A stretch of DNA of 64,000 nucleotides from Hydrangea macrophylla (lineage: Eukaryota > Streptophyta > Magnoliopsida > Cornales > Hydrangeaceae). The stretch lies in NCBI GenBank assembly GCA_033977485.1, contig CM066993.1, forward strand, positions 66,752,864 to 66,816,863. The letters run 5' to 3'. Position 1 is the stretch's first letter; every line of letters begins with the position of its first letter. Under the pieces are notes generated by a model. The model had not been told where the DNA came from, made no database searches, and worked only from the letters and a program-made list of their open reading frames with translations. The position numbers and the translations under genes were made by a program. Shown here one piece after another: positions 1 to 64,000 of the stretch.

Positions 1-2
1 CC

Positions 3-325
3 ACAGAAGCTGAGTATCGTGCTATGGCTTCGACTACACGTGAGGTTATTTGGTTACGCCAGCTACTTACAGATATGGGTGTCTTATGTATTGTGATAAT
101 AAAAGTGCTATTCAGATTGCTCACAATTTAGTTTTCCATGAGAGGACGAAGTATATAGAGATTGATTGTCACATTACTCGTCATCACCTTAAGCATGGAG
201 CTATCACTTTGCCTTTTGTTTTTTCTTCCGCGCAGATTGCTAATTTGTTTACAAAGTCACATCCGATTCAACGTTTTCGTTTTTTAGTTGGCAAACTCTC
301 TATGCTTCTAGCTGTATCATCGTGA
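3..325 (+). pseudogene. Ty1/copia polyprotein, RNase H C-terminal end (broken)
   Basis: This is the last part of a copia polyprotein, where RNase H degrades the RNA strand during reverse transcription. The first codons read [20 protein letters not shown], the conserved end of copia RNase H. A one-base frameshift near position 90 moves the frame, which then reads [13 protein letters not shown], then HHLKHGAI and the final LVGKLSML before a stop at 325. The D of YCDNKSA is an RNase H active-site position. The frameshift makes it a pseudogene, and the rest of the element lies left of the window. A polypurine tract and LTR follow directly, as expected. Confidence 0.9.
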
Positions 326-357
326 GTTTGAGAGGAGGGGGAGGGGGGGTGGGGGGG
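326..357 (+). promoter_or_regulatory. Polypurine tract of the copia element
   Basis: An almost pure G/A run directly follows the polyprotein stop and precedes the presumed LTR. This is the usual position of the plus-strand primer of an LTR retrotransposon. G-run expansion has probably altered its length. Confidence 0.7.
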
Positions 358-572
358 TTATTAGAGGTAGCTATATATTATAATTATTAGTTTTATTTGC
401 TTTAGGGTTGTTTAGTCTTTTACTTTCTATTAGGGTAATACTGTATACCTAGATATATTATTGTAACTTCTTTTCTATTGTATTCATTTATTCAGTTTTT
501 GTGTTATGAAAAACTCTAGCTCTCTTTTCTCTTTTCCCTTTATTATTTTCTTGATTATTTAATATATTCACA
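358..572 (+). repeat. Short copia 3' LTR (probable)
   Basis: About 215 bp lie between the polypurine tract and a CA-type end (TATTCACA). The segment begins TTATTAGAGG, plausibly a decayed TG start. Short LTRs are common in copia elements. The 5' copy is outside the window, so both borders are inferred. Confidence 0.5.
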
Positions 573-1044
573 GAGCTAAATAGACTCTAAATTAAACTGG
601 AGTAAATATTGGATATAACGAGGATACCACTTCATATTTGTAATGTTAGTAACATCTTTGAAAATTTTGTTATGTGGGAAGGATTTCCCTTAGAAATACG
701 GGAGAAAGATGTACAAACACAGAGTGTATATTAGTTTGGGATACCATATCATCCGAATAGTTGTGATAATTAATATTTTTCCCTAAAATTTAGGGTGCAT
801 GGTGATTGAGGGCTAATTGAACAAAAAAAATAAAAAAATTCCCTCTTTTTTCTTTCATTTAAAAGATAAGAACTTTTTTCCTGATTAAAAAAAAAGTACT
901 TTTTTCAACCAAAAAAAAAAGAAAGGATGAGTTATTTCAAAAGCTAAGCCAACAGTCTCTAAATCTGAGGGTTGTGATTGAGGGTTAATTGATTTTTTTT
1001 TCCCTCTCTTTTTGTTTTTACAACTTTTCATAAAAATAAAAATA

Positions 1045-1105
<61 letters not shown>

Positions 1106-3368
1106 GGAGTTTAGAACTTTTTATAGCCCAATTGATATTGATGTCATCTATCTATCTATCTATTCTTTATATATATAAGTGGAGGCTTTGGGCTGGAGGA
1201 ATATAGTTTTGACATGTGTCATTTAATTTGGAAAATTATAATTCAATCAATTTTTTGTATAAAATTTAAAAGTTAGTCTACTATTTTTTATATTTGAAAA
1301 AAAATATCAATAATAATTAAAAAAAAAATTTAAAGTCATCAACAAAATTTAAATTAAAAAAAAAAGCCCATCAACTTTTGAATAATCATTTTAACTTTTA
1401 GCCTATTTTATGTTTTTCACGTTGTAAACTTACACCAAACGTTGTGATGGTTCCTCCCGACTTGTGAAGATTGACTTGCTCCCAACCTTGTGAAGAGTTG
1501 CAACCAGACTTTGACATGAGTTGCTCTTCGCATTCTAAAGAGTTGGTTCCAACATTTTAGAGAGTTTCTCCCCGACCTTATAACGAGTTGTTCCAAAACG
1601 TGATGAAAAATCAATGACTTGTTTTTTTTTTTTTTCAAAAAAAGTTGATATTTTTTAATTTTTAAAAATAATAGATTGACTTTAATTTCTATACATAAAA
1701 TAGACTGAAATTTAATTATTCCTATAAAACTTACCTCCATTGAGTTTTCTTCATAATAAATACAAACACTACCCCCTCAATTTTTCCCCCATCATCTCTT
1801 GATCTGCCTTACTAATGTCTTAATATATTTCATTTAAATCTAACTGCTAACCAGATATATTTGTGAGCCATACAAACTCATGTCTGCTTTTTGACACTTC
1901 TTCTTACCTCTATGGTTTAGAGACCTCTCTATAAAATGTGAGTAATCATCTCTGCTTGAAAGAAAATTTTACAAATCAAAATTACTCCCCAAATATGCAC
2001 ATATTCATCTGAATTTTGTTAGGATAAAGGCAAGCTGTATATGATGTCATGGGCATCGAGGTTATCATATATGAATTTTTCGATTGCGCATGTGCAAATA
2101 AAGTATATCTCTTGGGTCCTCTATGATAGTCCAAAGTGTTTATCTTATGATTTGGTCAAAACATGCATGTTGTGAGTTTGGAAATTACTTCGATTTTAAA
2201 ATCAAAGTAGTTTTTAAAAAATACAAATTATTTTGGAATCAAATCACAACATGTTGGGGCCAAAATTAATTTGGATTGTATAGGTTGTAGCATGAAATTT
2301 TCTATTTCTTTTTGTTTGTTTTATTGCTCCAATACTAACCTGTTTGATGTTTGTGTCTTCTCTATATAGCACATCAAGTGAATGTCCAAACGAAACGAAT
2401 AAGCATAAGTTGTAAATTAAAGGTTTGTTTCTTAAACTGAATTGAGCCTGACAAAATTAATTTGTGTTTCAAAAAGTATTGTTTAAAACCGATCGAATCA
2501 AACCGATCGCTTTCCTACCACCCACACTTGAGTAAAAATGACTTGGTAGCTTTAGAGAGGCATGCCCAAATTGTAGGGATGGTCAATTTTGGAAGAAAAA
2601 GAGTCCATTTTTATTAGTGAATTTTTGTTTGTTGAAAATTTTGTTTTTCTCTTTTCTTTTTAATTTCCATCTATTTTTAGTCTTTACTCATATGTAACTG
2701 TCAATCCTAAATTAAGTAGTGCTTCATCTACCCGCGCATCTTGCAGATCCTATGCTAGTTGTAGTAAAGATTGCATTATATGCCCAAGGTCAATATGCTT
2801 TTCTTTTACTTTTTACTCCTACTTTTATTGGTTTTGAATAATCCATAGAAGACACGTGTGCTCAAAACGGCCAAAAAACTTTCGAAATGGGACTTAATTA
2901 GGTCAACCGAATTAGACAATGGTCACCTAACATTTGTATCGTCAATGGTATTCAAGAGAATGTCTTTCATTTTCCACAGTAATTTCGTTTACCCACTTTT
3001 GCTCACATTCCGATATCACATTTTATTTTCATTTTTTCCTTTTATTCAAAAATTTTCATTTTTTTTTCCTATATATTATTAATATAATTACTGTAATGGG
3101 ACACATGTCACTCATCAAAAATCTAAATGAGCAAAAATACTCTCTTCATTTTCTAGTATTTCTTAATTTTTACTTGATTTCTTTTCTTTTTTTAAATCAC
3201 TCTCTCCCTTTTCACTACTCCTTTTCATCACAAAACTATCACCCAACTTCGTTTTTCTTCGGAATCTTTATATGTTGGATAAGCTACTTTTTATATCATG
3301 GTTGGAAAGATAAAATCACCTACCTATCAAGTAAGAGTTTGTTAAACTTTAGATGACTAAATTATTAA
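573..3368. other. AT-rich intergenic DNA, no gene recognised
   Basis: There are no convincing coding signals; open frames here are short and composed of low-complexity AT sequence. It contains a TAA microsatellite (about 1045-1102), a short TATC run (about 1147-1165) and many homopolymer runs. Confidence 0.7.
1045..1102. repeat. (TAA)n microsatellite
   Basis: About 19 uninterrupted TAA/AAT units. They create an artificial polyasparagine open frame that should not be read as a gene. Confidence 0.95.
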
Positions 3369-3377
3369 TAAAATAAA

Positions 3378-4395
3378 GGGTAAATTACACAAACCTCCCC
3401 TGAGGTTTGCCTTAATTACACGGACCTCCCCTCTTGTTTCAAAAATTACACAAACCTCCCTCAAGGTTTGAATTAGGTAACAAAACGCCCCCTCCCCTAA
3501 TGGTCCATTAGTTTTTTTTACATTAGCCTCCCCTGAAAATTACAATTAGCCCCCCTCATATTATAAAATTGTCATACTAAGCCCCCTTTTTCTTATATTT
3601 TTGTTCTAATTATAAAATACCTCCTCCCTCCTATGTTTTTTGGTTAATTTTTTTTAGCATTAATTTATATTATCTACACAAAATACATATAAATAGGTCC
3701 AAAATTTTTTTCCCCCAAACAAACCTCTATCAAGCCCTCCATATATTAATTTTCTAGATCCGCCCCTGTCCCTATGCTTCAAAAGTGGACACTTAACCCC
3801 CTGTGATTGTGGACTAAAATGGAATTGTTATGATTTCACTCAAAACTGACAAAAATTCTAAAATTGGTTAAAAATATAAACACTTAACCCATTTTGTGAT
3901 AATTTTGGGGTTAACGCTCTTTGAGTGAAATCATAACAGTTCTATTTTAGTCCACAATCACAGGGAGTTAAGTGTCCACTTTTGAAGCATAGGGACAGGG
4001 GCGGATCTAGAAAATTAATACAGGGGGGCTTGATAGAGGTTTGTTCGGGGGAAAAAAAAATTGGACCTATTTATATATGTTTTATGTATATTTTGTGTAG
4101 ATGATATAAATTAATGCTAAAAAAATTAACCCAAAAACATAGGAGGGAGGAGAAATTTTATAATTAGCACAAAAATATAAGAGAAAGGGGCTTTAGTATG
4201 ACAATTTTATAATATTAGGGGGGCTAATTGTAATTTTCAGGGGAGGCTAATGTAAAAAAAACTAATGGACCATTAGGGGAGGGGGCGTTTTGTTACCTAA
4301 TTCAAACCTCGAGGGAGGTTTGTGTAATTTTTGAAACAAGAGGGGAGGTCCGTGTAATTAAGGCAAACCTCAGGGGAGGTTTGTGTAATTTACCC
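3378..4395. mobile_element. 1-kb near-perfect palindromic Mutator-like foldback element
   Basis: The termini GGGTAAATTACACAAACCTC and its reverse complement are flanked by an identical 9-bp duplication, taaaataaa (3369-3377 and 4396-4404), which is the Mutator-type TSD length. The arms of about 466 and 476 bp are inverted copies differing at only a few percent of sites, with a unique centre of about 75 bp (3845-3919). Each arm contains the terminus of a dTph1-like hAT element (CAGGGGCGGATC at 3995, mirrored near 3776). The innermost 100 bp of each arm resembles another inverted-repeat element. No transposase is present. A transcript through it would fold into a very long hairpin. Confidence 0.88.
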
Positions 4396-4591
4396 TAAAA
4401 TAAATAAGGAATAAATATATAGTAAACATTATTATGACTTTGCATATCTAAAAGTTTATAACAGACATTATGTAAAAAAAAAAAAAAAAAAGGGTTAATT
4501 AAGAGTAATGAAATTGTTCTCAAATCTAAAATATTCCAAATACTATGGGAGCGATTCCAAATGCAATGCCATGTAGTACCACGACTGCTAT

Positions 4592-4993
4592 CAGGGGCGG
4601 ATCTAGAAAATCAATTCAGGGGGGCTTGATATACAGGAGTTCGGGGGCAGCACCTCCGAAAAAAAAAATTTGGACCTATTTATACATATTTTGGACTTTT
4701 TTTACGCATATTTTAGACATATTCATACATTTTTTTGTGTATATTTTGGACATTTTTATACATATTTTATAATTAGTACAAAAACTTATGAGAAAGGGGG
4801 CTTAGTATGATAATTTTATAATGTCAGGAGGGCTTAGTAGGTAATTTTCATAAATAGGGGGGGGGGGGGGTGGCTTGAATGGAATTTCAGGGGGGGTTTG
4901 AATGTAAAATGTTTTTGCTCATGAGGTAACATTTGTAATTTTTAAAAATCTGGGAGACTTGAGCCCCCTTGCCCTTTAATCCGTTCGCCCCTA
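4592..4993. mobile_element. dTph1-like hAT non-autonomous element A
   Basis: The left end CAGGGGCGGATC matches the dTph1-type hAT terminus, and the right end is its decayed inverse. The flanking 8-mers are actgctat and attactac, equal at five positions and differing only by transitions, so this is an old but plausible hAT duplication. Internal sequence is G-run and T-rich and shared with the arms of the palindrome at 3378-4395. Confidence 0.65.
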
Positions 4994-5318
4994 ATTACTA
5001 CCACAGTAATTAGGAATAATTGTCTTTTAACATTGGGGAATCAAATTTTGGGTACCATAACATTACTTGATAATTAAACCATGTTCACACTCACCACAAA
5101 CATTAGTATCCAATGGATCCATTTCAAAATCCTATTTTAAACCACCCCTTTTCAAAAAAAAAAAAAAAAACTAACTACCTACCTACACAAACACTGTCTT
5201 AAATTTCAACTTGTGTTTTTTTACCTTTTATGGATAACAAGTAAACTTGCAACCCAAACGTGTTCAGCGCCATCACCCGCAAGCTGGCTAAACATATGGG
5301 CTATATCAAGAGAGCTTA

Positions 5319-5600
5319 GGCTTAGTTTGGCCCCATTTTGGTACTTCTTCTTTTTTAAAGCACAATTTCATGTTAATTCATTTAGTAACTAGTTTATGTG
5401 CTTTGCAAAAATTGAACTTAGGGCTTTTTTGGGAAAGATTTAAAAGCTTTAGAATTGAGCTTTTAAAAGCTCAATGTAATTTTTTGATTTTATGATGTCT
5501 TTTTGAAGAGTAGCGTGTAACTTGTATAAAATTATCAAACAACTTAGTAATAAATTTTATAAGCTCCTTTTAAAAAGTCACGTGGGGACCAAACTAAGCC
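5319..5600. mobile_element. PIF/Harbinger-type MITE
   Basis: This is 282 bp with inverted ends GGCTTAGTTTGGCCCC / GGGGACCAAACTAAGCC, flanked on both sides by TTA, the 3-bp target duplication of PIF/Harbinger (Tourist-like) elements. It has no coding capacity. Confidence 0.8.
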
Positions 5601-6166
5601 TTAGTCTAATTCAAGGCACGTCCATTTTATAAGGGCTACTTAGGGATGTAGTTTGGAATGAAAATCATATTTTAATCCGAAAATTTTCGATTTTGACAAC
5701 ATAAAAGTAATCTACAAAATTCTGGAAAAATAAAATCGGTTTGGAATCGTAATAAATCTAGATGATCCAAAAATTGATAGTTTCCAATCTGAAAATTTTG
5801 AAAAAAATTCAAACATTTTTCGATTCAAAATTTCTGATATTTTCCGAATCGTTATGACTTTTTTAATGATATGTATAATTATACATGCATATTATGTATT
5901 AAAATGGATGTTTGACTATAAATTTAAAAAATTTTATCCTAAAATCAAATATACAAAAAGTCAACTATTCAAATTTTGGTTTGTGTGAAAAAATTTGAAA
6001 ATTTCGAAAAACAATTCTACAAAATTCCAAAATTTTGGAATTGGAACATAATATGAAAATTTTGAAAACTCAAAATATTTTAAAAATTTTTCCGAACCAG
6101 TCATTTCGGATCCGTCTCATCCGTAATACGTAGAGCCACCCACTGTTTAGTCAAATGGCATGACAA
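5601..6166. other. AT-rich intergenic DNA
   Basis: Mostly degenerate gaaaattttg-type runs of both strands. I see no gene and no clear element ends. Confidence 0.6.
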
Positions 6167-6175
6167 AAATATGAA

Positions 6176-6510
6176 TTTTTTACCCAACCCATCACATTAG
6201 GGGTCATATTTTCCAAATCCATTACATTTTCAACTTATTTTTCAAACCCATCAACTTTTTAAAGGCGCATGTTCAAAATGCTAATTTATTAAAAAAAAAA
6301 AAAAAAGTTCATTTCAACAAAAAAAAAAAAAAAAACAAACAAACAAAACAAAACAAAAAAAAAACAAAAACAAAAACAAAAACGCAAAGTCTGAATATAT
6401 ATAGTTGCATGTTGAACATGTGATTTTAAAAGGTTGATGAGTTTGAGAAATAAGTTGAAAATGTGATGGGTTTGAAAAATAAGATTCCCAATGTGATGGG
6501 TTGGGTAAAA
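6176..6510. mobile_element. Mutator-type MITE with long inverted repeats
   Basis: Inverted ends TTTTTTACCCAACCC / GGGTTGGGTAAAA continue inward for about 100 bp. Flanking 9-mers aaatatgaa and aaatacgaa match at eight of nine positions. The centre is an A-rich low-complexity stretch. It is non-coding. Confidence 0.7.
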
Positions 6511-6519
6511 AAATACGAA

Positions 6520-7065
6520 AATAAGTTAGGATCGATCCTTCGTAGAAAAAAGAAAAAAAAAAGTAAAAGAAAAAAAGAAAGTATATTATTTTACTTATTC
6601 CTTTTGAGGAAAAAAAATGGTTTTTAGTAACTGATTACTGGAAAAGTGAGTTAAAACTCACAAGATTTTACGGTGTACTATTAGTCTATAGCGTTTAGAT
6701 ATTCCTTTTCAGAAGTGATGAATAGTGGGTTGAGAGTGGTTCTATGTGTTTGACAACAAAATTACGAACAATAAAGAAAAAAAATAGTAAACGATGTTTA
6801 AAAAAAAAACAAGAAAACCATTGAATGTAGCATACATGTTTTTCTTTCTATCCTTTTCCCTGAGCAAATCTAAGAATCAAAGGGTGAAGGGGAGAGAGAG
6901 CCTCATTTTTTAGGGAAATTTTTTTTTTTAAATTATATGTAACCCCTGTAACATTTTGTCCCAAAGTATAATTTTGCCTCTCTTATATATTTGTTTCATT
7001 ATCTTTTCTTATCGCTTTTTAATGTAGGCTAATACAAATAGTGCTTCCATGGGTTAAGTTTAGCA
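6520..7065. other. AT-rich intergenic DNA
   Basis: No coding or element signal that I can support. Confidence 0.55.
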
Positions 7066-7074
7066 GATTATAAT

Positions 7075-7260
7075 GAGTAATGTTTGAGTCACACTCATCC
7101 ACATCCAAAAAGCATCCATACTTTAAGGTGGACGAATGAGAAGATTATCTCTCTTCTTATTAGTCCACCTCAGGGTGTGGATGCTTACTCTCTTCTCATT
7201 AGTCCACCTCAAGGTGTGGATGTTTTTTGGGTGTGAATGGGTGTGCCCCTAGCATTTTTG
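7075..7260. mobile_element. Mutator-type MITE (GAGTAATG family), copy 1
   Basis: Ends GAGTAATGTTTGAGTCACAC and, inverted, CAAAAATGCTAGGGGCACAC. Flanking 9-mers are gattataat and aattataat (eight of nine). It contains an internal direct duplication of the segment with attagtccacctc. Confidence 0.75.
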
Positions 7261-7372
7261 AATTATAATAAGTTATCAACCACTATAATAATAAATTAAA
7301 AAAAAAAAAAATTGGTCATATAAAACAAATTCTAACCATAGATTTGTATAAATAGAACTAATAAAGTTACCT

Positions 7373-7412
7373 CAAGGGCGCTGCTCCCGAATTCCCGATC
7401 AATTTTGACTTA
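7373..7412. mobile_element. Fragment of a dTph1-like hAT element
   Basis: The sequence GGGCGCTGCTCCCGAATTCC closely matches the subterminal part of the hAT copies near 8465 and 51835. No terminus is preserved. Confidence 0.5.
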
Positions 7413-7466
7413 ATTATTTTCACGTATTGTATGCACACCACTCTAATCCAAGTCCAATAATAAAAA

Positions 7467-7645
7467 GAGCAATGCTAGGCACACATCTCAAACCACACCC
7501 TAAACCACACCCTTGCTTTAAATGCATGTATCATGTGCTGTGTAAGGGCTAGCCGGGAGAAAAATTCAAACAGCACAAAGTACATACATTTAAAACAAGG
7601 AGTGTAATTTGGAGTGTGATTTAAAATATGTGCCTAACATTTCTC
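7467..7645. mobile_element. Mutator-type MITE (GAGTAATG family), copy 2
   Basis: Ends GAGCAATGCTAGGCACACAT and, inverted, GAGAAATGTTAGGCACATAT. Flanking 9-mers taataaaaa / taataaagg match at seven of nine, with transitions at the rest. Confidence 0.7.
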
Positions 7646-7802
7646 TAATAAAGGGGTGGGGGGAATTAAGCAGGCATGTAAGCCATTCAAATTTTTTATT
7701 TTTGATTTTTTTATTTTCCTTTTGCTGGACTTGAAGCTTTCATGATGAAAGCGTGCATTAAACCATGATTATTTTCACATGAACCCACGTTTTTTAAGAC
7801 TT

Positions 7803-8567
7803 AAGAGGTCCCTCCCCTGTGGACCCTGCTGTTGCTGAAGCTAGTGCAGCAGCCCATATTATTATTGATCAGGCCAAGGTTTTGGGTCATTTTGGAAGGT
7901 GATAGTCTCATTGTCTGCGAGCCTTTGAGAGCTAGAGTTCAATTCCAATATGGTCTATATATATATTCTCTTATCCAGATAGTTAGAAACCTTCTTTCTT
8001 CTTCTTTCTTCTTTTTTTTTTTTTTTTTTTTTTTGGCATGTTTCCAAAATTTGTAGATGTGCAAATTTCGCTGCACACAACCTTATCCAGTGGACTATGT
8101 CTTGCAATTTTGTAGGGCTCATCCCGCTCACTGGCGGACCTACATAAAGTGAGGGGTGGCACATGCCCCCCCTGAACTTTCAAAAATTACAGAATTACAT
8201 ATAATATTTTACAAATTTTACAAATAGGCCCTTTTAAAATTCACACAGGCCCCTCCTGAACTTTTAAAAATTCTAAATTTACATACAATATTTTATATGT
8301 TTTAGACATAAGCCCCTCTGAACTTTTGAAAATTCTAGATTTACATGTAATATATTACAAGTTTTAGAAATAGACCCCCTAAAATTACATGATTTACCCC
8401 CAAACTAGGGGTGTTAAACCAATTTTATACATAATTGTGTATAAGTAAATCTAAAAAAATTCGCCTCGGGGGCGCTGCTCCCGAATCCCCGTATAATTTA
8501 GACCCCCCTGACAAAAAATCCTGGGTCCGCCCCTGATCCCGCTTGGCGACTTACCTCCAGGTGTTTA
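7803..8567 (+). pseudogene. RNase H-like (RVT_3) C-terminus of a 5'-truncated LINE, split by a hAT
   Basis: Pieces in two frames resemble the RNase H-like domain found at the C-terminus of plant LINE proteins: AEASAAAHIIIDQAKVLG, then VILEGDSLIVCEPLRA, then IQIVRNLL, then WHVSKICRCANFAAHNLIQW and NFVGLIPL. The motifs EGDS and AH are characteristic of that domain. A T-run expansion interrupts the middle. The hAT at 8129-8535 sits in the last codons; the frame resumes after it and stops at 8567. Only the domain end is present and no reverse transcriptase is visible, so it is either a 5'-truncated LINE copy or an isolated RVT_3 fragment. Confidence 0.7.
8129..8535. mobile_element. dTph1-like hAT non-autonomous element B with perfect 8-bp TSD
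   Basis: Ends CACTGGCGGACC and GGGTCCGCCCCTG are flanked by identical octamers atcccgct (8121-8128 and 8536-8543), the hAT signature. It is 407 bp and non-coding, with internal short direct repeats around cccctgaacttt. It interrupts the RNase H-like pseudogene. Confidence 0.92.
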
Positions 8568-8637
8568 GGAGGGCAGTCACCAATCGGACTAGTGTTTCCT
8601 TGTTTGTTTCCTCTTTTGTTTTCAATGATATTATCTT

Positions 8638-8700
8638 TTAGCAACAACAACAACAACAGCAACAAAAAAAAAAAAAAAAAAAACAAACAAACAAACAAAC
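8638..8700 (+). repeat. A-rich tail, probable LINE 3' end
   Basis: (AAC)n, an A20-type run and (AAAC)n follow the RNase H-like pseudogene by about 70 bp, fitting the 3' tail of a retroposed LINE. No target duplication was found to prove it. Confidence 0.5.
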
Positions 8701-8728
8701 TTCTCCCCCAAAGGGTTAATTAAATTTT

Positions 8729-8903
8729 GAGTAATTCTTAGGACACAACTTTCATACAACTTTCACACAACCTTCTTAAAAGATGTGTCTCTCTCTCTCT
8801 CTTGTGATGTCACTCGACCCCACAATGACACAGGAGAGAGATAGACACATCTTTTAGGAGGTTGTGTGAAAGTTGTATAAAAGTTGTGTCCCAAGAATTA
8901 TCC
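8729..8903. mobile_element. Hairpin Mutator-type MITE with perfect 9-bp TSD
   Basis: Ends GAGTAATTCTTAGGACACAA and, inverted, GGATAATTCTTGGGACACAA. Identical 9-mers ttaaatttt flank it (8720-8728 and 8904-8912). The two arms pair almost fully. Confidence 0.88.
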
Positions 8904-8991
8904 TTAAATTTTACCCCTTGAAGTTAGGTTGTTTTCACTATATTATATTAAGATTTATCTCAAATAGCCTCACTTTGGGATTAAGTGTTAA

Positions 8992-9176
8992 GAGTAATGC
9001 TATGCTTCCCAAAATTTGATTCTCAAATGCTTCCCTCAAATACATGTGGCAATGGTCCACTGGATTTTAATTGGAGGATATTGAATTGATCCTATCATAA
9101 TTGAATATGGTTTCATTGCCATATGTATTTGAGAAATATTTATGATTCAAAATTTGGGAAGCGTAAGTATTGTTCT
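8992..9176. mobile_element. Mutator-type MITE (GAGTAATG family), copy 3
   Basis: Ends GAGTAATGCTATGCTTCCCA and, inverted, AGAACAATACTTACGCTTCC. Perfect 9-bp TSD aagtgttaa (8983-8991 and 9177-9185). Confidence 0.88.
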
Positions 9177-9341
9177 AAGTGTTAAAATTAGCCTCACATA
9201 GGAGAGTTCTAGTAACAAAATTATAACTCTCATAGATAATTAACTTCAAAATGAGTCCCAGAAGGGTTAAATGTTAAAAATTAGCCCCACATAGGTGGCT
9301 TAATGGCAGTATTATCTTTATATAAGCGATTAATCGCAAAA

Positions 9342-11276
9342 CTAGCATTTGGACCCGTGCGATGCACGAGAGAGTATATCTATGATTTAATTTATTTTGT
9401 AAAGTAAAATGAATAGTTTAGCATACAAAATATAGAATTGTTAGAAAACAAATATGATTAAGCAAAAATAACTTGGATTTGAATTTTTAGTGAGATTCCA
9501 ATTTTATAATTTAAAAAATTTGATAAATGACATACATAATGAATGATCATCCATACTTAATGTTAAACCGATTTTTGTTAATACTTTTTTCCCCTTTTTT
9601 ATCAATATATAGTTTTGGTCTAAAATTGCATATGATTAGCAAGCTACCAATGATCATGTGCAACACGAATGATCATAAGCAATTTCTTTGAATCTTAAGT
9701 CACAATTAAAAAAAATTCAATGTGCACAAATTCGAAGAAAATGCAAAGATTTGCTAAATCAATCTAATAGGCACATCAATTAATATGAATTTTCTGCAAG
9801 AGATATACCCTTAGATCATAGCTTCATAAAATATGGACATCAAGATGTTTACCCACATTATTATCAATCTTCGAAATATAACAATCTTAACAGTAATTAA
9901 TATTCATCAAATAAATTGGATTAATTGTCAATTAAATTCTACAATTTTGCATACAAAGAGAAAGCTATTAATCTTGGGTAAGTATCATCATACCAAGAAC
10001 ATAAATAGGTGATAATAGAAAATAGCATAAATAGGTGATAATCAAAATGGTGAAGATATGTTAAAGTAGGCTTTGCTCACCATTGTTGTTTTCTTATATT
10101 TAGGAACCAATAGTTCATGTTCTGTGTCAATTAGATGGTACGTGAGATTTCCATAGATAGAGATCTGAGTAGATTTGGGTATGGGTTGGCTAACAAAATT
10201 GTATACTACTCATCTTCAAATACAAATCAAATATAAAAATTTGTTTAAAAAAATTGACTTTCTCATATGTGATATAATATTATCCAGCAAATATCTTTAT
10301 TTTAAATTTGAATTCATCAAATTTGATATAATCTTGTCCATAGAACTCGTATATCGGTTACATGTTGAATCATTTAATTGAAAAAATTATAATTTAAAGT
10401 AATATATGGGTTACATGTTGGAACATTTAATTGAAAATTTATAGTCTTATATTTATCTTTTATAGTAGATATTTAATTTAAAATATTGAAAATTCTTAGG
10501 AATGCCAAATGGCAGAGGCAAAAGCTTCTGCTTTCATATATTAGATATATTAGATTAGTTATATATATTTGTAATTTGTTAGATATGTTTTGAAAACTTA
10601 TATCCCAAATATGGTTTCTAATATATGTGGCAGTGATCTCACTGTCACATGTATTGGAATTACATCTGAGATACAAAATTTGAGAAACATAGTTTTATTA
10701 TTTTTTACATATCAATCAAATTTTTTTAACTCGGAAGAATAAAAATTGCTATTTTGTTTTTTCAATTCTTTTTAAGTAGGTGCAAATTACAAAGCGCGAT
10801 GCACATTTATTAATGCTAAAATGATGCTCAATAAAAGGCTTTAGATTGAAACCAAAGGTGCACTCCCAATTATCGGCAAAATTAAGCTAAAAGTTTTCTA
10901 AAAAAATCACAATAATGCTAGCTAAAACATAGCTACATAAATGCCAAAGACACATATAATTATAAAACTTATACATCGATAATTTATCATACCCTTCCAT
11001 GGATACCTACATAGTTTAAATTCAACATTATAAATCAAAGACACTTATTATTTATATATCTAATAAGTGAAAATCGTGATTAGTGGAGAGTGAATAGGAT
11101 AATTAATTAGTTAATATTATATTTAATTAGCATTAATTTCTATTTATTCAATTTCAAATATTGAATGAAAAGAAAAAATAGAAGATATTTTATAAGAAAA
11201 TTACATGTGACACTGAGGTAGCAAAACCAAAATCCTTTGTTTATATATATCTATATATATATATATATATATTAGA
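9342..11276 (-). mobile_element. Non-autonomous Helitron (or two nested)
   Basis: Read on the minus strand, the 3' end has a short hairpin CGTGC-ATC-GCACG followed by about 10 nt and the terminal CTAG before T, the Helitron 3' signature. A matching 5' end beginning TCTAATATATAT starts at 11276, preceded by A, so the element sits between A and T as Helitrons do. A second TC-type start with the same leader style lies near 10548 (TCTAATATATGAAAGCAG), so a shorter copy of about 1.2 kb, or one nested in another, is possible. No Rep/helicase is encoded. Confidence 0.65.
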
Positions 11277-11525
11277 TTAACCTTACAAATAAATTAACCT
11301 CACAAATGGTGTGAAGTATTTATATTTTTGACAAATTAAAAAAAAAATTATCAATTTTGTAAGGAATCTTAACAATTTCACTTTAATACTACAAATTCAT
11401 TGCCCACGTTTTAAAATATAGAGTGAAAACGAAAAATAGGCGTAAAAAACATATGAGGTAAAATGTAATTAACACTAAATTAAATATGGTTGATGAGTAC
11501 TACTCCACTTATCATTTAGAAAATA

Positions 11526-11702
11526 CTTTTGCTCACCCAAAATGTGGTACACCAATGTTCACCCAAGCATCCCATTGGCCAATACAGTGGGATCCAAGAT
11601 TAAACAAATATTGTTTAATGTTGTTTAATACTGAATTCCACTGCATTGGCCAATGAGATGCTTAGTGAGTATTGATATACCATTTTTTTGATGAGCAAAA
11701 AT
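11526..11702. mobile_element. Palindromic MITE (TTTTGCTCACC family), copy 1
   Basis: Ends TTTTGCTCACCCAAAATG / inverted TTTTGCTCATCAAAAAAATG. Arms of about 70 bp include the shared core attggccaat. Target duplication not resolved. Confidence 0.65.
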
Positions 11703-11732
11703 GATCTCTATCATTTATCCCTCGTGATGCGC

Positions 11733-11735
<3 letters not shown>

Positions 11736-11763
<28 letters not shown>
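11736..11763. repeat. (GA)n microsatellite
   Basis: About 14 uninterrupted GA units. Confidence 0.9.
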
Positions 11764-11768
<5 letters not shown>

Positions 11769-12205
11769 GGCTAGGTCAAAGTCAAAACCCACCGATTCCC
11801 AACTAGCCGAATGCTTTGAAAGTCTGAGCTGAAAATGAGCCGTTGGTCTGCGATGCGGCTTTTACATTGGTAAATGACGCGGCCGAAGGGTAGTGTTTGG
11901 ATAACTGAATAAGTGCCTGTTTGGGTTTGGGCATTACGTTCTGGAGCTTCTGCTCATAGAACGCTCGATTTGGGCAGTGTTTGGCCGTGAATTGCAAAAG
12001 TTAATTACAAATCGTGAACGCAATTTTCGGCTGTTCAGGCGCTATTTTACAAAGCTGATGTGGACCAGCTTTTAGAACTGAACGTGATTTTCCTGGGGTA
12101 CTTCACACTTGCATGCCAAAATTACATTTTTGTCCTTAGCCTTTATTGTTTATCACTGCCATGTCCTACACTGTTGGACAAACGTCCACCACTACATTAT
12201 TCCAA
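11764..12205. other. Unassigned intergenic DNA
   Basis: Less AT-rich than its surroundings. It contains a possible decayed MITE around 11895-12080 (tgcctgtttgggtttggg), but no paired ends I can prove and no gene. Confidence 0.5.
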
Positions 12206-12293
12206 GAGTAATATTTGTGGCACTAATAAATTTCACTAACTAACACTCACACCCACCCTCTATCTCTCTCCTCTAGTGTCCCTAGCATTGTTG
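12206..12293. mobile_element. Internally deleted Mutator-type MITE
   Basis: Only 88 bp, with both family ends (GAGTAATATTTGTGGCACTA and, inverted, CAACAATGCTAGGGACACTA). Flanking 9-mers ttattccaa / ttattcgaa match at eight of nine. It is the same family as the copy at 15789-15963. Confidence 0.8.
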
Positions 12294-12404
12294 TTATTCG
12301 AATTTCCAAAAAATTAACTCATCCTTACTATAATATATATTAGTGTTAAAAAAAAACAATTATTAGGTATATTAATGCTGTAATTAATTAACATATATAC
12401 ATAT

Positions 12405-12912
12405 ATAAACATGTTTTATCTTGACCGACTCAATTAAGGTATTAGTGTTTGTTCTATTAGACAACAAAGATCGCATTTTTTTCACTTCGTTCAAATAAGA
12501 GTTATAGCCGTACGGAATTCTTCTATTTCTCAGTATGATCTCTATCATCATCTCTATTCCCTTTGTCAATTCTCCTATCCCACCTAGGTCTATGAATTTC
12601 TCTATCAATTCCATTACGTTATCCTTACCCATGAGGTTCCAACATTTTCTCCTTAATTGACCTAGGAGTTGTTCCCGGGCATCCTAAAAAAAAGGTTATT
12701 ATACAGCCCAACCCCATCCCTAGGAAAGAAAAAGGTAGCACCGAAGAAAGGAAAGAGCGAGATGGTGGTTTTTGTTATTCCCGCGAAGTGAAGATCATTC
12801 GCTTGGCGAATGAAGTGGGTCAACCTCTTTTTGGCTTTAGCCAAACACTTTTTCTCGCAGGTTGAGCTTTCTACAAAAAAAAGTGATGCGAGAACGTATT
12901 CTCTTATCTAAC
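12405..12912 (-). pseudogene. rps3: Nuclear insertion of mitochondrial ribosomal protein S3 fragment
   Basis: Read on the minus strand this encodes an internal-to-C-proximal segment of plant mitochondrial ribosomal protein S3, a small-subunit component. It contains [18 protein letters not shown], then [16 protein letters not shown], then [20 protein letters not shown] and [18 protein letters not shown]. The frame breaks near 12690, in a run of T where bases were lost, and again near 12875, so it cannot be translated as a whole. There is no start, and the left end stops at VKIK, before the gene's end. Higher GC and organellar codon content contrast with the neighbourhood. This is a mitochondrion-to-nucleus transfer (NUMT), not a functional relocated gene: no presequence is visible. 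Confidence 0.9.
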
Positions 12913-12953
12913 AACCAACATTAGTAATGGATTATGGAAATTCTATGATGGTA

Positions 12954-13085
12954 TAGTTGCACCGTACTACCGCTGTGGTTTTGATGCCAACATGTTGTAA
13001 CTTTGAAAACCACTTTAATTTTAAAACAAAAATCATTTTCAAAGTTACAACATATTGACACCAAAATGTGATTGTATGGTACAAT
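12954..13085. repeat. Imperfect inverted repeat, MITE-like
   Basis: The segment around acatgttgtaactttgaaaa pairs with ttttcaaagttacaacatat downstream. Arms are about 55 bp. No target duplication identified. Confidence 0.5.
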
Positions 13086-13408
13086 CATATCACTAGGTTG
13101 TATCATATAAGATGCCAGGTGCTATAAATATAATTTACTTAATTTATTATTTTATTAACTTTTATGTCTGACTAATAATGTGTATTAACCAAATCAATCA
13201 ACTATGTATTTGATACTACTATAATGGCAATATAACACAATAGCACAATATATTGTCTTTTGAACATTCAAAATCACTTTTGTATTTATGTAACCAAACA
13301 CTTACATAATCTGTTTCTCCACCATATTCACATTTGCAATATATTACCCAAACAACATATTATGACCATAATATATTCTGAGAAAGGCTATTGCAATTGC
13401 AAAAGCAT

Positions 13409-13722
13409 AAGCTACCCCAAACATGCTTACTCAACTACCAACCAAGAAGAAATAGGGTTAAATATAATTTACTTATCTAATTAGAATCGGTTTCACTTTA
13501 ACCACCAACAGATCAAAAGTTGACACTTGACCCCCACATGTGGTTGTGCGTTAAGTGAAAATTCTAAGCTACCCCAAACATGCTTACTCTACTACCAACC
13601 AAGAAGAAATACGGTTAAATATAATTTAACTTATGTGATTAGAATCGGTTCACTTTAACCACCAACAGATCAAAAGTTGACATTTGACTCCCACATGTGG
13701 TTGTGCGTTAAGTGAAAATTCT
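13409..13722. repeat. 157-bp tandem duplication
   Basis: The segment beginning aagctaccccaaacatgctt occurs at 13409-13565 and again at 13566-13722 with a handful of differences. The second half of each copy is the end of an inverted-repeat element whose other end is near 13918. Confidence 0.9.
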
Positions 13723-13920
13723 AATGCTGTTAACTTTTGGCTTGAAATGAGCCTTTATTTTAGTCACTATCACAGGAGGTTAAGCGTCAACGTTTGATTT
13801 ATCAGGTGTAAAGTGAAAAATTGATCTTACCAATGAATTTAATGACGAAAAATTTAATAGTTTTATTTTAGTTAGAACCACATGGGAGTTAAGTGTCAAC
13901 TAGATAAAGTGAAACTGGAT
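13590..13920. mobile_element. Inverted-repeat element with 'ttaagtgtcaac' arms
   Basis: GGTTCACTTTAACCACC...AAAGTTGACATTTGACTCCC pairs imperfectly with the downstream end agttaagtgtcaac...aaagtgaaact. It is related to the centre of the palindrome at 3378-4395. Borders are approximate. Confidence 0.45.
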
Positions 13921-14789
13921 GTGACTATGGAAACATGTATTTAATTCCCCAAAATGAGGAAAATAGGTCACTTAAGAGCTGACTGAGAAGATAAAGAATC
14001 GACTCTGTAGTTCATAAGTGAACTAGTTTTTAATGGATTTTTTACTGCATTTTTAATTAAGTGGTACATTATATATCAAACACGTTAAAAATAAATAATT
14101 GCTAAAAGATTTTATTTTCACCACTTAATTGGCTTATCAAACACACCGTTATTCTAAGAATAGATTTAGAGTAAAACATATTTGGTGAAAACAAATGTTT
14201 GTTTAAACTTTTTACTAGCTTCTAAACGATGTTTGGTAGATTACTGTTACCATTATCATTTCAGTCTTATTTATTTTGTTAGAATTTTGAAATACCTATT
14301 TTACCCCTATCAAAATCAAGAAGAAAAAAAAAAACTCAAATTATGGGTGGAATGGCAATAGAAGGGGAAAGAGAAACATATTAACCCAAATCAACAATAT
14401 CATTATTACTACAATATTTGTTAAATCTAGAACAAACAGGGGTAATGTAGTCATTTAAAAAAGTAGTCATCGAAGAGGGAAGAGACAATTGATTTTTTTT
14501 TTTGGCCCTTTTGGCTTTAAAATGGGTAAAGTCATAATTTTAAAAACTTTTAACCAAAATGTTTATGATTTACTTGATGAACGAAAAAGAAAAAGTGTCA
14601 CTCAAACCATACCTGAAGTAGTAAAGAATTTGACATATATAAATTTCTTCTAATGTATAAATTCGGTATTCGAACCTCATTCCCTTCCTTCATATTAAAA
14701 AAAAACTATACCTCAAGAGAAGTCAATATAATTGTAGAATCAAGAATCACACAAGTCTTGTGACTAAATGTAAAATACTAAAAAAAATT
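13921..14789. other. AT-rich intergenic DNA
   Basis: No gene. Two stretches (about 14045-14150 and 15180-15260) share aattaagtgg and atcaaacac motifs and may be decayed copies of one element. Confidence 0.5.
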
Positions 14790-14863
14790 TAGGATAAAAT
14801 TTTAATTCTCAAAATTTCAGGGGGGGCCGACTCCCCCTCGTCCCTTAGTGCCTCTGCCAGTGA
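14790..14863 (-). mobile_element. One end of a dTph1-like hAT element
   Basis: On the minus strand it reads CACTGGCAGAGGCACTAAGG followed by a run of C and TGAAATTTTG, the left-end organisation of element B. The opposite end was not found. Confidence 0.5.
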
Positions 14864-15337
14864 TCCATCCCATTTAAACCCGCACAACAAAGGTGGAGTA
14901 AGGATCTCAGCAGTATTTTGTGGGCAGCACCCATGTGACTTTTGTAGAACCATGATTTTATTATTATTTTTTTTGCCTTTTATGAAAAAATAATTTTGAT
15001 TTTTGTGATCCTGCAACACTCATATTGGGTGCTACAACATAGCGCTACCGAGGATTCTTGGACGGAAAAAAGGTGCGCTGGTGCATATATTTTCATAACA
15101 AAGGAGTAAACCAATAATCTCATATAGTTCAATATTTTCTATTTTTTTTTTGTTGAGAAATTTTAAATGTATTCTCTTAGGGCGTTTGATAATTCAATTA
15201 AGTGGTAAAAATAAAAAAAATTTAGCGTTGGTTTATTTTCTGTACGTTTGATAACATACCACTTAATTAGAAAACTAACCAAAAACTTGCTAAAAATTTT
15301 AAGTAAAAAATAACTAGTAAAAGTTGGTTGATCAAAA

Positions 15338-15467
15338 CATTTTTGCTCACCCCAAAATTGTTCACCTATTGTTCATCTAATTCTTCCTTTGGTCAATATA
15401 GTGGGATCTATGACTTTTTATTAACTAATGGGAGAGTTGGATAAGCAATTTTGGGGTGAGCAAAACT
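15338..15467. mobile_element. Palindromic MITE (TTTTGCTCACC family), copy 2
   Basis: Ends TTTTGCTCACCCCAAAATTG and its exact inverse, with internal tctcccattagttaat/related arms. A half copy occurs at 27168-27216. Confidence 0.7.
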
Positions 15468-15584
15468 GCACTCCAAATGTTTATTCTATAAAATCTCCAA
15501 ACTGCAAGAATTAAATAGCCCACTAATTACAACAGACAATGAAAACCCAAAATCCAATTCGGAGTTCAATTATTCAAACTAGAG

Positions 15585-15778
15585 GGGAGGTTCGTGTAAT
15601 TTTGTCAAACCTCAGGGGAGGTCAATGTAATTTTGCATACTATAAGGGAGGTCAGTGTAATGGAAGGGGTAGTTTTATCCAACCATAAATCTCAAGGAAG
15701 ATCAATGTAATTTTGCAAACCATGAAAAAGGTCCCTGTAATTTAACCTAACCTCAGAGAAGATCTATATAATTTACCC
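15585..15778. mobile_element. Truncated relative of the 3378-4395 Mutator-like element
   Basis: Five to six imperfect units of aggggaggtcNNtgtaattttg-type sequence end in AATTTACCC, matching the terminal arm of the large palindrome. The other end is missing. Confidence 0.6.
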
Positions 15779-15788
15779 AAAATTTTAT

Positions 15789-15963
15789 TCAACAATGCTA
15801 GGGGCACTAACAAATTCCACTAACACTTACACCCACACTCTATCTCTCTCCTAGTGGCACTTTTGGTCTACTGTCCCGCAGTGCCACTAGGAGAGAGATA
15901 GAGTGTGAGTGTGAGTGTGAGTGTGAGTGTTAGTAGAATTTGTTAGTGTCCCAAATATTACTC
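15789..15963. mobile_element. Mutator-type MITE (GAGTAATG family) with perfect 9-bp TSD
   Basis: Ends CAACAATGCTAGGGGCACTA and, inverted, GAGTAATATTTGGGACACTA. Perfect 9-bp TSD aattttatt (15780-15788 and 15964-15972). Arms pair along most of the length, and a GTGAGT microsatellite expands one arm. Confidence 0.9.
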
Positions 15964-16199
15964 AATTTTATTACTTAAGATTCAACATTTAATTTTCTGT
16001 ACTTCCATTTTTTATTTTATCAACCGGCCCTCCTTGGTTGTCCATGGGCTGCATTATATTTACCTGTTGTATAATTATTGTGGCAGGTGGATGTATAAAT
16101 ATTTATTTATTTATTTGTTTGTGTGGAGTGGAAATTAATTAAACTAACAAAATAAAATATTAAACAAAGGCACCTTTTTAAATTTGTCCGTGTAGTGGA

Positions 16200-16332
16200 T
16201 TTAAAAAGGTTGGGAGTTTCAGACAGAGCGACTCAGAAAGAAGGGCGATAGATTTTGGACTTTCTAGAGAGAGAGAGAAACCGCGTGGAAAAGCAAAGGA
16301 TTTCAGGACTATCTATCCAGCCCACAGAGAAG
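16200..16332 (+). promoter_or_regulatory. Probable 5' untranslated exon of the TLP gene
   Basis: A GA-rich leader ends in AGAAG followed by a good splice donor GTGAGC at 16333. Plant Tubby-like genes often have an intron in the 5' leader, and the ATG lies 1.2 kb downstream after several acceptor candidates (for example TTTAAGCAG near 17221). The transcription start was not determined. Confidence 0.45.
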
Positions 16333-17327
16333 GTGAGCTCATCTTTGATCTTCCGATTTTAGGGTTTGTTCTTTAGTCTTTGGATCCCCTCTTTCCCCCC
16401 CTCCCCCCCTGAATTCAGAGTCTTAGACTCTGATTTTTTATATTTATATACTTATATTCTCTCTCTATATGCAGATATCCTTGTCAAAATATCGGCTTGC
16501 CTTCTCTGCTTGCAAAATTTCAAGGTTTGCTCTCTGGGTTCTTCACTACTCACCCCAGAATTGTATATTGAATTCCAGTTTTTTTATTTTTTATGATTAA
16601 TTTTTTTTTTATATTCTATGGGGGTTTTGTTTGGGTGGTTCAAATTTGTGGTTTCGGGAAAACATTTTACATTTTTGGTTAGTTCGGTTCTGTCTCTTTA
16701 TGGTTCTGTTCGGGTTGACAAGTTGGCGTTGACTCAAACCTGACGAAGAACACTCTGGATTGGTTCTTTCGTTTTCATTTTCTGTAATCCTCCGTTTTCT
16801 TGTTATTTTTGGGTTCAGGTTTCTTTATTTATTTATTTTCATTTATGCGGTCAGCATGGTTCTCTCTCTGGGTCTGCTACACTGATCTTTGAAAGCTTAC
16901 AGCTGAAAATGAAATTTTGAAATTGTCACAACACGCTCAGGTGTGTGTATTATGTGTGTGTGTGTGTGTGTGTTAAAGATGTAGTTTTGTATGTCCAATT
17001 GAAACTCTGTGTTCAAATTCCAATTGGGTATTCTCATTCTTTTCCATTCCCTTTTTATTTCACCTATTTGACTTGTGAAGGCTTGGATTCATAGATGAAA
17101 CAACTTTGAATGCTGTTGGCACCAGAGAAATTTGACTCTGACCCTTTTTTTATTCACTACTTTGTAAGATATGGTCTGAGATTTGAATTATATTTAATGG
17201 TTGCAAATCTTGTTTAAGCAGCGGTAAAATTGTTTCTGGTTAGAGTCTGGTGTTTTGGGCTTCTTTAAGTCCATGTGAGGCTTTCTTTTTGTGGGAATCT
17301 TCTTTTCTTTCTTTGTGCTTTTCCTCG

Positions 17328-17331
<4 letters not shown>

Positions 17332-17367
<36 letters not shown>
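17332..17367. repeat. (TC)n microsatellite in the TLP leader region
   Basis: About 17 CT units roughly 150 bp before the TLP start codon. CT-rich tracts are common in plant leaders. Confidence 0.9.
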
Positions 17368-17370
<3 letters not shown>

Positions 17371-17518
17371 CAGCTTTGCAGATAAAAACTTTAATTGAAA
17401 TATTCATTGATTTGCAGATATATATTCACACAAATATTACTGATTTGTGGTCACAATAGGGTATAAGTGGAAAAACTTAAAAGTTTGTGCCATAATATTG
17501 GGAAAGTATACTGCGTAA

Positions 17519-20500
17519 ATGTCATTCCGGAGCATAGTTCGTGATGTGAGGGATGGTTTTGGGAGCTTATCGAGAAGAAGTTTTGAGGTGAGGCTGCCAG
17601 GTCATCACCGGGGGAAATCTCATAGTGCCGTCCACGAGTTGCGCGATCAGCATCTGATCGATCAGAGCAGCCCGTGGGCCAGCCTGCCGCCCGAGCTACT
17701 GCACGATGTGATCAATAGGTTGGAGGCAAGTGAGAGTACTTGGCCTGCTCGCAAACATGTGGTCGCGTGTGCTGCCGTTTGTAGATCATGGAGGGAAATG
17801 TGCAAAGAAATTGTCAAAAGTCCCGAGTTCTCGGGGAAGCTCACCTTCCCCGTCTCCTTGAAGCAGGTATAATCTTTTTGCCCATTCTCTCGATATTTAG
17901 GCGCTGTTAAAGAATGCTTAAAATAGGATCTTGTGCAATCTAAACTCATTTTCTGCTGGGCTTGTTATGAGGATCACAATTATGTTGGATTGACGAAGAA
18001 CCGGTTCTAAGAGATATATTAGACTAGGCATGGACTCCTGTGCAAGAAATGGACATTTACCAAACACCTGACTTTATAGAATTGGTTCAGCACCGGTTTT
18101 TTTGCCTTCCCAAACAGCCACCCTTTGTAATACAAATCCATCAAGCACATAACAGCCGCCCTTTATAATACAAATCCATCAAGCACATAACATGAGTATA
18201 CGGATTTTATTAAAAGGGAAATGGGTTGTTTAAGAGATCAGTGCAGAAGCTGATATTCTTCTTGTTTGTTTATGTTTCGCAGCCAGGGCATCGTGATGGT
18301 ACCATTCAGTGCTTTATTAAGAGAGACAAATCTAATTTAACCTACCGTCTTTACCTTTCCCTTAGCCCTGGTAAGTGTTTCTTGGATGTTACAAGCATTT
18401 AGTTAATAATTACTTGGGATTGTTCGTAACTTTTGAGTTTTGAGTGACTTTCCACTTGGATGTTACAAGCATTTAGTTGTTGATTACTTGGGATTGTTCG
18501 TAACTTTGAGTGTCTTTCCATTTAAAGTTAAAACGGATCTTACACCGGGTGTGACTATTTACACTATCATTCTTTATAAGTTGATTGATGGGTTAAAGTA
18601 GGCAAGCTGCAAAATCATTTTCTTTAATGTAGTGATTAGTTTGACTTTTTTTATGTTGGACTCTTGAAGTAATTTTCTAATGCAATGTTAATGCCAAAGT
18701 TCACTGCTCATGTGTCTTTTTGGCATTTAAGTATGAACTCCAAAAACATAGATGAATACTAGCTTCCTTGCTTTAGCCCCCGAACGAGGTACCTTTTTCT
18801 GAGTGCATAAAATAGGATTTAGTTCAGTCCACTCTCATTTTTAGTTTTTTTAAGAGTGACATTATGTTGGGCATGAACTGCTATACAATAGATGGTCGTC
18901 TATCATGCACTTGAATATATTAGTCTCGATCACTTGTCAACCACATAATTGATGTTTGGCTTTCCAAATGTCCCTTTTGAGGTTCTTTCTGTGCAATCAG
19001 CTGAACCATTTACTTTAGTGACGTGACTAGATTAGCCTTGTTTATATTGGATCCTTGAAGCAATTCTCTAATGCAATGGTACTGTCGTATTTCACAGATT
19101 ATATCTCTCTATGGCATTAAATATTAACTCCAAAAGCGTCAGTGATTGCTAGCCTCATTGCTTAAGCTCCAAAACTTGGAGTTCCTTACTGTGATGTGTC
19201 ACATCTAGGAGACATGATTCTTGCTGATATGTAGTACTAGTCGTCCCTTTAGACAAGGATATCCCCAATTTTGGGCTTGGTTCAATATTAATGCAATCAG
19301 TGTCATTTACTTTGGCTAGGACAATGGTTCCCACTTGGATGGCCTGTTTGATAATAAATAAAACAGGGTAAGAATCAGTCCATTCTCATTTTGTATGTGG
19401 TTCTTATGAAAGCCAGCATCATGTGGGTTTTGTTAAGAACTTGTTTTAAATGCGAGTTTAGATCCAATATGGACTCCCACACAGCACGGTATCTACCAAA
19501 CACTTGATTATGTAAAACCTGTTCGTCGTGGACAACAGAACTAGTTCTGAGCCTTCCCAAACAACCCTCTTATCTCCACTGTTACCATGAAGTTTGAGTT
19601 GCTCCTTAATTTACTTGAGAGACAGTTCCTGGAAGCCAAACTCGGATGTTGGATTTGGTCAGCTTGATATAAACTCGAGGCAATTACTAAAAAACGCTTA
19701 TGTGAAAGAAGGCTACAGTTTCGTGGTTCGAGATCTCTGACGAACTGCATCTACTTTTCTTGGCAAACCAAATGTTAGTTTTTCCAGGTAGAAAGGCCCG
19801 CTGGGATTGTGGATAGTACGTTGATCCAGTTTAAGGTTCTCCGAACAGTCCCTTGTGAACCTTGTTGACAAAGTTAGGTGCTTCCATCTCCTTGTCAATT
19901 AGTTGGTTCTGCCTCTATACTTGAGGTTTTTTGGTCAAGTGTTGGAATCAACCAGTTTCTTTCTTTCTTCTTTCCCTTCAGGGATGCTGCTTTCCTGACT
20001 GTGTTCTTAGGCCCTGTTTGGAATCATTTTTCAAATGCACGTTTGTCCAAACGCGCTTCTGGGATTCGAAATATATATATCAGCCTGTTTGGATAAATTT
20101 AAAGAAGTACCTTAGACCAGGCCTGGCAAATGAAGCCCGAAGTGGCAGGTCAGCCCAAAACAACCCGTGTGTTTTCGTTTTCGGGCTACATAATTTTCAC
20201 ACGGGCCCAACTTGGGTTATATTTGCTTCAACTTTCGGGCTTAGTTTGGGTATCACGCGGGCTGTGTTCGGGCCCATGTGCGGGTGAAACAAAAGAAAGC
20301 TTAGGGTTCTTCAGGTTCCCATTTCCATGTCAGCGACTCAAATGACGCCTCCCTCTTTGCCTTCTTGTTAGGATTTTCTGGTTCTCTCTCTCACTCTCTC
20401 TCTCTCCAAAGTGTGGGTCCAATGAAAGAAGCAAAAATTAAGTTCAATTGAAGAAGCAGCAGCAGAAATATACAAGTCTCTTTCTCTCTCTCTGTATAAT

Positions 20501-21583
20501 ATAGCTTACGAAATGATATCAGTATATCACAGGTTCTTTGATATCACAGGTGTATATATACCCGACCATAATCACATTGGTCTTTCTCTCTCCTCTCTCT
20601 CTCTTTCATCTTCAAGTGGAATCTGATACATTTTTGAGAGCTTTTCTTTAATTTTATTTTTATAGACAGAAACTAGTTTTTTTTTTTTTTACCTTTCCAT
20701 TCTCTACCACCAAACAAGCCCTTGAAAACCTGAAAAAAAAAAATTCCAAAATAAAAAATAAAGAAAATAAAAAAATAAAAACACACTGGTGGACCCGACT
20801 CAGGCCCAAGCCGAAGCCCGGCCCGACAGCAAATGGACCCGACTCAGGCCCGAGCCCGACCTGGCCCAAGCCCGACTAGCCCGAACCCGCCCAAGCCCAC
20901 CCACTTGCCAGGCCTACCTTAGACTTAAGACTCCCAAAAGCAAGTCCAGGGGTGCTTCCATCCAAATATGATACAGGAAGTAGATCTGGGTTTTAATGGG
21001 TTTCTCTCAATTTCCATGGTGCCCTTCTGTTTCTACTTGGGGCGAAACGCAAAAGCCAGAGTAATCCAAACATGCCCTTGGAGAAAAAATCAAATTTTCC
21101 TATATACTACCCGACCTCTGAACATACTAAATTGTAACGTACACAGGAGTTAGGATAATGGTTCAGTATTCTTGAGATTTCATTAGCTTAAGCACAGTGC
21201 AAGGATCAATTCAGTGGTTCTAAATGGAATCTTAGCTAATTTTATGTGTGAAAGGGTCCAAAGGGATTCTGGCCTAATCTGAGTGGAACTCCATGAAATT
21301 AATACTTGGTTTACCTTATCTGCCTTACTCTATCACTGTATTCTAACGCTTTGCTGTGATTCAAACTTTGCTTTTGCAGCTTTGCTTGTCGAAAATGGAA
21401 AATTTCTTCTTTCTGCAAAGCGGACTCGGAGAACTACTTGTACAGAGTATGTGATCTCCATGGATGCAGATAATGTATCGCGATCAAGCAGCACCTACAT
21501 TGGAAAAGTAAAGTAAGAATATGCTTCCTAAACTCGGTTCTCAATTTGTCTGTGCTGCACATTGCATCAAGCTTTCGAGGAGT

Positions 21584-21671
<88 letters not shown>

Positions 21672-22887
21672 TATCTGAGATCTTCCTTGGATTTGGAGTC
21701 AGTATAGCGAATCTCTGAGTGAAAGAAGTTACATTAAGATGCCAACAAAACTAAAAAGGTGTTATAATTGGTTTTTTATGCAGTTTATGTGATCTTGCCA
21801 TTCATTAGTGTAAAAAAGATCTGACTTTTGGTTTTTGGTCTTGTTGTGGACGTGCTTATTGGATGCTCCATGTTCTACATGATTGAGAAAGAAATTTTTT
21901 TTTATAATAATTTTGTGATTTTTGTGAAAACTAGGTTCATTTTGGTTGATGAACAAAAAACCTGTTTAAAAGTGATTTTAGGTCGGGCACTAACTTTACT
22001 ATCATGATATAGAACCAGTGCACTGAACAACCGCCCAACCAGTTCTAGGCATTCCCAAACAGCTCATTGTAATAATATTTACAATATTCTTATCTACTTG
22101 GGTCTAATAACAAATTATTTTATATTCTCTCCTTATATTGCAGTAATAATTGAGATGCATATCTATTCCTTTTTTCAGGTCAAATTTCCTCGGAACGAAA
22201 TTCATTATTTATGATACACAACCTTCATATAACAGTGCTCAACTTTCTCCACCTGGCCGCACGAGCCGTAGGTTCTACTCCAAAAAAGTTTCTCCGAAAG
22301 TACCAACTGGAAATTACAACATTGCCCAGGTCATGTATGAGCTAAACGTGCTAGGCACGAGGGGGCCGCGGAGGTTGAACTGCACAATGCACTCAATCCC
22401 TGCCTCATCCCTTGAACCAGGTGGCACCGTCCCGGGCCAGCCCGAGATCCTCTCTCGCTCACTTGACGACTCATTTCGGAGCATTTCTTTCTCGAAATCA
22501 ATCTACAACTCGATCGAGTTCAGTAGCTCTCGGTTTTCGGACATTGCGGGCCCGCACGAGGAAGATTGGGAAGGAAAGGAGAGACCTTTGGTTCTTCGGA
22601 ACAAAGCGCCAAGGTGGCACGAGCAGTTGCAGTGCTGGTGCCTTAATTTCCGGGGTAGGGTAACCGTTGCCTCTGTGAAGAATTTTCAGCTGATCGCTGC
22701 TACACAACCCCCAGCTGGTGCACCTACACCTTCGCAGCCGACCCAATCGGATCATGACAAGATTATCTTACAGTTCGGTAAGGTTGGAAAAGATATGTTT
22801 ACTATGGATTATAGGTATCCTCTATCTGCGTTTCAAGCTTTTGCTATATGTCTGAGCAGCTTCGACACTAAATTGGCATGTGAATAA
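17519..22887 (+). CDS. Tubby-like F-box protein (TLP), four coding exons
   Basis: Coding exons are 17519-17866, 18283-18370, 21380-21512 and 22179-22887. All introns are GT-AG and the phases join without error to about 425 residues, the usual size for plant TLPs. Residues about 52-107 are an F-box ([15 protein letters not shown] ... VCRSWREM), which would link the protein to SKP1-cullin E3 ubiquitin ligases. From about residue 117 to the end is the tubby domain ([28 protein letters not shown]), which in this family binds phosphoinositides at the plasma membrane. The C-terminus [15 protein letters not shown] is the family's conserved ending. The start is the first ATG and gives the typical [21 protein letters not shown]-terminus. 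No stop or frameshift is present, so it is probably functional. Which TLP subgroup it belongs to I cannot say. Confidence 0.96.
20010..21077. mobile_element. Harbinger-like element interrupted by a hAT
   Basis: Ends GGCCCTGTTTGGA and, inverted, GGGCATGTTTGGA. Flanks are TTA and TTG, a probable decayed 3-bp duplication. Without the inner hAT it is about 260 bp, normal for a Tourist-like MITE. Confidence 0.6.
20118..20916. mobile_element. hAT non-autonomous element, perfect 8-bp TSD
   Basis: Ends CAGGCCTGGCAA / TTGCCAGGCCTA are flanked by identical octamers ccttagac (20110-20117 and 20917-20924). Subterminal regions are rich in short GCCCGA repeats on opposite strands, the likely transposase-binding zone. 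Interior is CT-rich with no transposase. Confidence 0.9.
21586..21670. repeat. (TC)n(AC)n compound microsatellite in TLP intron 3
   Basis: About 32 TC units followed by about 10 AC units, inside the intron between coding exons 3 and 4. Confidence 0.95.
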
Positions 22888-23150
22888 AAGAAAACAAGAA
22901 AAAGTGATTTTATCATGAAATAGGATTTGTAGTTTTGTAATCTGTCTCGCTTAATCGATTGAGTTGTGTAGGAATGCTATTGTTGTTCGAACACAAGATT
23001 TAGTATAATAGTTTTTTTCTTTTTTCTGTTGAAATTTAATTGTCTCTTAATGCTGTGAAAGGAACAGTTTAAAACTTATAAATGGTGTATTTGAGATCTT
23101 CTTTTGCTCTTTTATAAGTTCAATAAAGTTGTAGAGGTATTATATATTTT
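22888..23150 (+). other. Probable 3' untranslated region of TLP
   Basis: T-rich sequence follows the stop, with candidate polyadenylation signals AATAAA near 22883 and 23122. The exact end is unknown. Confidence 0.5.
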
Positions 23151-24590
23151 CTTGCTTTGTGTTGTAATCTGATGACAAGAATGGTAAATATTTTGTGAGA
23201 TTGGGGGGAAGGATTTGAAAATAGTTTTCAAGATTGGGGGAGAGAAATCGGAGATCAAGCTTAAGATTATTTAGAAATCAAGCTTGAAACTAAAGTTTGG
23301 TTATAGCTTGTTTAAAAGGAATGAGTAAGAAACAAAATATAATAAATATTCCAGTACAACAATTATGATTCGAGTATTCTATAAGTTTCAAACAGAGCCC
23401 CCATTTTGCAATAGAGCAATCATATTGAATATAGTTGAATGTGGAGAACTATTTTGCTTCCTTTTTGCCAATCAATTCCTTGCCAATAACATGATGAAAA
23501 TACAGTAATCTTGCACACCCACTTTATCCTGAAATTTTTGTTACTTAGAGGTACCACGTGGTATGTTTACATAGTATCTTGTAGCCAACGAGAGTAGGTT
23601 TTTGGGAAGTATTTACGCCCTTATTGCATACATGGGTCTCATTATTACCTTGTAGCTTGGGTGGGAATTCACGCCCTATTACACACAGGTTTCTCACCAC
23701 TTGTGGTTTTGAGGCATGAATGAGTCCCATCCGATGCCACATGGTAGTTTGTGAGTACTCAAAAATTTCTCCATCTCATGACCCAAAAAACAAAAATCTG
23801 AAAGCCCAAACATCCTTGTTTTATATATTATCTACAAGTATGCCCTTTGGTATCTCTCTGTTGTAAGAGTTAAATAACTTATATGTCAATGAGTGTGGTA
23901 GAGAGTGACCTACCATCTCTACCATCATCTTTATATGACAAGGACTTTGTACAATAACATCTTAGTCCCCCCAAAAGAATTACCAACTTACAAGTTACCA
24001 CATATCTAAGCCAGCTTGGAACTCAAAGCTCCCTCTAAACACCCAAACTGTGCTTGCCAACACAAAGCCATAATTGCCAAGTGAAGTCTCAAACTCAAAA
24101 TATTTGAAAGTTGAAACCTATGGGTAGCTCAAGGCTCTTCATGGATTTTGCGAGTAAAAAGAACAAAAAGCGCATAAAGGAAACACTTTTCTTACGCTCT
24201 TTGGTCATGATTTTGTGAGTAAAAAAAACAAACACAAAAGAAAAACTTTTTTTTTTTTGGTTGGTATGTTGAGGTAAACAGTGAGGGAATTAGAATGGAA
24301 AATAAAACAGACTAAAAGTAAAATAAAAAATTTTGAACTTTGTTAGTCAATAATCTTCCTCACGGTTTAAAAAATTATAACTTCTAGTATTATTTAAGCA
24401 TGATAGAAAACACTAGGATAAATACAAGAAAAGTGCATTCCCTAAAGTTTCCTTTCATGTTTCTTTTCCCTCACTAAATCCGCTAACCAAGTGAGCCCGA
24501 ATGGGAGAATCCAGAACCTCTTATCCAGAGTTCACTGGTTCAAGAGTTCAGGTGTGATCTGCACACATAGGTCAGCCCAAGCTCACGAGA
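23151..24590. other. Intergenic DNA, nothing recognised
   Basis: Moderately AT-rich, no coding signal, no paired element ends found. Confidence 0.6.
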
Positions 24591-24599
24591 TTGTGGAAT

Positions 24600-24782
24600 C
24601 AACAATGATAAACCCACTCCCTCAACCACACCCTCAATCACATTCAGCAGATCTTGTCCCTTGATTCCAGTGGGTCCTATGTGGAATTCATGTGGAACCC
24701 ACCAGAATTAAGGGCAATCAATGGTCAGGATGTACTGAATGTGGTTGGGGGTGTGGATGAGAGTGTGGGTGTATCATTACTC
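24600..24782. mobile_element. Mutator-type MITE with perfect 9-bp TSD
   Basis: Ends CAACAATGATAAACCCACTC and, inverted, GAGTAATGATACACCCACAC. Identical 9-mers ttgtggaat flank it (24591-24599 and 24783-24791). Confidence 0.9.
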
Positions 24783-24791
24783 TTGTGGAAT

Positions 24792-25463
24792 TTATACATT
24801 TGAGGCGCATCCCACCCACAGGATTCCTAGTTATTACCAACAACAAAAAAAAAAAATGAAGAAAACAAAAACAAAATTTGAATACATTTGAAAAGGAATT
24901 GAAGACTCACCTAATGTTTGCTCTGTTGGCCAACCAGCCAAAACAAAATCAGTAGTAATTGAGCTATGATAGAAATATGAAAATCAAACCTATCTTTATT
25001 GAGCTAGAAATCAAAACATGTTTGAGATTGTCCCACAAGGTGTTAGTTACAGTGGTGGATATTGAGCACAATGACAGCCTTCGAGAAGTGAGCACTGCTA
25101 GGCATCTTAAAAAAGTGCCAAGTTGATCTAACTAGTTCAGTTGAGTCTCTTCATAGCTTGATCTTTATAGTATGAACATATATACATACACATATGTGTA
25201 TATAAGTATACCTGCCCTCTTTGTTGGCAAATGTTGCTAATCTGAATGATGTGATCCACCATAGCTTTTCTTTATCTGATGTTGGATTGAATCTTTTCTC
25301 TGCCTTCAAGTGCTTACTCTGACATATCACAGTAATTAAATTAATTTGGCCTTTCTGTACTTGAGAAGACAAACTATACAATTATACTGTCCATTGGTAT
25401 CTATATGTGAAGTCACAGTGGTGGTTCAAAAAGTTTAAGCTAATCAGCAATGATACCATATTA
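24792..25463. other. Intergenic DNA, nothing recognised
   Basis: No gene or element ends identified. Confidence 0.55.
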
Positions 25464-25464
25464 A

Positions 25465-25687
25465 GGGCCTGTTTGGCAATAGTTTTGGAATCCATACGTG
25501 ATAATGAAACTCCAAAAGCTAAAATATAAATAATCTTTGGCGTATCAGCTTCTGCTATTCAATTGCGAAAAAATGTGCATCAATCTCAAATAGTTGTAAT
25601 TGACCAAAATTTACGTTGAACCAGTTTTTAGCTAAAATTAATTTAACGTTTTTCATTAAGTCACAGAACTTGTTGCCAAACAGATCT
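25465..25687. mobile_element. Harbinger-like MITE (GGGCCTGTTTGG type)
   Basis: Ends GGGCCTGTTTGGCAA and, inverted, AGATCTGTTTGGCAA. About 220 bp. The 3-bp duplication is not clearly preserved. Confidence 0.55.
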
Positions 25688-25720
25688 AAAAGCTTTGAGC
25701 TGAATGGATTCAATAATGAA

Positions 25721-25884
25721 TAATAAACTAGAAAGATATAGAAAGAGAGGTGGGACAACTATTTTACATGTATGACAAATTTGAAGTGTTTTTTAGTTCT
25801 TAAATAATAAACTAGAAAGATATAAAGAGATAGGTGGGACAACTATTTTACATGTATGACAAATTTGAAGTGTTTTTTAGTTCT
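25721..25884. repeat. 84-bp tandem duplication
   Basis: The segment from taataaactagaaagatata to gtgttttttagttctt appears twice in direct succession, period 84 bp, nearly identical, so it is recent. Confidence 0.9.
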
Positions 25885-26466
25885 TTTAACATCATTGCTT
25901 AGCTCACTTTTGATCAACTCATGCAGGGAACCTAAAAAATAGTCTCTTTGACACTAAGACCTTCAATTTGACCATATATACCTATATTCTTATTGATATG
26001 GCCTATTCTCTTTAAAAGAAAAATGCATGATGGGTGTGAAATACTAATAGAAGTGTTGAGGGTTAACATGATATTAGAGTCTTATTTGTGGGAGGTCTCA
26101 TGTTCAAGTCTATGTATCCGCTTTGATGGAGTTTAGCTTGTTGGCAAGCACTACATTGTTCGAGAAAGAACTTAGATCAACCATTTTGTAAAATCTTACG
26201 CTTATTACTTTCCTTGAAGCATAACAATGATCTAATACTTGTTATTCATGGATCTACATTTGTAGGCTTTAGTCCACGACCTACCGGTTACCAAATAACT
26301 TGAGAGGCATTGCATGAGATCACCAAGTCTTCGTGAACCTCTGAGAGGCACTGCATGGGATCACCAAGTCTTTGAACCTATCCTGCGCTCGTGTGGCACC
26401 TCCTTTTGTTCTTTAAAATGTTTTAGAGGACCTAACCGGAGAGGATGGCGAAAATACTCAATATCG
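25885..26466. other. Intergenic DNA
   Basis: Contains a short direct repeat of gagaggcactgcatgggatc type near 26300-26360. No gene recognised. Confidence 0.5.
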
Positions 26467-26655
26467 AATAATGCTATGCTTTTTAAATTTGAATCTCAAA
26501 TTTGTTCTCAAATACTTTACCATGATGTGACAATGGTTACCATTGCATGGTCAATGATACCACATATCATTGCATGTGGTGGTACACCTGACAAATCACT
26601 TGAAAACTAAATTTAAAAAAAGAAAATCAAATTTAATTTTTAAATGCTTTAGCAG
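26467..26655. mobile_element. Decayed MITE of the GAGTAATG family
   Basis: Left end GAATAATGCTATGCTTTTTA resembles the copy at 8992, and the right end tttaaatgctttagcagtta is its imperfect inverse. Target duplication not resolved. Confidence 0.4.
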
Positions 26656-27167
26656 TTATACACTTACTATGTCATTGGTCGATGTTTACCATGTATGGTA
26701 CAACTGATTAATTATTTGGAAAGCCAAAGATTTGGATTTGAAATGGATACCAATATGCCTTAAGAACATGTAGCCATCTAATATGCGTTCACTTTGTATT
26801 GCAAGAGGTAGAGAGCACTAAAACTAAAAACAATGAAAGCTGAGAGTATATTATTTTTGTTGAAGATTCATAATGGCCACTAAAGAACCCTTTTTAGAGG
26901 ACAGCAATAACTTGGGGATTCTGAGATGGATTTCAAAGACTTAGTCGCAAAGTGGCTTAGGATTTCGAGGACACAGATAAGAGCTTTTTGAAAAGGGTTT
27001 TTTTTTTTGTTGATACTTTAGAAAAAAAAAAGTTGTTTAGCGTTTGTTATTTCTGTATGAATTAGATATATTTGCAATTTTACAAAATTTTTTTTTAAAG
27101 ATTCTGTTTAACTTTTTCGAAAATATTTTAATACTACATTTGAATTAATACCCCGAATGTATTTTTG

Positions 27168-27216
27168 TTTACCCCAAAATTGCTCATTCTTTGCTCACCG
27201 TCCTCTCCCATTAGTT
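27168..27216. mobile_element. Half copy of the TTTTGCTCACC MITE
   Basis: TTTTGTTTACCCCAAAATTG and the following tcccattagttaatgcagtg match one arm of the copy at 15338-15467. Confidence 0.5.
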
Positions 27217-27430
27217 AATGCAGTGAGACTTGTTGTAATTTATAGTTCAAATTGGGTGTTTTTCAAAACCAAACCTTTCTCTCTCTACATCTCTCTAGTT
27301 GATGTGGTCTTAGGTAAAAGTATGATAGAGACCCTTGTCCCACATTACTTAGGAAGAGGGACTTGAGAGGCTTAATATAAGTTTTCACAATATGGGCTTA
27401 GTAATAAGATGGAACATGAGGGCTCTCATG

Positions 27431-27961
27431 TAGGGGTGGGCATTTGGTCGGTTCGATTTTGAACCGAAAATTTCGGTTCGGGTTGGAAATTTTGGTACCG
27501 AAAACCGAACTGAAATAAACTTCGAAAAAATGGTTCGGTTTCGAAATTTAACTTCGGTTTCGGTTCGAAAATTCGGGTTGAAACTCAACCGAAATTATTT
27601 TTTTGTTTTTTTTTTTATTTTTTTTATTTATTTTTTATTTATTTTGTTTGGGTAAAATTAAGTATTAGTAAATTAGTAAAGATTCACTACTTTGAGATTC
27701 TGTTTTCTATTTGTTATTTTTCATTAACAATATGAATCATATGACCCTAATTTATCAAACAAGTCTTTATATATTCTTAAAATTCCGGTTATTTGGTTTC
27801 GAACCGAAATTTTTTTTACTTTCGAAAACCGAACCATACTAATTAAAATAGTTCAGTTTCGAACTGATATAATTTCGGTTCGGTTATTATTCGAACCAAA
27901 ATTTGAAAAATTTTAGTTTCGGTTCGGTTTTTCGGGTTGGCCCGAAGTATGCCCACCCCTA
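27431..27961. mobile_element. hAT non-autonomous element, perfect 8-bp TSD
   Basis: Ends TAGGGGTGGGCAT / ATGCCCACCCCTA are flanked by identical octamers ctctcatg (27423-27430 and 27962-27969). Both sides are filled with repeats of ggttcggttttcgaa and its inverse, likely binding sites for an external transposase. No coding capacity. Confidence 0.92.
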
Positions 27962-28090
27962 CTCTCATGCGCACATGAGCCAAGTCCAAAAGCTAAGCCC
28001 AAATCCAATAGAAATTTGGGCTCCGATCTACAAATCGTTTAATCGGGCGCGACACGTTTTACTCCGCGGGGCCGACACGTTTTACTCCGC

Positions 28091-28133
28091 GGGGGGGGGG
28101 GGGGGGGGGGGGGGTGTTGTGTGTGTGTGTGTT
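28091..28133. repeat. G24 run and (TG)n
   Basis: A run of about 24 G followed by TG repeats, preceded by a direct duplication of acacgttttactccgcgggg. Confidence 0.9.
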
Positions 28134-28671
28134 GCAAATCCTGGCCTCCAAGCCTCGCAGGCTTATCTAGTTGGGCTTAGTTTACAATTATTTTTCTTAA
28201 ACTTTCCTTTTATTTTTTGACTTACCAAATGCGATTTAACCAAATCAACTCAATCATATAAACGTTACAATAAAATCACATGTTTTGCTTTCTTCGTGGG
28301 ATTATGTTGGGTTTCTAAAGTTATATAAACGTGGGTCTTCTTTGTGAATAAACACAACAATACAATCTTCTCTCTCTGGTTCGATCACTGATATACATAC
28401 AAGGCTGTTCTGTGCCCCTTGTTCAACGAGTGCACGTTAACAAAGACCATGCTTAATCCTGGAGGGTAAACCGTTGAGACCTCATTGTACCGAGGTAAGA
28501 ACTCGGAGGGGCAGAAATTACTCTTAAGGACAGTGTCTTGAATACGACTCAGTCAGACTCTTCGACCCGATTGATAAGTATTTTCGTTCATAGCAGTATC
28601 TATTTATTATTATTTTCTAACAATCTTAAGAGTAATTTCTTCATGGATACTGCTATGCTAACAGCGACTAA

Positions 28672-28843
28672 AGCTAACCGTTGAGCACGATCAACTTGAA
28701 CTTTGCTACGCGCCTATTTCTTTTGCAATGCATTTTGTTTTTACCCAAATCTGACAGTTTGGTCAAAAACTTGTCTTCACACAGGCTTCGACATTCACTT
28801 GTGACACGTGTTGCTTCACAAGCTCTGTCGAAAAGGGGCAAAC
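28672..28843 (+). repeat. Copy of the Tat element's 3' internal tail, upstream of its 5' LTR
   Basis: 172 bp that closely match 46714-46886, the segment just before the 3' LTR, including the polypurine tract aaaaggggcaaac. In a simple element this belongs only at the 3' side. Its left edge is an abrupt junction with the copia-like leader. Confidence 0.85.
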
Positions 28844-29036
28844 TATAGACACCTCAATTTTGACCAAACGTCGAGTTAAGGGGAGTATTACCTCTAAAAT
28901 CCGATGATGACAATGTCCGACCAATCTAGGGCTTCCAAAGGTGATCCAAGCTCTTCAAATGGCTCATCAATCCAAACAACAGGAAAGAAAGAGAAAAAAA
29001 GGGAAAACAAAGAAGAACGGTACATGGTGAAATATG

Positions 29037-29274
29037 CGGCAGTCACGGGTTATCGTGCGGCACTCACTTAAGTGCCGGAACGGCACTCTATGAATGCCGC
29101 AAATTTTACCAAATGCTGTGAAAAATGGATTTCTACAGAAAAACGGCAGTCTATGGAGTTGTCTGCGGCACTCCTTGAATGCTGTTCCGGCATTCACTGA
29201 ATACCATAACGGCAATCAGTGACTGCTGCATCGGCAATCACTAACTGCCGCTTCCATCTCCAGTGAGTGCCGCA
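29037..29274. promoter_or_regulatory. Palindrome cluster in Tat LTR U3
   Basis: Seven to eight imperfect copies of a roughly 19-bp palindrome of type CGGCAYTCACTGARTGCCG, for example at 29058-29077, 29081-29099, 29187-29206 and 29231-29250. It ends about 105 bp before the TATA-like box. The 3' LTR carries it at 47080-47320. Confidence 0.8.
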
Positions 29275-29378
29275 TTTTTGGGCAGACAGTTGTAAAACAG
29301 CACATTTTGTACCATCAAAAGGACATACGAAATCAGTATTTTTGCCCATGAAATTACTAAAATACCCTTTTAAAATTG

Positions 29379-29388
29379 TCTATATAAG
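29379..29388 (+). promoter_or_regulatory. TATA-like box in Tat 5' LTR
   Basis: TCTATATAAG in a GC-neutral context downstream of the palindrome cluster, a suitable RNA polymerase II promoter position. Conserved in the 3' LTR near 47424. Confidence 0.6.
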
Positions 29389-31509
29389 AAGGGTGAATAT
29401 CCCATTACAAGGGATGATAATTTCTTTGAATCTTCCAACCTTATCTTGATTCCTTCCTCTAAATCTCTAGAAAATTTTCTAAACATACTTAAGAGTTGCT
29501 TTTGTAATTTGAAAGAGAGGTTTGTGTGTGAGTTAGGATTGTGTGTGCGAGTTAGGGTTGAAGAGCTTGATTAACTTGTGGAAATCCTCCAAATCACCAA
29601 GTTGAGGATATTAGAGGTAGACTCTAGAATAAATCATTCTTTAAATACAAGTTAACTTGGCTAATGTATGAATGTTGAGTCTTTTTTTTTTTTTTTTGGT
29701 TGTATTCATCTCTTGGGACTCATGAGACTTTCAATGTCTCATTTGAATCTTGTGGTTTGAAATCTCTTGGTCTTCTTATAAGTTCATGGTTTATAAGAAG
29801 ATTAGGATTGATAATTAGCATGTTTGGTTGATAAGTTCAAATCCACCTCCATCGTTTGATCTTGTTATTCTAGGACTTTAAGAAGTTTCTTCATACTTCA
29901 TTGAAGTCTATCAAGTATGAGAGTCTTTAATCTTCCATGACCATCAAATGGTAGAAGAATTAGTTTAACTAAAGCCAAGTTTGATGGCTTAGTAGTTAAA
30001 ATCAGTAAGTAAAACATACATTAGACAAAAGATTCAGTGAGTGCATCAACCACTTTTCATCAAAGATTTTTAGTTAAACATCAAACCGTTGGAACTGAAT
30101 GAAACCAACGGGAAAGTGTCTATAACTCAAAGTTCTACCACTGTAATTTTTATTTTAGTGAGATTTCTTGTTTTAAGTGGTTTGGTCATGAGTTTTGCAA
30201 AGCAACAACAATATGTCCAGAATTTTAGAACAGTAACACCTCTTTGAAATAAATAAATCAGAACCCTAATCAAGTTTCCTTAGCCCCAAATAATTTTTCC
30301 TATGAATTTTAATGTGTTAATAAGACCCTCCAAAAAGATCAAACTGATTATGATTTTTTACTATTTTTAGAAAATCATACAAAACTTCTGGACAGAGAGT
30401 TAGAAATTCCTGAGTGATGTCTAGTTTTTGTTTGATTCCCAGAGATCTAACCATTGGAACTTTGATTTTCTTTTTGGGTTAGAAACTAGACTCACAAAGG
30501 CACCTTATGAAAAAAAATCATCAAGATCAAACCATTGGGATTATGCGTTTCGAATTCTTAAAGTTTTGGTCTGCTCTCTAGAATTTCTAGAATGTTGTGA
30601 CAGATTTGGTAAACTTTGCAAATAATGGCTCAAATGGTATTTGCATGAGTTAAGGTTTAAACCATGTTTCAATAATGATTAGTAATGGTTGAATTCAAAG
30701 TTTAGATGATCTAAATCAATGAGTGTTTCATAATTTATTCTTGTTCATGTATATATTCATCCATGTGACTCGATGCTTCTGATTAGGATTCGTTCCTTTA
30801 GATTTAACTATATTTGATAGAATAAAGCTAGAGGCCTAGGATCGTCATCTAACTTTATATCTTGTATATCATGTGGACTAACCTTTATTTTGTAGCGCCG
30901 ATGGGGTATGATCTCTCGATTCTCCCTTAGTTTAATTACTCCTTAATTTCATCGATTTTTCGACCTCATGTGCGACACATTAGAGTTAAAACTTACGTTA
31001 TGTGTATATGTGATTAGAGAGCTTTGTATTAGGATTTCAACTTTTGTATGCATTGCACGTTTAAATATTCGCAGATGGATCCCGGGTAAGTCTTCTAGTT
31101 CTCTATTTTGCATATCATATTGCTTGCTAATTGAACTACTTGGTTTTGAATGATATTTTGTCATTAGCAATTTTACACCATTTCAACATACTTGTGTAAT
31201 GTATATTTATATTTATGTATTAGTTGAGGGCATGCTTAGATTAATGGTTTGATTAAAAGGATGTTGAGTAGAGGCCTGTCGTGAGATAGGATAAGAGAGG
31301 TTGTTTTAGTCCGTCGGACTCCTTCCTCTTTCATTCCATAATCCCCAGACCTAGTTAATCTTTGGTTTCGCAAAAGGTCGGTTTGCTTTTAAAATAGTTT
31401 CTTAATTTTTCTTTTAAAAACTAAGTGGCGACTCATCATTTTTGAATTTGAATTTAAAAAGGTTTTAAACAAAAGCTGTGGGTAAGAGAAAATTGCGATA
31501 TCCACAATC

Positions 31510-31527
31510 TGGCGACTCTGCTGGGGA
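31510..31527 (+). promoter_or_regulatory. Primer binding site, tRNA-Arg type
   Basis: TGGCGACTCTGCTGGGGA starts 3 nt after the LTR end and is complementary to a tRNA 3' end. The complementarity continues to about 31561: the inverse shows a T arm with GGTTCGATCC, a variable region and an anticodon stem-loop with CTGCGAA (anticodon GCG). Confidence 0.85.
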
Positions 31528-31561
31528 TCGAACCCAGAATCTCTGGTTTCGCAGACCAGAA

Positions 31562-32827
31562 CTACGATTTTGGGTTCGCTTGAGGATTAGACTTGAAAGG
31601 CATCATTTTAATTGAATTGACTAATCTTTGTATACATGTTGCATTTCACTTGCATGTCTTGCCAGTCGATTGCACGGAACTATGACCTTGGAGGCTCAGG
31701 GCAACCCGGTCAGTCAAGCCATCATGGGACTGTGTGATCACCCTTGATCTCGTACCACGTGTTGGTATATGAAGCATCCTATCGGGTGTGTGTCGAGGGT
31801 CCCTTATTTTGACCAAAACCTGGCCTTTGCATAATAGTTTCTATAGAACCAATCATATGAAATCAATTCTTGATTAGGATTATATGCTAGGGAGTTTTGT
31901 ATGCTCGAAACGGATTACTTGAGATGATGACAATACTTACTTGATAAAAGATGTGTAACCTCTTAATCACTTTTGAGCAATTCCTCTTCATGTCCCATGA
32001 CATTTGAGAACATGCCAAATTATGATTATAAGATTCCACCTCTTATATCATGTTTAGATAAGCATCATTGACCTTGTATGTATCCGAATTCATGAAAAGT
32101 ACGGTGATGATCCAATCATGTGATCCTTCTACCCAAAAGATTTTAAATCCATCTTTGAAAGAAAATAGATTTTTTCCATCTCCGTTCCAAAAAATTTCAA
32201 TCGCTCTTTCAATAAAATCTTTGGAGTTCACCTTTTTTCTAAAGCTCCAAACTAATCTTTTATTGAAATATATATTTCCACATGATCATCTTCAAAAGAA
32301 AATTCCAAGGATCTTGAGGATTGTTTTCGTCTAAAGAAATGCTTTTTAAATGAACTTCAAAGTAAATTTTCAATCCAATCATTTTGGTGGAGGAATGTTT
32401 AAACATCCTCGTTCTCAAAAGAATTCGCGAGAATTGTTTAGGTTTTATCATCCAAGGAATAAATCCAACCTTCAAAAGAGGAACGAGGATCACAATGAGA
32501 GGAGAAATTGGCGCACTTGACATGGGTGAAGATTTTATATGCTTATGTGCCTATTTGCTAGGATTGGAATCTTCTTTTCTTTTTCATATAGAGTAGGCAC
32601 ACCCGCACACATGCATTGCATCCGTGTGACATATGAACCATTTCATCTCACCAAAAGTCTTTCAAAATATATACAATAAGAGATTTTTTTTTTTATAAAA
32701 GGAAAAGAAAATAGAAAATGTTTTGAAAAATATTTCCTTTTGTAGGGCAAATATAGCATCCAGTTCGGGCACGATTTGGTTTAGAGGTCCCACTACAAGG
32801 TTAGTAGGATGAGAAGAAGACAGAGAA
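31562..32827 (+). other. Tat leader between primer site and gag
   Basis: About 1.3 kb with no convincing gene. It includes a stretch near 31690-31800 rich in G/C and cca/tgg triplets and AT-rich sequence beyond. Long untranslated leaders are normal in this lineage. Confidence 0.7.
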
Positions 32828-34330
32828 ATGACAGATGAAAGGAACGATGGGGAAGTAGCAGAGTTAAGGACATTGGTAGAACAGCAAGCAGAGCAAATGA
32901 GACGACAGGCTGAGAATATGAACTGAATGATGGTCATGATAGAAGCGACAGCACGTCCGCCGCCAGTTGTGAATCCACCAAACAATGATCCGCCAATTAG
33001 GGAAGAAGGTTGGTATGAAGAGCCAGAGATGCCAAGGGCCGAGGCCCCCAGAGTAGAAAGAGAAAGGTTAGAAAAAGAGAAGGAGAGGATAATGACCGAA
33101 AAAATAGAGAAGCTGGAAAGGGCAATGCGAAAGGCTCAGGGGGTCGATACTTACCTGATGGAGCTGGAAGGTCTGTACGATGGGGTCCATGAAACACTGC
33201 CTGCCGAATTCAAAATGTCGGCCTTTGACAAATTTGATGGGACAGGGAATCCTCACAGCCATTTGAGAATGTGTATCGAGGCTTTCCAACCGAGTAGGCT
33301 GAGCATTACCATGATGGCTGTCTTATTTCAGCAGACTTTAACTAGAGCCGCTTTATCCTGGTACCTCACTCTCGAACCAAGTAAAACTCGAGTCTTGGAA
33401 GAAGTGATCAAAGCATTTGTGGCACAGTATGAGTACAATCAGGACTTGGACATCACGGTCCAAGATTTGGAGACCACTAGGCAGGGAAATAAGGAATCAT
33501 TTGCTAAGTATCCGAGTAGGTGGAAGGGAAAAGCAACTAAAATGGTACAGAGGCCGTCCGAGAAAGATCAAATCCGGATGTTGATGAAGAACCTTCAGCC
33601 TGTTTATTAAGAAAAGATGAGATTCCAGTCAATTAACACCTTCGCTGAGGTTTTTGATGTGGGAACAAGGATAGAGGACACGATCCAAGAAGGGGTAATC
33701 AAGAAGGAAGAACAATCGAATCAGTATAGAAGGTCGAGCTATGGATCAAATGGAGGACATTCGGGGGGTCACTCTGGCCCTACCGATGTCAACGCATTGA
33801 GTGGACCGAAGAGAAAGTTCGACACAACACCAAGAAGAGGAGGGGACAAACAGCCGAGGAAGTTTTCAGATTTGGGGGTATTACTATCAACCGCTCTTGA
33901 TAGGCTGATAGCGAAAGGGCATCTTCGCCCTTTGGAGCCTCGACCTCTACCAAGTCCGCTTCCACCAACCTTCCGAGAAGATCTTTATTGCAAGTTTCAC
34001 CAGTAAAAAGGTCACTCTACGGATCGGTGCATAAGGCTAAGGCACAAAATCCAAGACCTCATTGATAACAAGGTAATATCTGAGCTGCCTGTCATAGCTC
34101 CTAATCTTACTAGGAATCCACTGTCGAATCACCATGCTATGCCGCCACCGCAAGGCCTTTATTTCTTGGGGATAGAAGAGACGATCTTCGATCCATCTAG
34201 GCTAATCACTAAAGCCGGGATACTAAGGAAGCCTTATCAGATACCAGGAGATTCGATGATCTGTACTCTAGGGGATCAATTCGGAATATGTGGAAAGGGA
34301 ATGACAAAGTAATCAGATTGGTGGGACCAA
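32828..34330 (+). pseudogene. gag: Tat gag (broken)
   Basis: Capsid-like protein that would package the element RNA. Starting at ATG 32828 the frame shows a charged coiled-coil (ERERLEKEKERIMTEKIEKL), then the retrotransposon gag core (MSAFDKFDGTGNPHSHL, ALSWYLTLEP, FVAQYEYNQDLDITVQDLE), a glycine-rich stretch and a C/H knuckle-like YCKFHQ...GHSTDRC. In-frame stops at about 32924, 33608, 34004 and 34310 interrupt it, but the frame stays the same, so decay is by substitutions. Confidence 0.88.
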
Positions 34331-34528
34331 GAAACTGGCAACACCAATGTGGGTCAGATGGAAGATGACCTGTGGTATGAGAGCGATGGAGAAGGAGCAG
34401 AGGAAGAAAGCTTGAAAGTTGTTTCCGAAATTGACAATCTGTGGGCAAAAGAAGAAGTCAGTCATCTAACTCGGTCAGGGAGACACTTCAAACCGCATGA
34501 GCTAGAGGAGGATCACCCGGGGAGATAA

Positions 34529-35231
34529 TTGGATAAAGGAAAAGGGAAAACGAATGAAGAAGAGGAAGAAGATAGGGTTTTGAAGCAAATAAAGAAATCT
34601 CAGGCTAATATCACCATCTGGGGATTGTTGATTGCCTCCAAACGTCACCGGCAGACAGTTCTGGATGCCTTGAACCAATCCGACGTTTCTATCGACACAG
34701 CAGCAGAAGATCTCATAGGGATGATTAGTAGGATTTTCGACTCTTGCTATTACCTTTTCATCAGATGATCTACCTCCGGGAGGGCCTGTTCATAATAAAT
34801 CGCTATATGTCACTGTTGAGTGCTTAGGAAACATTGTGCCTGCCTGTCTTGTTGACAATGGGTCTGCTCTAAACGTGTGTCCATTCCAAATAGCTAAGCA
34901 CATAGGTTTGGATGAATCAACATTCATACCATCTAAGTAGAGGGTAAGAGCGTATGATAATACTCAGAGGAAGGTCATGGGGATAATTCTCCTTCATCTT
35001 GCTGTCGGGCCTGTGGAAAAGGAAGCTGAATTTCAGGTCATCGACATTTTCGCTTCTTTCAATTTACTGCTGGGGAGGCCATGGTTGGATAGTCTGGGTG
35101 TCATACCATCTACATCTCATCAGAAAGTCAAATGCATCTGGAAAAGCAAGGTCTGTGATATTCTCGGGGATAGTTGGGTCCGTTCGTCTGAAGCTTCAGC
35201 AAGCGTGCCGGTTCTGGAAGTACAATTTTAG
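34529..35231 (+). pseudogene. Tat protease (broken)
   Basis: Aspartic protease region. A frame shift near 34740 separates an upstream linker (TIWGLLIASKRHRQTVLDAL) from the catalytic motif CLVDNGSALNV at about 34845 (D-N-G in place of the usual D-S/T-G) and the second conserved segment FNLLLGRPWLDSLG. The active-site change and a stop near 34940 argue against function. Confidence 0.82.
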
Positions 35232-35257
35232 GAATAAGAGACAAGAGTTTATTAATA

Positions 35258-35418
35258 TGTTGGAAGAAGAGAAACCGAGAGAATTTCTGCCGCTGTATTT
35301 TGATCAGTACGCAAGTCCGTTGGTCGCCGAGATTATGAAAAAGATGGGTTTCTTCCCAGGCATGGGGCAGGGTAAAAATCATCAGGGTCTACCAGAGTTT
35401 CCAAGGATCCTCACTTAG
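35258..35418 (+). pseudogene. G-patch-like segment between protease and RT
   Basis: The sequence MKKMGFFPGMGQGKNHQGLP resembles a G-patch (glycine-rich RNA-binding motif), which Tat-lineage polyproteins carry after the protease. It is followed by stops and a linker. Confidence 0.6.
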
Positions 35419-35529
35419 ACTCACACTCATGGTCTGGGTTATCATTCATAGAAAAAAGAGCTGAGAGAGAAGAAGAAGGCAACTGACGCACCATTGGACC
35501 CTTACCTAAAGATGCTCAATTGATACTTT

Positions 35530-37650
35530 GTGAAGGAGGGAGAGGATTTCCCCTTTTGTGGCTTCCCAGCACCATGGGTGGATCGGAAAGACAATTGTTT
35601 AAAGCCAGGGTTTGAGATCTTCTTCCCCCACGAATTCTCTGAGTATCAAGATCCATATCTACAGGTGCCCGTGAAGTCAGCTGCTGCTACGGATTGGATT
35701 GGTGCTCTGGATGGTTCAGTCATGAAGAACCTGTTGGGCGAAGAAAGCATGAAAACCGAGGGAACGGGCCAAGAAAGGGTCATGGAAGACAAGGCCGAAA
35801 AAGAGCATGCTAAGGGTTGGGTACAAGAGGAAGAACCGAAAAAAGAAGAGATGGAGGAGATTACCAAGATAGGGGATCTGGAGGAATGCTTCATCACCGA
35901 TCTCGAAGGGGAAAACAAGAAAGAGTGGGTTTTCAAGTCTACTGATAGGTACCCCCCACACCCAGAGTCTGTAATGGCCCAAATGAGGCGTCTTTCAATT
36001 TCCATGTCTATTGTAATCACTCCAAAGAAAATCAATGAAAGTATGACTAATTCTGCCTACTCGAATGTGCTTAATGAATGTGATGAATGTGATGATCATG
36101 AAATACCAAATGAATTGCAAAAATTAATCGAAAAAGAAAAAGAATCTTCATGTAAGATCATTGAGAACACTCTAACGATCAATCTAGGAAATGAAGATAA
36201 TCCTCAAAATGTTTTTATTGGCTCTACACTTAGCAAAGAAGAAAGCAAAGAATTAATCAATCTATTAAATGAATTCAAAGATGTTTTTGCATGGTCTTAC
36301 AGAGATATGCTAGGTGTCGATCCGAAAATAGTTCAACACCACATCCCCCTCTTTCCCAATTTAAAACCTGTAAAACAAAATTTGAGGCGAATGAGGCTTA
36401 AATGGGCACTCAAAGTCAAAGAGGAAGTTGAAAAGCAATTGAGAGCCTGATTCTTAATGGTCACCGAGTATCCAGAATGGATCGCCAATATAGTGCATGT
36501 TCCGAAAAAAGGACAGTCGTGTTAGGGTTTGTGTCGACTTCCGGGATTTGAACAGAGCCAGCCCTAATGACAATTTTTCTTTACCTCACATTAATGTGTT
36601 AGTGGACAATACTGCAGGGCACGAGCTCTTGTCTTTTATGGATGGATTCTCAGGGTATAATCAGATTCTAATGGCGCCCGAGGATAGGGAGAAAACCACT
36701 TTCATCACACCATAGGGCACGTACTGCTACAGGGTGATGCCGTTTGGGCTTAAAAATGCGGGCGTAACTTAGCAGCGAGCCGCTACAACGTTGTTGCACG
36801 ATATGATCCATAAGGATGTAGAAGTGTATTTGGACGATATGATTGTAAAATCTAAGGAGAGGAAAGGACACTTGGGTGCATTAAGAAAGTTCTTCGAAAG
36901 GTTAAGAGAATTTAGAATGAGGCTGAACCGTCAGAAGTGCACCTTCGGAGTCACTACCAGAAAGTTATTAGGGTTTCTCATCACTCAGAGAGGGATAGAG
37001 GTGGACCCGACCAAAATAAAGGCTATAATCGAAATACAGCCGCCCAAGAATGAGAAGGAATTAAGGGGATTTCTAGGTAGAATACAGTTCATAAGCCATT
37101 TTATCTCAAAACTCACCCTTACCTATGACCCTTTGTTTAAACTGGTTAGAAAAGGAGAAAAGTTTAAATGGGATACCTTATGTCAACAAGACTTCGAAAA
37201 AGTCAAAACCTACCTTCAAAATCCGCGTGTCTTATCACCACCCTTACCCGGAAGACCTTTACTGTTGTACCTTTCCGTATCTGAAGATTCAATGGGGTGT
37301 ATGTTGGCCCAAGAAGGAGAAGAGGGGCACGCAGAAAGAGCCATCTATTACTTGAGCAAAAGGATGACTGGATACGAGTTAAAATATTCGCCTTTAGAAA
37401 AAGCCTGTTGGGCTTTGGTCTAGTGCACCCGTCATCTTAGGCACTACATGTTGGCCTTCCCCGTAACCCTGATATCCCAAATGGACCCACTTAAATACCT
37501 GTTTGAGAAACCCGTGTTGACCAGTAGAATTTCCCGATGGACCATGATGCTAGCCGAATTCGATATCAAATATGTCACTGCCAAGTTTGTAAAAGGAAGA
37601 GCTGTCGCTGAGTTTTTAGCCAATCTCGCCATAGAATCCGAGGATAAGGA
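35530..37650 (+). pseudogene. Tat reverse transcriptase and first RNase H (broken)
   Basis: An acidic linker (35530-36200) leads into the RT. Motifs seen: LLNEFKDVFAWSYRDMLGVD, then after a frameshift near 36485 VRVCVDFRDLNRASPNDNF, LSFMDGFSGYNQI, VMPFGLKNAG, and the catalytic VYLDDMIVKS near 36828 with both aspartates kept. The thumb (KLLGFLITQRGIEVDP) and connection to RNase H follow, with YYLSKRMTGYELKYSPLEKA and, at the end, FVKGRAVAEFLANL. Stops near 36448, 36714, 36770 and 37421 break it. Confidence 0.9.
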
Positions 37651-37683
37651 AGAATTTAAGTTTCCTGATGAGGGAGTAATGGA

Positions 37684-38080
37684 GGTGAAAGAGGACTTGT
37701 GGAAAATGTACTTTGATGGAGCAGCCAACCAACTAGGCTACGGGGTTGGAATCATTCTCATAGCACCCGATGGGACCCCCACCCCATTATCTGTCAAACT
37801 CAAGTATGACTCAACCAGTAACACGGTAGAGTACGAAGCATGCATAATAGGAATGAAAGCGGCATTGGCTTTGAAAGTCTAGAGGATTGATGTTTTTGGA
37901 GATTCTAACTTGATCATATCTTAAGTTCGAGGTGATTGGAGGGTGAAGCACGAGAAATTAAGACCCTACTATGACTATCTGGAAAGTTTAAAGGTGCAGT
38001 TTGAGAAAATATCATTCTATTACCTCCCCCGTGAAGAGAATCAGCTAGCCGACTCCTTAGCCACCTTAGCCTCAATGATA
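37684..38080 (+). pseudogene. Second RNase H domain of the Tat element
   Basis: WKMYFDGAANQLGYGVGIIL, then EYEACIIGMKAALAL, VFGDSNLII and REENQLADSLATLA give the D-E-D-D layout of a complete cellular-type RNase H. A duplicated RNase H after the first one is diagnostic of the Tat lineage. Stops near 37880 and 37922 interrupt it. Confidence 0.85.
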
Positions 38081-38329
38081 CAAATTCCCTCAGGAACTAC
38101 CATGATCCCGCTATCCATAGAAGTAAGAAATCAGCCTTCGTTTAAAATGATCGCAGCCATAGAAGAGGAGAGTGAGCTGCCTTGGTATGAGGATGTATGG
38201 AACTTCATTAACAGGGGAGAGTACTCCAATGGAGCCTCGGAAAAGGACAAAAAGGCAGTGCGACTATTCTCCGCGCAGTTTGTGATCTACGCGGATAAGC
38301 TGTGGAAGAAATCCTACACCGGGTATAAT

Positions 38330-39425
38330 TTGGAATGCTTGTACGGGAGGAGGCCAAGAGAATGATGGAAGAAATACATGAAGGAGTGTACGGGCCCCAC
38401 ATGAACGGGCACATGCTGGTGAAGAAGATAATCTGGCAAGGATATTATTGGATGACCTTGGACAAAGACTGCTGCGAGTATGTTCGGAGGTGCCATAAAT
38501 GCCAAATCCATGCGAACCTGATGCACACCTCCCCGTCTCAGCTCTATAGCATGACTACGCCTTGGCCGTTTTTTGACTGGGGTATTGATATTATTGGTGA
38601 GATAGTCCCAAAGGCCTCCAACGGGCACCGATACATAATCGTAGCAATTGATTATTTTACCAAGTGGGTAGAAGTAGCCTCGTATGCGACTTTGAAAGCC
38701 AAGGATGTGGTGAGTTTCATTGAAAAGAACATAATTTGCAAATACGGGTCCCAAATGAGTTCATTTTTTATGACGGTAGTCATTTCCAAGGAGAAGTCAT
38801 CCCGCTGTTAGAAAAGTATAAGATCACCCGTCACCAGTCATCTCTATATAGATCGCAAATGAATGGGGTGGTAGAGGTAGCAAATAAGAATGTCAAAGCG
38901 ATCTTGGGGAAAACGACAGACCCATATAAGGATTGGCATGAGAAGCTTCCATTTGCGCTATGGGGATACCGGACTTCCGTGAAAAATTCTACAGGAGCTA
39001 CACCGTATTCACTAGTTTATGGGATGGAAGTCGTCCTTCCCGTCGAGGTGGAGATACCCTCTCTAAGGGTTTTTGCCGAATGTGAAATAACTGAGTTATA
39101 ATGGACACGGGGGAGGTATGAGAAATTTATGTTGCTTGATGAAAATAGGTTGGCCGCAATAAACCATACTTGGGGATATCAGAAGAGGATAGCTTGAGCT
39201 TTCAACAAAAAGGTCCGTCCAATGAAGCTTGTTGAGGGCGACCTGGTTCTCAAAGAACTGAAAGTGCCTGTTTATGACCCCAGAGGAAAATTCAAACCCA
39301 ACTGGGTCGGGCCATACATCATTAAGACTCTCCTCTCTGGAGGAGTGACCTATCTTATGGACCTGGACGGGGTTGAATTTAAACAACCAATTAACCTTGA
39401 TCGCCTCAAGAAATACTTTGCTTGA
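38330..39425 (+). pseudogene. Tat integrase (broken, catalytic Asp lost)
   Basis: The zinc-binding HHCC region (HEGVYGPHMNGH ... CCEYVRRCHKCQIH) is intact, as is the first catalytic Asp (FDWGIDIIGEIV). Two frameshifts (near 38340 and 38750) follow. At the second catalytic site the sequence is FIFYDGSHFQGE, where Tyr occupies the expected Asp position. The Glu in VVEVANKNVKAIL remains. The C-terminal PNWVGPYIIKTLL part ends at a stop at 39425. Confidence 0.88.
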
Positions 39426-40100
39426 AACCACTTCTTTCAAAGCCTCCTACATTGATGAACTACGCTTGACTTGATTCCCGCTAGGGGATACATAGGCAAC
39501 CTGCTCGGTTCGGTCACTAATAATTGACTAAATGGCACTTTCTGTCAAGCCTTAAATCGAACTATTGCGGACCTGATATCCATTCGAGGATAAGTAGGCG
39601 GGATCTCGAAAGCCTTCAGTCCATGAAACCTAAAAAGAAAAACCATGTGCTAACTAGGGGCAAACTTGCGTTTGCCCGGAACCACTTCGAAGCCCCAAAA
39701 CCAGGGGCAAACTTCGTTTGCTATCCGAAGAACCCAGATATTTACTTTAAACCCGTCTCTGGATCTCCTGGCTATTAAAATAAGTACTATAAAAGAACAA
39801 ACAAAAATTCATGGTATAGAATGATTAAAACTTTAGGCAAAACTCAAAGCAAAGTAAAGAGCCAAGAAAAGACATTAAAAGAAAAATTTTCATAGCTTAA
39901 AAGATTAATCGGTAGAGTGAACACTTTGATTAAACATGTCAGAACATTTCCTAAAGAGAAGAACACTCTTTGAGAAGAGAAATGAGAAGAATCACATTCA
40001 AAAGCGTAAAAGGATAGGCAGGACTTGTCTGAAATTTTACAAAATAAAGCTTGGTCCTGTTGTTTTGCTTTCATCCATGTATGTCTGCAAAGTCTGTCCC
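39426..40100 (+). other. Tat 3' region, proximal part
   Basis: Non-coding. It contains two copies of the lineage-typical motif GGATAcaTAGGCaaCC / GGATAaGTAGGCGGGA and inverted gggcaaact/agtttgccc pieces near 39655-39725. A similar GGATACGTAGGCAGC lies near 46702. Confidence 0.65.
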
Positions 40101-40104
40101 TGGA

Positions 40105-41126
40105 TCAGAGTTTGGATTTGAAGAAGGTACTCAGTAGTAGGCATGAGCAAAAAAGAGTTGACACTCTGTCATACCAAGCCTCAATGAAAGCCTTCACAAT
40201 GGAAGGGTGCATGATCGAACCCCTCGTGAAATCAGCAGTAATAGCCTCAGTAATATCCTGGAGAAGCCCATACTGATGAACCACCCGGCCAGGAATATAA
40301 AAAGTGGTAGCATGCAAGCCAGGCATCCAGATACCAGATCGCCCGGGAAGCCGTACGGCTATGGAAATGTAAGACCATTGTAGGCAGATCCAACAGATAT
40401 CACCAGCAGAAAGACCTCGGAGCCAACCAAGCCAAGCATCGGCAGAACGGAATAGGCGGTGAACCTCCATATGGTCGTAGGGAAGTGACCCGCGAAGGTG
40501 TGAGGGGTGTATGAAGAGATCAAGGCGCTCCATGAGCCAAACCTGTAAGATGAAGGGTGCCCCCGAAGATAACATAGCCCCAACAGTGTGGGCACGGTCC
40601 AAACCAATCAAGGTTTCACCAAGGATCAGCATAATGGCGCTCTTCATCTCCCGTAAACCGTAAACAACGGGAATGAGAACATCAGAAGATAACTGAAAGA
40701 AGAAGTAAGAAAGCATGGCTATCGATAAAGCACTACGCCGAATGACTTGATACCCACCGTCATAAGGATCCCCCATCGGAGAGTAGACGGAAGAAAGGCG
40801 TTCAAAGTTAATTTGTCGGTCTTGAACAAAAAAGCTTGCTACGTTTCAAGATGTGTGAAAGAGAACAGCGAGGTCCTAGACATACCCGGCCTGTGCTAGA
40901 GGAACTATCGGATCCGCAAAAGGATTAGTGTGCAAAATAACGCTAAACTCCTCAAATAAGGGGCAGATCTCTTGGAAGCCAAAGAGAAAGACGTGGAGAG
41001 AAGGATCCCAACACCGAATGGCAGATTGAAGCAAACCTTCATTTAGAATCATCCGTCGGAAAGAGATGAGATCATTTAGTCTGAACACTCAAAGTAGAGC
41101 CTGTCAATGCCAGAGAGAGTATCCAT
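40105..41126 (-). pseudogene. Antisense gene 2: PMD-like protein (broken)
   Basis: On the minus strand, opposite to the element's own genes. A probable ATG is at 41126 (MDTLSG), a one-base shift near 41088, then a frame with ISFRRMILNEGLLQSAIRCW, FGFQEICPLFEEFSVIL, LSYFFFQLSSDVLIPVVYGL, ETLIGLDRAHTVGAMLSSGA and LQVWLMERLDLF. These resemble the plant mobile domain family, found in plant cellular proteins and carried by some Mutator and gypsy elements. Stops near 40879 and 40834 break it. Upstream lie a TATA-like CTATTTATAG (41221-41232, minus strand) and a palindrome cluster. Its role in the element is unknown. No introns are obvious. Confidence 0.68.
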
Positions 41127-41220
41127 CCATGGGAAAAGGACTTGGGAGCTAATGGGAGCCATTTGATAATAGGGTGAATGGGAGGAAAGAGTGTTTTTAC
41201 GGAATTGTAAAAAAAGTAGG

Positions 41221-41232
41221 CTATAAATAGGA
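41221..41232 (-). promoter_or_regulatory. TATA-like box for antisense gene 2
   Basis: On the minus strand CTATTTATAG lies about 95 bp before the probable ATG and about 20 bp after the palindrome cluster. Confidence 0.45.
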
Positions 41233-41248
41233 GCAGAACTGCCCAGAA

Positions 41249-41385
41249 CATGGGGCGGCGCTCAATAAAGCATAACAGCACTCTACGAAGTGCCGTGCGA
41301 CAGTCCGTGAATGCCGTACGACATTCACTGACTACCGTCGCGACATTCACTGAGTGCCGCTGAAGCCTAACCGAGTGCCACTTGG
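41249..41385. promoter_or_regulatory. Palindrome cluster upstream of antisense gene 2
   Basis: Five to six imperfect units of the same type as in the LTR, for example CGACATTCACTGAGTGCCG at 41341-41359 and related units at 41297-41340. Confidence 0.75.
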
Positions 41386-41807
41386 AGTTTTATTTTGGCC
41401 AGGATGTGTTTGTAATGTTTTCAGCCCACCTGTAAACAAAAATTGAATAAAAACAATAAAACATGTGCATCATGCAGCATATGCAACAATACCAAGCTAT
41501 GGTCACAATCATTCATTCATTCATTCACATGGATAAGTGATAGAAGCGGAACAATGCTCACAAGATCACAGAAAAATAAAAAGGGCTAAAATGAAATAAA
41601 AGGACCAAGCCATGGTCCTACATACAATGAGCAATAGTAAGAAATAGAAAAAGTGAAAAGCAATCGCAATAAAGTAATGCAGATGCCTATCCTATCTCAG
41701 CTATCCAGGAACCATCATAATAATAAGTGAGTATATATGCATACAGTCATCCAAGTATGTGAATCCTTCCCAAAACACTCATAAATAAAAAAGAGGGAAA
41801 AGTAAGG
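41386..41807. other. Spacer between the two antisense genes
   Basis: AT-rich, with (cattcatt)n near 41507. It is upstream of gene 2 and downstream of gene 1 on the minus strand. No coding signal. Confidence 0.6.
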
Positions 41808-44594
41808 TCAGCCCCGGCCTCGAGTTTGGCGGGTCACGCGTCTGAGGCGCTCCTCCTCTGACTCTGTGTCTCTTCCGCTACCACCTCTGCCATTGCCTTT
41901 GCCTCATCCTCGACCGCCACTGCTGCCTCCATCGCTGCCTCTGCCTCATCCAGCAGTGCTACCCCCAAGGGCATCACTAAGGCTAATGCCGAACTGCTGA
42001 AGTCGCTGCTGAAGCTCTCCTACATGTCGGGCCAAAGCCCCAATCTGTTCCACTTGAACGGAAAAAACAAATCAAATTACCAAGTAGTATTTAAAAGTTG
42101 AAATGCCAAAAGCGAGCATAAGTAAAAAGGAGCATTTATTTTTCACCAAAGCTCTCGTGTGAGCCTCAGCAGCCGCCCGCGCCCTGTCAGCCTAAGTCAA
42201 AGAAAGAAGGGTTAGAACGTCAGAATGAGAACGCAAAATTTAAAATAGAAGGCAAGTTTTAAAGATTACCCTCCACTCTCGGCCATAGATCCTCTCTCTT
42301 ATGCTGTGAGCGTAGAGTAAGCCCTCCTCTGCATAGTCCCGCTAAACATGATCGTACTGGAGTGGAATGGTAGGAGCACCCGCCTGAAATCTAAGGATCG
42401 TGGTCGTACCCCGCTTGCCATAAGAGTCCGTCCTAAGGCTCCAATCCCAAGGAGGAAGAGCTGGAGCCCGAGCCGCAGCAGGAACATGCTGCAAAGAAGA
42501 AAAATGAATTCAGTAAGAAGGTGTGCATGTATGGTTAAGAATTAAAAGAAAGGATAAAAGAAACTCACCCAAGTCACTTCCATCAGAGGGAAGTTCGGCA
42601 TCAGCTTGGCGGCCCAGAAAGCTGCATACCCGTCTGGAGGCTCCACGAAACCTTGAATAGAGGATCCAGCCAAGGCAATCGTGAGTACGGAACCCTGAAT
42701 GGTCCTCGTAGCCCTCATCGACTCAGGTGGGGGATGCGGCATGAAGAATGACTCAACATCCAAAGACTGCCTGTTCACCCTTTCCCCTAGATATCACTCT
42801 CGGCCCTCCGGACCCTCTAACAAAATCCTCTGTGGGTCATACCCAGCTGATTCCCGTATCCCCTGGGAAGCATCGGGTAGCACGTCGAGCCAAGGCTGCC
42901 ATCGGAAGTGCGACTCTTGTAGATTCATAAAGAAATTCCTAAACGAGACAAAATCATGAGCCCTAGTCTTTCGCCCCATTCGCTCCTTCACCCACTTCAG
43001 ACCCTGAGGCATAATGAGGGCGTCCACCGGTCGTTTCTCAGGCGACATCATATATAGATACTCGTGGGACCAAATCTGCAAGAAAAGAAAAAAAATCATA
43101 AGTTTCAGGGTTCATAATTAAGAGACTGAAAGGAAAGCACAAGGTTTAAATAAGAAATAGTAGAAAGGAGAAGTATACCTCCCACGCTCTCCAGAAGCCG
43201 CCTGTGGAAGTCGACCGGTCTTGAGAAATCTCTCCCATATGCCTGTACAGGACGGCTAATCCTGTATCGGCCCAGTCATACTAGTAAATCTCTCCTATCT
43301 GCTCCAGGGATCCCAACAGCACCACAGAGATCCGATCACCCTTAGTGCTCAGTAGAGAGCACCCCAGCACGTACATGATAAAGCCCCGGGCCGTCTGCTC
43401 CTTTGTAAAACCCTGCTGGCCTCTGAAGGTGTCCATGAACCACTTAGCTGTGACCAAGGGCTCCTCTGGGGCGACTCCTAGAAGTGGCTCGACTCGGTCC
43501 CACTCGGTCACCATGTCCAGGTAACGGAGGCACTCCCCCCCGAAAGGGATCCCAGTGATCGTAGAGAAGTCCAAAGGGGTCATCTTCATCTCCCCGAACG
43601 AGAAGTGGAATGTGTTGGTGGTGTCCCACCACCGCTTGGAGAGCGCATGAATCTGCCTTAAATCATTAGAGCTCTTCGTCAGGAGTTTGACGAAGTCCCT
43701 AAAACCCGCGACGTTTACGAGCCCCTTCATGGTCTTGCTCAACTCCTCATACCAGGCAAAGCCGTGAGCTAGGCTGTCGTGTCCTTTCAGCACGTCGAGC
43801 TGAAGCTGCAAAAAAAATTGCAAGGTTCAAATGTCAGCAAGTGAATGAAAGAATGAAAGGAAATAAAGAAACAAAGAGTGAAAAAAAAAAAGAAAAGAAA
43901 ATAATAATAATAAAAGTAATAATAATGAAAGTGCAGTGATAATAAAAGAGGAATGAATAAGGAAAGGAGTGAAGAAGAAAGTGTTCAAAGTACTTAAGGG
44001 ATTTCACAAAGTTTGAAATTCACTTTCTTGATAAAACATAAATATTCAAATCAATTTTGAGCGAGTGAAAGGGCGATTGTAACACTCGAAAAATTCATAG
44101 GCATAATGGTCATTATTCATGAAGAATGTTTGAAGTCTTGATCAACATGCATCGCATTCAAAAGTCTTGGAGAAAAGTTGAAGGAAAAATAATGAAATTG
44201 ATACAGGTGAACCATTCGTAAAATTCACAGGCACATCATTCATTTTCATATGAAGTTTTGTCTCTACATTCATAAAGTTCATAGGGAGTAAGATAAAGAA
44301 TACAAAAAAATTGAATGAGCATTGAATAAAGCATTTGAAACGCTCGAGAACGCTACAAGCACAACATTTGCATTCATAATAAGGTGTGTGAAGTTGTGTT
44401 GATTGTGCATTGCATTCATGAGGTTCATAAGGAAAAATAAATACAAGAAAAGGAAATTAGGGAGGAGCGTGTACCTCGTGCTTGAACGCGCGGGCAGACA
44501 AGTGTGCATCCCGGTCCCGGAGCAAGAATGATGGATCGGGATGAGGGGTAGCCACGTACTTGGCCTTCTTCCTGCTCCTCAAACTGCTAGCCAT
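41808..44594 (-). pseudogene. Antisense gene 1: spliced plant mobile domain (PMD) protein
   Basis: A six-exon gene on the minus strand inside the retrotransposon. Exons are 44475-44594, 43179-43805, 42569-43075, 42270-42488, 42147-42191 and 41808-42044. All junctions are GT-AG and every exon is a multiple of three (120, 627, 507, 219, 45, 237), giving about 584 codons. It starts MASSLRSRKKAKYVATPHPD. Exon 2 holds the PMD core (FRDFVKLLTKSSNDLRQIHA, ALSKRWWDTTNTFHFSFGEM, DFSTITGIPFGGECLRYLD). The tail is a short coiled coil (ELQQRLQQFG) followed by a Gly/Arg/Ser-rich end. In-frame stops in exons 2, 3, 4 and 6 look like single substitutions, several consistent with C-to-T change. The PMD family is known from plant cells and from some transposons. 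Its function here is unknown. Confidence 0.75.
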
Positions 44595-44812
44595 GACCTA
44601 TCACAAGAAAAAAGGAACGGAATGTTAATCCTTTAAAAGAATTCAAGAAAACAACAAAAATAAAGAGAGTGTTGAGATTATGATTGAGTGAAACTGACCT
44701 GTGGACCCTCTAGGTCAATGCAAGAAAAATGGGAAAAATCTCCAGAGGATTTTGGATTAGAGAGATTGTGAAGAGTGAAATGAAAATGGGTTGAAAACCC
44801 ATGTTTAAGCAA

Positions 44813-44950
44813 TCTGCCGCTTAAACGCGACACTCAATTTTTGTGCCCGATAGTTGGTAGAGTGCCGGGCCGCACTCGCTGAGTGCCGCAGCGGCATTCC
44901 GTGAGTGCCGTTCGGTAGTTACGGATTGCCGCTTTTTTCAAGCATGTGCC
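44813..44950. promoter_or_regulatory. Palindrome cluster upstream of antisense gene 1
   Basis: Units CCGCACTCGCTGAGTGCCG (44871-44889), GCGGCATTCCGTGAGTGCCG (44891-44910) and TCGGTAGTTACGGATTGCCG (44912-44931), same type as in the LTR, about 220-350 bp before the gene's ATG. Confidence 0.78.
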
Positions 44951-45063
44951 GCGTTTGAGGCGGTTAGAAGATATTTTGTTTCCCCCCAAAATTCAAAATT
45001 GGGTCCCAAAAATTGAATTTGAACCCCCAGAATTTGCCCTCGTTATGCTTTCCAGGACCAAAT

Positions 45064-45590
45064 TGGCTCCCAATTTTGTGAAATTGAAATAAATTTGAGT
45101 CTGTTGGACTCCAGATTTTGAAAATTGAAAGAAATTTGAGTCTGTTGACTCCAGATTTTGAAAATTGAAAGAAATTTGAGTCTGTTGGACTCCAGATTTT
45201 GAAAATTGAAAGAAATTTGAGTCTTTCGGACTCTAGATTTTGAAAATTAAAAGAAGTTTGAGTCTGTTGACTCCAGATTTTGAAAATTGAAAGAAATTTG
45301 AGTCTGTTGGACTCCAGATTTTGAAAATTGAAAGAAATTTGAGTCTGTTGGACTCCAGATTTTGAAAATTGAAATAAATTTGAGTCAGTTGGACTCCAGA
45401 TTTTGAAAATTGAAAGAAATTTGAGTCTATTGGACTCCAGATTTTGAAAATTGAAATAAATTTGAGTCTGTTGGACTCCAGATTTTGAAAATTGAAATAA
45501 ATCTGAGTCTGTTGACTCCAAATTTTGAAAATTGAATGAAATTTGAGTTTGTTGGACATTTGAAATGAATTTGAGTCTGTTGGACTCCTG
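45064..45590. repeat. Tandem array of about 42-bp units (12-13 copies)
   Basis: Unit gactccagattttgaaaattgaaagaaatttgagtctgttg-type, 40-42 bp, with copies differing by a few substitutions or a lost GG. Because the spacing is near a multiple of three, long open frames appear on the minus strand, but these are a by-product of the repeat. Arrays in this location are known from Tat/Ogre 3' regions. Confidence 0.95.
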
Positions 45591-45618
45591 AATAATCAAA
45601 ATATGATTAACTCCAAAG

Positions 45619-46278
45619 TTTTGGGAATATAACAGATTTAAATTCTCAGTCCTCGCAACAGATTTGCGTAGGCCTCGCTCTTGGGAATATAACAGATTTA
45701 CATTCTCGGTCCTCACAACGAATTTGCGTAGGCCCCACTCTTGGGAATATAACAGATTTATATTCTCTGTCCTCGCAACATATTTGCATAGGCCACGCTT
45801 TTGGGAATATAACAGATTTATATTCTCGATCCTCGCAACAGATTTGTGTAAGCCCCGCTCTTGGGAATATAACAGATTTATATTCTCGGTCCTCGCAAGA
45901 GATTTGTGTAGGCCCTGCTTTTGGGAATATAACAGATTTATATTCTCAGTCCTCACAACAAATTTGCGTAGGCCCCACTTTTGGGAATATAACAGATTTA
46001 TATTCTCAGTCCTCACAACGGATTTGTATAGACCCCGGTCTTGAGAATGTAACAGATTTAAATTCTCGGTCCTCGTAACGGATTTGTGTAGGCCCCGCTC
46101 TTGGGAATATAACAGATTTATATTTTTAGTCCTCGCAATGGATTTGTATAGGCCCCGCTCTTGGGAATATAACAGATTTATATTCTCGGTCCTTGCAACG
46201 AATTTGCGTAGGCCCCGCTCTTGGGAATATTACAGATTTATATTCTCGGTCCCCGCAATGGATTTGCGTCAGCCAAGC
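45619..46278. repeat. Tandem array of exactly 60-bp units (11 copies)
   Basis: Unit begins ttgggaatataacagattta and continues tattctcggtcctcgcaacg. Period is 60 bp throughout without indels. Copies differ by scattered substitutions. Directly adjacent to the 42-bp array but unrelated in sequence. Confidence 0.97.
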
Positions 46279-46713
46279 CTTCGAGAAATTTCCCTCTGAT
46301 TGACGCATCATACCTCATCTAATAAAACATATGGCGTAGAGCAAATATGTCCAATGAGACCGAACGACTGTAGACTTTCAGAGCAAACTCACATTGACAC
46401 TGGGGTTTAAGTCACGAAGCGCTGCCCAGTCAATTGCATTTGTCCTTTGGCCGAAACGGTCGTGTAACTTGAAGAGAATTGACATGAGCATTGAGTAGCA
46501 TAGGGTATGAATTGATTCTAGGAACATCGAGATTCCATGATTTCGAAATCGTATCATTCACAGAGCATGTAATTGCATCAATAGTCATCATTTGCATGAG
46601 CACGTGCATCACGATAGGATAGGTGCATTCATTCGTATAGCTACTTGTATTTGTGTATGTTTGTCCCTGGCCCGAGCTACGTCTCGATCTGATTCCTGAA
46701 AGGATACGTAGGC

Positions 46714-46886
46714 AGCTTACCATTGAGCACGACCAACTTAAACTTTGCTACGCGCCTATTTTCTTTTGCAACATATTTTGTTTTTACCCAAATCTGACAG
46801 TTTGGTCAAAGGCTTGTCTTCACATAGGCTTCGACATTCACTTGTGACACGCGTTGCTTCACAAGCTTTGTCGAAGAGGGGCAAAC
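46714..46886 (+). other. Tat 3' internal tail with polypurine tract
   Basis: Ends cgaagaggggcaaac immediately before the 3' LTR's TATAGACACC; the GA-rich run is the plus-strand primer candidate. The preceding 170 bp recur at 28672-28843. Confidence 0.75.
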
Positions 46887-48880
46887 TATAGACACCCCAA
46901 TTTTGACCAAACGTCGGGTTAAGGGGAGTACTACCTCTAAAATCCGATGATGACAATGTCCGACCAATCTAGGGCTTCCAAAGGTGATCCAAGCTCTTCA
47001 AATGGCTCGTCAATCCAAACAATAGGAAAGAAAGAGAGAAAAAGGGAAAACAGAGAAGAACGACTCATGGTGAAATATACGGCAGTCACGGGTTACCGTG
47101 TGGCACTCACTTAAGTACCGGAACGACGCTCTATGAATGCTGCAAATTTTACCAAATGCCGTAAAAAATGGATTTCTACAGAAAAAGGGCAGTCTGTGGA
47201 GTTGTCCGCGGCACTCCTTGAATGCCGTTCCGGCATTCACTGAATGCCGTAATGGCAATCAGTGACTGCCGCATCGACAATCACTGACTGCCACTTCCAT
47301 CTCCAGTGAGTGCCGCATTTTTGGACAAACAGCTGTAAAACAACACATTTTGTACCATCAAAAGGACATACGAAATCAATATTTTTGCCCCTGAAATGAC
47401 TAAAATACCCTTTTAAAATTATCTATATAAGAAGTGTGAATATCCTATTACAAGGGATGAGAATTTCTTTGAATATTCCAACCTTATCTTGATTCCTTCC
47501 TCTAAATCTCTAGAAAATTTTCTAAACACACTTAAGAGTTGCTTGTGTAATTTAAAAGAGAGATTTGTGTGTGAGTTAGGATAGCTTGATTAACTTGTGG
47601 AAATCCTCCAAATCACCAAGTTGAGGATATTAGAGGTAGACTCTAGACTAAATCATTCTTTAAATACATGTTAACTTGGCTAATGTATGAATGTTGAGTC
47701 TTTTTTTTTGTTTTTGGTTGTATTCATATCTTGGGACTCATGAGACTTTCAATGTCTCATTTGAATCTTTTGGTTTGAAATCTCTTGGTCTAACCATTGG
47801 AACTTTGATTCCCAGAGATCTAACCGTTGGAACTTTGATTTTCTTCTTGGGTTAGAAACTAGACTCACAAAGGCACCTTGTGATAAAAAATCATCAAGAT
47901 CAAACCATTGGGAGTATGCTTTTCAAATTCTTAATGTTCGGGTCTGCTCTCTGGAATTTCTAGAATGTTGTAACAGATTTAGTAAACTTTGCAAATAATG
48001 GCTCAAATAGTATTTCCATGAGTTACGGTTTAAACCATGTTTCAATAATGATTAGTAATGCTTGAATTCAAAGTTTAGATGATCTAAATCAATGAGTGTT
48101 TCATAATTTATTCTTGTTCATGTATATATTCATCCATGTGACTCGATGATTGTGATTAGGATTCGTTGCTTTAAATTTAACTATATTTGATAGAATTAAG
48201 CTAGAGGCCTAGGATCGTCATCTAACTTTAGATCTTGTATATCATGTGGACTAACCTTTGTTTTGTAGTGCCGATGCGGTATGATCTCTCGATTCTCCCT
48301 TAGTTTAATTACTCCTTAATTTTATCAATTTTTCGACCTCATGTGCGACACATTAGAGTTAAAACTTGCCTTATGTGTATATGTGATTAGAGACCTTTGT
48401 ATTAGGATTTCAATTGTTGTATGCATTGCATGTTTAAATATTCGCAGCTGGACCCCGGGTAAGTCCTCTAGTCCTCTATTTTGCATATCATATTGCTTGC
48501 TAATTGAACTACTTGGTTTTGAATGATATTTTGTCATTAGCAATTTTATACCATTTTAACATGCTTGTGTAATGTATATTTATATCTACGTATTAGTTAA
48601 GGGCATGCTTAGATTAATAGTTTGATTAAAATGATGTTAAGTAGAGGCCTATCACGAGATATGATGAGAGAGGGTGTTTTAGTCCGCCGGACTCCTTCCT
48701 CTCTCATTGCATAATCCCCGGACCTAGTTAATCTTTGGTTTCGCAAAAGATCATTTTACTTTTAAAATGGTTTCTTAATTTTCCTTTTAAAAATTAAGTG
48801 GCAACTCATCACTTTTGAATTTGAATTTAAAAAAGGTTTTAAACAAAAGCTGTGGGTAAGAGAAAATTGCGATATCCACA
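46887..48880 (+). repeat. 3' LTR of the Tat element
   Basis: Matches the 5' LTR from TATAGACACC to GATATCCACA but lacks about 650 bp that correspond to roughly 29775-30425. At the junction (near 47790) a short segment, taaccattggaactttgatt, is present twice. The flank right of it is aacgt. Confidence 0.9.
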
Positions 48881-50368
48881 AACGTAGGATCGTAGTGACG
48901 ATGAGATTAGCTGATAATGGTTGTGACGTTAGATAGTGTAACAATTGTAAATCCTTTGGAGTTATCGTTCATTTTATTCAAGGTAGTCAGGCTACATAGG
49001 ATTGTCATGTATCGATGTTAGAGTTAAACTTAAGTAGGTTTGTTAAGATTCAGGAATCTTGCATGGGCGGGCCTTGGTCGATCATATATTCTTAAAAGCG
49101 ATAGACAGACGAAGGTGTTTATGACATGCGGTGAACTGGACCAGTAGCCCTAAGATAGCCAGATGATCTAATCATATGTTCTTAAAAGCGATAGACAAAC
49201 GAAGGTGCCTATGACATGCGGTGGACCGTGATCACTGGTAGACATCGCTAAGTCGTGGCATAGAATGATGTATTATTGCTTAAAACGTTATATCCCTGTA
49301 ATGCGGTGAACTTGGAATATGTTCTTAAAAGCCGGGGATGGACTGACGTGGTGTCCATGACATGCGGTGACTGTGCATATGTTCTTAAAAGCGATAGACG
49401 AAGCAATGGTGTATCTATAGAAGTGAACTACTGCCGAGTTTGTTCTACTGTAGAATGTGTTGTCAGTCTTAATCTATTAAGACGTTAGTAATCGGATGAT
49501 TATTTGATTAAAGGAGTTACCCCCACTGAATTTAATGGTTATTGTTTAAAACTTGTAATAACTTCAATAGTTGATACCCTGTTAGTATCTGATTCACTCA
49601 ACTTTCATTAAGCTGACGACGTTGATGCCGCTAGACATTTCTATGTTCCAGCGCACCATAGTTATTACTATATAGGTGAAGGACCTACTAGCGGGGACTA
49701 CTATGTCGGTGATGATGTCCCTATAGAAGATTACCCCGACAAAGGTCAGCCAGAAGAAGACTACTATGCTGAGGACTACCTCTACGCCAATTGAAGATTA
49801 CGCTGGATAGCAGTTTAATTATCTTTACTGTTTTTCGATCTTTATGTAATCAGGCATATGTTGCCTTGACATTTGTATTATTGTTATGTTTTATTTGATT
49901 CGAGACTCTGATGTATAATAGTTAGTAACTTTCTATTGACTTTAAGTTATCTTTATCCAGAACCAAGATTACATTCTTGTTATCTCTTTTCCTTATCACT
50001 GCTTAGTACTACGTAGTGTGGACAATCATGTGACTTCACCAATCGCTGCCTTTGGACCCAAAAAGAAAATTTAATAGTTAGTAACTTTCTATTGACTTTA
50101 AATTATCTTCACCAATCGCTGCTTAGTACTAAGTTATTCGAGACTTCACCAATCATGTGACTATTACTCTAATGTGTAATAGTTAGTAACTTTCTATTGA
50201 CTTTAAGTTATCTTTATCCAGAACCAAGATTACATTCTTGTTATCTCTTTTCCTTATTGCTGCTTAGTACTACGTAGTGTGGACAATCATGTGACTTCAC
50301 CAATCGCTGCCTTTGGACCCAAAAAGGAAATTTAATTTTCTCTATTTTTGCCATTCCAAGGCATGACA
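48881..50368 (+). repeat. LTR remnant of the Tekay-like element
   Basis: The segment before the primer site ends GGCATGACA. It contains repeats of atgttcttaaaagcgatagac with gacatgcggtg (starting near 49088, 49170, 49319 and 49379) and a roughly 160-bp direct duplication (49917-50075 and 50167-50334). A tyrosine/acid-rich open frame ending YYAEDYLYAN at about 49793 is of unknown meaning. The left border is lost. Confidence 0.5.
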
Positions 50369-50373
50369 GGGTT

Positions 50374-50392
50374 TTTTGTATCAGAGCCTAGG
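50374..50392 (+). promoter_or_regulatory. Primer binding site, tRNA-iMet type
   Basis: TTTGTATCAGAGCCTAGG differs slightly from the TGGTATCAGAGC site used by many plant retrotransposons. It lies 6 nt after the presumed LTR end. Confidence 0.65.
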
Positions 50393-50506
50393 TTTTATAC
50401 CTTTTCACTCACAGATTGTCCTATACCATCTAGTTCTAGAACCTTGAGATTCTATAGATGAGTATTAAGATTAGTCCTGGCTTAAGGTAGTCTCTTTTCA
50501 AGTAGC

Positions 50507-51982
50507 ATGACACCACTGCGCTTCATTCCAGACGAGTTTGGAGGATACTATGTGTACGAGGGCAGTATCGAGGCTGCAGATCCATAGTATTCTACCTGGA
50601 AAGTTAGGTAGAGAGCCATCATGGAGATAATGCGGGATATGCAGATTGAGCAACAGAGATTAGGATCCCAGGACCTTGAGATAATATGCCAAGATATGAT
50701 CTACCATAAGGAAACCTTTAGGCTCATCGAGGAGGATTCCCTACAGATGCTGCGAGACCTTTTTTCATATCAGGTTCTACTTGCAGAGGTTAGAGCAGTG
50801 CCTCCACCACCCCGATAGAGCCACCACCTCAGACACCTCCACCCCCACCAGGGGAGGACATGGTTGATGCACCACTAGTATATAAGGACACAGAGGATGA
50901 TGATCCGGATGAGGATGATGGCGGTGACAACGATGAGCCAGAGGATGACGAGGAGGAGATAGAGAATAAAGAGGATGAGGAACCGATGACGAGGAGCCGG
51001 AGAATGATCCGGAAGAGGACCCAACTGGTATGGATGTGCCCGTTGGCGTGGATATTGTAGTAGCAGAGGGTTACCTGATAGAGGAAGAGGCTATAGTAGA
51101 GGAAGATACAGGTGATGACATTGTGGTACCAGTCTTACCAGGTGGTGTGATAGCACAGTTGGTAGTAGAGTGGGCTGCAGAGATGGCTGCACATCCCCAT
51201 GGATTTGAGATAGGAGAAACAGAGTTGGCACATGCTATGGTTAAGGCTGAGGCACTTACAGCCGCATTTGATGCAGCCCAGGCCGACATAGCTGATGTAG
51301 GAGACTTGGGAGTTATTGTAGAGCATGATGGACCCGAGATGGCCGAGGAGGATTTGATGGAGGAGGAGGACATGATGGATGATGATGACATGGATGAACA
51401 GGGGCGGACCCATTAAGGGACCGGGGGGGGGGGGCACGACCCCTGCAAAAAATTTAAAAAGTTTGGGGGTCTGTATAGAATTTTGAAGATTTGAAAATAT
51501 TTTACATAGTGGCCCCCCCAAAGTTGTGACTTTACGTGTGGAGGTTCTTAACACATAGTGTTCACTTGACTTTCATTATGTTGAAATGGTAATGTGTTAG
51601 GAATCACATTTGGGGTTAAAAAAATTTGGGAAGAATAACATTGCAGGATTAATAACAATATCCACTAGTGTGACATTAAAAGTCCTTATTATTAGTGAAG
51701 GGGAAGAGTAATATCCCCTTATTCAGCTTAGGAGAAACAATGCCTCAATCGAATTTGTCACAACTACTCGTTCAACTCTCTGTCTCACTTAAAAATAAAA
51801 ATATGTATAAATGACCCAAAAAACAATTTTCGGGGCCGCTGCCCCTGAACCCCCGCATAAAACTTGGCCCCCCCCTAATACAAAATCCTGGGTCCGCCAC
51901 TGTGGATGAGGATGATGTTTTATCTGAGGTTGCCCTAGAGGATAAGGCCTCTATCTATGGATCTGATGTGGATAACTTTTAA
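50507..51982 (+). pseudogene. Acidic reading frame ahead of gag, split by a hAT
   Basis: I do not recognise this protein. From ATG 50507 (MTPLRFIPDEFGGYYVYEGS) there is a helical segment (AIMEIMRDMQIEQQRLGSQD), then a proline stretch and a long acidic tract (DDDPDEDDGGDNDEPEDDEE), then a hydrophobic/acidic part with AHAMVKAEALTAAFDAAQAD. The frame is broken by stops near 50587, 50610 and 50816 and by shifts, then runs to the hAT at 51399 and, after it, resumes at 51903 and stops at 51982. It precedes gag by 400 bp, so it may be an extra retrotransposon gene. Confidence 0.55.
51399..51902. mobile_element. dTph1-like hAT non-autonomous element C
   Basis: Ends CAGGGGCGGACCC / GGGTCCGCCACTG. Flanking octamers tggatgaa (51391-51398) and tggatgag (51903-51910) match at seven of eight. 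504 bp, non-coding, inserted into the acidic frame of the Tekay-like element. Confidence 0.9.
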
Positions 51983-52385
51983 GTCCTGTACCTTTAGGAC
52001 TTAGACCTTTTGCTTTTGACTTTAGGGCATGTTGTCCACTTACTTTTGACACTTACATAGACATCTATTAACCATAGTATTTTTGTATAGGTACCCACTT
52101 ACTGTGGTTTGCTTATATTTCTTTTTCTAAATCTTGTATAGGATCATGTACTACGTGGTACATAGATGATTTATTGTGTACTCCACTGTACATCTTTTGG
52201 ATATATATATATATATGTGTGTGGCAGGTCATTTCTTTTGATTACTTCTGTTGTCATCTCATTTTATAATATGTTCTGATTTAGAATTGTGCTATATTTC
52301 TCGTTATTTTGTTCTGATTGTTTTCTCGAGAAGATTTTTAGCTAATCGATTAGATATTTCATAGGTACACCTCATACGCAACACT

Positions 52386-53504
52386 ATGGCTGGGAACATG
52401 AGGTATCAAGCGCGACTGGGAGCACCCATTCCTGAGGGTATGGACCCAACTGTAGTCTTTGAAGCATTAATGCAACGGATGGAACATGTTGGCGACACCT
52501 ACAGTAATGCCACCCATCAAGCTAACAACGGAAACAACCACACTGTTCCTCCGAGGCAGACAGGCGATACATTATTGGAACAATTTCGTGGCCTATGACT
52601 CGAGAAGTTCGACGGAATGGCAGAATCATGGAAAGCCGAGCAATAGATATGAGAGTTGGAGCTAATCTTCGAAGCCCTAGAATGCAGCGAGCTTGACAAG
52701 AGACATCTAGCCGTATTTCAACTGACTTAGTCCACCACAGAGTGGTGGGAGGCCAAGAGAGACACAATTGGGATCGATGCTGCAAAGAGAATGCCTTTGG
52801 AAGCATTCAAGACTCGATTTCTGGAGAAGTATTTTCCTGACGATGAAAGAGACCAACAAGAGGGAAATTTCCCGAGTCTAACTCAAGGGAACTGGACGGT
52901 CAGGGAGTATACCACACAATTTGAGCGACTTTCCCATTTTCTTCCACACATGATAGATACCCCAGCCAAGAAGGTCAAGCGATTTCATCAAGGACTTAAC
53001 CCACACCTCCGACACATGATGATAGCCCATCTGGGCTAGTCATTTAAAGGGATAGTCCGTCTCGCTTCGAGTTTGGAAAAGGATGCTTACCCTGTGCAAG
53101 GACCACAAGTGAATCGACCTCCGCCTATGACCTTCCAACCAAGGAACTTTCCAGCACGATCATCGAGGAACAATTAGGGATGGAAACCCCAGACTAACTA
53201 CTACCAAGGAAACAAGCGCACATGGGATGGGACAAGGAAGCCCCAAGCTAACTTTCCTCGATAGCAGAATCAACAGCGAGGACCACCTCAGGCATAGTCA
53301 GCTACCCAGCGATAGAACACTGATGGATGTTTCAACTATGGAGTGCCCAGACACATGGCAAGGTATTGCACAACTCCCAAGACCAACCGCCCCAATGACC
53401 TCATCTGCTGTAACTGTAACAAGCCTGACCACATGAGCATGGATTTCCAATCACCTCGTAGAGGCTACTATGGAGCGCCTGCTCAGGAACAACAAGGATA
53501 GATT
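52386..53504 (+). pseudogene. gag: Tekay-like gag (broken)
   Basis: Starts MAGNMRYQARLGAPIPEGMD. The gag core shows PLEAFKTRFLEKYFPDDERD, REYTTQFERLSHFLP and KVKRFHQGLNPHLRHMM. Two zinc-knuckle relics follow (CFNYGVPRHMARYC and CCNCNKPDHMSMDF); each has lost one zinc ligand (C to Y, C to F). Stops near 52596, 52650 and 53038. Confidence 0.85.
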
Positions 53505-53507
53505 AGG

Positions 53508-53921
53508 GTGAATGCCATCATCCCTGACAATACAGGATACAATGCTAAGGAACAACATAACTTGGAAGGTACTCTCATTTTATTTCACAGTCAAGTTAAA
53601 GCTTTATTTGATACCAGTGCTGTCCGTTCTTTCATATCTATTAAGATTGTGCGTGACTTGGGTTTGGTACCCCTAGTACTTAAATCGACCCTTAGTGCCG
53701 TTTCACCTTTGGGAGTAACTGTTAAGTTAGGTAAGGTGTGCAAGGATTGTCCCTTAACCCTAGAAGATAGAAATCTCCCGACAGACTTGATAGTTTTGTC
53801 AATATCTGAGTTCGACGTGATCCTAGGAATGGATTGGCTTACTCAATATGGTGCCAACCTGGATTGTGTTAGTCGGACCATTGTCTTTTTGACAACTGGT
53901 TATCCACGAATCAGATTTTAG
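53508..53921 (+). pseudogene. Tekay-like protease (broken)
   Basis: ALFDTSAVRSFISIKIVRDL holds the catalytic region with D-T-S in place of D-S/T-G, followed by EFDVILGMDWLTQYGANLDC. The lost Gly and the following stop and frameshift indicate inactivity. Confidence 0.85.
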
Positions 53922-54121
53922 TGCCAACTTTTGAGCAATATGTTTGTTACGAGCTACTTTGCCATGATCGAGAGCTTAAGCATGGAGCTTACTATCAACC
54001 AGATCCATGTTATCTAAGACTTTGAAGATGTATTTCGAAATATCTCAGGACTTTCGCCAAAGAGAACTTTTATATTGAGCTATCACCTAGAACATTACCG
54101 ATTTCTAATACCCCATACCGG

Positions 54122-55402
54122 ATGGCGCCAACAGAAATGCTAGAGTTGAAGAAGCAGGTTCAGGACCTTGAAGACTTAAGTTTTGTTCGCCCAAGTACAT
54201 CACATTGGATAGCACCGGCTATATTTGTAAAGAAGAAGAACGGAGAGCTACGACTTTGTATCGACTACAGGGAGTTAAATAAGGTCACGTTCAAGAATAG
54301 ATATCCACTTCCTCGGATAGACGACATGTTTGATCAATTACAAGGATCAAGGATATTCTCGAAGATTGACTTGCAATCAGGTTATCATTAGTTGCTAGTT
54401 CGACCGAAAGATATACCGAAGACTGCCTTCAGGATAAGGTATGGGCACTACAAGTTTTTAGTGATGTCTTTTGGATTGACCAATGCCCTGAGAGTATTTA
54501 TTAACTTAATGAATAAAGTATTCAGACCTTATCTGGATCAATTCATTATAGTATTCATCGATAACATTCTGATTTATTCGAAGACGAAAGAAGAGCATAA
54601 GAAGCATCTGCAGATTGCTCTACAGACTCTCAGAGACAATAGTCTGTATGCGAAATTTAGCAAGTGTGAATTCTGGCTTCAGGAAGTCAAATTCTTGGGA
54701 TATGTCACTAGATGGAATTTCTATAGACTCATCTAAGACCGATGCAGTCTTAAGATGGAATAGACCAACCGATGTAACTAAAGTTAGGGGTTTTCTTGGA
54801 TTGGCTGGATATTACCGAAGATTCGTGGAAGGATTCTCCAAGATCGCAAGACTGTTAACAAGCCTAACAAGGAAGGAGGAGAAGTATGAATGGATAGATA
54901 AACATGAGGATTCATTTCGGGAATTAAAAGAGAGACTAACCTCAGCACCTGTATTTGCGATACCCAAGAGTGGTGAACGATTCATCATCTACAGTGACGC
55001 ATCGTACCAAGGACTTGGTTGTGTGCTAATGCAAGATGGAAATATTATTGCATACGGATCAAGACAATTGAAGCCGCATGAGAAGAATTATCCAATGTAT
55101 GACTTAGAATTACCTGCAATCATGTTTGCCCTGAGATTTGGAGACACTATTTGTATAGAGATAAGTTTGAGCTATTCTCGGACCATAAGAGTTTAAGGTA
55201 CCTATTCTCTTAAAAGGAGTTGAACATGCGACAACGGAGATGGGTGGAACTACTCAAGGACGACGATTTCTCTTTGCAACATCATCCTGGTAAAGCAAAC
55301 GTTGTAGCCGACGCTTTGAGCCAAAGGCCCCGCCTTTTGATTTCTTCAATTTTGATTAGAGAATGGCGAGCATTGGAGATGTTAGCCGGATTTGATCTCT
55401 GA
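54122..55402 (+). pseudogene. Tekay-like RT and RNase H (broken, YxDD changed)
   Basis: RT motifs: [62 protein letters not shown], then [10 protein letters not shown] at about 54551, where the second catalytic Asp is Asn (codon 54563-54565). The thumb, RNase H ([33 protein letters not shown]) and its end ([17 protein letters not shown]) follow. Frame changes near 54700 and 55140, and a stop at 54389. Confidence 0.9.
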
Positions 55403-55699
55403 CCAGTGGAATTTGGAGAAGGACAACTCTTTGGATGTTTGGTCATGTAACCAACTTTCATCAGTCGTATCTTGGAACTCAATAGTCAAACGAAGATTTG
55501 TAGCTGTGTTTTGTTAAGATGACCGCAAAAGAACTGGAAATATGGAGTATCAGTATGGACAAAGCATTGAGATGCAAAGGTAGACTTTGTGTGCCAAATG
55601 ACAGTAGTCTCAGAAAGGATGTTTTGGACGAAGCATACAAGTCAAGAATGACTATCCACCCGGAGGAAACAAGATGTATAAGGACTTGAAGATGAACTT

Positions 55700-56664
55700 T
55701 TGGTGGGAAGAATGAAGCAAGAAGTGGCCGAGGATGTATCACAATGTCTTGTTTGCACACAGGTGAAGGAGGAACATCAGAAACCACCTAGACTGCTACA
55801 ATCGTACCGATTCCCCAATGAAAATGGGAACACATCACCATGGATTTCGTGGTTGGTTTTCCAAAGTCTCTGCAAAACCATAACGTTATTTGGGTAATAG
55901 TGGATCAACTCACCAAGTTAGCGCATTTTATCGCTTACAGCATGACGTACCCAGTTGAAAGATTGAGTCGTATGTGTCTGCAGCAAGTTGTACGACTGCA
56001 CGGTGTACCTGTCTCAATAGTTTTAGATCGAGATTCATACTTTACCACATAATTCTGGAAGAGCCTTCAGACAGCAATGGGAACTTCATTGAACTTAAGT
56101 TCAACCTTTCATCTACAGATAGACGGTCAGACAGAACGAGTCAATTAAGTGATGGAGGATATGTTGCGAGCCTGCGTCATTGAAATCGAGAGTTCATGGG
56201 AGATGCACCTGCCTTTGATCGAGTTTACCTACAACAACAGCTATCACACGAACATAGGGATGGCACCATTCGAAGCTTTATATGGAAGACCTTGCCGATC
56301 ACCGCTATGTTGGGTCGAAGTCAAAGATGCTCAATTACTTGGGCCTAAGATGATTTGAGAAACCAATAAAAAGATCCAAATTGTACTAAAGAAGATGTAG
56401 ACAGCGCAATCCAGACACAAGAGCTATGCCGATAAGCGACGCAAAGATCTAGAGTTTGCAATTGGAGATCATATACTGCTCAAAGTTTTGCTAATTTGAG
56501 GTATCATCATATTCTGACAGAAGAGAGGCAAGCTATTGTCGCAATACATCAAACCGTTCGAGATCCTAGAACGTGTTGGAAAAGTAGCCTACGGACTCAC
56601 ATTGCCACCAAAGATGTTGGGAGTGCACAACGTTTTCCACATCAGCATGTTAAGGAAATGTGCC
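55700..56664 (+). pseudogene. Tekay-like integrase (broken, cut by Athila)
   Basis: Zinc-binding remnant (QCLVCTQVKEEHQKP), then MDFVVGFPKSLQNHNVIWVI with the first Asp, VSIVLDRDSYFTT with the second Asp, and HLQIDGQTERVN with the Glu. [13 protein letters not shown] and SYADKRRKDLEFAIGD follow. Stops near 56050, 56148 and 56356 and frameshifts. The Athila LTR begins within the C-terminal part at 56665. Confidence 0.87.
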
Positions 56665-57067
56665 TGATGTATCACATATTTTGCTTAGCTATTGATTTCT
56701 AATGGCGCAAAATAGTACACCCGGAGCTTCTAAGTACATTATTTAGGCACTTTTCATGCATAACCCTCATTTCTCCTGTTTACATCTTTTACACGGGTTA
56801 TGTGAGTGTTTTGTAGGTCTTTTTGGCAATCCGAGTTGGGAGGCAAAGCCTCGGTTGAAAATCACTTCCCTTGTAGCTATTTCGAGCTCAATTTTGGACT
56901 CCAAAACCCCATGTTTGGAGGTCGTTCTCAACTTGATAAAGCTTTCCCTGCGAGTCTTCTTCGCGTGGCTACGAATTTTACCTCAATCGGAGGCCGGAGT
57001 GAGAAGTTATGGCAATTTGAATGATTAGTGTGCAAACTAGTTGAGAAGCTGTGAAGATCAATGCAGA

Positions 57068-57240
57068 GGGGCATTCGACCGGTCGAAATGCCCCATTCGA
57101 CCAGTCCATTTCATGTATTCTTATTTGAAGATTCAATGCATAGGGGCATTCGACCAGTCCATTTCATGTATTCTTATTTGAAGATTCAATGCATAGGGGC
57201 ATTCGACCGGTCGAATGAGCCCGCTCGACCGGTCGAATGA
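57068..57240. promoter_or_regulatory. Palindrome cluster in the Athila LTR
   Basis: TCGACCGGTCGA at 57075-57086 within GGGGCATTCGACC...GGTCGAAATGCCCC. CATTCGACCGGTCGAATG, a perfect 18-bp palindrome, at 57200-57217. TCGACCGGTCGA again at 57225-57236. Two half units with CGACCAGTCC in the 53-bp duplication. Confidence 0.85.
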
Positions 57241-57287
57241 CCCTGTTTCAGCATCCTTTGTTTTACAAGTTTGCTACTCCGAAGGTT

Positions 57288-57299
57288 TTGTATAAATAC
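57288..57299 (+). promoter_or_regulatory. TATA-like box in the Athila LTR
   Basis: TGTATAAATACC, a standard-looking plant TATA context, about 50 bp after the palindrome cluster. Confidence 0.6.
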
Positions 57300-58264
57300 C
57301 CCATTATAACTCAAATTGAGGGGTCTTTGACCTAATATTACAGCAGTTTAGATACTCTCTCTTGACCCCTTTGTATTCTCTAGGTTTATTTGTTTATTTG
57401 TTCATAGATTAGTTTAGATTTAGGGCTTGTAAGTAAGATTGTGAGAGATTCTTCAACTTTCAAGCTTGGTTACTTTGGTGGAGCATTTATTGAAGTCATT
57501 TATTGGATTCTCTCTCTCTCTTAAAGTAGTTGCTTTCATTAATGGTGATGTATTTCTATTAATTTGTTATTTATTTTGTTGTTGTTATAGTAGAATTCAT
57601 GTGTAGCTAGTTTTCTAGGTTAGGGGTCATGAACCCACCTATGGATCTTTGTGCTTCTTGAAAGTCTAAAGGGGTTTGGATCTTCTTAACTGATTGAAGA
57701 GTGCTGGGTTTGTAATATGCTTGTTTCTTTACCTCCATTGTCATACAATGGGGGTTATTGAATCTATATTACCAATCCAACATTTGCCCTTAGTCCCTTC
57801 AAGCTTTCATCCTTCATAGTGGGGTTGACAACCCACATGTTTGATTGTTAGCCGCTGAGGAACTTTGTTCACTTGAGAAGCCCCCTCTAAATCCCTAAGA
57901 CTTACCCTTGTATGATCTAAGGTTGGTAGCATGACCCCTAGCCCTTTTTCTCTTAAGTAAATCAAACTCATTAATCTTGCTCGGTCGTTGTAGTTAATTT
58001 TAACCGTTGTTTAATTAGTTAAATTAATTAGCTTCCGTTTTTACTTTAGTATTACTTGTATGTTAGTTCTAGTCTTAGAGTTAGATACCCTCAAATCAAC
58101 TATCTTTTTTTTTCTTTTTGGTTACGAAAGTAGAGTATTTGAGTCCCAAAACTATAATCTTCCGGTCTAGTCCCCGTGGAAATCGACCTCGTACCTACCC
58201 GAGTATTACTTGTCACGATTGATTTGCACTTGAATCATACATATCCCGAGAGCGAACAAGGTTT

Positions 58265-58283
58265 TGGCACCGTTGCTGAGGAC
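58265..58283 (+). promoter_or_regulatory. Primer binding site, tRNA-Asp type
   Basis: TGGCACCGTTGCTGAGGAC resembles the Athila primer site with two or three transitions, about 6 nt after the LTR end. Confidence 0.75.
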
Positions 58284-58702
58284 TAGCCTCCCGGCATTTT
58301 AACGGACTCGGATACCCTACTATAATATTTTAATGCATAATGGTGTTGGCGGCATCCTTTTCGTCTAACATCTGGAATCTTCGAGCTCAATCTCTTGTTG
58401 GCGTCCACAATCTTCATCCCCGACGCCTTCCGAATTCTCATTCTTTCAATCATCTATCGATTCCGCCGCAATGGGCGACAATTTGAGTGAGCAAGGTGAG
58501 AGAAATTATCAAGGGGATAACGCACGTCCCCTTAAGGACTATCTCCATCCGGAGAGAATTTCTACTCCGTCTTGCATTATTTTCCCTTACAATGCCGGAC
58601 AATTCCACTACCGCCTTGGGATGATCTCGTTGCTTCCTACCTTCCGCGGTATGGATAAAGAACAACCCTACCTCCACCTTAAAGAGTTTGTGGACGTGTG
58701 CA

Positions 58703-60741
58703 TGTCATAGCCCGATCCCACAATAGCGGAACCGAAACCCGTGGCACGCCACCGAGGCTAAACCAATTCATTAACGTTCCCAAAATTAGGTTTGAAGAAC
58801 ACACGCAGCGGAAAAAACAAAACACATTTTCAAAAGCAGAGGTTCAGTCGACTGCTCAGTCGACTGCTCAGTCGACGGAGGAAGGCAGGGAATTTAATAG
58901 CAATTCCAGTCGACTGAGGCTAGGGGGTCCAGTCGACTGAGGCGGGGTCCAGTCGACTGCTTTTGCTAAAATAAGAAGCAGTAGCTAGCAACCACAGGGG
59001 CTCAGTCGACTGAACACAGGACCAGTCGACTGCTCCCCTGACAGCAGCCCAATCTGCAGAATTTCAAGTTTAAAAACTTTCTAACTTTCACCAAGGATCA
59101 ACCACTCAATCCAAACTCAATCCAAAGTAATCTTAGCTGTATTAAAACATTTCTAAAGCAGGATTACAACATCTCACTAACTATTACAACGGTTTAAAAT
59201 CCATTCTTTCATACGAAGTTAAACATAAGTTAAAACAATAAAAATTCTTATTACAACATTCCTATTATCCCAAAACTACAAGGTTAACATTTCAAGTCGC
59301 CTTCCAAAAGAACTCCCAACCCACGTACTCACTTCTCCGATTCCTCGCCAGCATTAACACCTGAAATGGTTATTTGAATAACCAAAGATATTCGATTTGT
59401 TTAAGCTAAAGCTTAGTGAATAAATCAACATATGTACATGAATGATAAACATGTCCGCATTCATATCTCTACATTTCATACTAGTCGCCGGAGACTCACG
59501 TGCCCGTCCATATTCCCAATCCGCGACTCCTCGCCAATAAGTCCACGCGAAAGGGTAAGACCCACGATTCTTCTCTTCAATCGTGCGACCTTAATGCCTA
59601 TATCGGCTCCACAAAATGGCACGGTGACCACGTGCTCCTTCTGACCCACATAAGCAACTTAACATGCTCAAATACATATCACCATGCTCGCGGTAATCAA
59701 AACATATCACCGTGCTATTGAGCCTACTTATCAATATAAATGCCCAATATGAACTACACAATATATCTCTAAGAATTAATACATGCTATTCACACAAAAC
59801 ATGAATACATGTCAAGAAATCATTCCAAAAACATAGTTGAATCACTCACCTCCGAATAACGCTCCTATAATACAATATGAAGAAAACCCGTGCACAAAGA
59901 ACGTGCAGAAGTTTGTCTAGTACAAATCCTATGGATCAAAATTCCATTTATCAACTTTTATGAAAAATTCTAGAAAAATAACTTTTCGGAAAACTTAGCC
60001 AAACAGGCCCTAATAGGTATCAAAACGAAGCTCTTACCTCGAGGAGCTCGAATATGAAATTTGGGAGAAAACAAACTGACGGAAGGTCGTCGTTTGGCGT
60101 CGCAAAGCTTGAAGCAACTAAATCTCCCTCTAGCCCCCTTTTGGCCTCCTTTCTTGAACTTAGGTTAAGAGTTGTGAAATATCTCAACTCATCTCTATCT
60201 ATATATAGGCAACTCTATTGGGAATTACATTTACCTCCCCACGAGTTTTCAAAACTCCTAATCAGTCTCTGAAACTTTCTATACAGCTTATTCATAGCTT
60301 TATGAGTGAAACTTCGAAATTATAAAAGTTTTCGACTAAGTTTCGTTTGGTCGCTAAAACGCGAATTTCTACATGACGTTTCCGAAGTTGCTAATTAGCC
60401 TACCAAATTAATAGCGTGTTCATTTGTTCTCACCAGGATACTAAATCTAACATCAGAAATATATTCCAAGCCAGAAAATAGTACAGATATTGAAATACAC
60501 AGGTAAACATTTATTTCCAGATAAACATTTAAAATGTTCCACAGTGACCGTCTCATAATCGGAGAGACTTCACAAACAATAAATCCTCAATCACAATAGT
60601 TTCAAAGGGTTCTCTAATACAGACACCCAAATCAACTCGTGAGTCAAAACTCACTCAACCATGTGTCATAAGACACGCCACATCACATTATCATGCATGA
60701 CAATGTAATGCAAATGCAATAACACGAATGTGAGTGTTATA
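58703..60741. mobile_element. 2.0-kb solo LTR inserted in Athila gag
   Basis: Begins TGTCATAGCCCGATCCCACA and ends GAGTGTTATA, flanked by the same 5-mer gtgca (58698-58702 and 60742-60746). The terminus style suggests a Tekay/Del-type LTR whose final TACA has become TATA. No internal coding region is present, so it is a solo LTR left by LTR-LTR recombination. Confidence 0.85.
58845..59032. promoter_or_regulatory. CAGTCGACTG palindrome cluster in the solo LTR
   Basis: Seven perfect CAGTCGACTG copies at 58845, 58857, 58907, 58930, 58950, 59003 and 59023, plus one changed copy (CAGTCGACGG) at 58869. Confidence 0.9.
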
Positions 60742-62000
60742 GTGCATTACATTTAGTGATCAAAATTGTTCGGAGGACGTTCTCTGACTCAAACTCTTCC
60801 CATCTCTCTCAAGGACAAGGCCAAAACATTGCTTAACTCCTTGAAACCTCGATCTATTGGGACATGGCACGAAATGCAATCCCAATTCCTAAAAAAATTC
60901 TTCCCCATGCATCACACAAACACTCTTAGACAAATGATTCAAAGTTTTAAGCAAGGGGAATTCGAATCATTCACTAGGTGTTGGGAAAGGTTTAAAGACT
61001 TGCTCAATATGTGCCTTCATCATAATTTCGAGAAACGGAGGTTGGTCTCGACTTTCCATGCCAGGCTCCAACTCGCTTCCAAACAACTCATTAAAACTAT
61101 GTGCTATGGACAGTTCATGATGCTTCCCCCCAAAGAGGCAGAGGCACACTTCGAGTATGTGGCCGACACAACTCAAGCTTGGGATACATCAGATCCCCAT
61201 GATCGGAATGCCAATAAGGCAAAGTCGGCCACCGCTGCTCCTTCTACTAAGTCGTCCTATCCCAAAATCCTTGAACTAAATCAAGAGGATAATTTGCGTG
61301 CTACCATTGCCAAGCTTCAAAGAAAAATGGAAACAATGGAGCAAGCCAAAGAAGAGGCCAAAGCGGCACAAGCTACGTAAAAAGCCACACAACCCATGGC
61401 TTTCGTTGAGGAAACTTGTGCCATTTGTGAAAAGATTGGTCACCCGACCAATACTTGCCCAATTATCCCGGCTTTCAAAGAAATCTTGCACGAGCAAGCT
61501 AATGCCATGGGAACGTATAAAAAGCCATTCAATCCCTATTATGGTGAATCATACAATCCGGGATGGAAAAATCAAAATTAAAATCAAAATCCACCTCATC
61601 AAGGATGGAGGAATGAGCCCAATCATGGACCACCACAAATGCCACCTCTACAACACTTTTAAAATAGTTTCCCTCCTCCACCTTCGCCTTTTCCTCATGG
61701 TCCATCCTTATTGAACGCTTATGTGCCTCCACATAAGAAGTCCCTTGAGGATCAAATGCAAACGCTCATGCAAAGGCAAGATCAACAAGCTCAAAAGCTT
61801 GATCAAAATTCCACACAAATGCTTCAATTCATGAATGACATGCACAATTCATTTAGCCAATTGGCTAGCTCTCAACAAGTGATTGAGAAGGGAAAGTTTC
61901 TGACCCAACCACTTCAAAATCCCAAAAGTCAAATGGCCGTTGGAGTCTCTGGGTCAACGATCCCACCACTGAATATGTTAAAGTTGTCACCACTTTAAGG

Positions 62001-62780
62001 ACTGGGAAAGTTGTTGATAACAAAGTCCGTGAGGTTCCTGAAGAACTGACAAAAAATCTAAAAGAACAACTTGTTGACGAGCACAGAGAGGGAAAGAGGC
62101 CAAAACTCAATGATGTTGAAACAACCACCCCACCGGTTGTTGAGAATGAAACATCTACCTCCAAGGCAAGCTTGCCTCTTGAGCCAAATATTTCCAAATA
62201 TGTTCCAAAACAAGGGCAAGGCCCTTGAAATTTTCAAAATGCTAAAAGAGGCTAAGATTAACATTCCTCTTCTTGAAATGATCAAAGATGTTCCTGGTGT
62301 TGCCAAATTCTTAAAAGATCTTTGCACAAGAAAACGCAAGTTCAATGTGCAAAAACAAGCCTACAAAATGGCATAAGCATCCTCTTGCATCTGCGACAAT
62401 ATCCCCCTGAAACATAAAGATCCTGGTTATCCTACCGTTTCTTGTGTCATAGGGAATTTCAAAATTAAAAAGGCCCTCTTGGATCTAGGTGCTAGTATCA
62501 ACCTGCTACCCTATTCGGTTTATCTCCAATTAGGTCTCGGAGAACTTAAGGAGACGCAGACTGTCCTGTAATTAGCCGACCGCTCTATTAGGGTACCGAA
62601 AGAGATAGTTAAGGATGTGTTGGTCCAAGTCGATGCTTTTTACTACCCGACGAATTTCATTATCATGGACACACGACCAGTTGAGGGTGGGACTTCTCCC
62701 ATTCCCATCATCCTTGGTCGACCATTCCTAGCCACTATCAATGCCTAAATACGTTGTAGGAATGGAAACATAAAATTGGT
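62001..62780 (+). pseudogene. Athila protease region (broken)
   Basis: After a linker (LLEMIKDVPGVAKFLKDLCT), the frame has KKALLDLGASINLLPYSVYL: the active site reads D-L-G where D-S/T-G is expected. Then VPKEIVKDVLVQVDAFYYPT and PIIILGRPFLATINA-like sequence, the second conserved segment. Stops near 62570 and 62748. Confidence 0.85.
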
Positions 62781-64000
62781 TTATGATAACATGACCGCAG
62801 ATGTTAATGTTTACAATCTCATGGAGTAACCAGATCTTGAGGATGATGATACTTGTGAGGTTGATTTCATTGATACTCTTACACACAAGTTCTTTCACTT
62901 CACGTGTTTGGAGGAACCTCTTGATTTATGTTCGATTCAAGAAACCACCCCTGATGGTGTTTCATTGCTCGAGCATTCTCTACTTGAGCTTGAGTTTGAG
63001 GATGCCTTGGAGTTCCATGAATCTAAAGAAGTAGGAGAAGATGTCATGTGGTGTTCTCAATTCTAAAAACTCCCCCCGCGTGACTCTATTCCCTTGCCGT
63101 CTAGTCTTGAAGTCCCCAAACTCGAGCTTAAATAATTGCCTAAAGGGCTCAAGTATGTCTTCTTGGGGGACAAAGAGACTTTCCCGGTGGTGATTTTGTC
63201 CCTACTTAACCCCGATCAAGAAGGGAGTTTGATCAAATTGTTGAAAGATCACCAGAGAGCTTTGGGGTGGACAATCGTCGACCTAAAGGGGATAAGCCCA
63301 ACCATTTGCACTCATAAGATCTACTTGGAGGACGATGCCAAACCCTCACATCAAATGTAAAGACGGCTTAACCCGTACATGAAAGAGGTCGTGAAGGCTG
63401 AGGTTATTAAGTTGTTGGACGTGGGAATCATTTATCCCATTTCTAATAGTCAATGGGTAAGTCCTACCCAAGTTATCCCAAAGAAATCCGGGGTGACAGT
63501 TGTCAAGAATCCAAAAGGCAAACTTGTCCCAACTCGTGTCCCTACCGGTTGGCGGGTTTGCATCGACTACCAAAAATTGAATGCCTTCACCCGAAAAGAC
63601 CACTTTTCTCTACCTTTCCTCGATCAAATCTTAGAGAGGATGGCCGGGCACAAATTCTATTATTTCTTGGATGGTTATTCTGGATATAACTAAATAGAAA
63701 TTGTGCTTGAAGATCAAGAGAAAACCACGTTCACGTGTCCCTATGACACCTCTGCCTATAGGAAAATGTCATTTGGACTACGTAATGCACCGACGACTTT
63801 TCAACGGTATATGCTTAGTATTTTCAGTGACATGGTGGAAATATGCTTAGAAATCTTCATGGATGACTTTAACGTATATGGTGGTTCTTTTGATGACTGT
63901 CTAGGAAACTTAAAGAAAGTCCTAGAGAGGTAAGAGGAGAAAAATCTCGTCCTCAATTTGGAAAAGTGTCACTTTATGGTGACAAATGGGATCGTTCTTG
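62781..64000 (+). pseudogene. Athila reverse transcriptase, N-terminal part
   Basis: After an acidic linker, RT motifs: LLKDHQRALGWTIVDLKGIS, VIKLLDVGIIYPISNSQWVS, GWRVCIDYQKLNAFTRKDHF, FYYFLDGYSGYN, KMSFGLRNAPTTFQRYML and EIFMDDFNVYG near 63850, where both catalytic aspartates remain. Stops near 62827, 63065, 63132, 63358, 63691 and 63931. The domain continues beyond the window. Confidence 0.9.

What the first reader, a model, noticed from the sequence alone, without database searches (positions are those of the whole stretch)
29037..44950. Same palindrome module in the Tat LTR and upstream of both antisense genes
Units of type CGGCAYTCACTGARTGCCG occur in four clusters and, as far as I can see, nowhere else in the window: both LTR copies (29037-29274, 47080-47320), 41249-41385 and 44813-44950. 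The last two lie upstream of antisense genes 2 and 1. In the LTR and for gene 2, a TATA-like box follows the cluster (105 and about 20 bp). This looks like one set of operator-like or enhancer sites controlling both the sense transcript and the antisense genes. The PMD protein could be the regulator, but that is inference.
Basis: partly seen in the sequence, partly recalled or inferred. Interest (0 to 1): 0.8.

Follow-up and report, generated by a model that had tools for sequence, protein, structure and literature searches.

The report
Retrotransposon promoters share palindromic control sites
A plant jumping gene carries the same short mirror-image DNA sites next to the promoter that copies it and next to its two backward-facing genes, and one of those genes makes a protein predicted to fold like a known transposon protein that binds repeated sites to escape silencing.

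Summary
In the window the units lie only in the four claimed clusters (21 hits over both strands, 0.03 expected). Genome-wide there are 48,660 forward matches (<=2 mismatches) against 2 for the reversed pattern. All 20 sampled sites lie in copies of this element type, at LTR U3, upstream of antisense gene 1 (PMD) or upstream of gene 2. Of gene-1 upstreams picked without the motif, 20 of 20 carry units.

Best reading: self-encoded, VANC-like control of both promoters. Binding and direction of effect are untested.

The parts
28844..31507 (+). 5' LTR (approximate ends)
   Evidence: BLAST of the two copies; left end where other 5' LTR copies begin to match (28842-28846); right end before the primer-binding-like site TGGCGACTCTGCTGGGG at about 31510 (PBS identity recalled)
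29037..29274 (.). palindrome array in U3 of LTR1, 6 units at <=3 core mismatches plus half-sites
29380..29388 (+). LTR TATA-like box CTATATAAG
   Evidence: read directly; like boxes lie 78-193 bp after the last unit in 17 of 19 other LTR clusters
32927..39426 (+). gag-pol region (decayed)
   Evidence: ORFs; Pfam gag, RT and RNaseH hits
40105..41162 (-). antisense gene 2 (decayed): weak DUF7745 and weak PMD C-terminal matches, both below Pfam cut-off
   Evidence: presumed ATG 41162-41160 read directly
41221..41230 (-). TATA-like box CTATTTATAG of gene 2
   Evidence: kept in L020
41249..41385 (.). palindrome array upstream of gene 2, 3 units at <=3 core mismatches plus half-sites
42794..44594 (-). 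antisense gene 1 (decayed, apparently with introns): PMD protein
   Evidence: PF10536 at 43281-43826 (E 1.6e-12) and 42794-43111 (E 5.1e-8); presumed ATG 44594-44592 read directly
44813..44950 (.). palindrome array upstream of gene 1, 3 units at <=3 core mismatches plus half-sites
46887..48881 (+). 3' LTR (approximate ends)
47080..47320 (.). palindrome array in U3 of LTR2, 6 units at <=3 core mismatches plus half-sites

Best explanation
The units are protein-binding sites: inverted half-sites CGGCANTC/GANTGCCG in a 19-bp frame, mostly 20-22 bp apart (about two helix turns, so neighbours face the same side of the DNA). They serve one regulatory circuit of a Tat-type Ty3/gypsy element, at the LTR promoter (genomic RNA) and at the promoters of the antisense accessory genes. 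The most likely binder is the element's own antisense gene-1 product, a PMD protein, working as TE-encoded VANC proteins do: it recognises its own family by arrays of a short motif in non-coding DNA and keeps those promoters active or unsilenced, its own included (positive feedback). Shown: the sites, their positions and recurrence, two motif versions each matched between LTR and gene-1 promoter in the loci examined, and a predicted PMD fold resembling VANC21. Inferred: binding by PMD, dimeric binding, activation or anti-silencing as the direction of effect, and feedback.
Confidence: 0.55

Rival explanations
1. The arrays bind a host transcription factor that the element has recruited at each of its promoters; the antisense PMD protein does something else.
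For: Shared sites at several promoters need only one common factor; LTRs commonly recruit host factors (general knowledge). Nothing here tests who binds.
Against: Two motif versions matched between LTR and PMD-gene promoter within elements of one genome, alongside PMD divergence, are easier with an element-encoded factor; the gene next to the array encodes a protein predicted to resemble a DNA-bound anti-silencing protein.
Confidence: 0.25
2. The element's own protein binds the arrays but as a repressor: it limits its own expression and transposition (autorepression, copy-number control).
For: Arrays lie upstream of, and in gene 2 very close to, TATA-like boxes. Host PMD proteins MAIN/MAIL1 take part in TE silencing as well as in activation of some genes (PMC7156037, section 17).
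Against: The closest fold match, VANC21, is an anti-silencing protein (PMC5735166, passages).
Confidence: 0.1
3. The product of antisense gene 2 (DUF7745-like, weak PMD-like C-terminus), alone or with gene 1, is the binder.
For: Gene 2 too lies next to an array in the first family.
Against: In the second family the readable gene-2 upstream lacks an array (L059), and the VANC21 match was found for gene 1; gene 2 was not modelled.
Confidence: 0.04
4. The arrays are minisatellite-like repeats spread by recombination or conversion, without regulatory function.
For: Array form; in the second family LTR and gene-1 modules share about 64 bp at 84-88% identity; the same elements carry other long tandem arrays.
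Against: Units within an array differ yet correspond by position between diverged copies; arms are kept while position 6/14 and the centre are free (units found by their arms); units lie beside promoters and not elsewhere in the window's element.
Confidence: 0.04
5. The units act as RNA or DNA hairpins.
For: Each unit could pair over 8 bp with a 3-base loop.
Against: No excess of complementary arms except a modest one at 6/14; on the element's sense strand in LTR arrays the wobble-tolerated combination T6-G14 (13) and the unpaired C6-A14 (7) both occur, a difference too small to weigh.
Confidence: 0.02

Closest known systems
VANC21/VANC6 anti-silencing proteins of Arabidopsis VANDAL transposons (PMC5735166, passages read; solved structure 9lnj seen as a hit)
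   Same: TE-encoded protein; short motif arrayed at high density in the TE's own non-coding DNA; motif differs between related TE families along with the protein; predicted PMD fold resembles VANC21
   Different: Carrier here is an LTR retrotransposon, not a DNA transposon; site is a 19-bp inverted repeat, not a one-direction 9-base motif; gene product is PMD, not DUF1985 at cut-off; binding and demethylation not shown
Antisense accessory genes (aORF-3R) of Retand, Grande and RIRE2 elements (PMC11963269 abstract and passages; PMC7264820 passages)
   Same: Genes antisense between pol and 3' LTR; Grande gene23 has its own promoter and a nuclear product; a regulatory role was proposed
   Different: Those passages describe no palindrome shared between LTR and antisense promoters; there the usual antisense domain is TRP28 (97% of clusters), here PMD and a DUF7745-like protein
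Host PMD proteins MAIN/MAIL1 with the 'DOWN' promoter motif (PMC7156037, section 17 and passages read)
   Same: PMD proteins tied to a promoter motif; direct binding was left as an open hypothesis
   Different: Host genes in a complex with PP7L; no TE promoter array
Retroviral transactivators acting at LTR sites: HTLV Tax with 21-bp repeats, foamy virus Tas at LTR and internal promoter (recalled, no call)
   Same: A retroelement's own regulator acts through sites in the LTR, and for Tas also at an internal promoter of accessory genes
   Different: Unrelated proteins, sense-strand genes, animal viruses

Membership tests
Tat/Retand-type Ty3/gypsy LTR retrotransposon | gag and pol with RT and RNase H between two LTRs | tested here: met
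   Pfam gag, RVT_1 and RNase H hits; LTR pair
Tat/Retand-type Ty3/gypsy LTR retrotransposon | long pol-3' LTR region with antisense ORFs and tandem repeats | tested here: met
   feature as described in PMC11963269
Tat/Retand-type Ty3/gypsy LTR retrotransposon | TRP28 (PF04195) in an antisense ORF (97% of Retand clusters in PMC11963269) | tested here: inconclusive
   No PF04195 hit in the antisense pieces scanned at E <=1 or <=10, but copies are decayed and scanned in pieces; PMD and weak DUF7745 found instead
Tat/Retand-type Ty3/gypsy LTR retrotransposon | placement by RT phylogeny | not tested
   no tree built
VANC-type anti-silencing system | protein with DUF1985 | tested here: not met
   Element's own PMD exon: PF10536 only, no DUF1985 at E <=10; 12 of 41 relatives match DUF1985 below cut-off
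VANC-type anti-silencing system | fold of VANC21 | tested here: inconclusive
VANC-type anti-silencing system | target motif arrayed in non-coding regions of its own TE family and rare elsewhere | tested here: met
   (sampled, not exhaustive)
VANC-type anti-silencing system | motif and protein diverge together between related families | tested here: inconclusive
   Two matched versions, PMD 47.5% identical, but the second-version loci were chosen as paired sites
VANC-type anti-silencing system | sequence-specific binding and loss of DNA methylation on targets | not testable with these tools
   needs EMSA, DAP-seq or methylome data

The most novel reading that the evidence does not exclude
Plant mobile domain proteins are the VANC-like, sequence-specific self-recognition factors of large LTR retrotransposons: an antisense gene encodes the factor, palindrome arrays in the LTR and in that gene's own promoter are its address tag, and tag and protein diverge together, giving at least two separate address codes in one genome. 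Host MAIN/MAIL1 would then be domesticated members of the same DNA-binding superfamily.
Probability: 0.45. Interest if true: 0.9.

Novelty: new variant of a known kind. Interest (0 to 1): 0.76.

Why it matters
The function of the antisense genes of Tat/Retand elements is given as unknown in both papers consulted (PMC11963269, PMC7264820). A defined DNA site shared by the LTR and the antisense promoters, plus a fold link from PMD to a DNA-bound anti-silencing protein, makes that question directly testable with a 2 x 2 binding experiment. If true, it would extend VANC-type self-targeted anti-silencing from DNA transposons to LTR retrotransposons, and suggest what the PMD domain of host MAIN/MAIL1 does.

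Tried and rejected
Hairpin reading: set aside. PDB sequence search with PMD, single sequence and profile, found nothing relevant. Four arbitrary 5-kb stretches (L029-L032) had no unit at <=3 core mismatches, too small a sample to weigh. I followed the element around L053 and L054 to find a second-family gene 1 without using its motif: no PMD was found in L054, L060 and L061 or L062, so this is uninformative. In L058 gene 2 is cut by the edge of the stretch, so its upstream could not be read; in L059 it could and has no array. Two further loci have partial gene-2 matches without an array beside them (L014, L017), where the 5' part of gene 2 was not matched. Prior art: searches listed no paper that I recognised from title or abstract start as describing a palindrome shared by LTR and antisense promoters; one search found no paper holding both 'plant mobile domain' and 'DUF1985'. 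That covers only the open-licence library. A motif-blind survey of second-family gene-1 promoters (DNA search with L055:5645-6307) did not complete. Papers: PMC11963269 abstract, outline and passages; PMC7264820 passages; PMC7156037 passages and section 17; PMC5735166 passages; PMC8756742 one passage; others seen only in listings.

Full report
WHAT WAS CLAIMED AND CHECKED. A search with <=3 mismatches gave 21 hits over both strands, all in the four clusters, against 0.03 expected. A looser 14-base core gave 18 of 19 hits in the clusters (6 in LTR1, 3 upstream of gene 2, 3 upstream of gene 1, 6 in LTR2); one weak hit lies outside at 17612, and at 4 mismatches three more, all outside.

SETTING. 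The window belongs to a 2.22-Gb genome in 19 contigs, species unnamed; a plant, judging by the element and the PMD gene. The element has gag and RT/RNase H domains, two LTRs (about 28844-31507 and 46887-48881), a primer-binding-like site near 31510 and two antisense genes. Gene 1 carries a plant mobile domain (PF10536, E 1.6e-12). Gene 2 has a weak DUF7745 match and a weak PMD C-terminal match, both below cut-off. This copy is decayed.

GENOME-WIDE. I fetched 20 ten-kb regions, picked by hand from about 100 exact matches listed for contig C1. All 20 hold copies of this element type: the matching cluster is in U3 in 19 and upstream of gene 2 in L020. Gene-1 arrays are present in the 5 loci that cover that region (L009, L010, L012, L018, L028; the first three are near-identical copies). 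Gene-2 arrays are seen in L010, L019 and L020; L014 and L017 have partial gene-2 matches without one. U3 around the array is often not alignable to the window by BLAST although the units are there. Three extra clusters appeared: one in a further LTR of the same kind (L019), two in LTRs of another family (L024, L028), see below.

MOTIF-BLIND TEST. A search with 381 bases of the gene-1 5' region, without the array, returned 40 scored copies. I fetched the upstream 378-381 bp of 20 of them. All 20 hold at least one unit (two of them only one), 46 in all, against a mean of 0.12 and a maximum of 2 in 50 shuffles. All 46 are of the first version and none of the second. These copies are relatives (>=79% identical in the query), so this shows regular presence, not independent origin.

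ANATOMY. In 126 units the arms CGGCA and TGCCG and the inner TC and GA are strongly conserved; position 6/14 and the centre are free (units were found by their arms, so the free positions are the unbiased part). Of 98 neighbour distances below 200 bp, 84 are 20, 21 or 22 bp. Arms do not covary except for a modest excess at 6/14 (63 of 126 against 46.8). This fits a dimeric protein site better than a hairpin. In LTRs a TATA box follows the last unit by 78-193 bp in 17 of 19 clusters; none was found in 2. Between diverged copies, unit columns of the gene-1 and gene-2 arrays are more alike than flanks (0.851 against 0.704; 0.789 against 0.626; 4 sequences each). In a stricter test that leaves out the sequence used to find the units, the excess holds for gene 1 (0.838-0.873 against shifted means of 0.643-0.728; 2 to 16 of 222-248 shifts reach it). 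It is weaker for LTRs (0.824-0.878 against 0.794-0.823; 0 to 90 of 335-378 shifts), with no real excess in L016.

A SECOND ADDRESS CODE. LTRs in L024 and L028 carried units with the same outer arms but TGG-N-CCA-like interiors. I then searched for CGGCANTGGNCCANTGCCG: 25,847 forward matches with <=2 mismatches against 92 in the control. I fetched three places where two such sites lie 2.5-2.9 kb apart (L055-L057). All three hold a PMD gene, 47.5% identical over the exon to the first family's, with second-version units upstream of it and in the adjacent LTR, and no first-version units. In a table of 28 regions with units, none mixes versions: 18 first, 10 second. The choice by paired sites favours this outcome, and the two modules share about 64 bp at 84-88% identity, so copying between them is possible. 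In the one second-family copy where the start of gene 2 and its upstream could be read (L059), no array precedes it.

CONCLUSION. The shared array is real, widespread in this genome and tied to promoters of both strands. The best explanation is a self-encoded, VANC-like regulator (antisense gene 1, PMD) recognising palindrome arrays at the LTR, at its own promoter and in the first family at gene 2's. The cis part is shown; the trans part is inferred. It works like a VANC system on present evidence but is not filed as a member: the protein is not DUF1985 at cut-off, and the carrier is an LTR retrotransposon.

Noticed in passing
window 28672-28843: LTR1 is preceded by 172 bp homologous to the sequence before LTR2 and followed by the primer-binding-like site, as if it were the middle LTR of a tandem or recombined element. 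An LTR in L053 shows the same two-sided context.
   Followed up: partly
window 29774-30430: Present in LTR1 and absent from LTR2; other copies such as L016 and L018 contain most of it, so LTR2 has probably lost it.
   Followed up: partly
window 45025-46400: Two tandem arrays, period about 41 and 60 bp, between gene 1 and the 3' LTR; L060 has an array in the same kind of place.
   Followed up: no
window 3377-4396: About 1 kb that is 90% identical to its own reverse complement, a large fold-back; smaller ones at 8721-8913, 11527-11700 and 12979-13066.
   Followed up: no
L059 528-1583: Second-family gene 2 with an open frame of 352 aa stop to stop, related to gene 2 of the first family (38-42% by piece), without an array in the about 590 bp before its presumed ATG; it might be transcribed together with gene 1.
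   Followed up: partly
P0001, P0012 (relatives of window 43281-43826): Possible deep relation of the PMD family to DUF1985/VANC, by weak sequence matches and predicted fold.
   Followed up: partly
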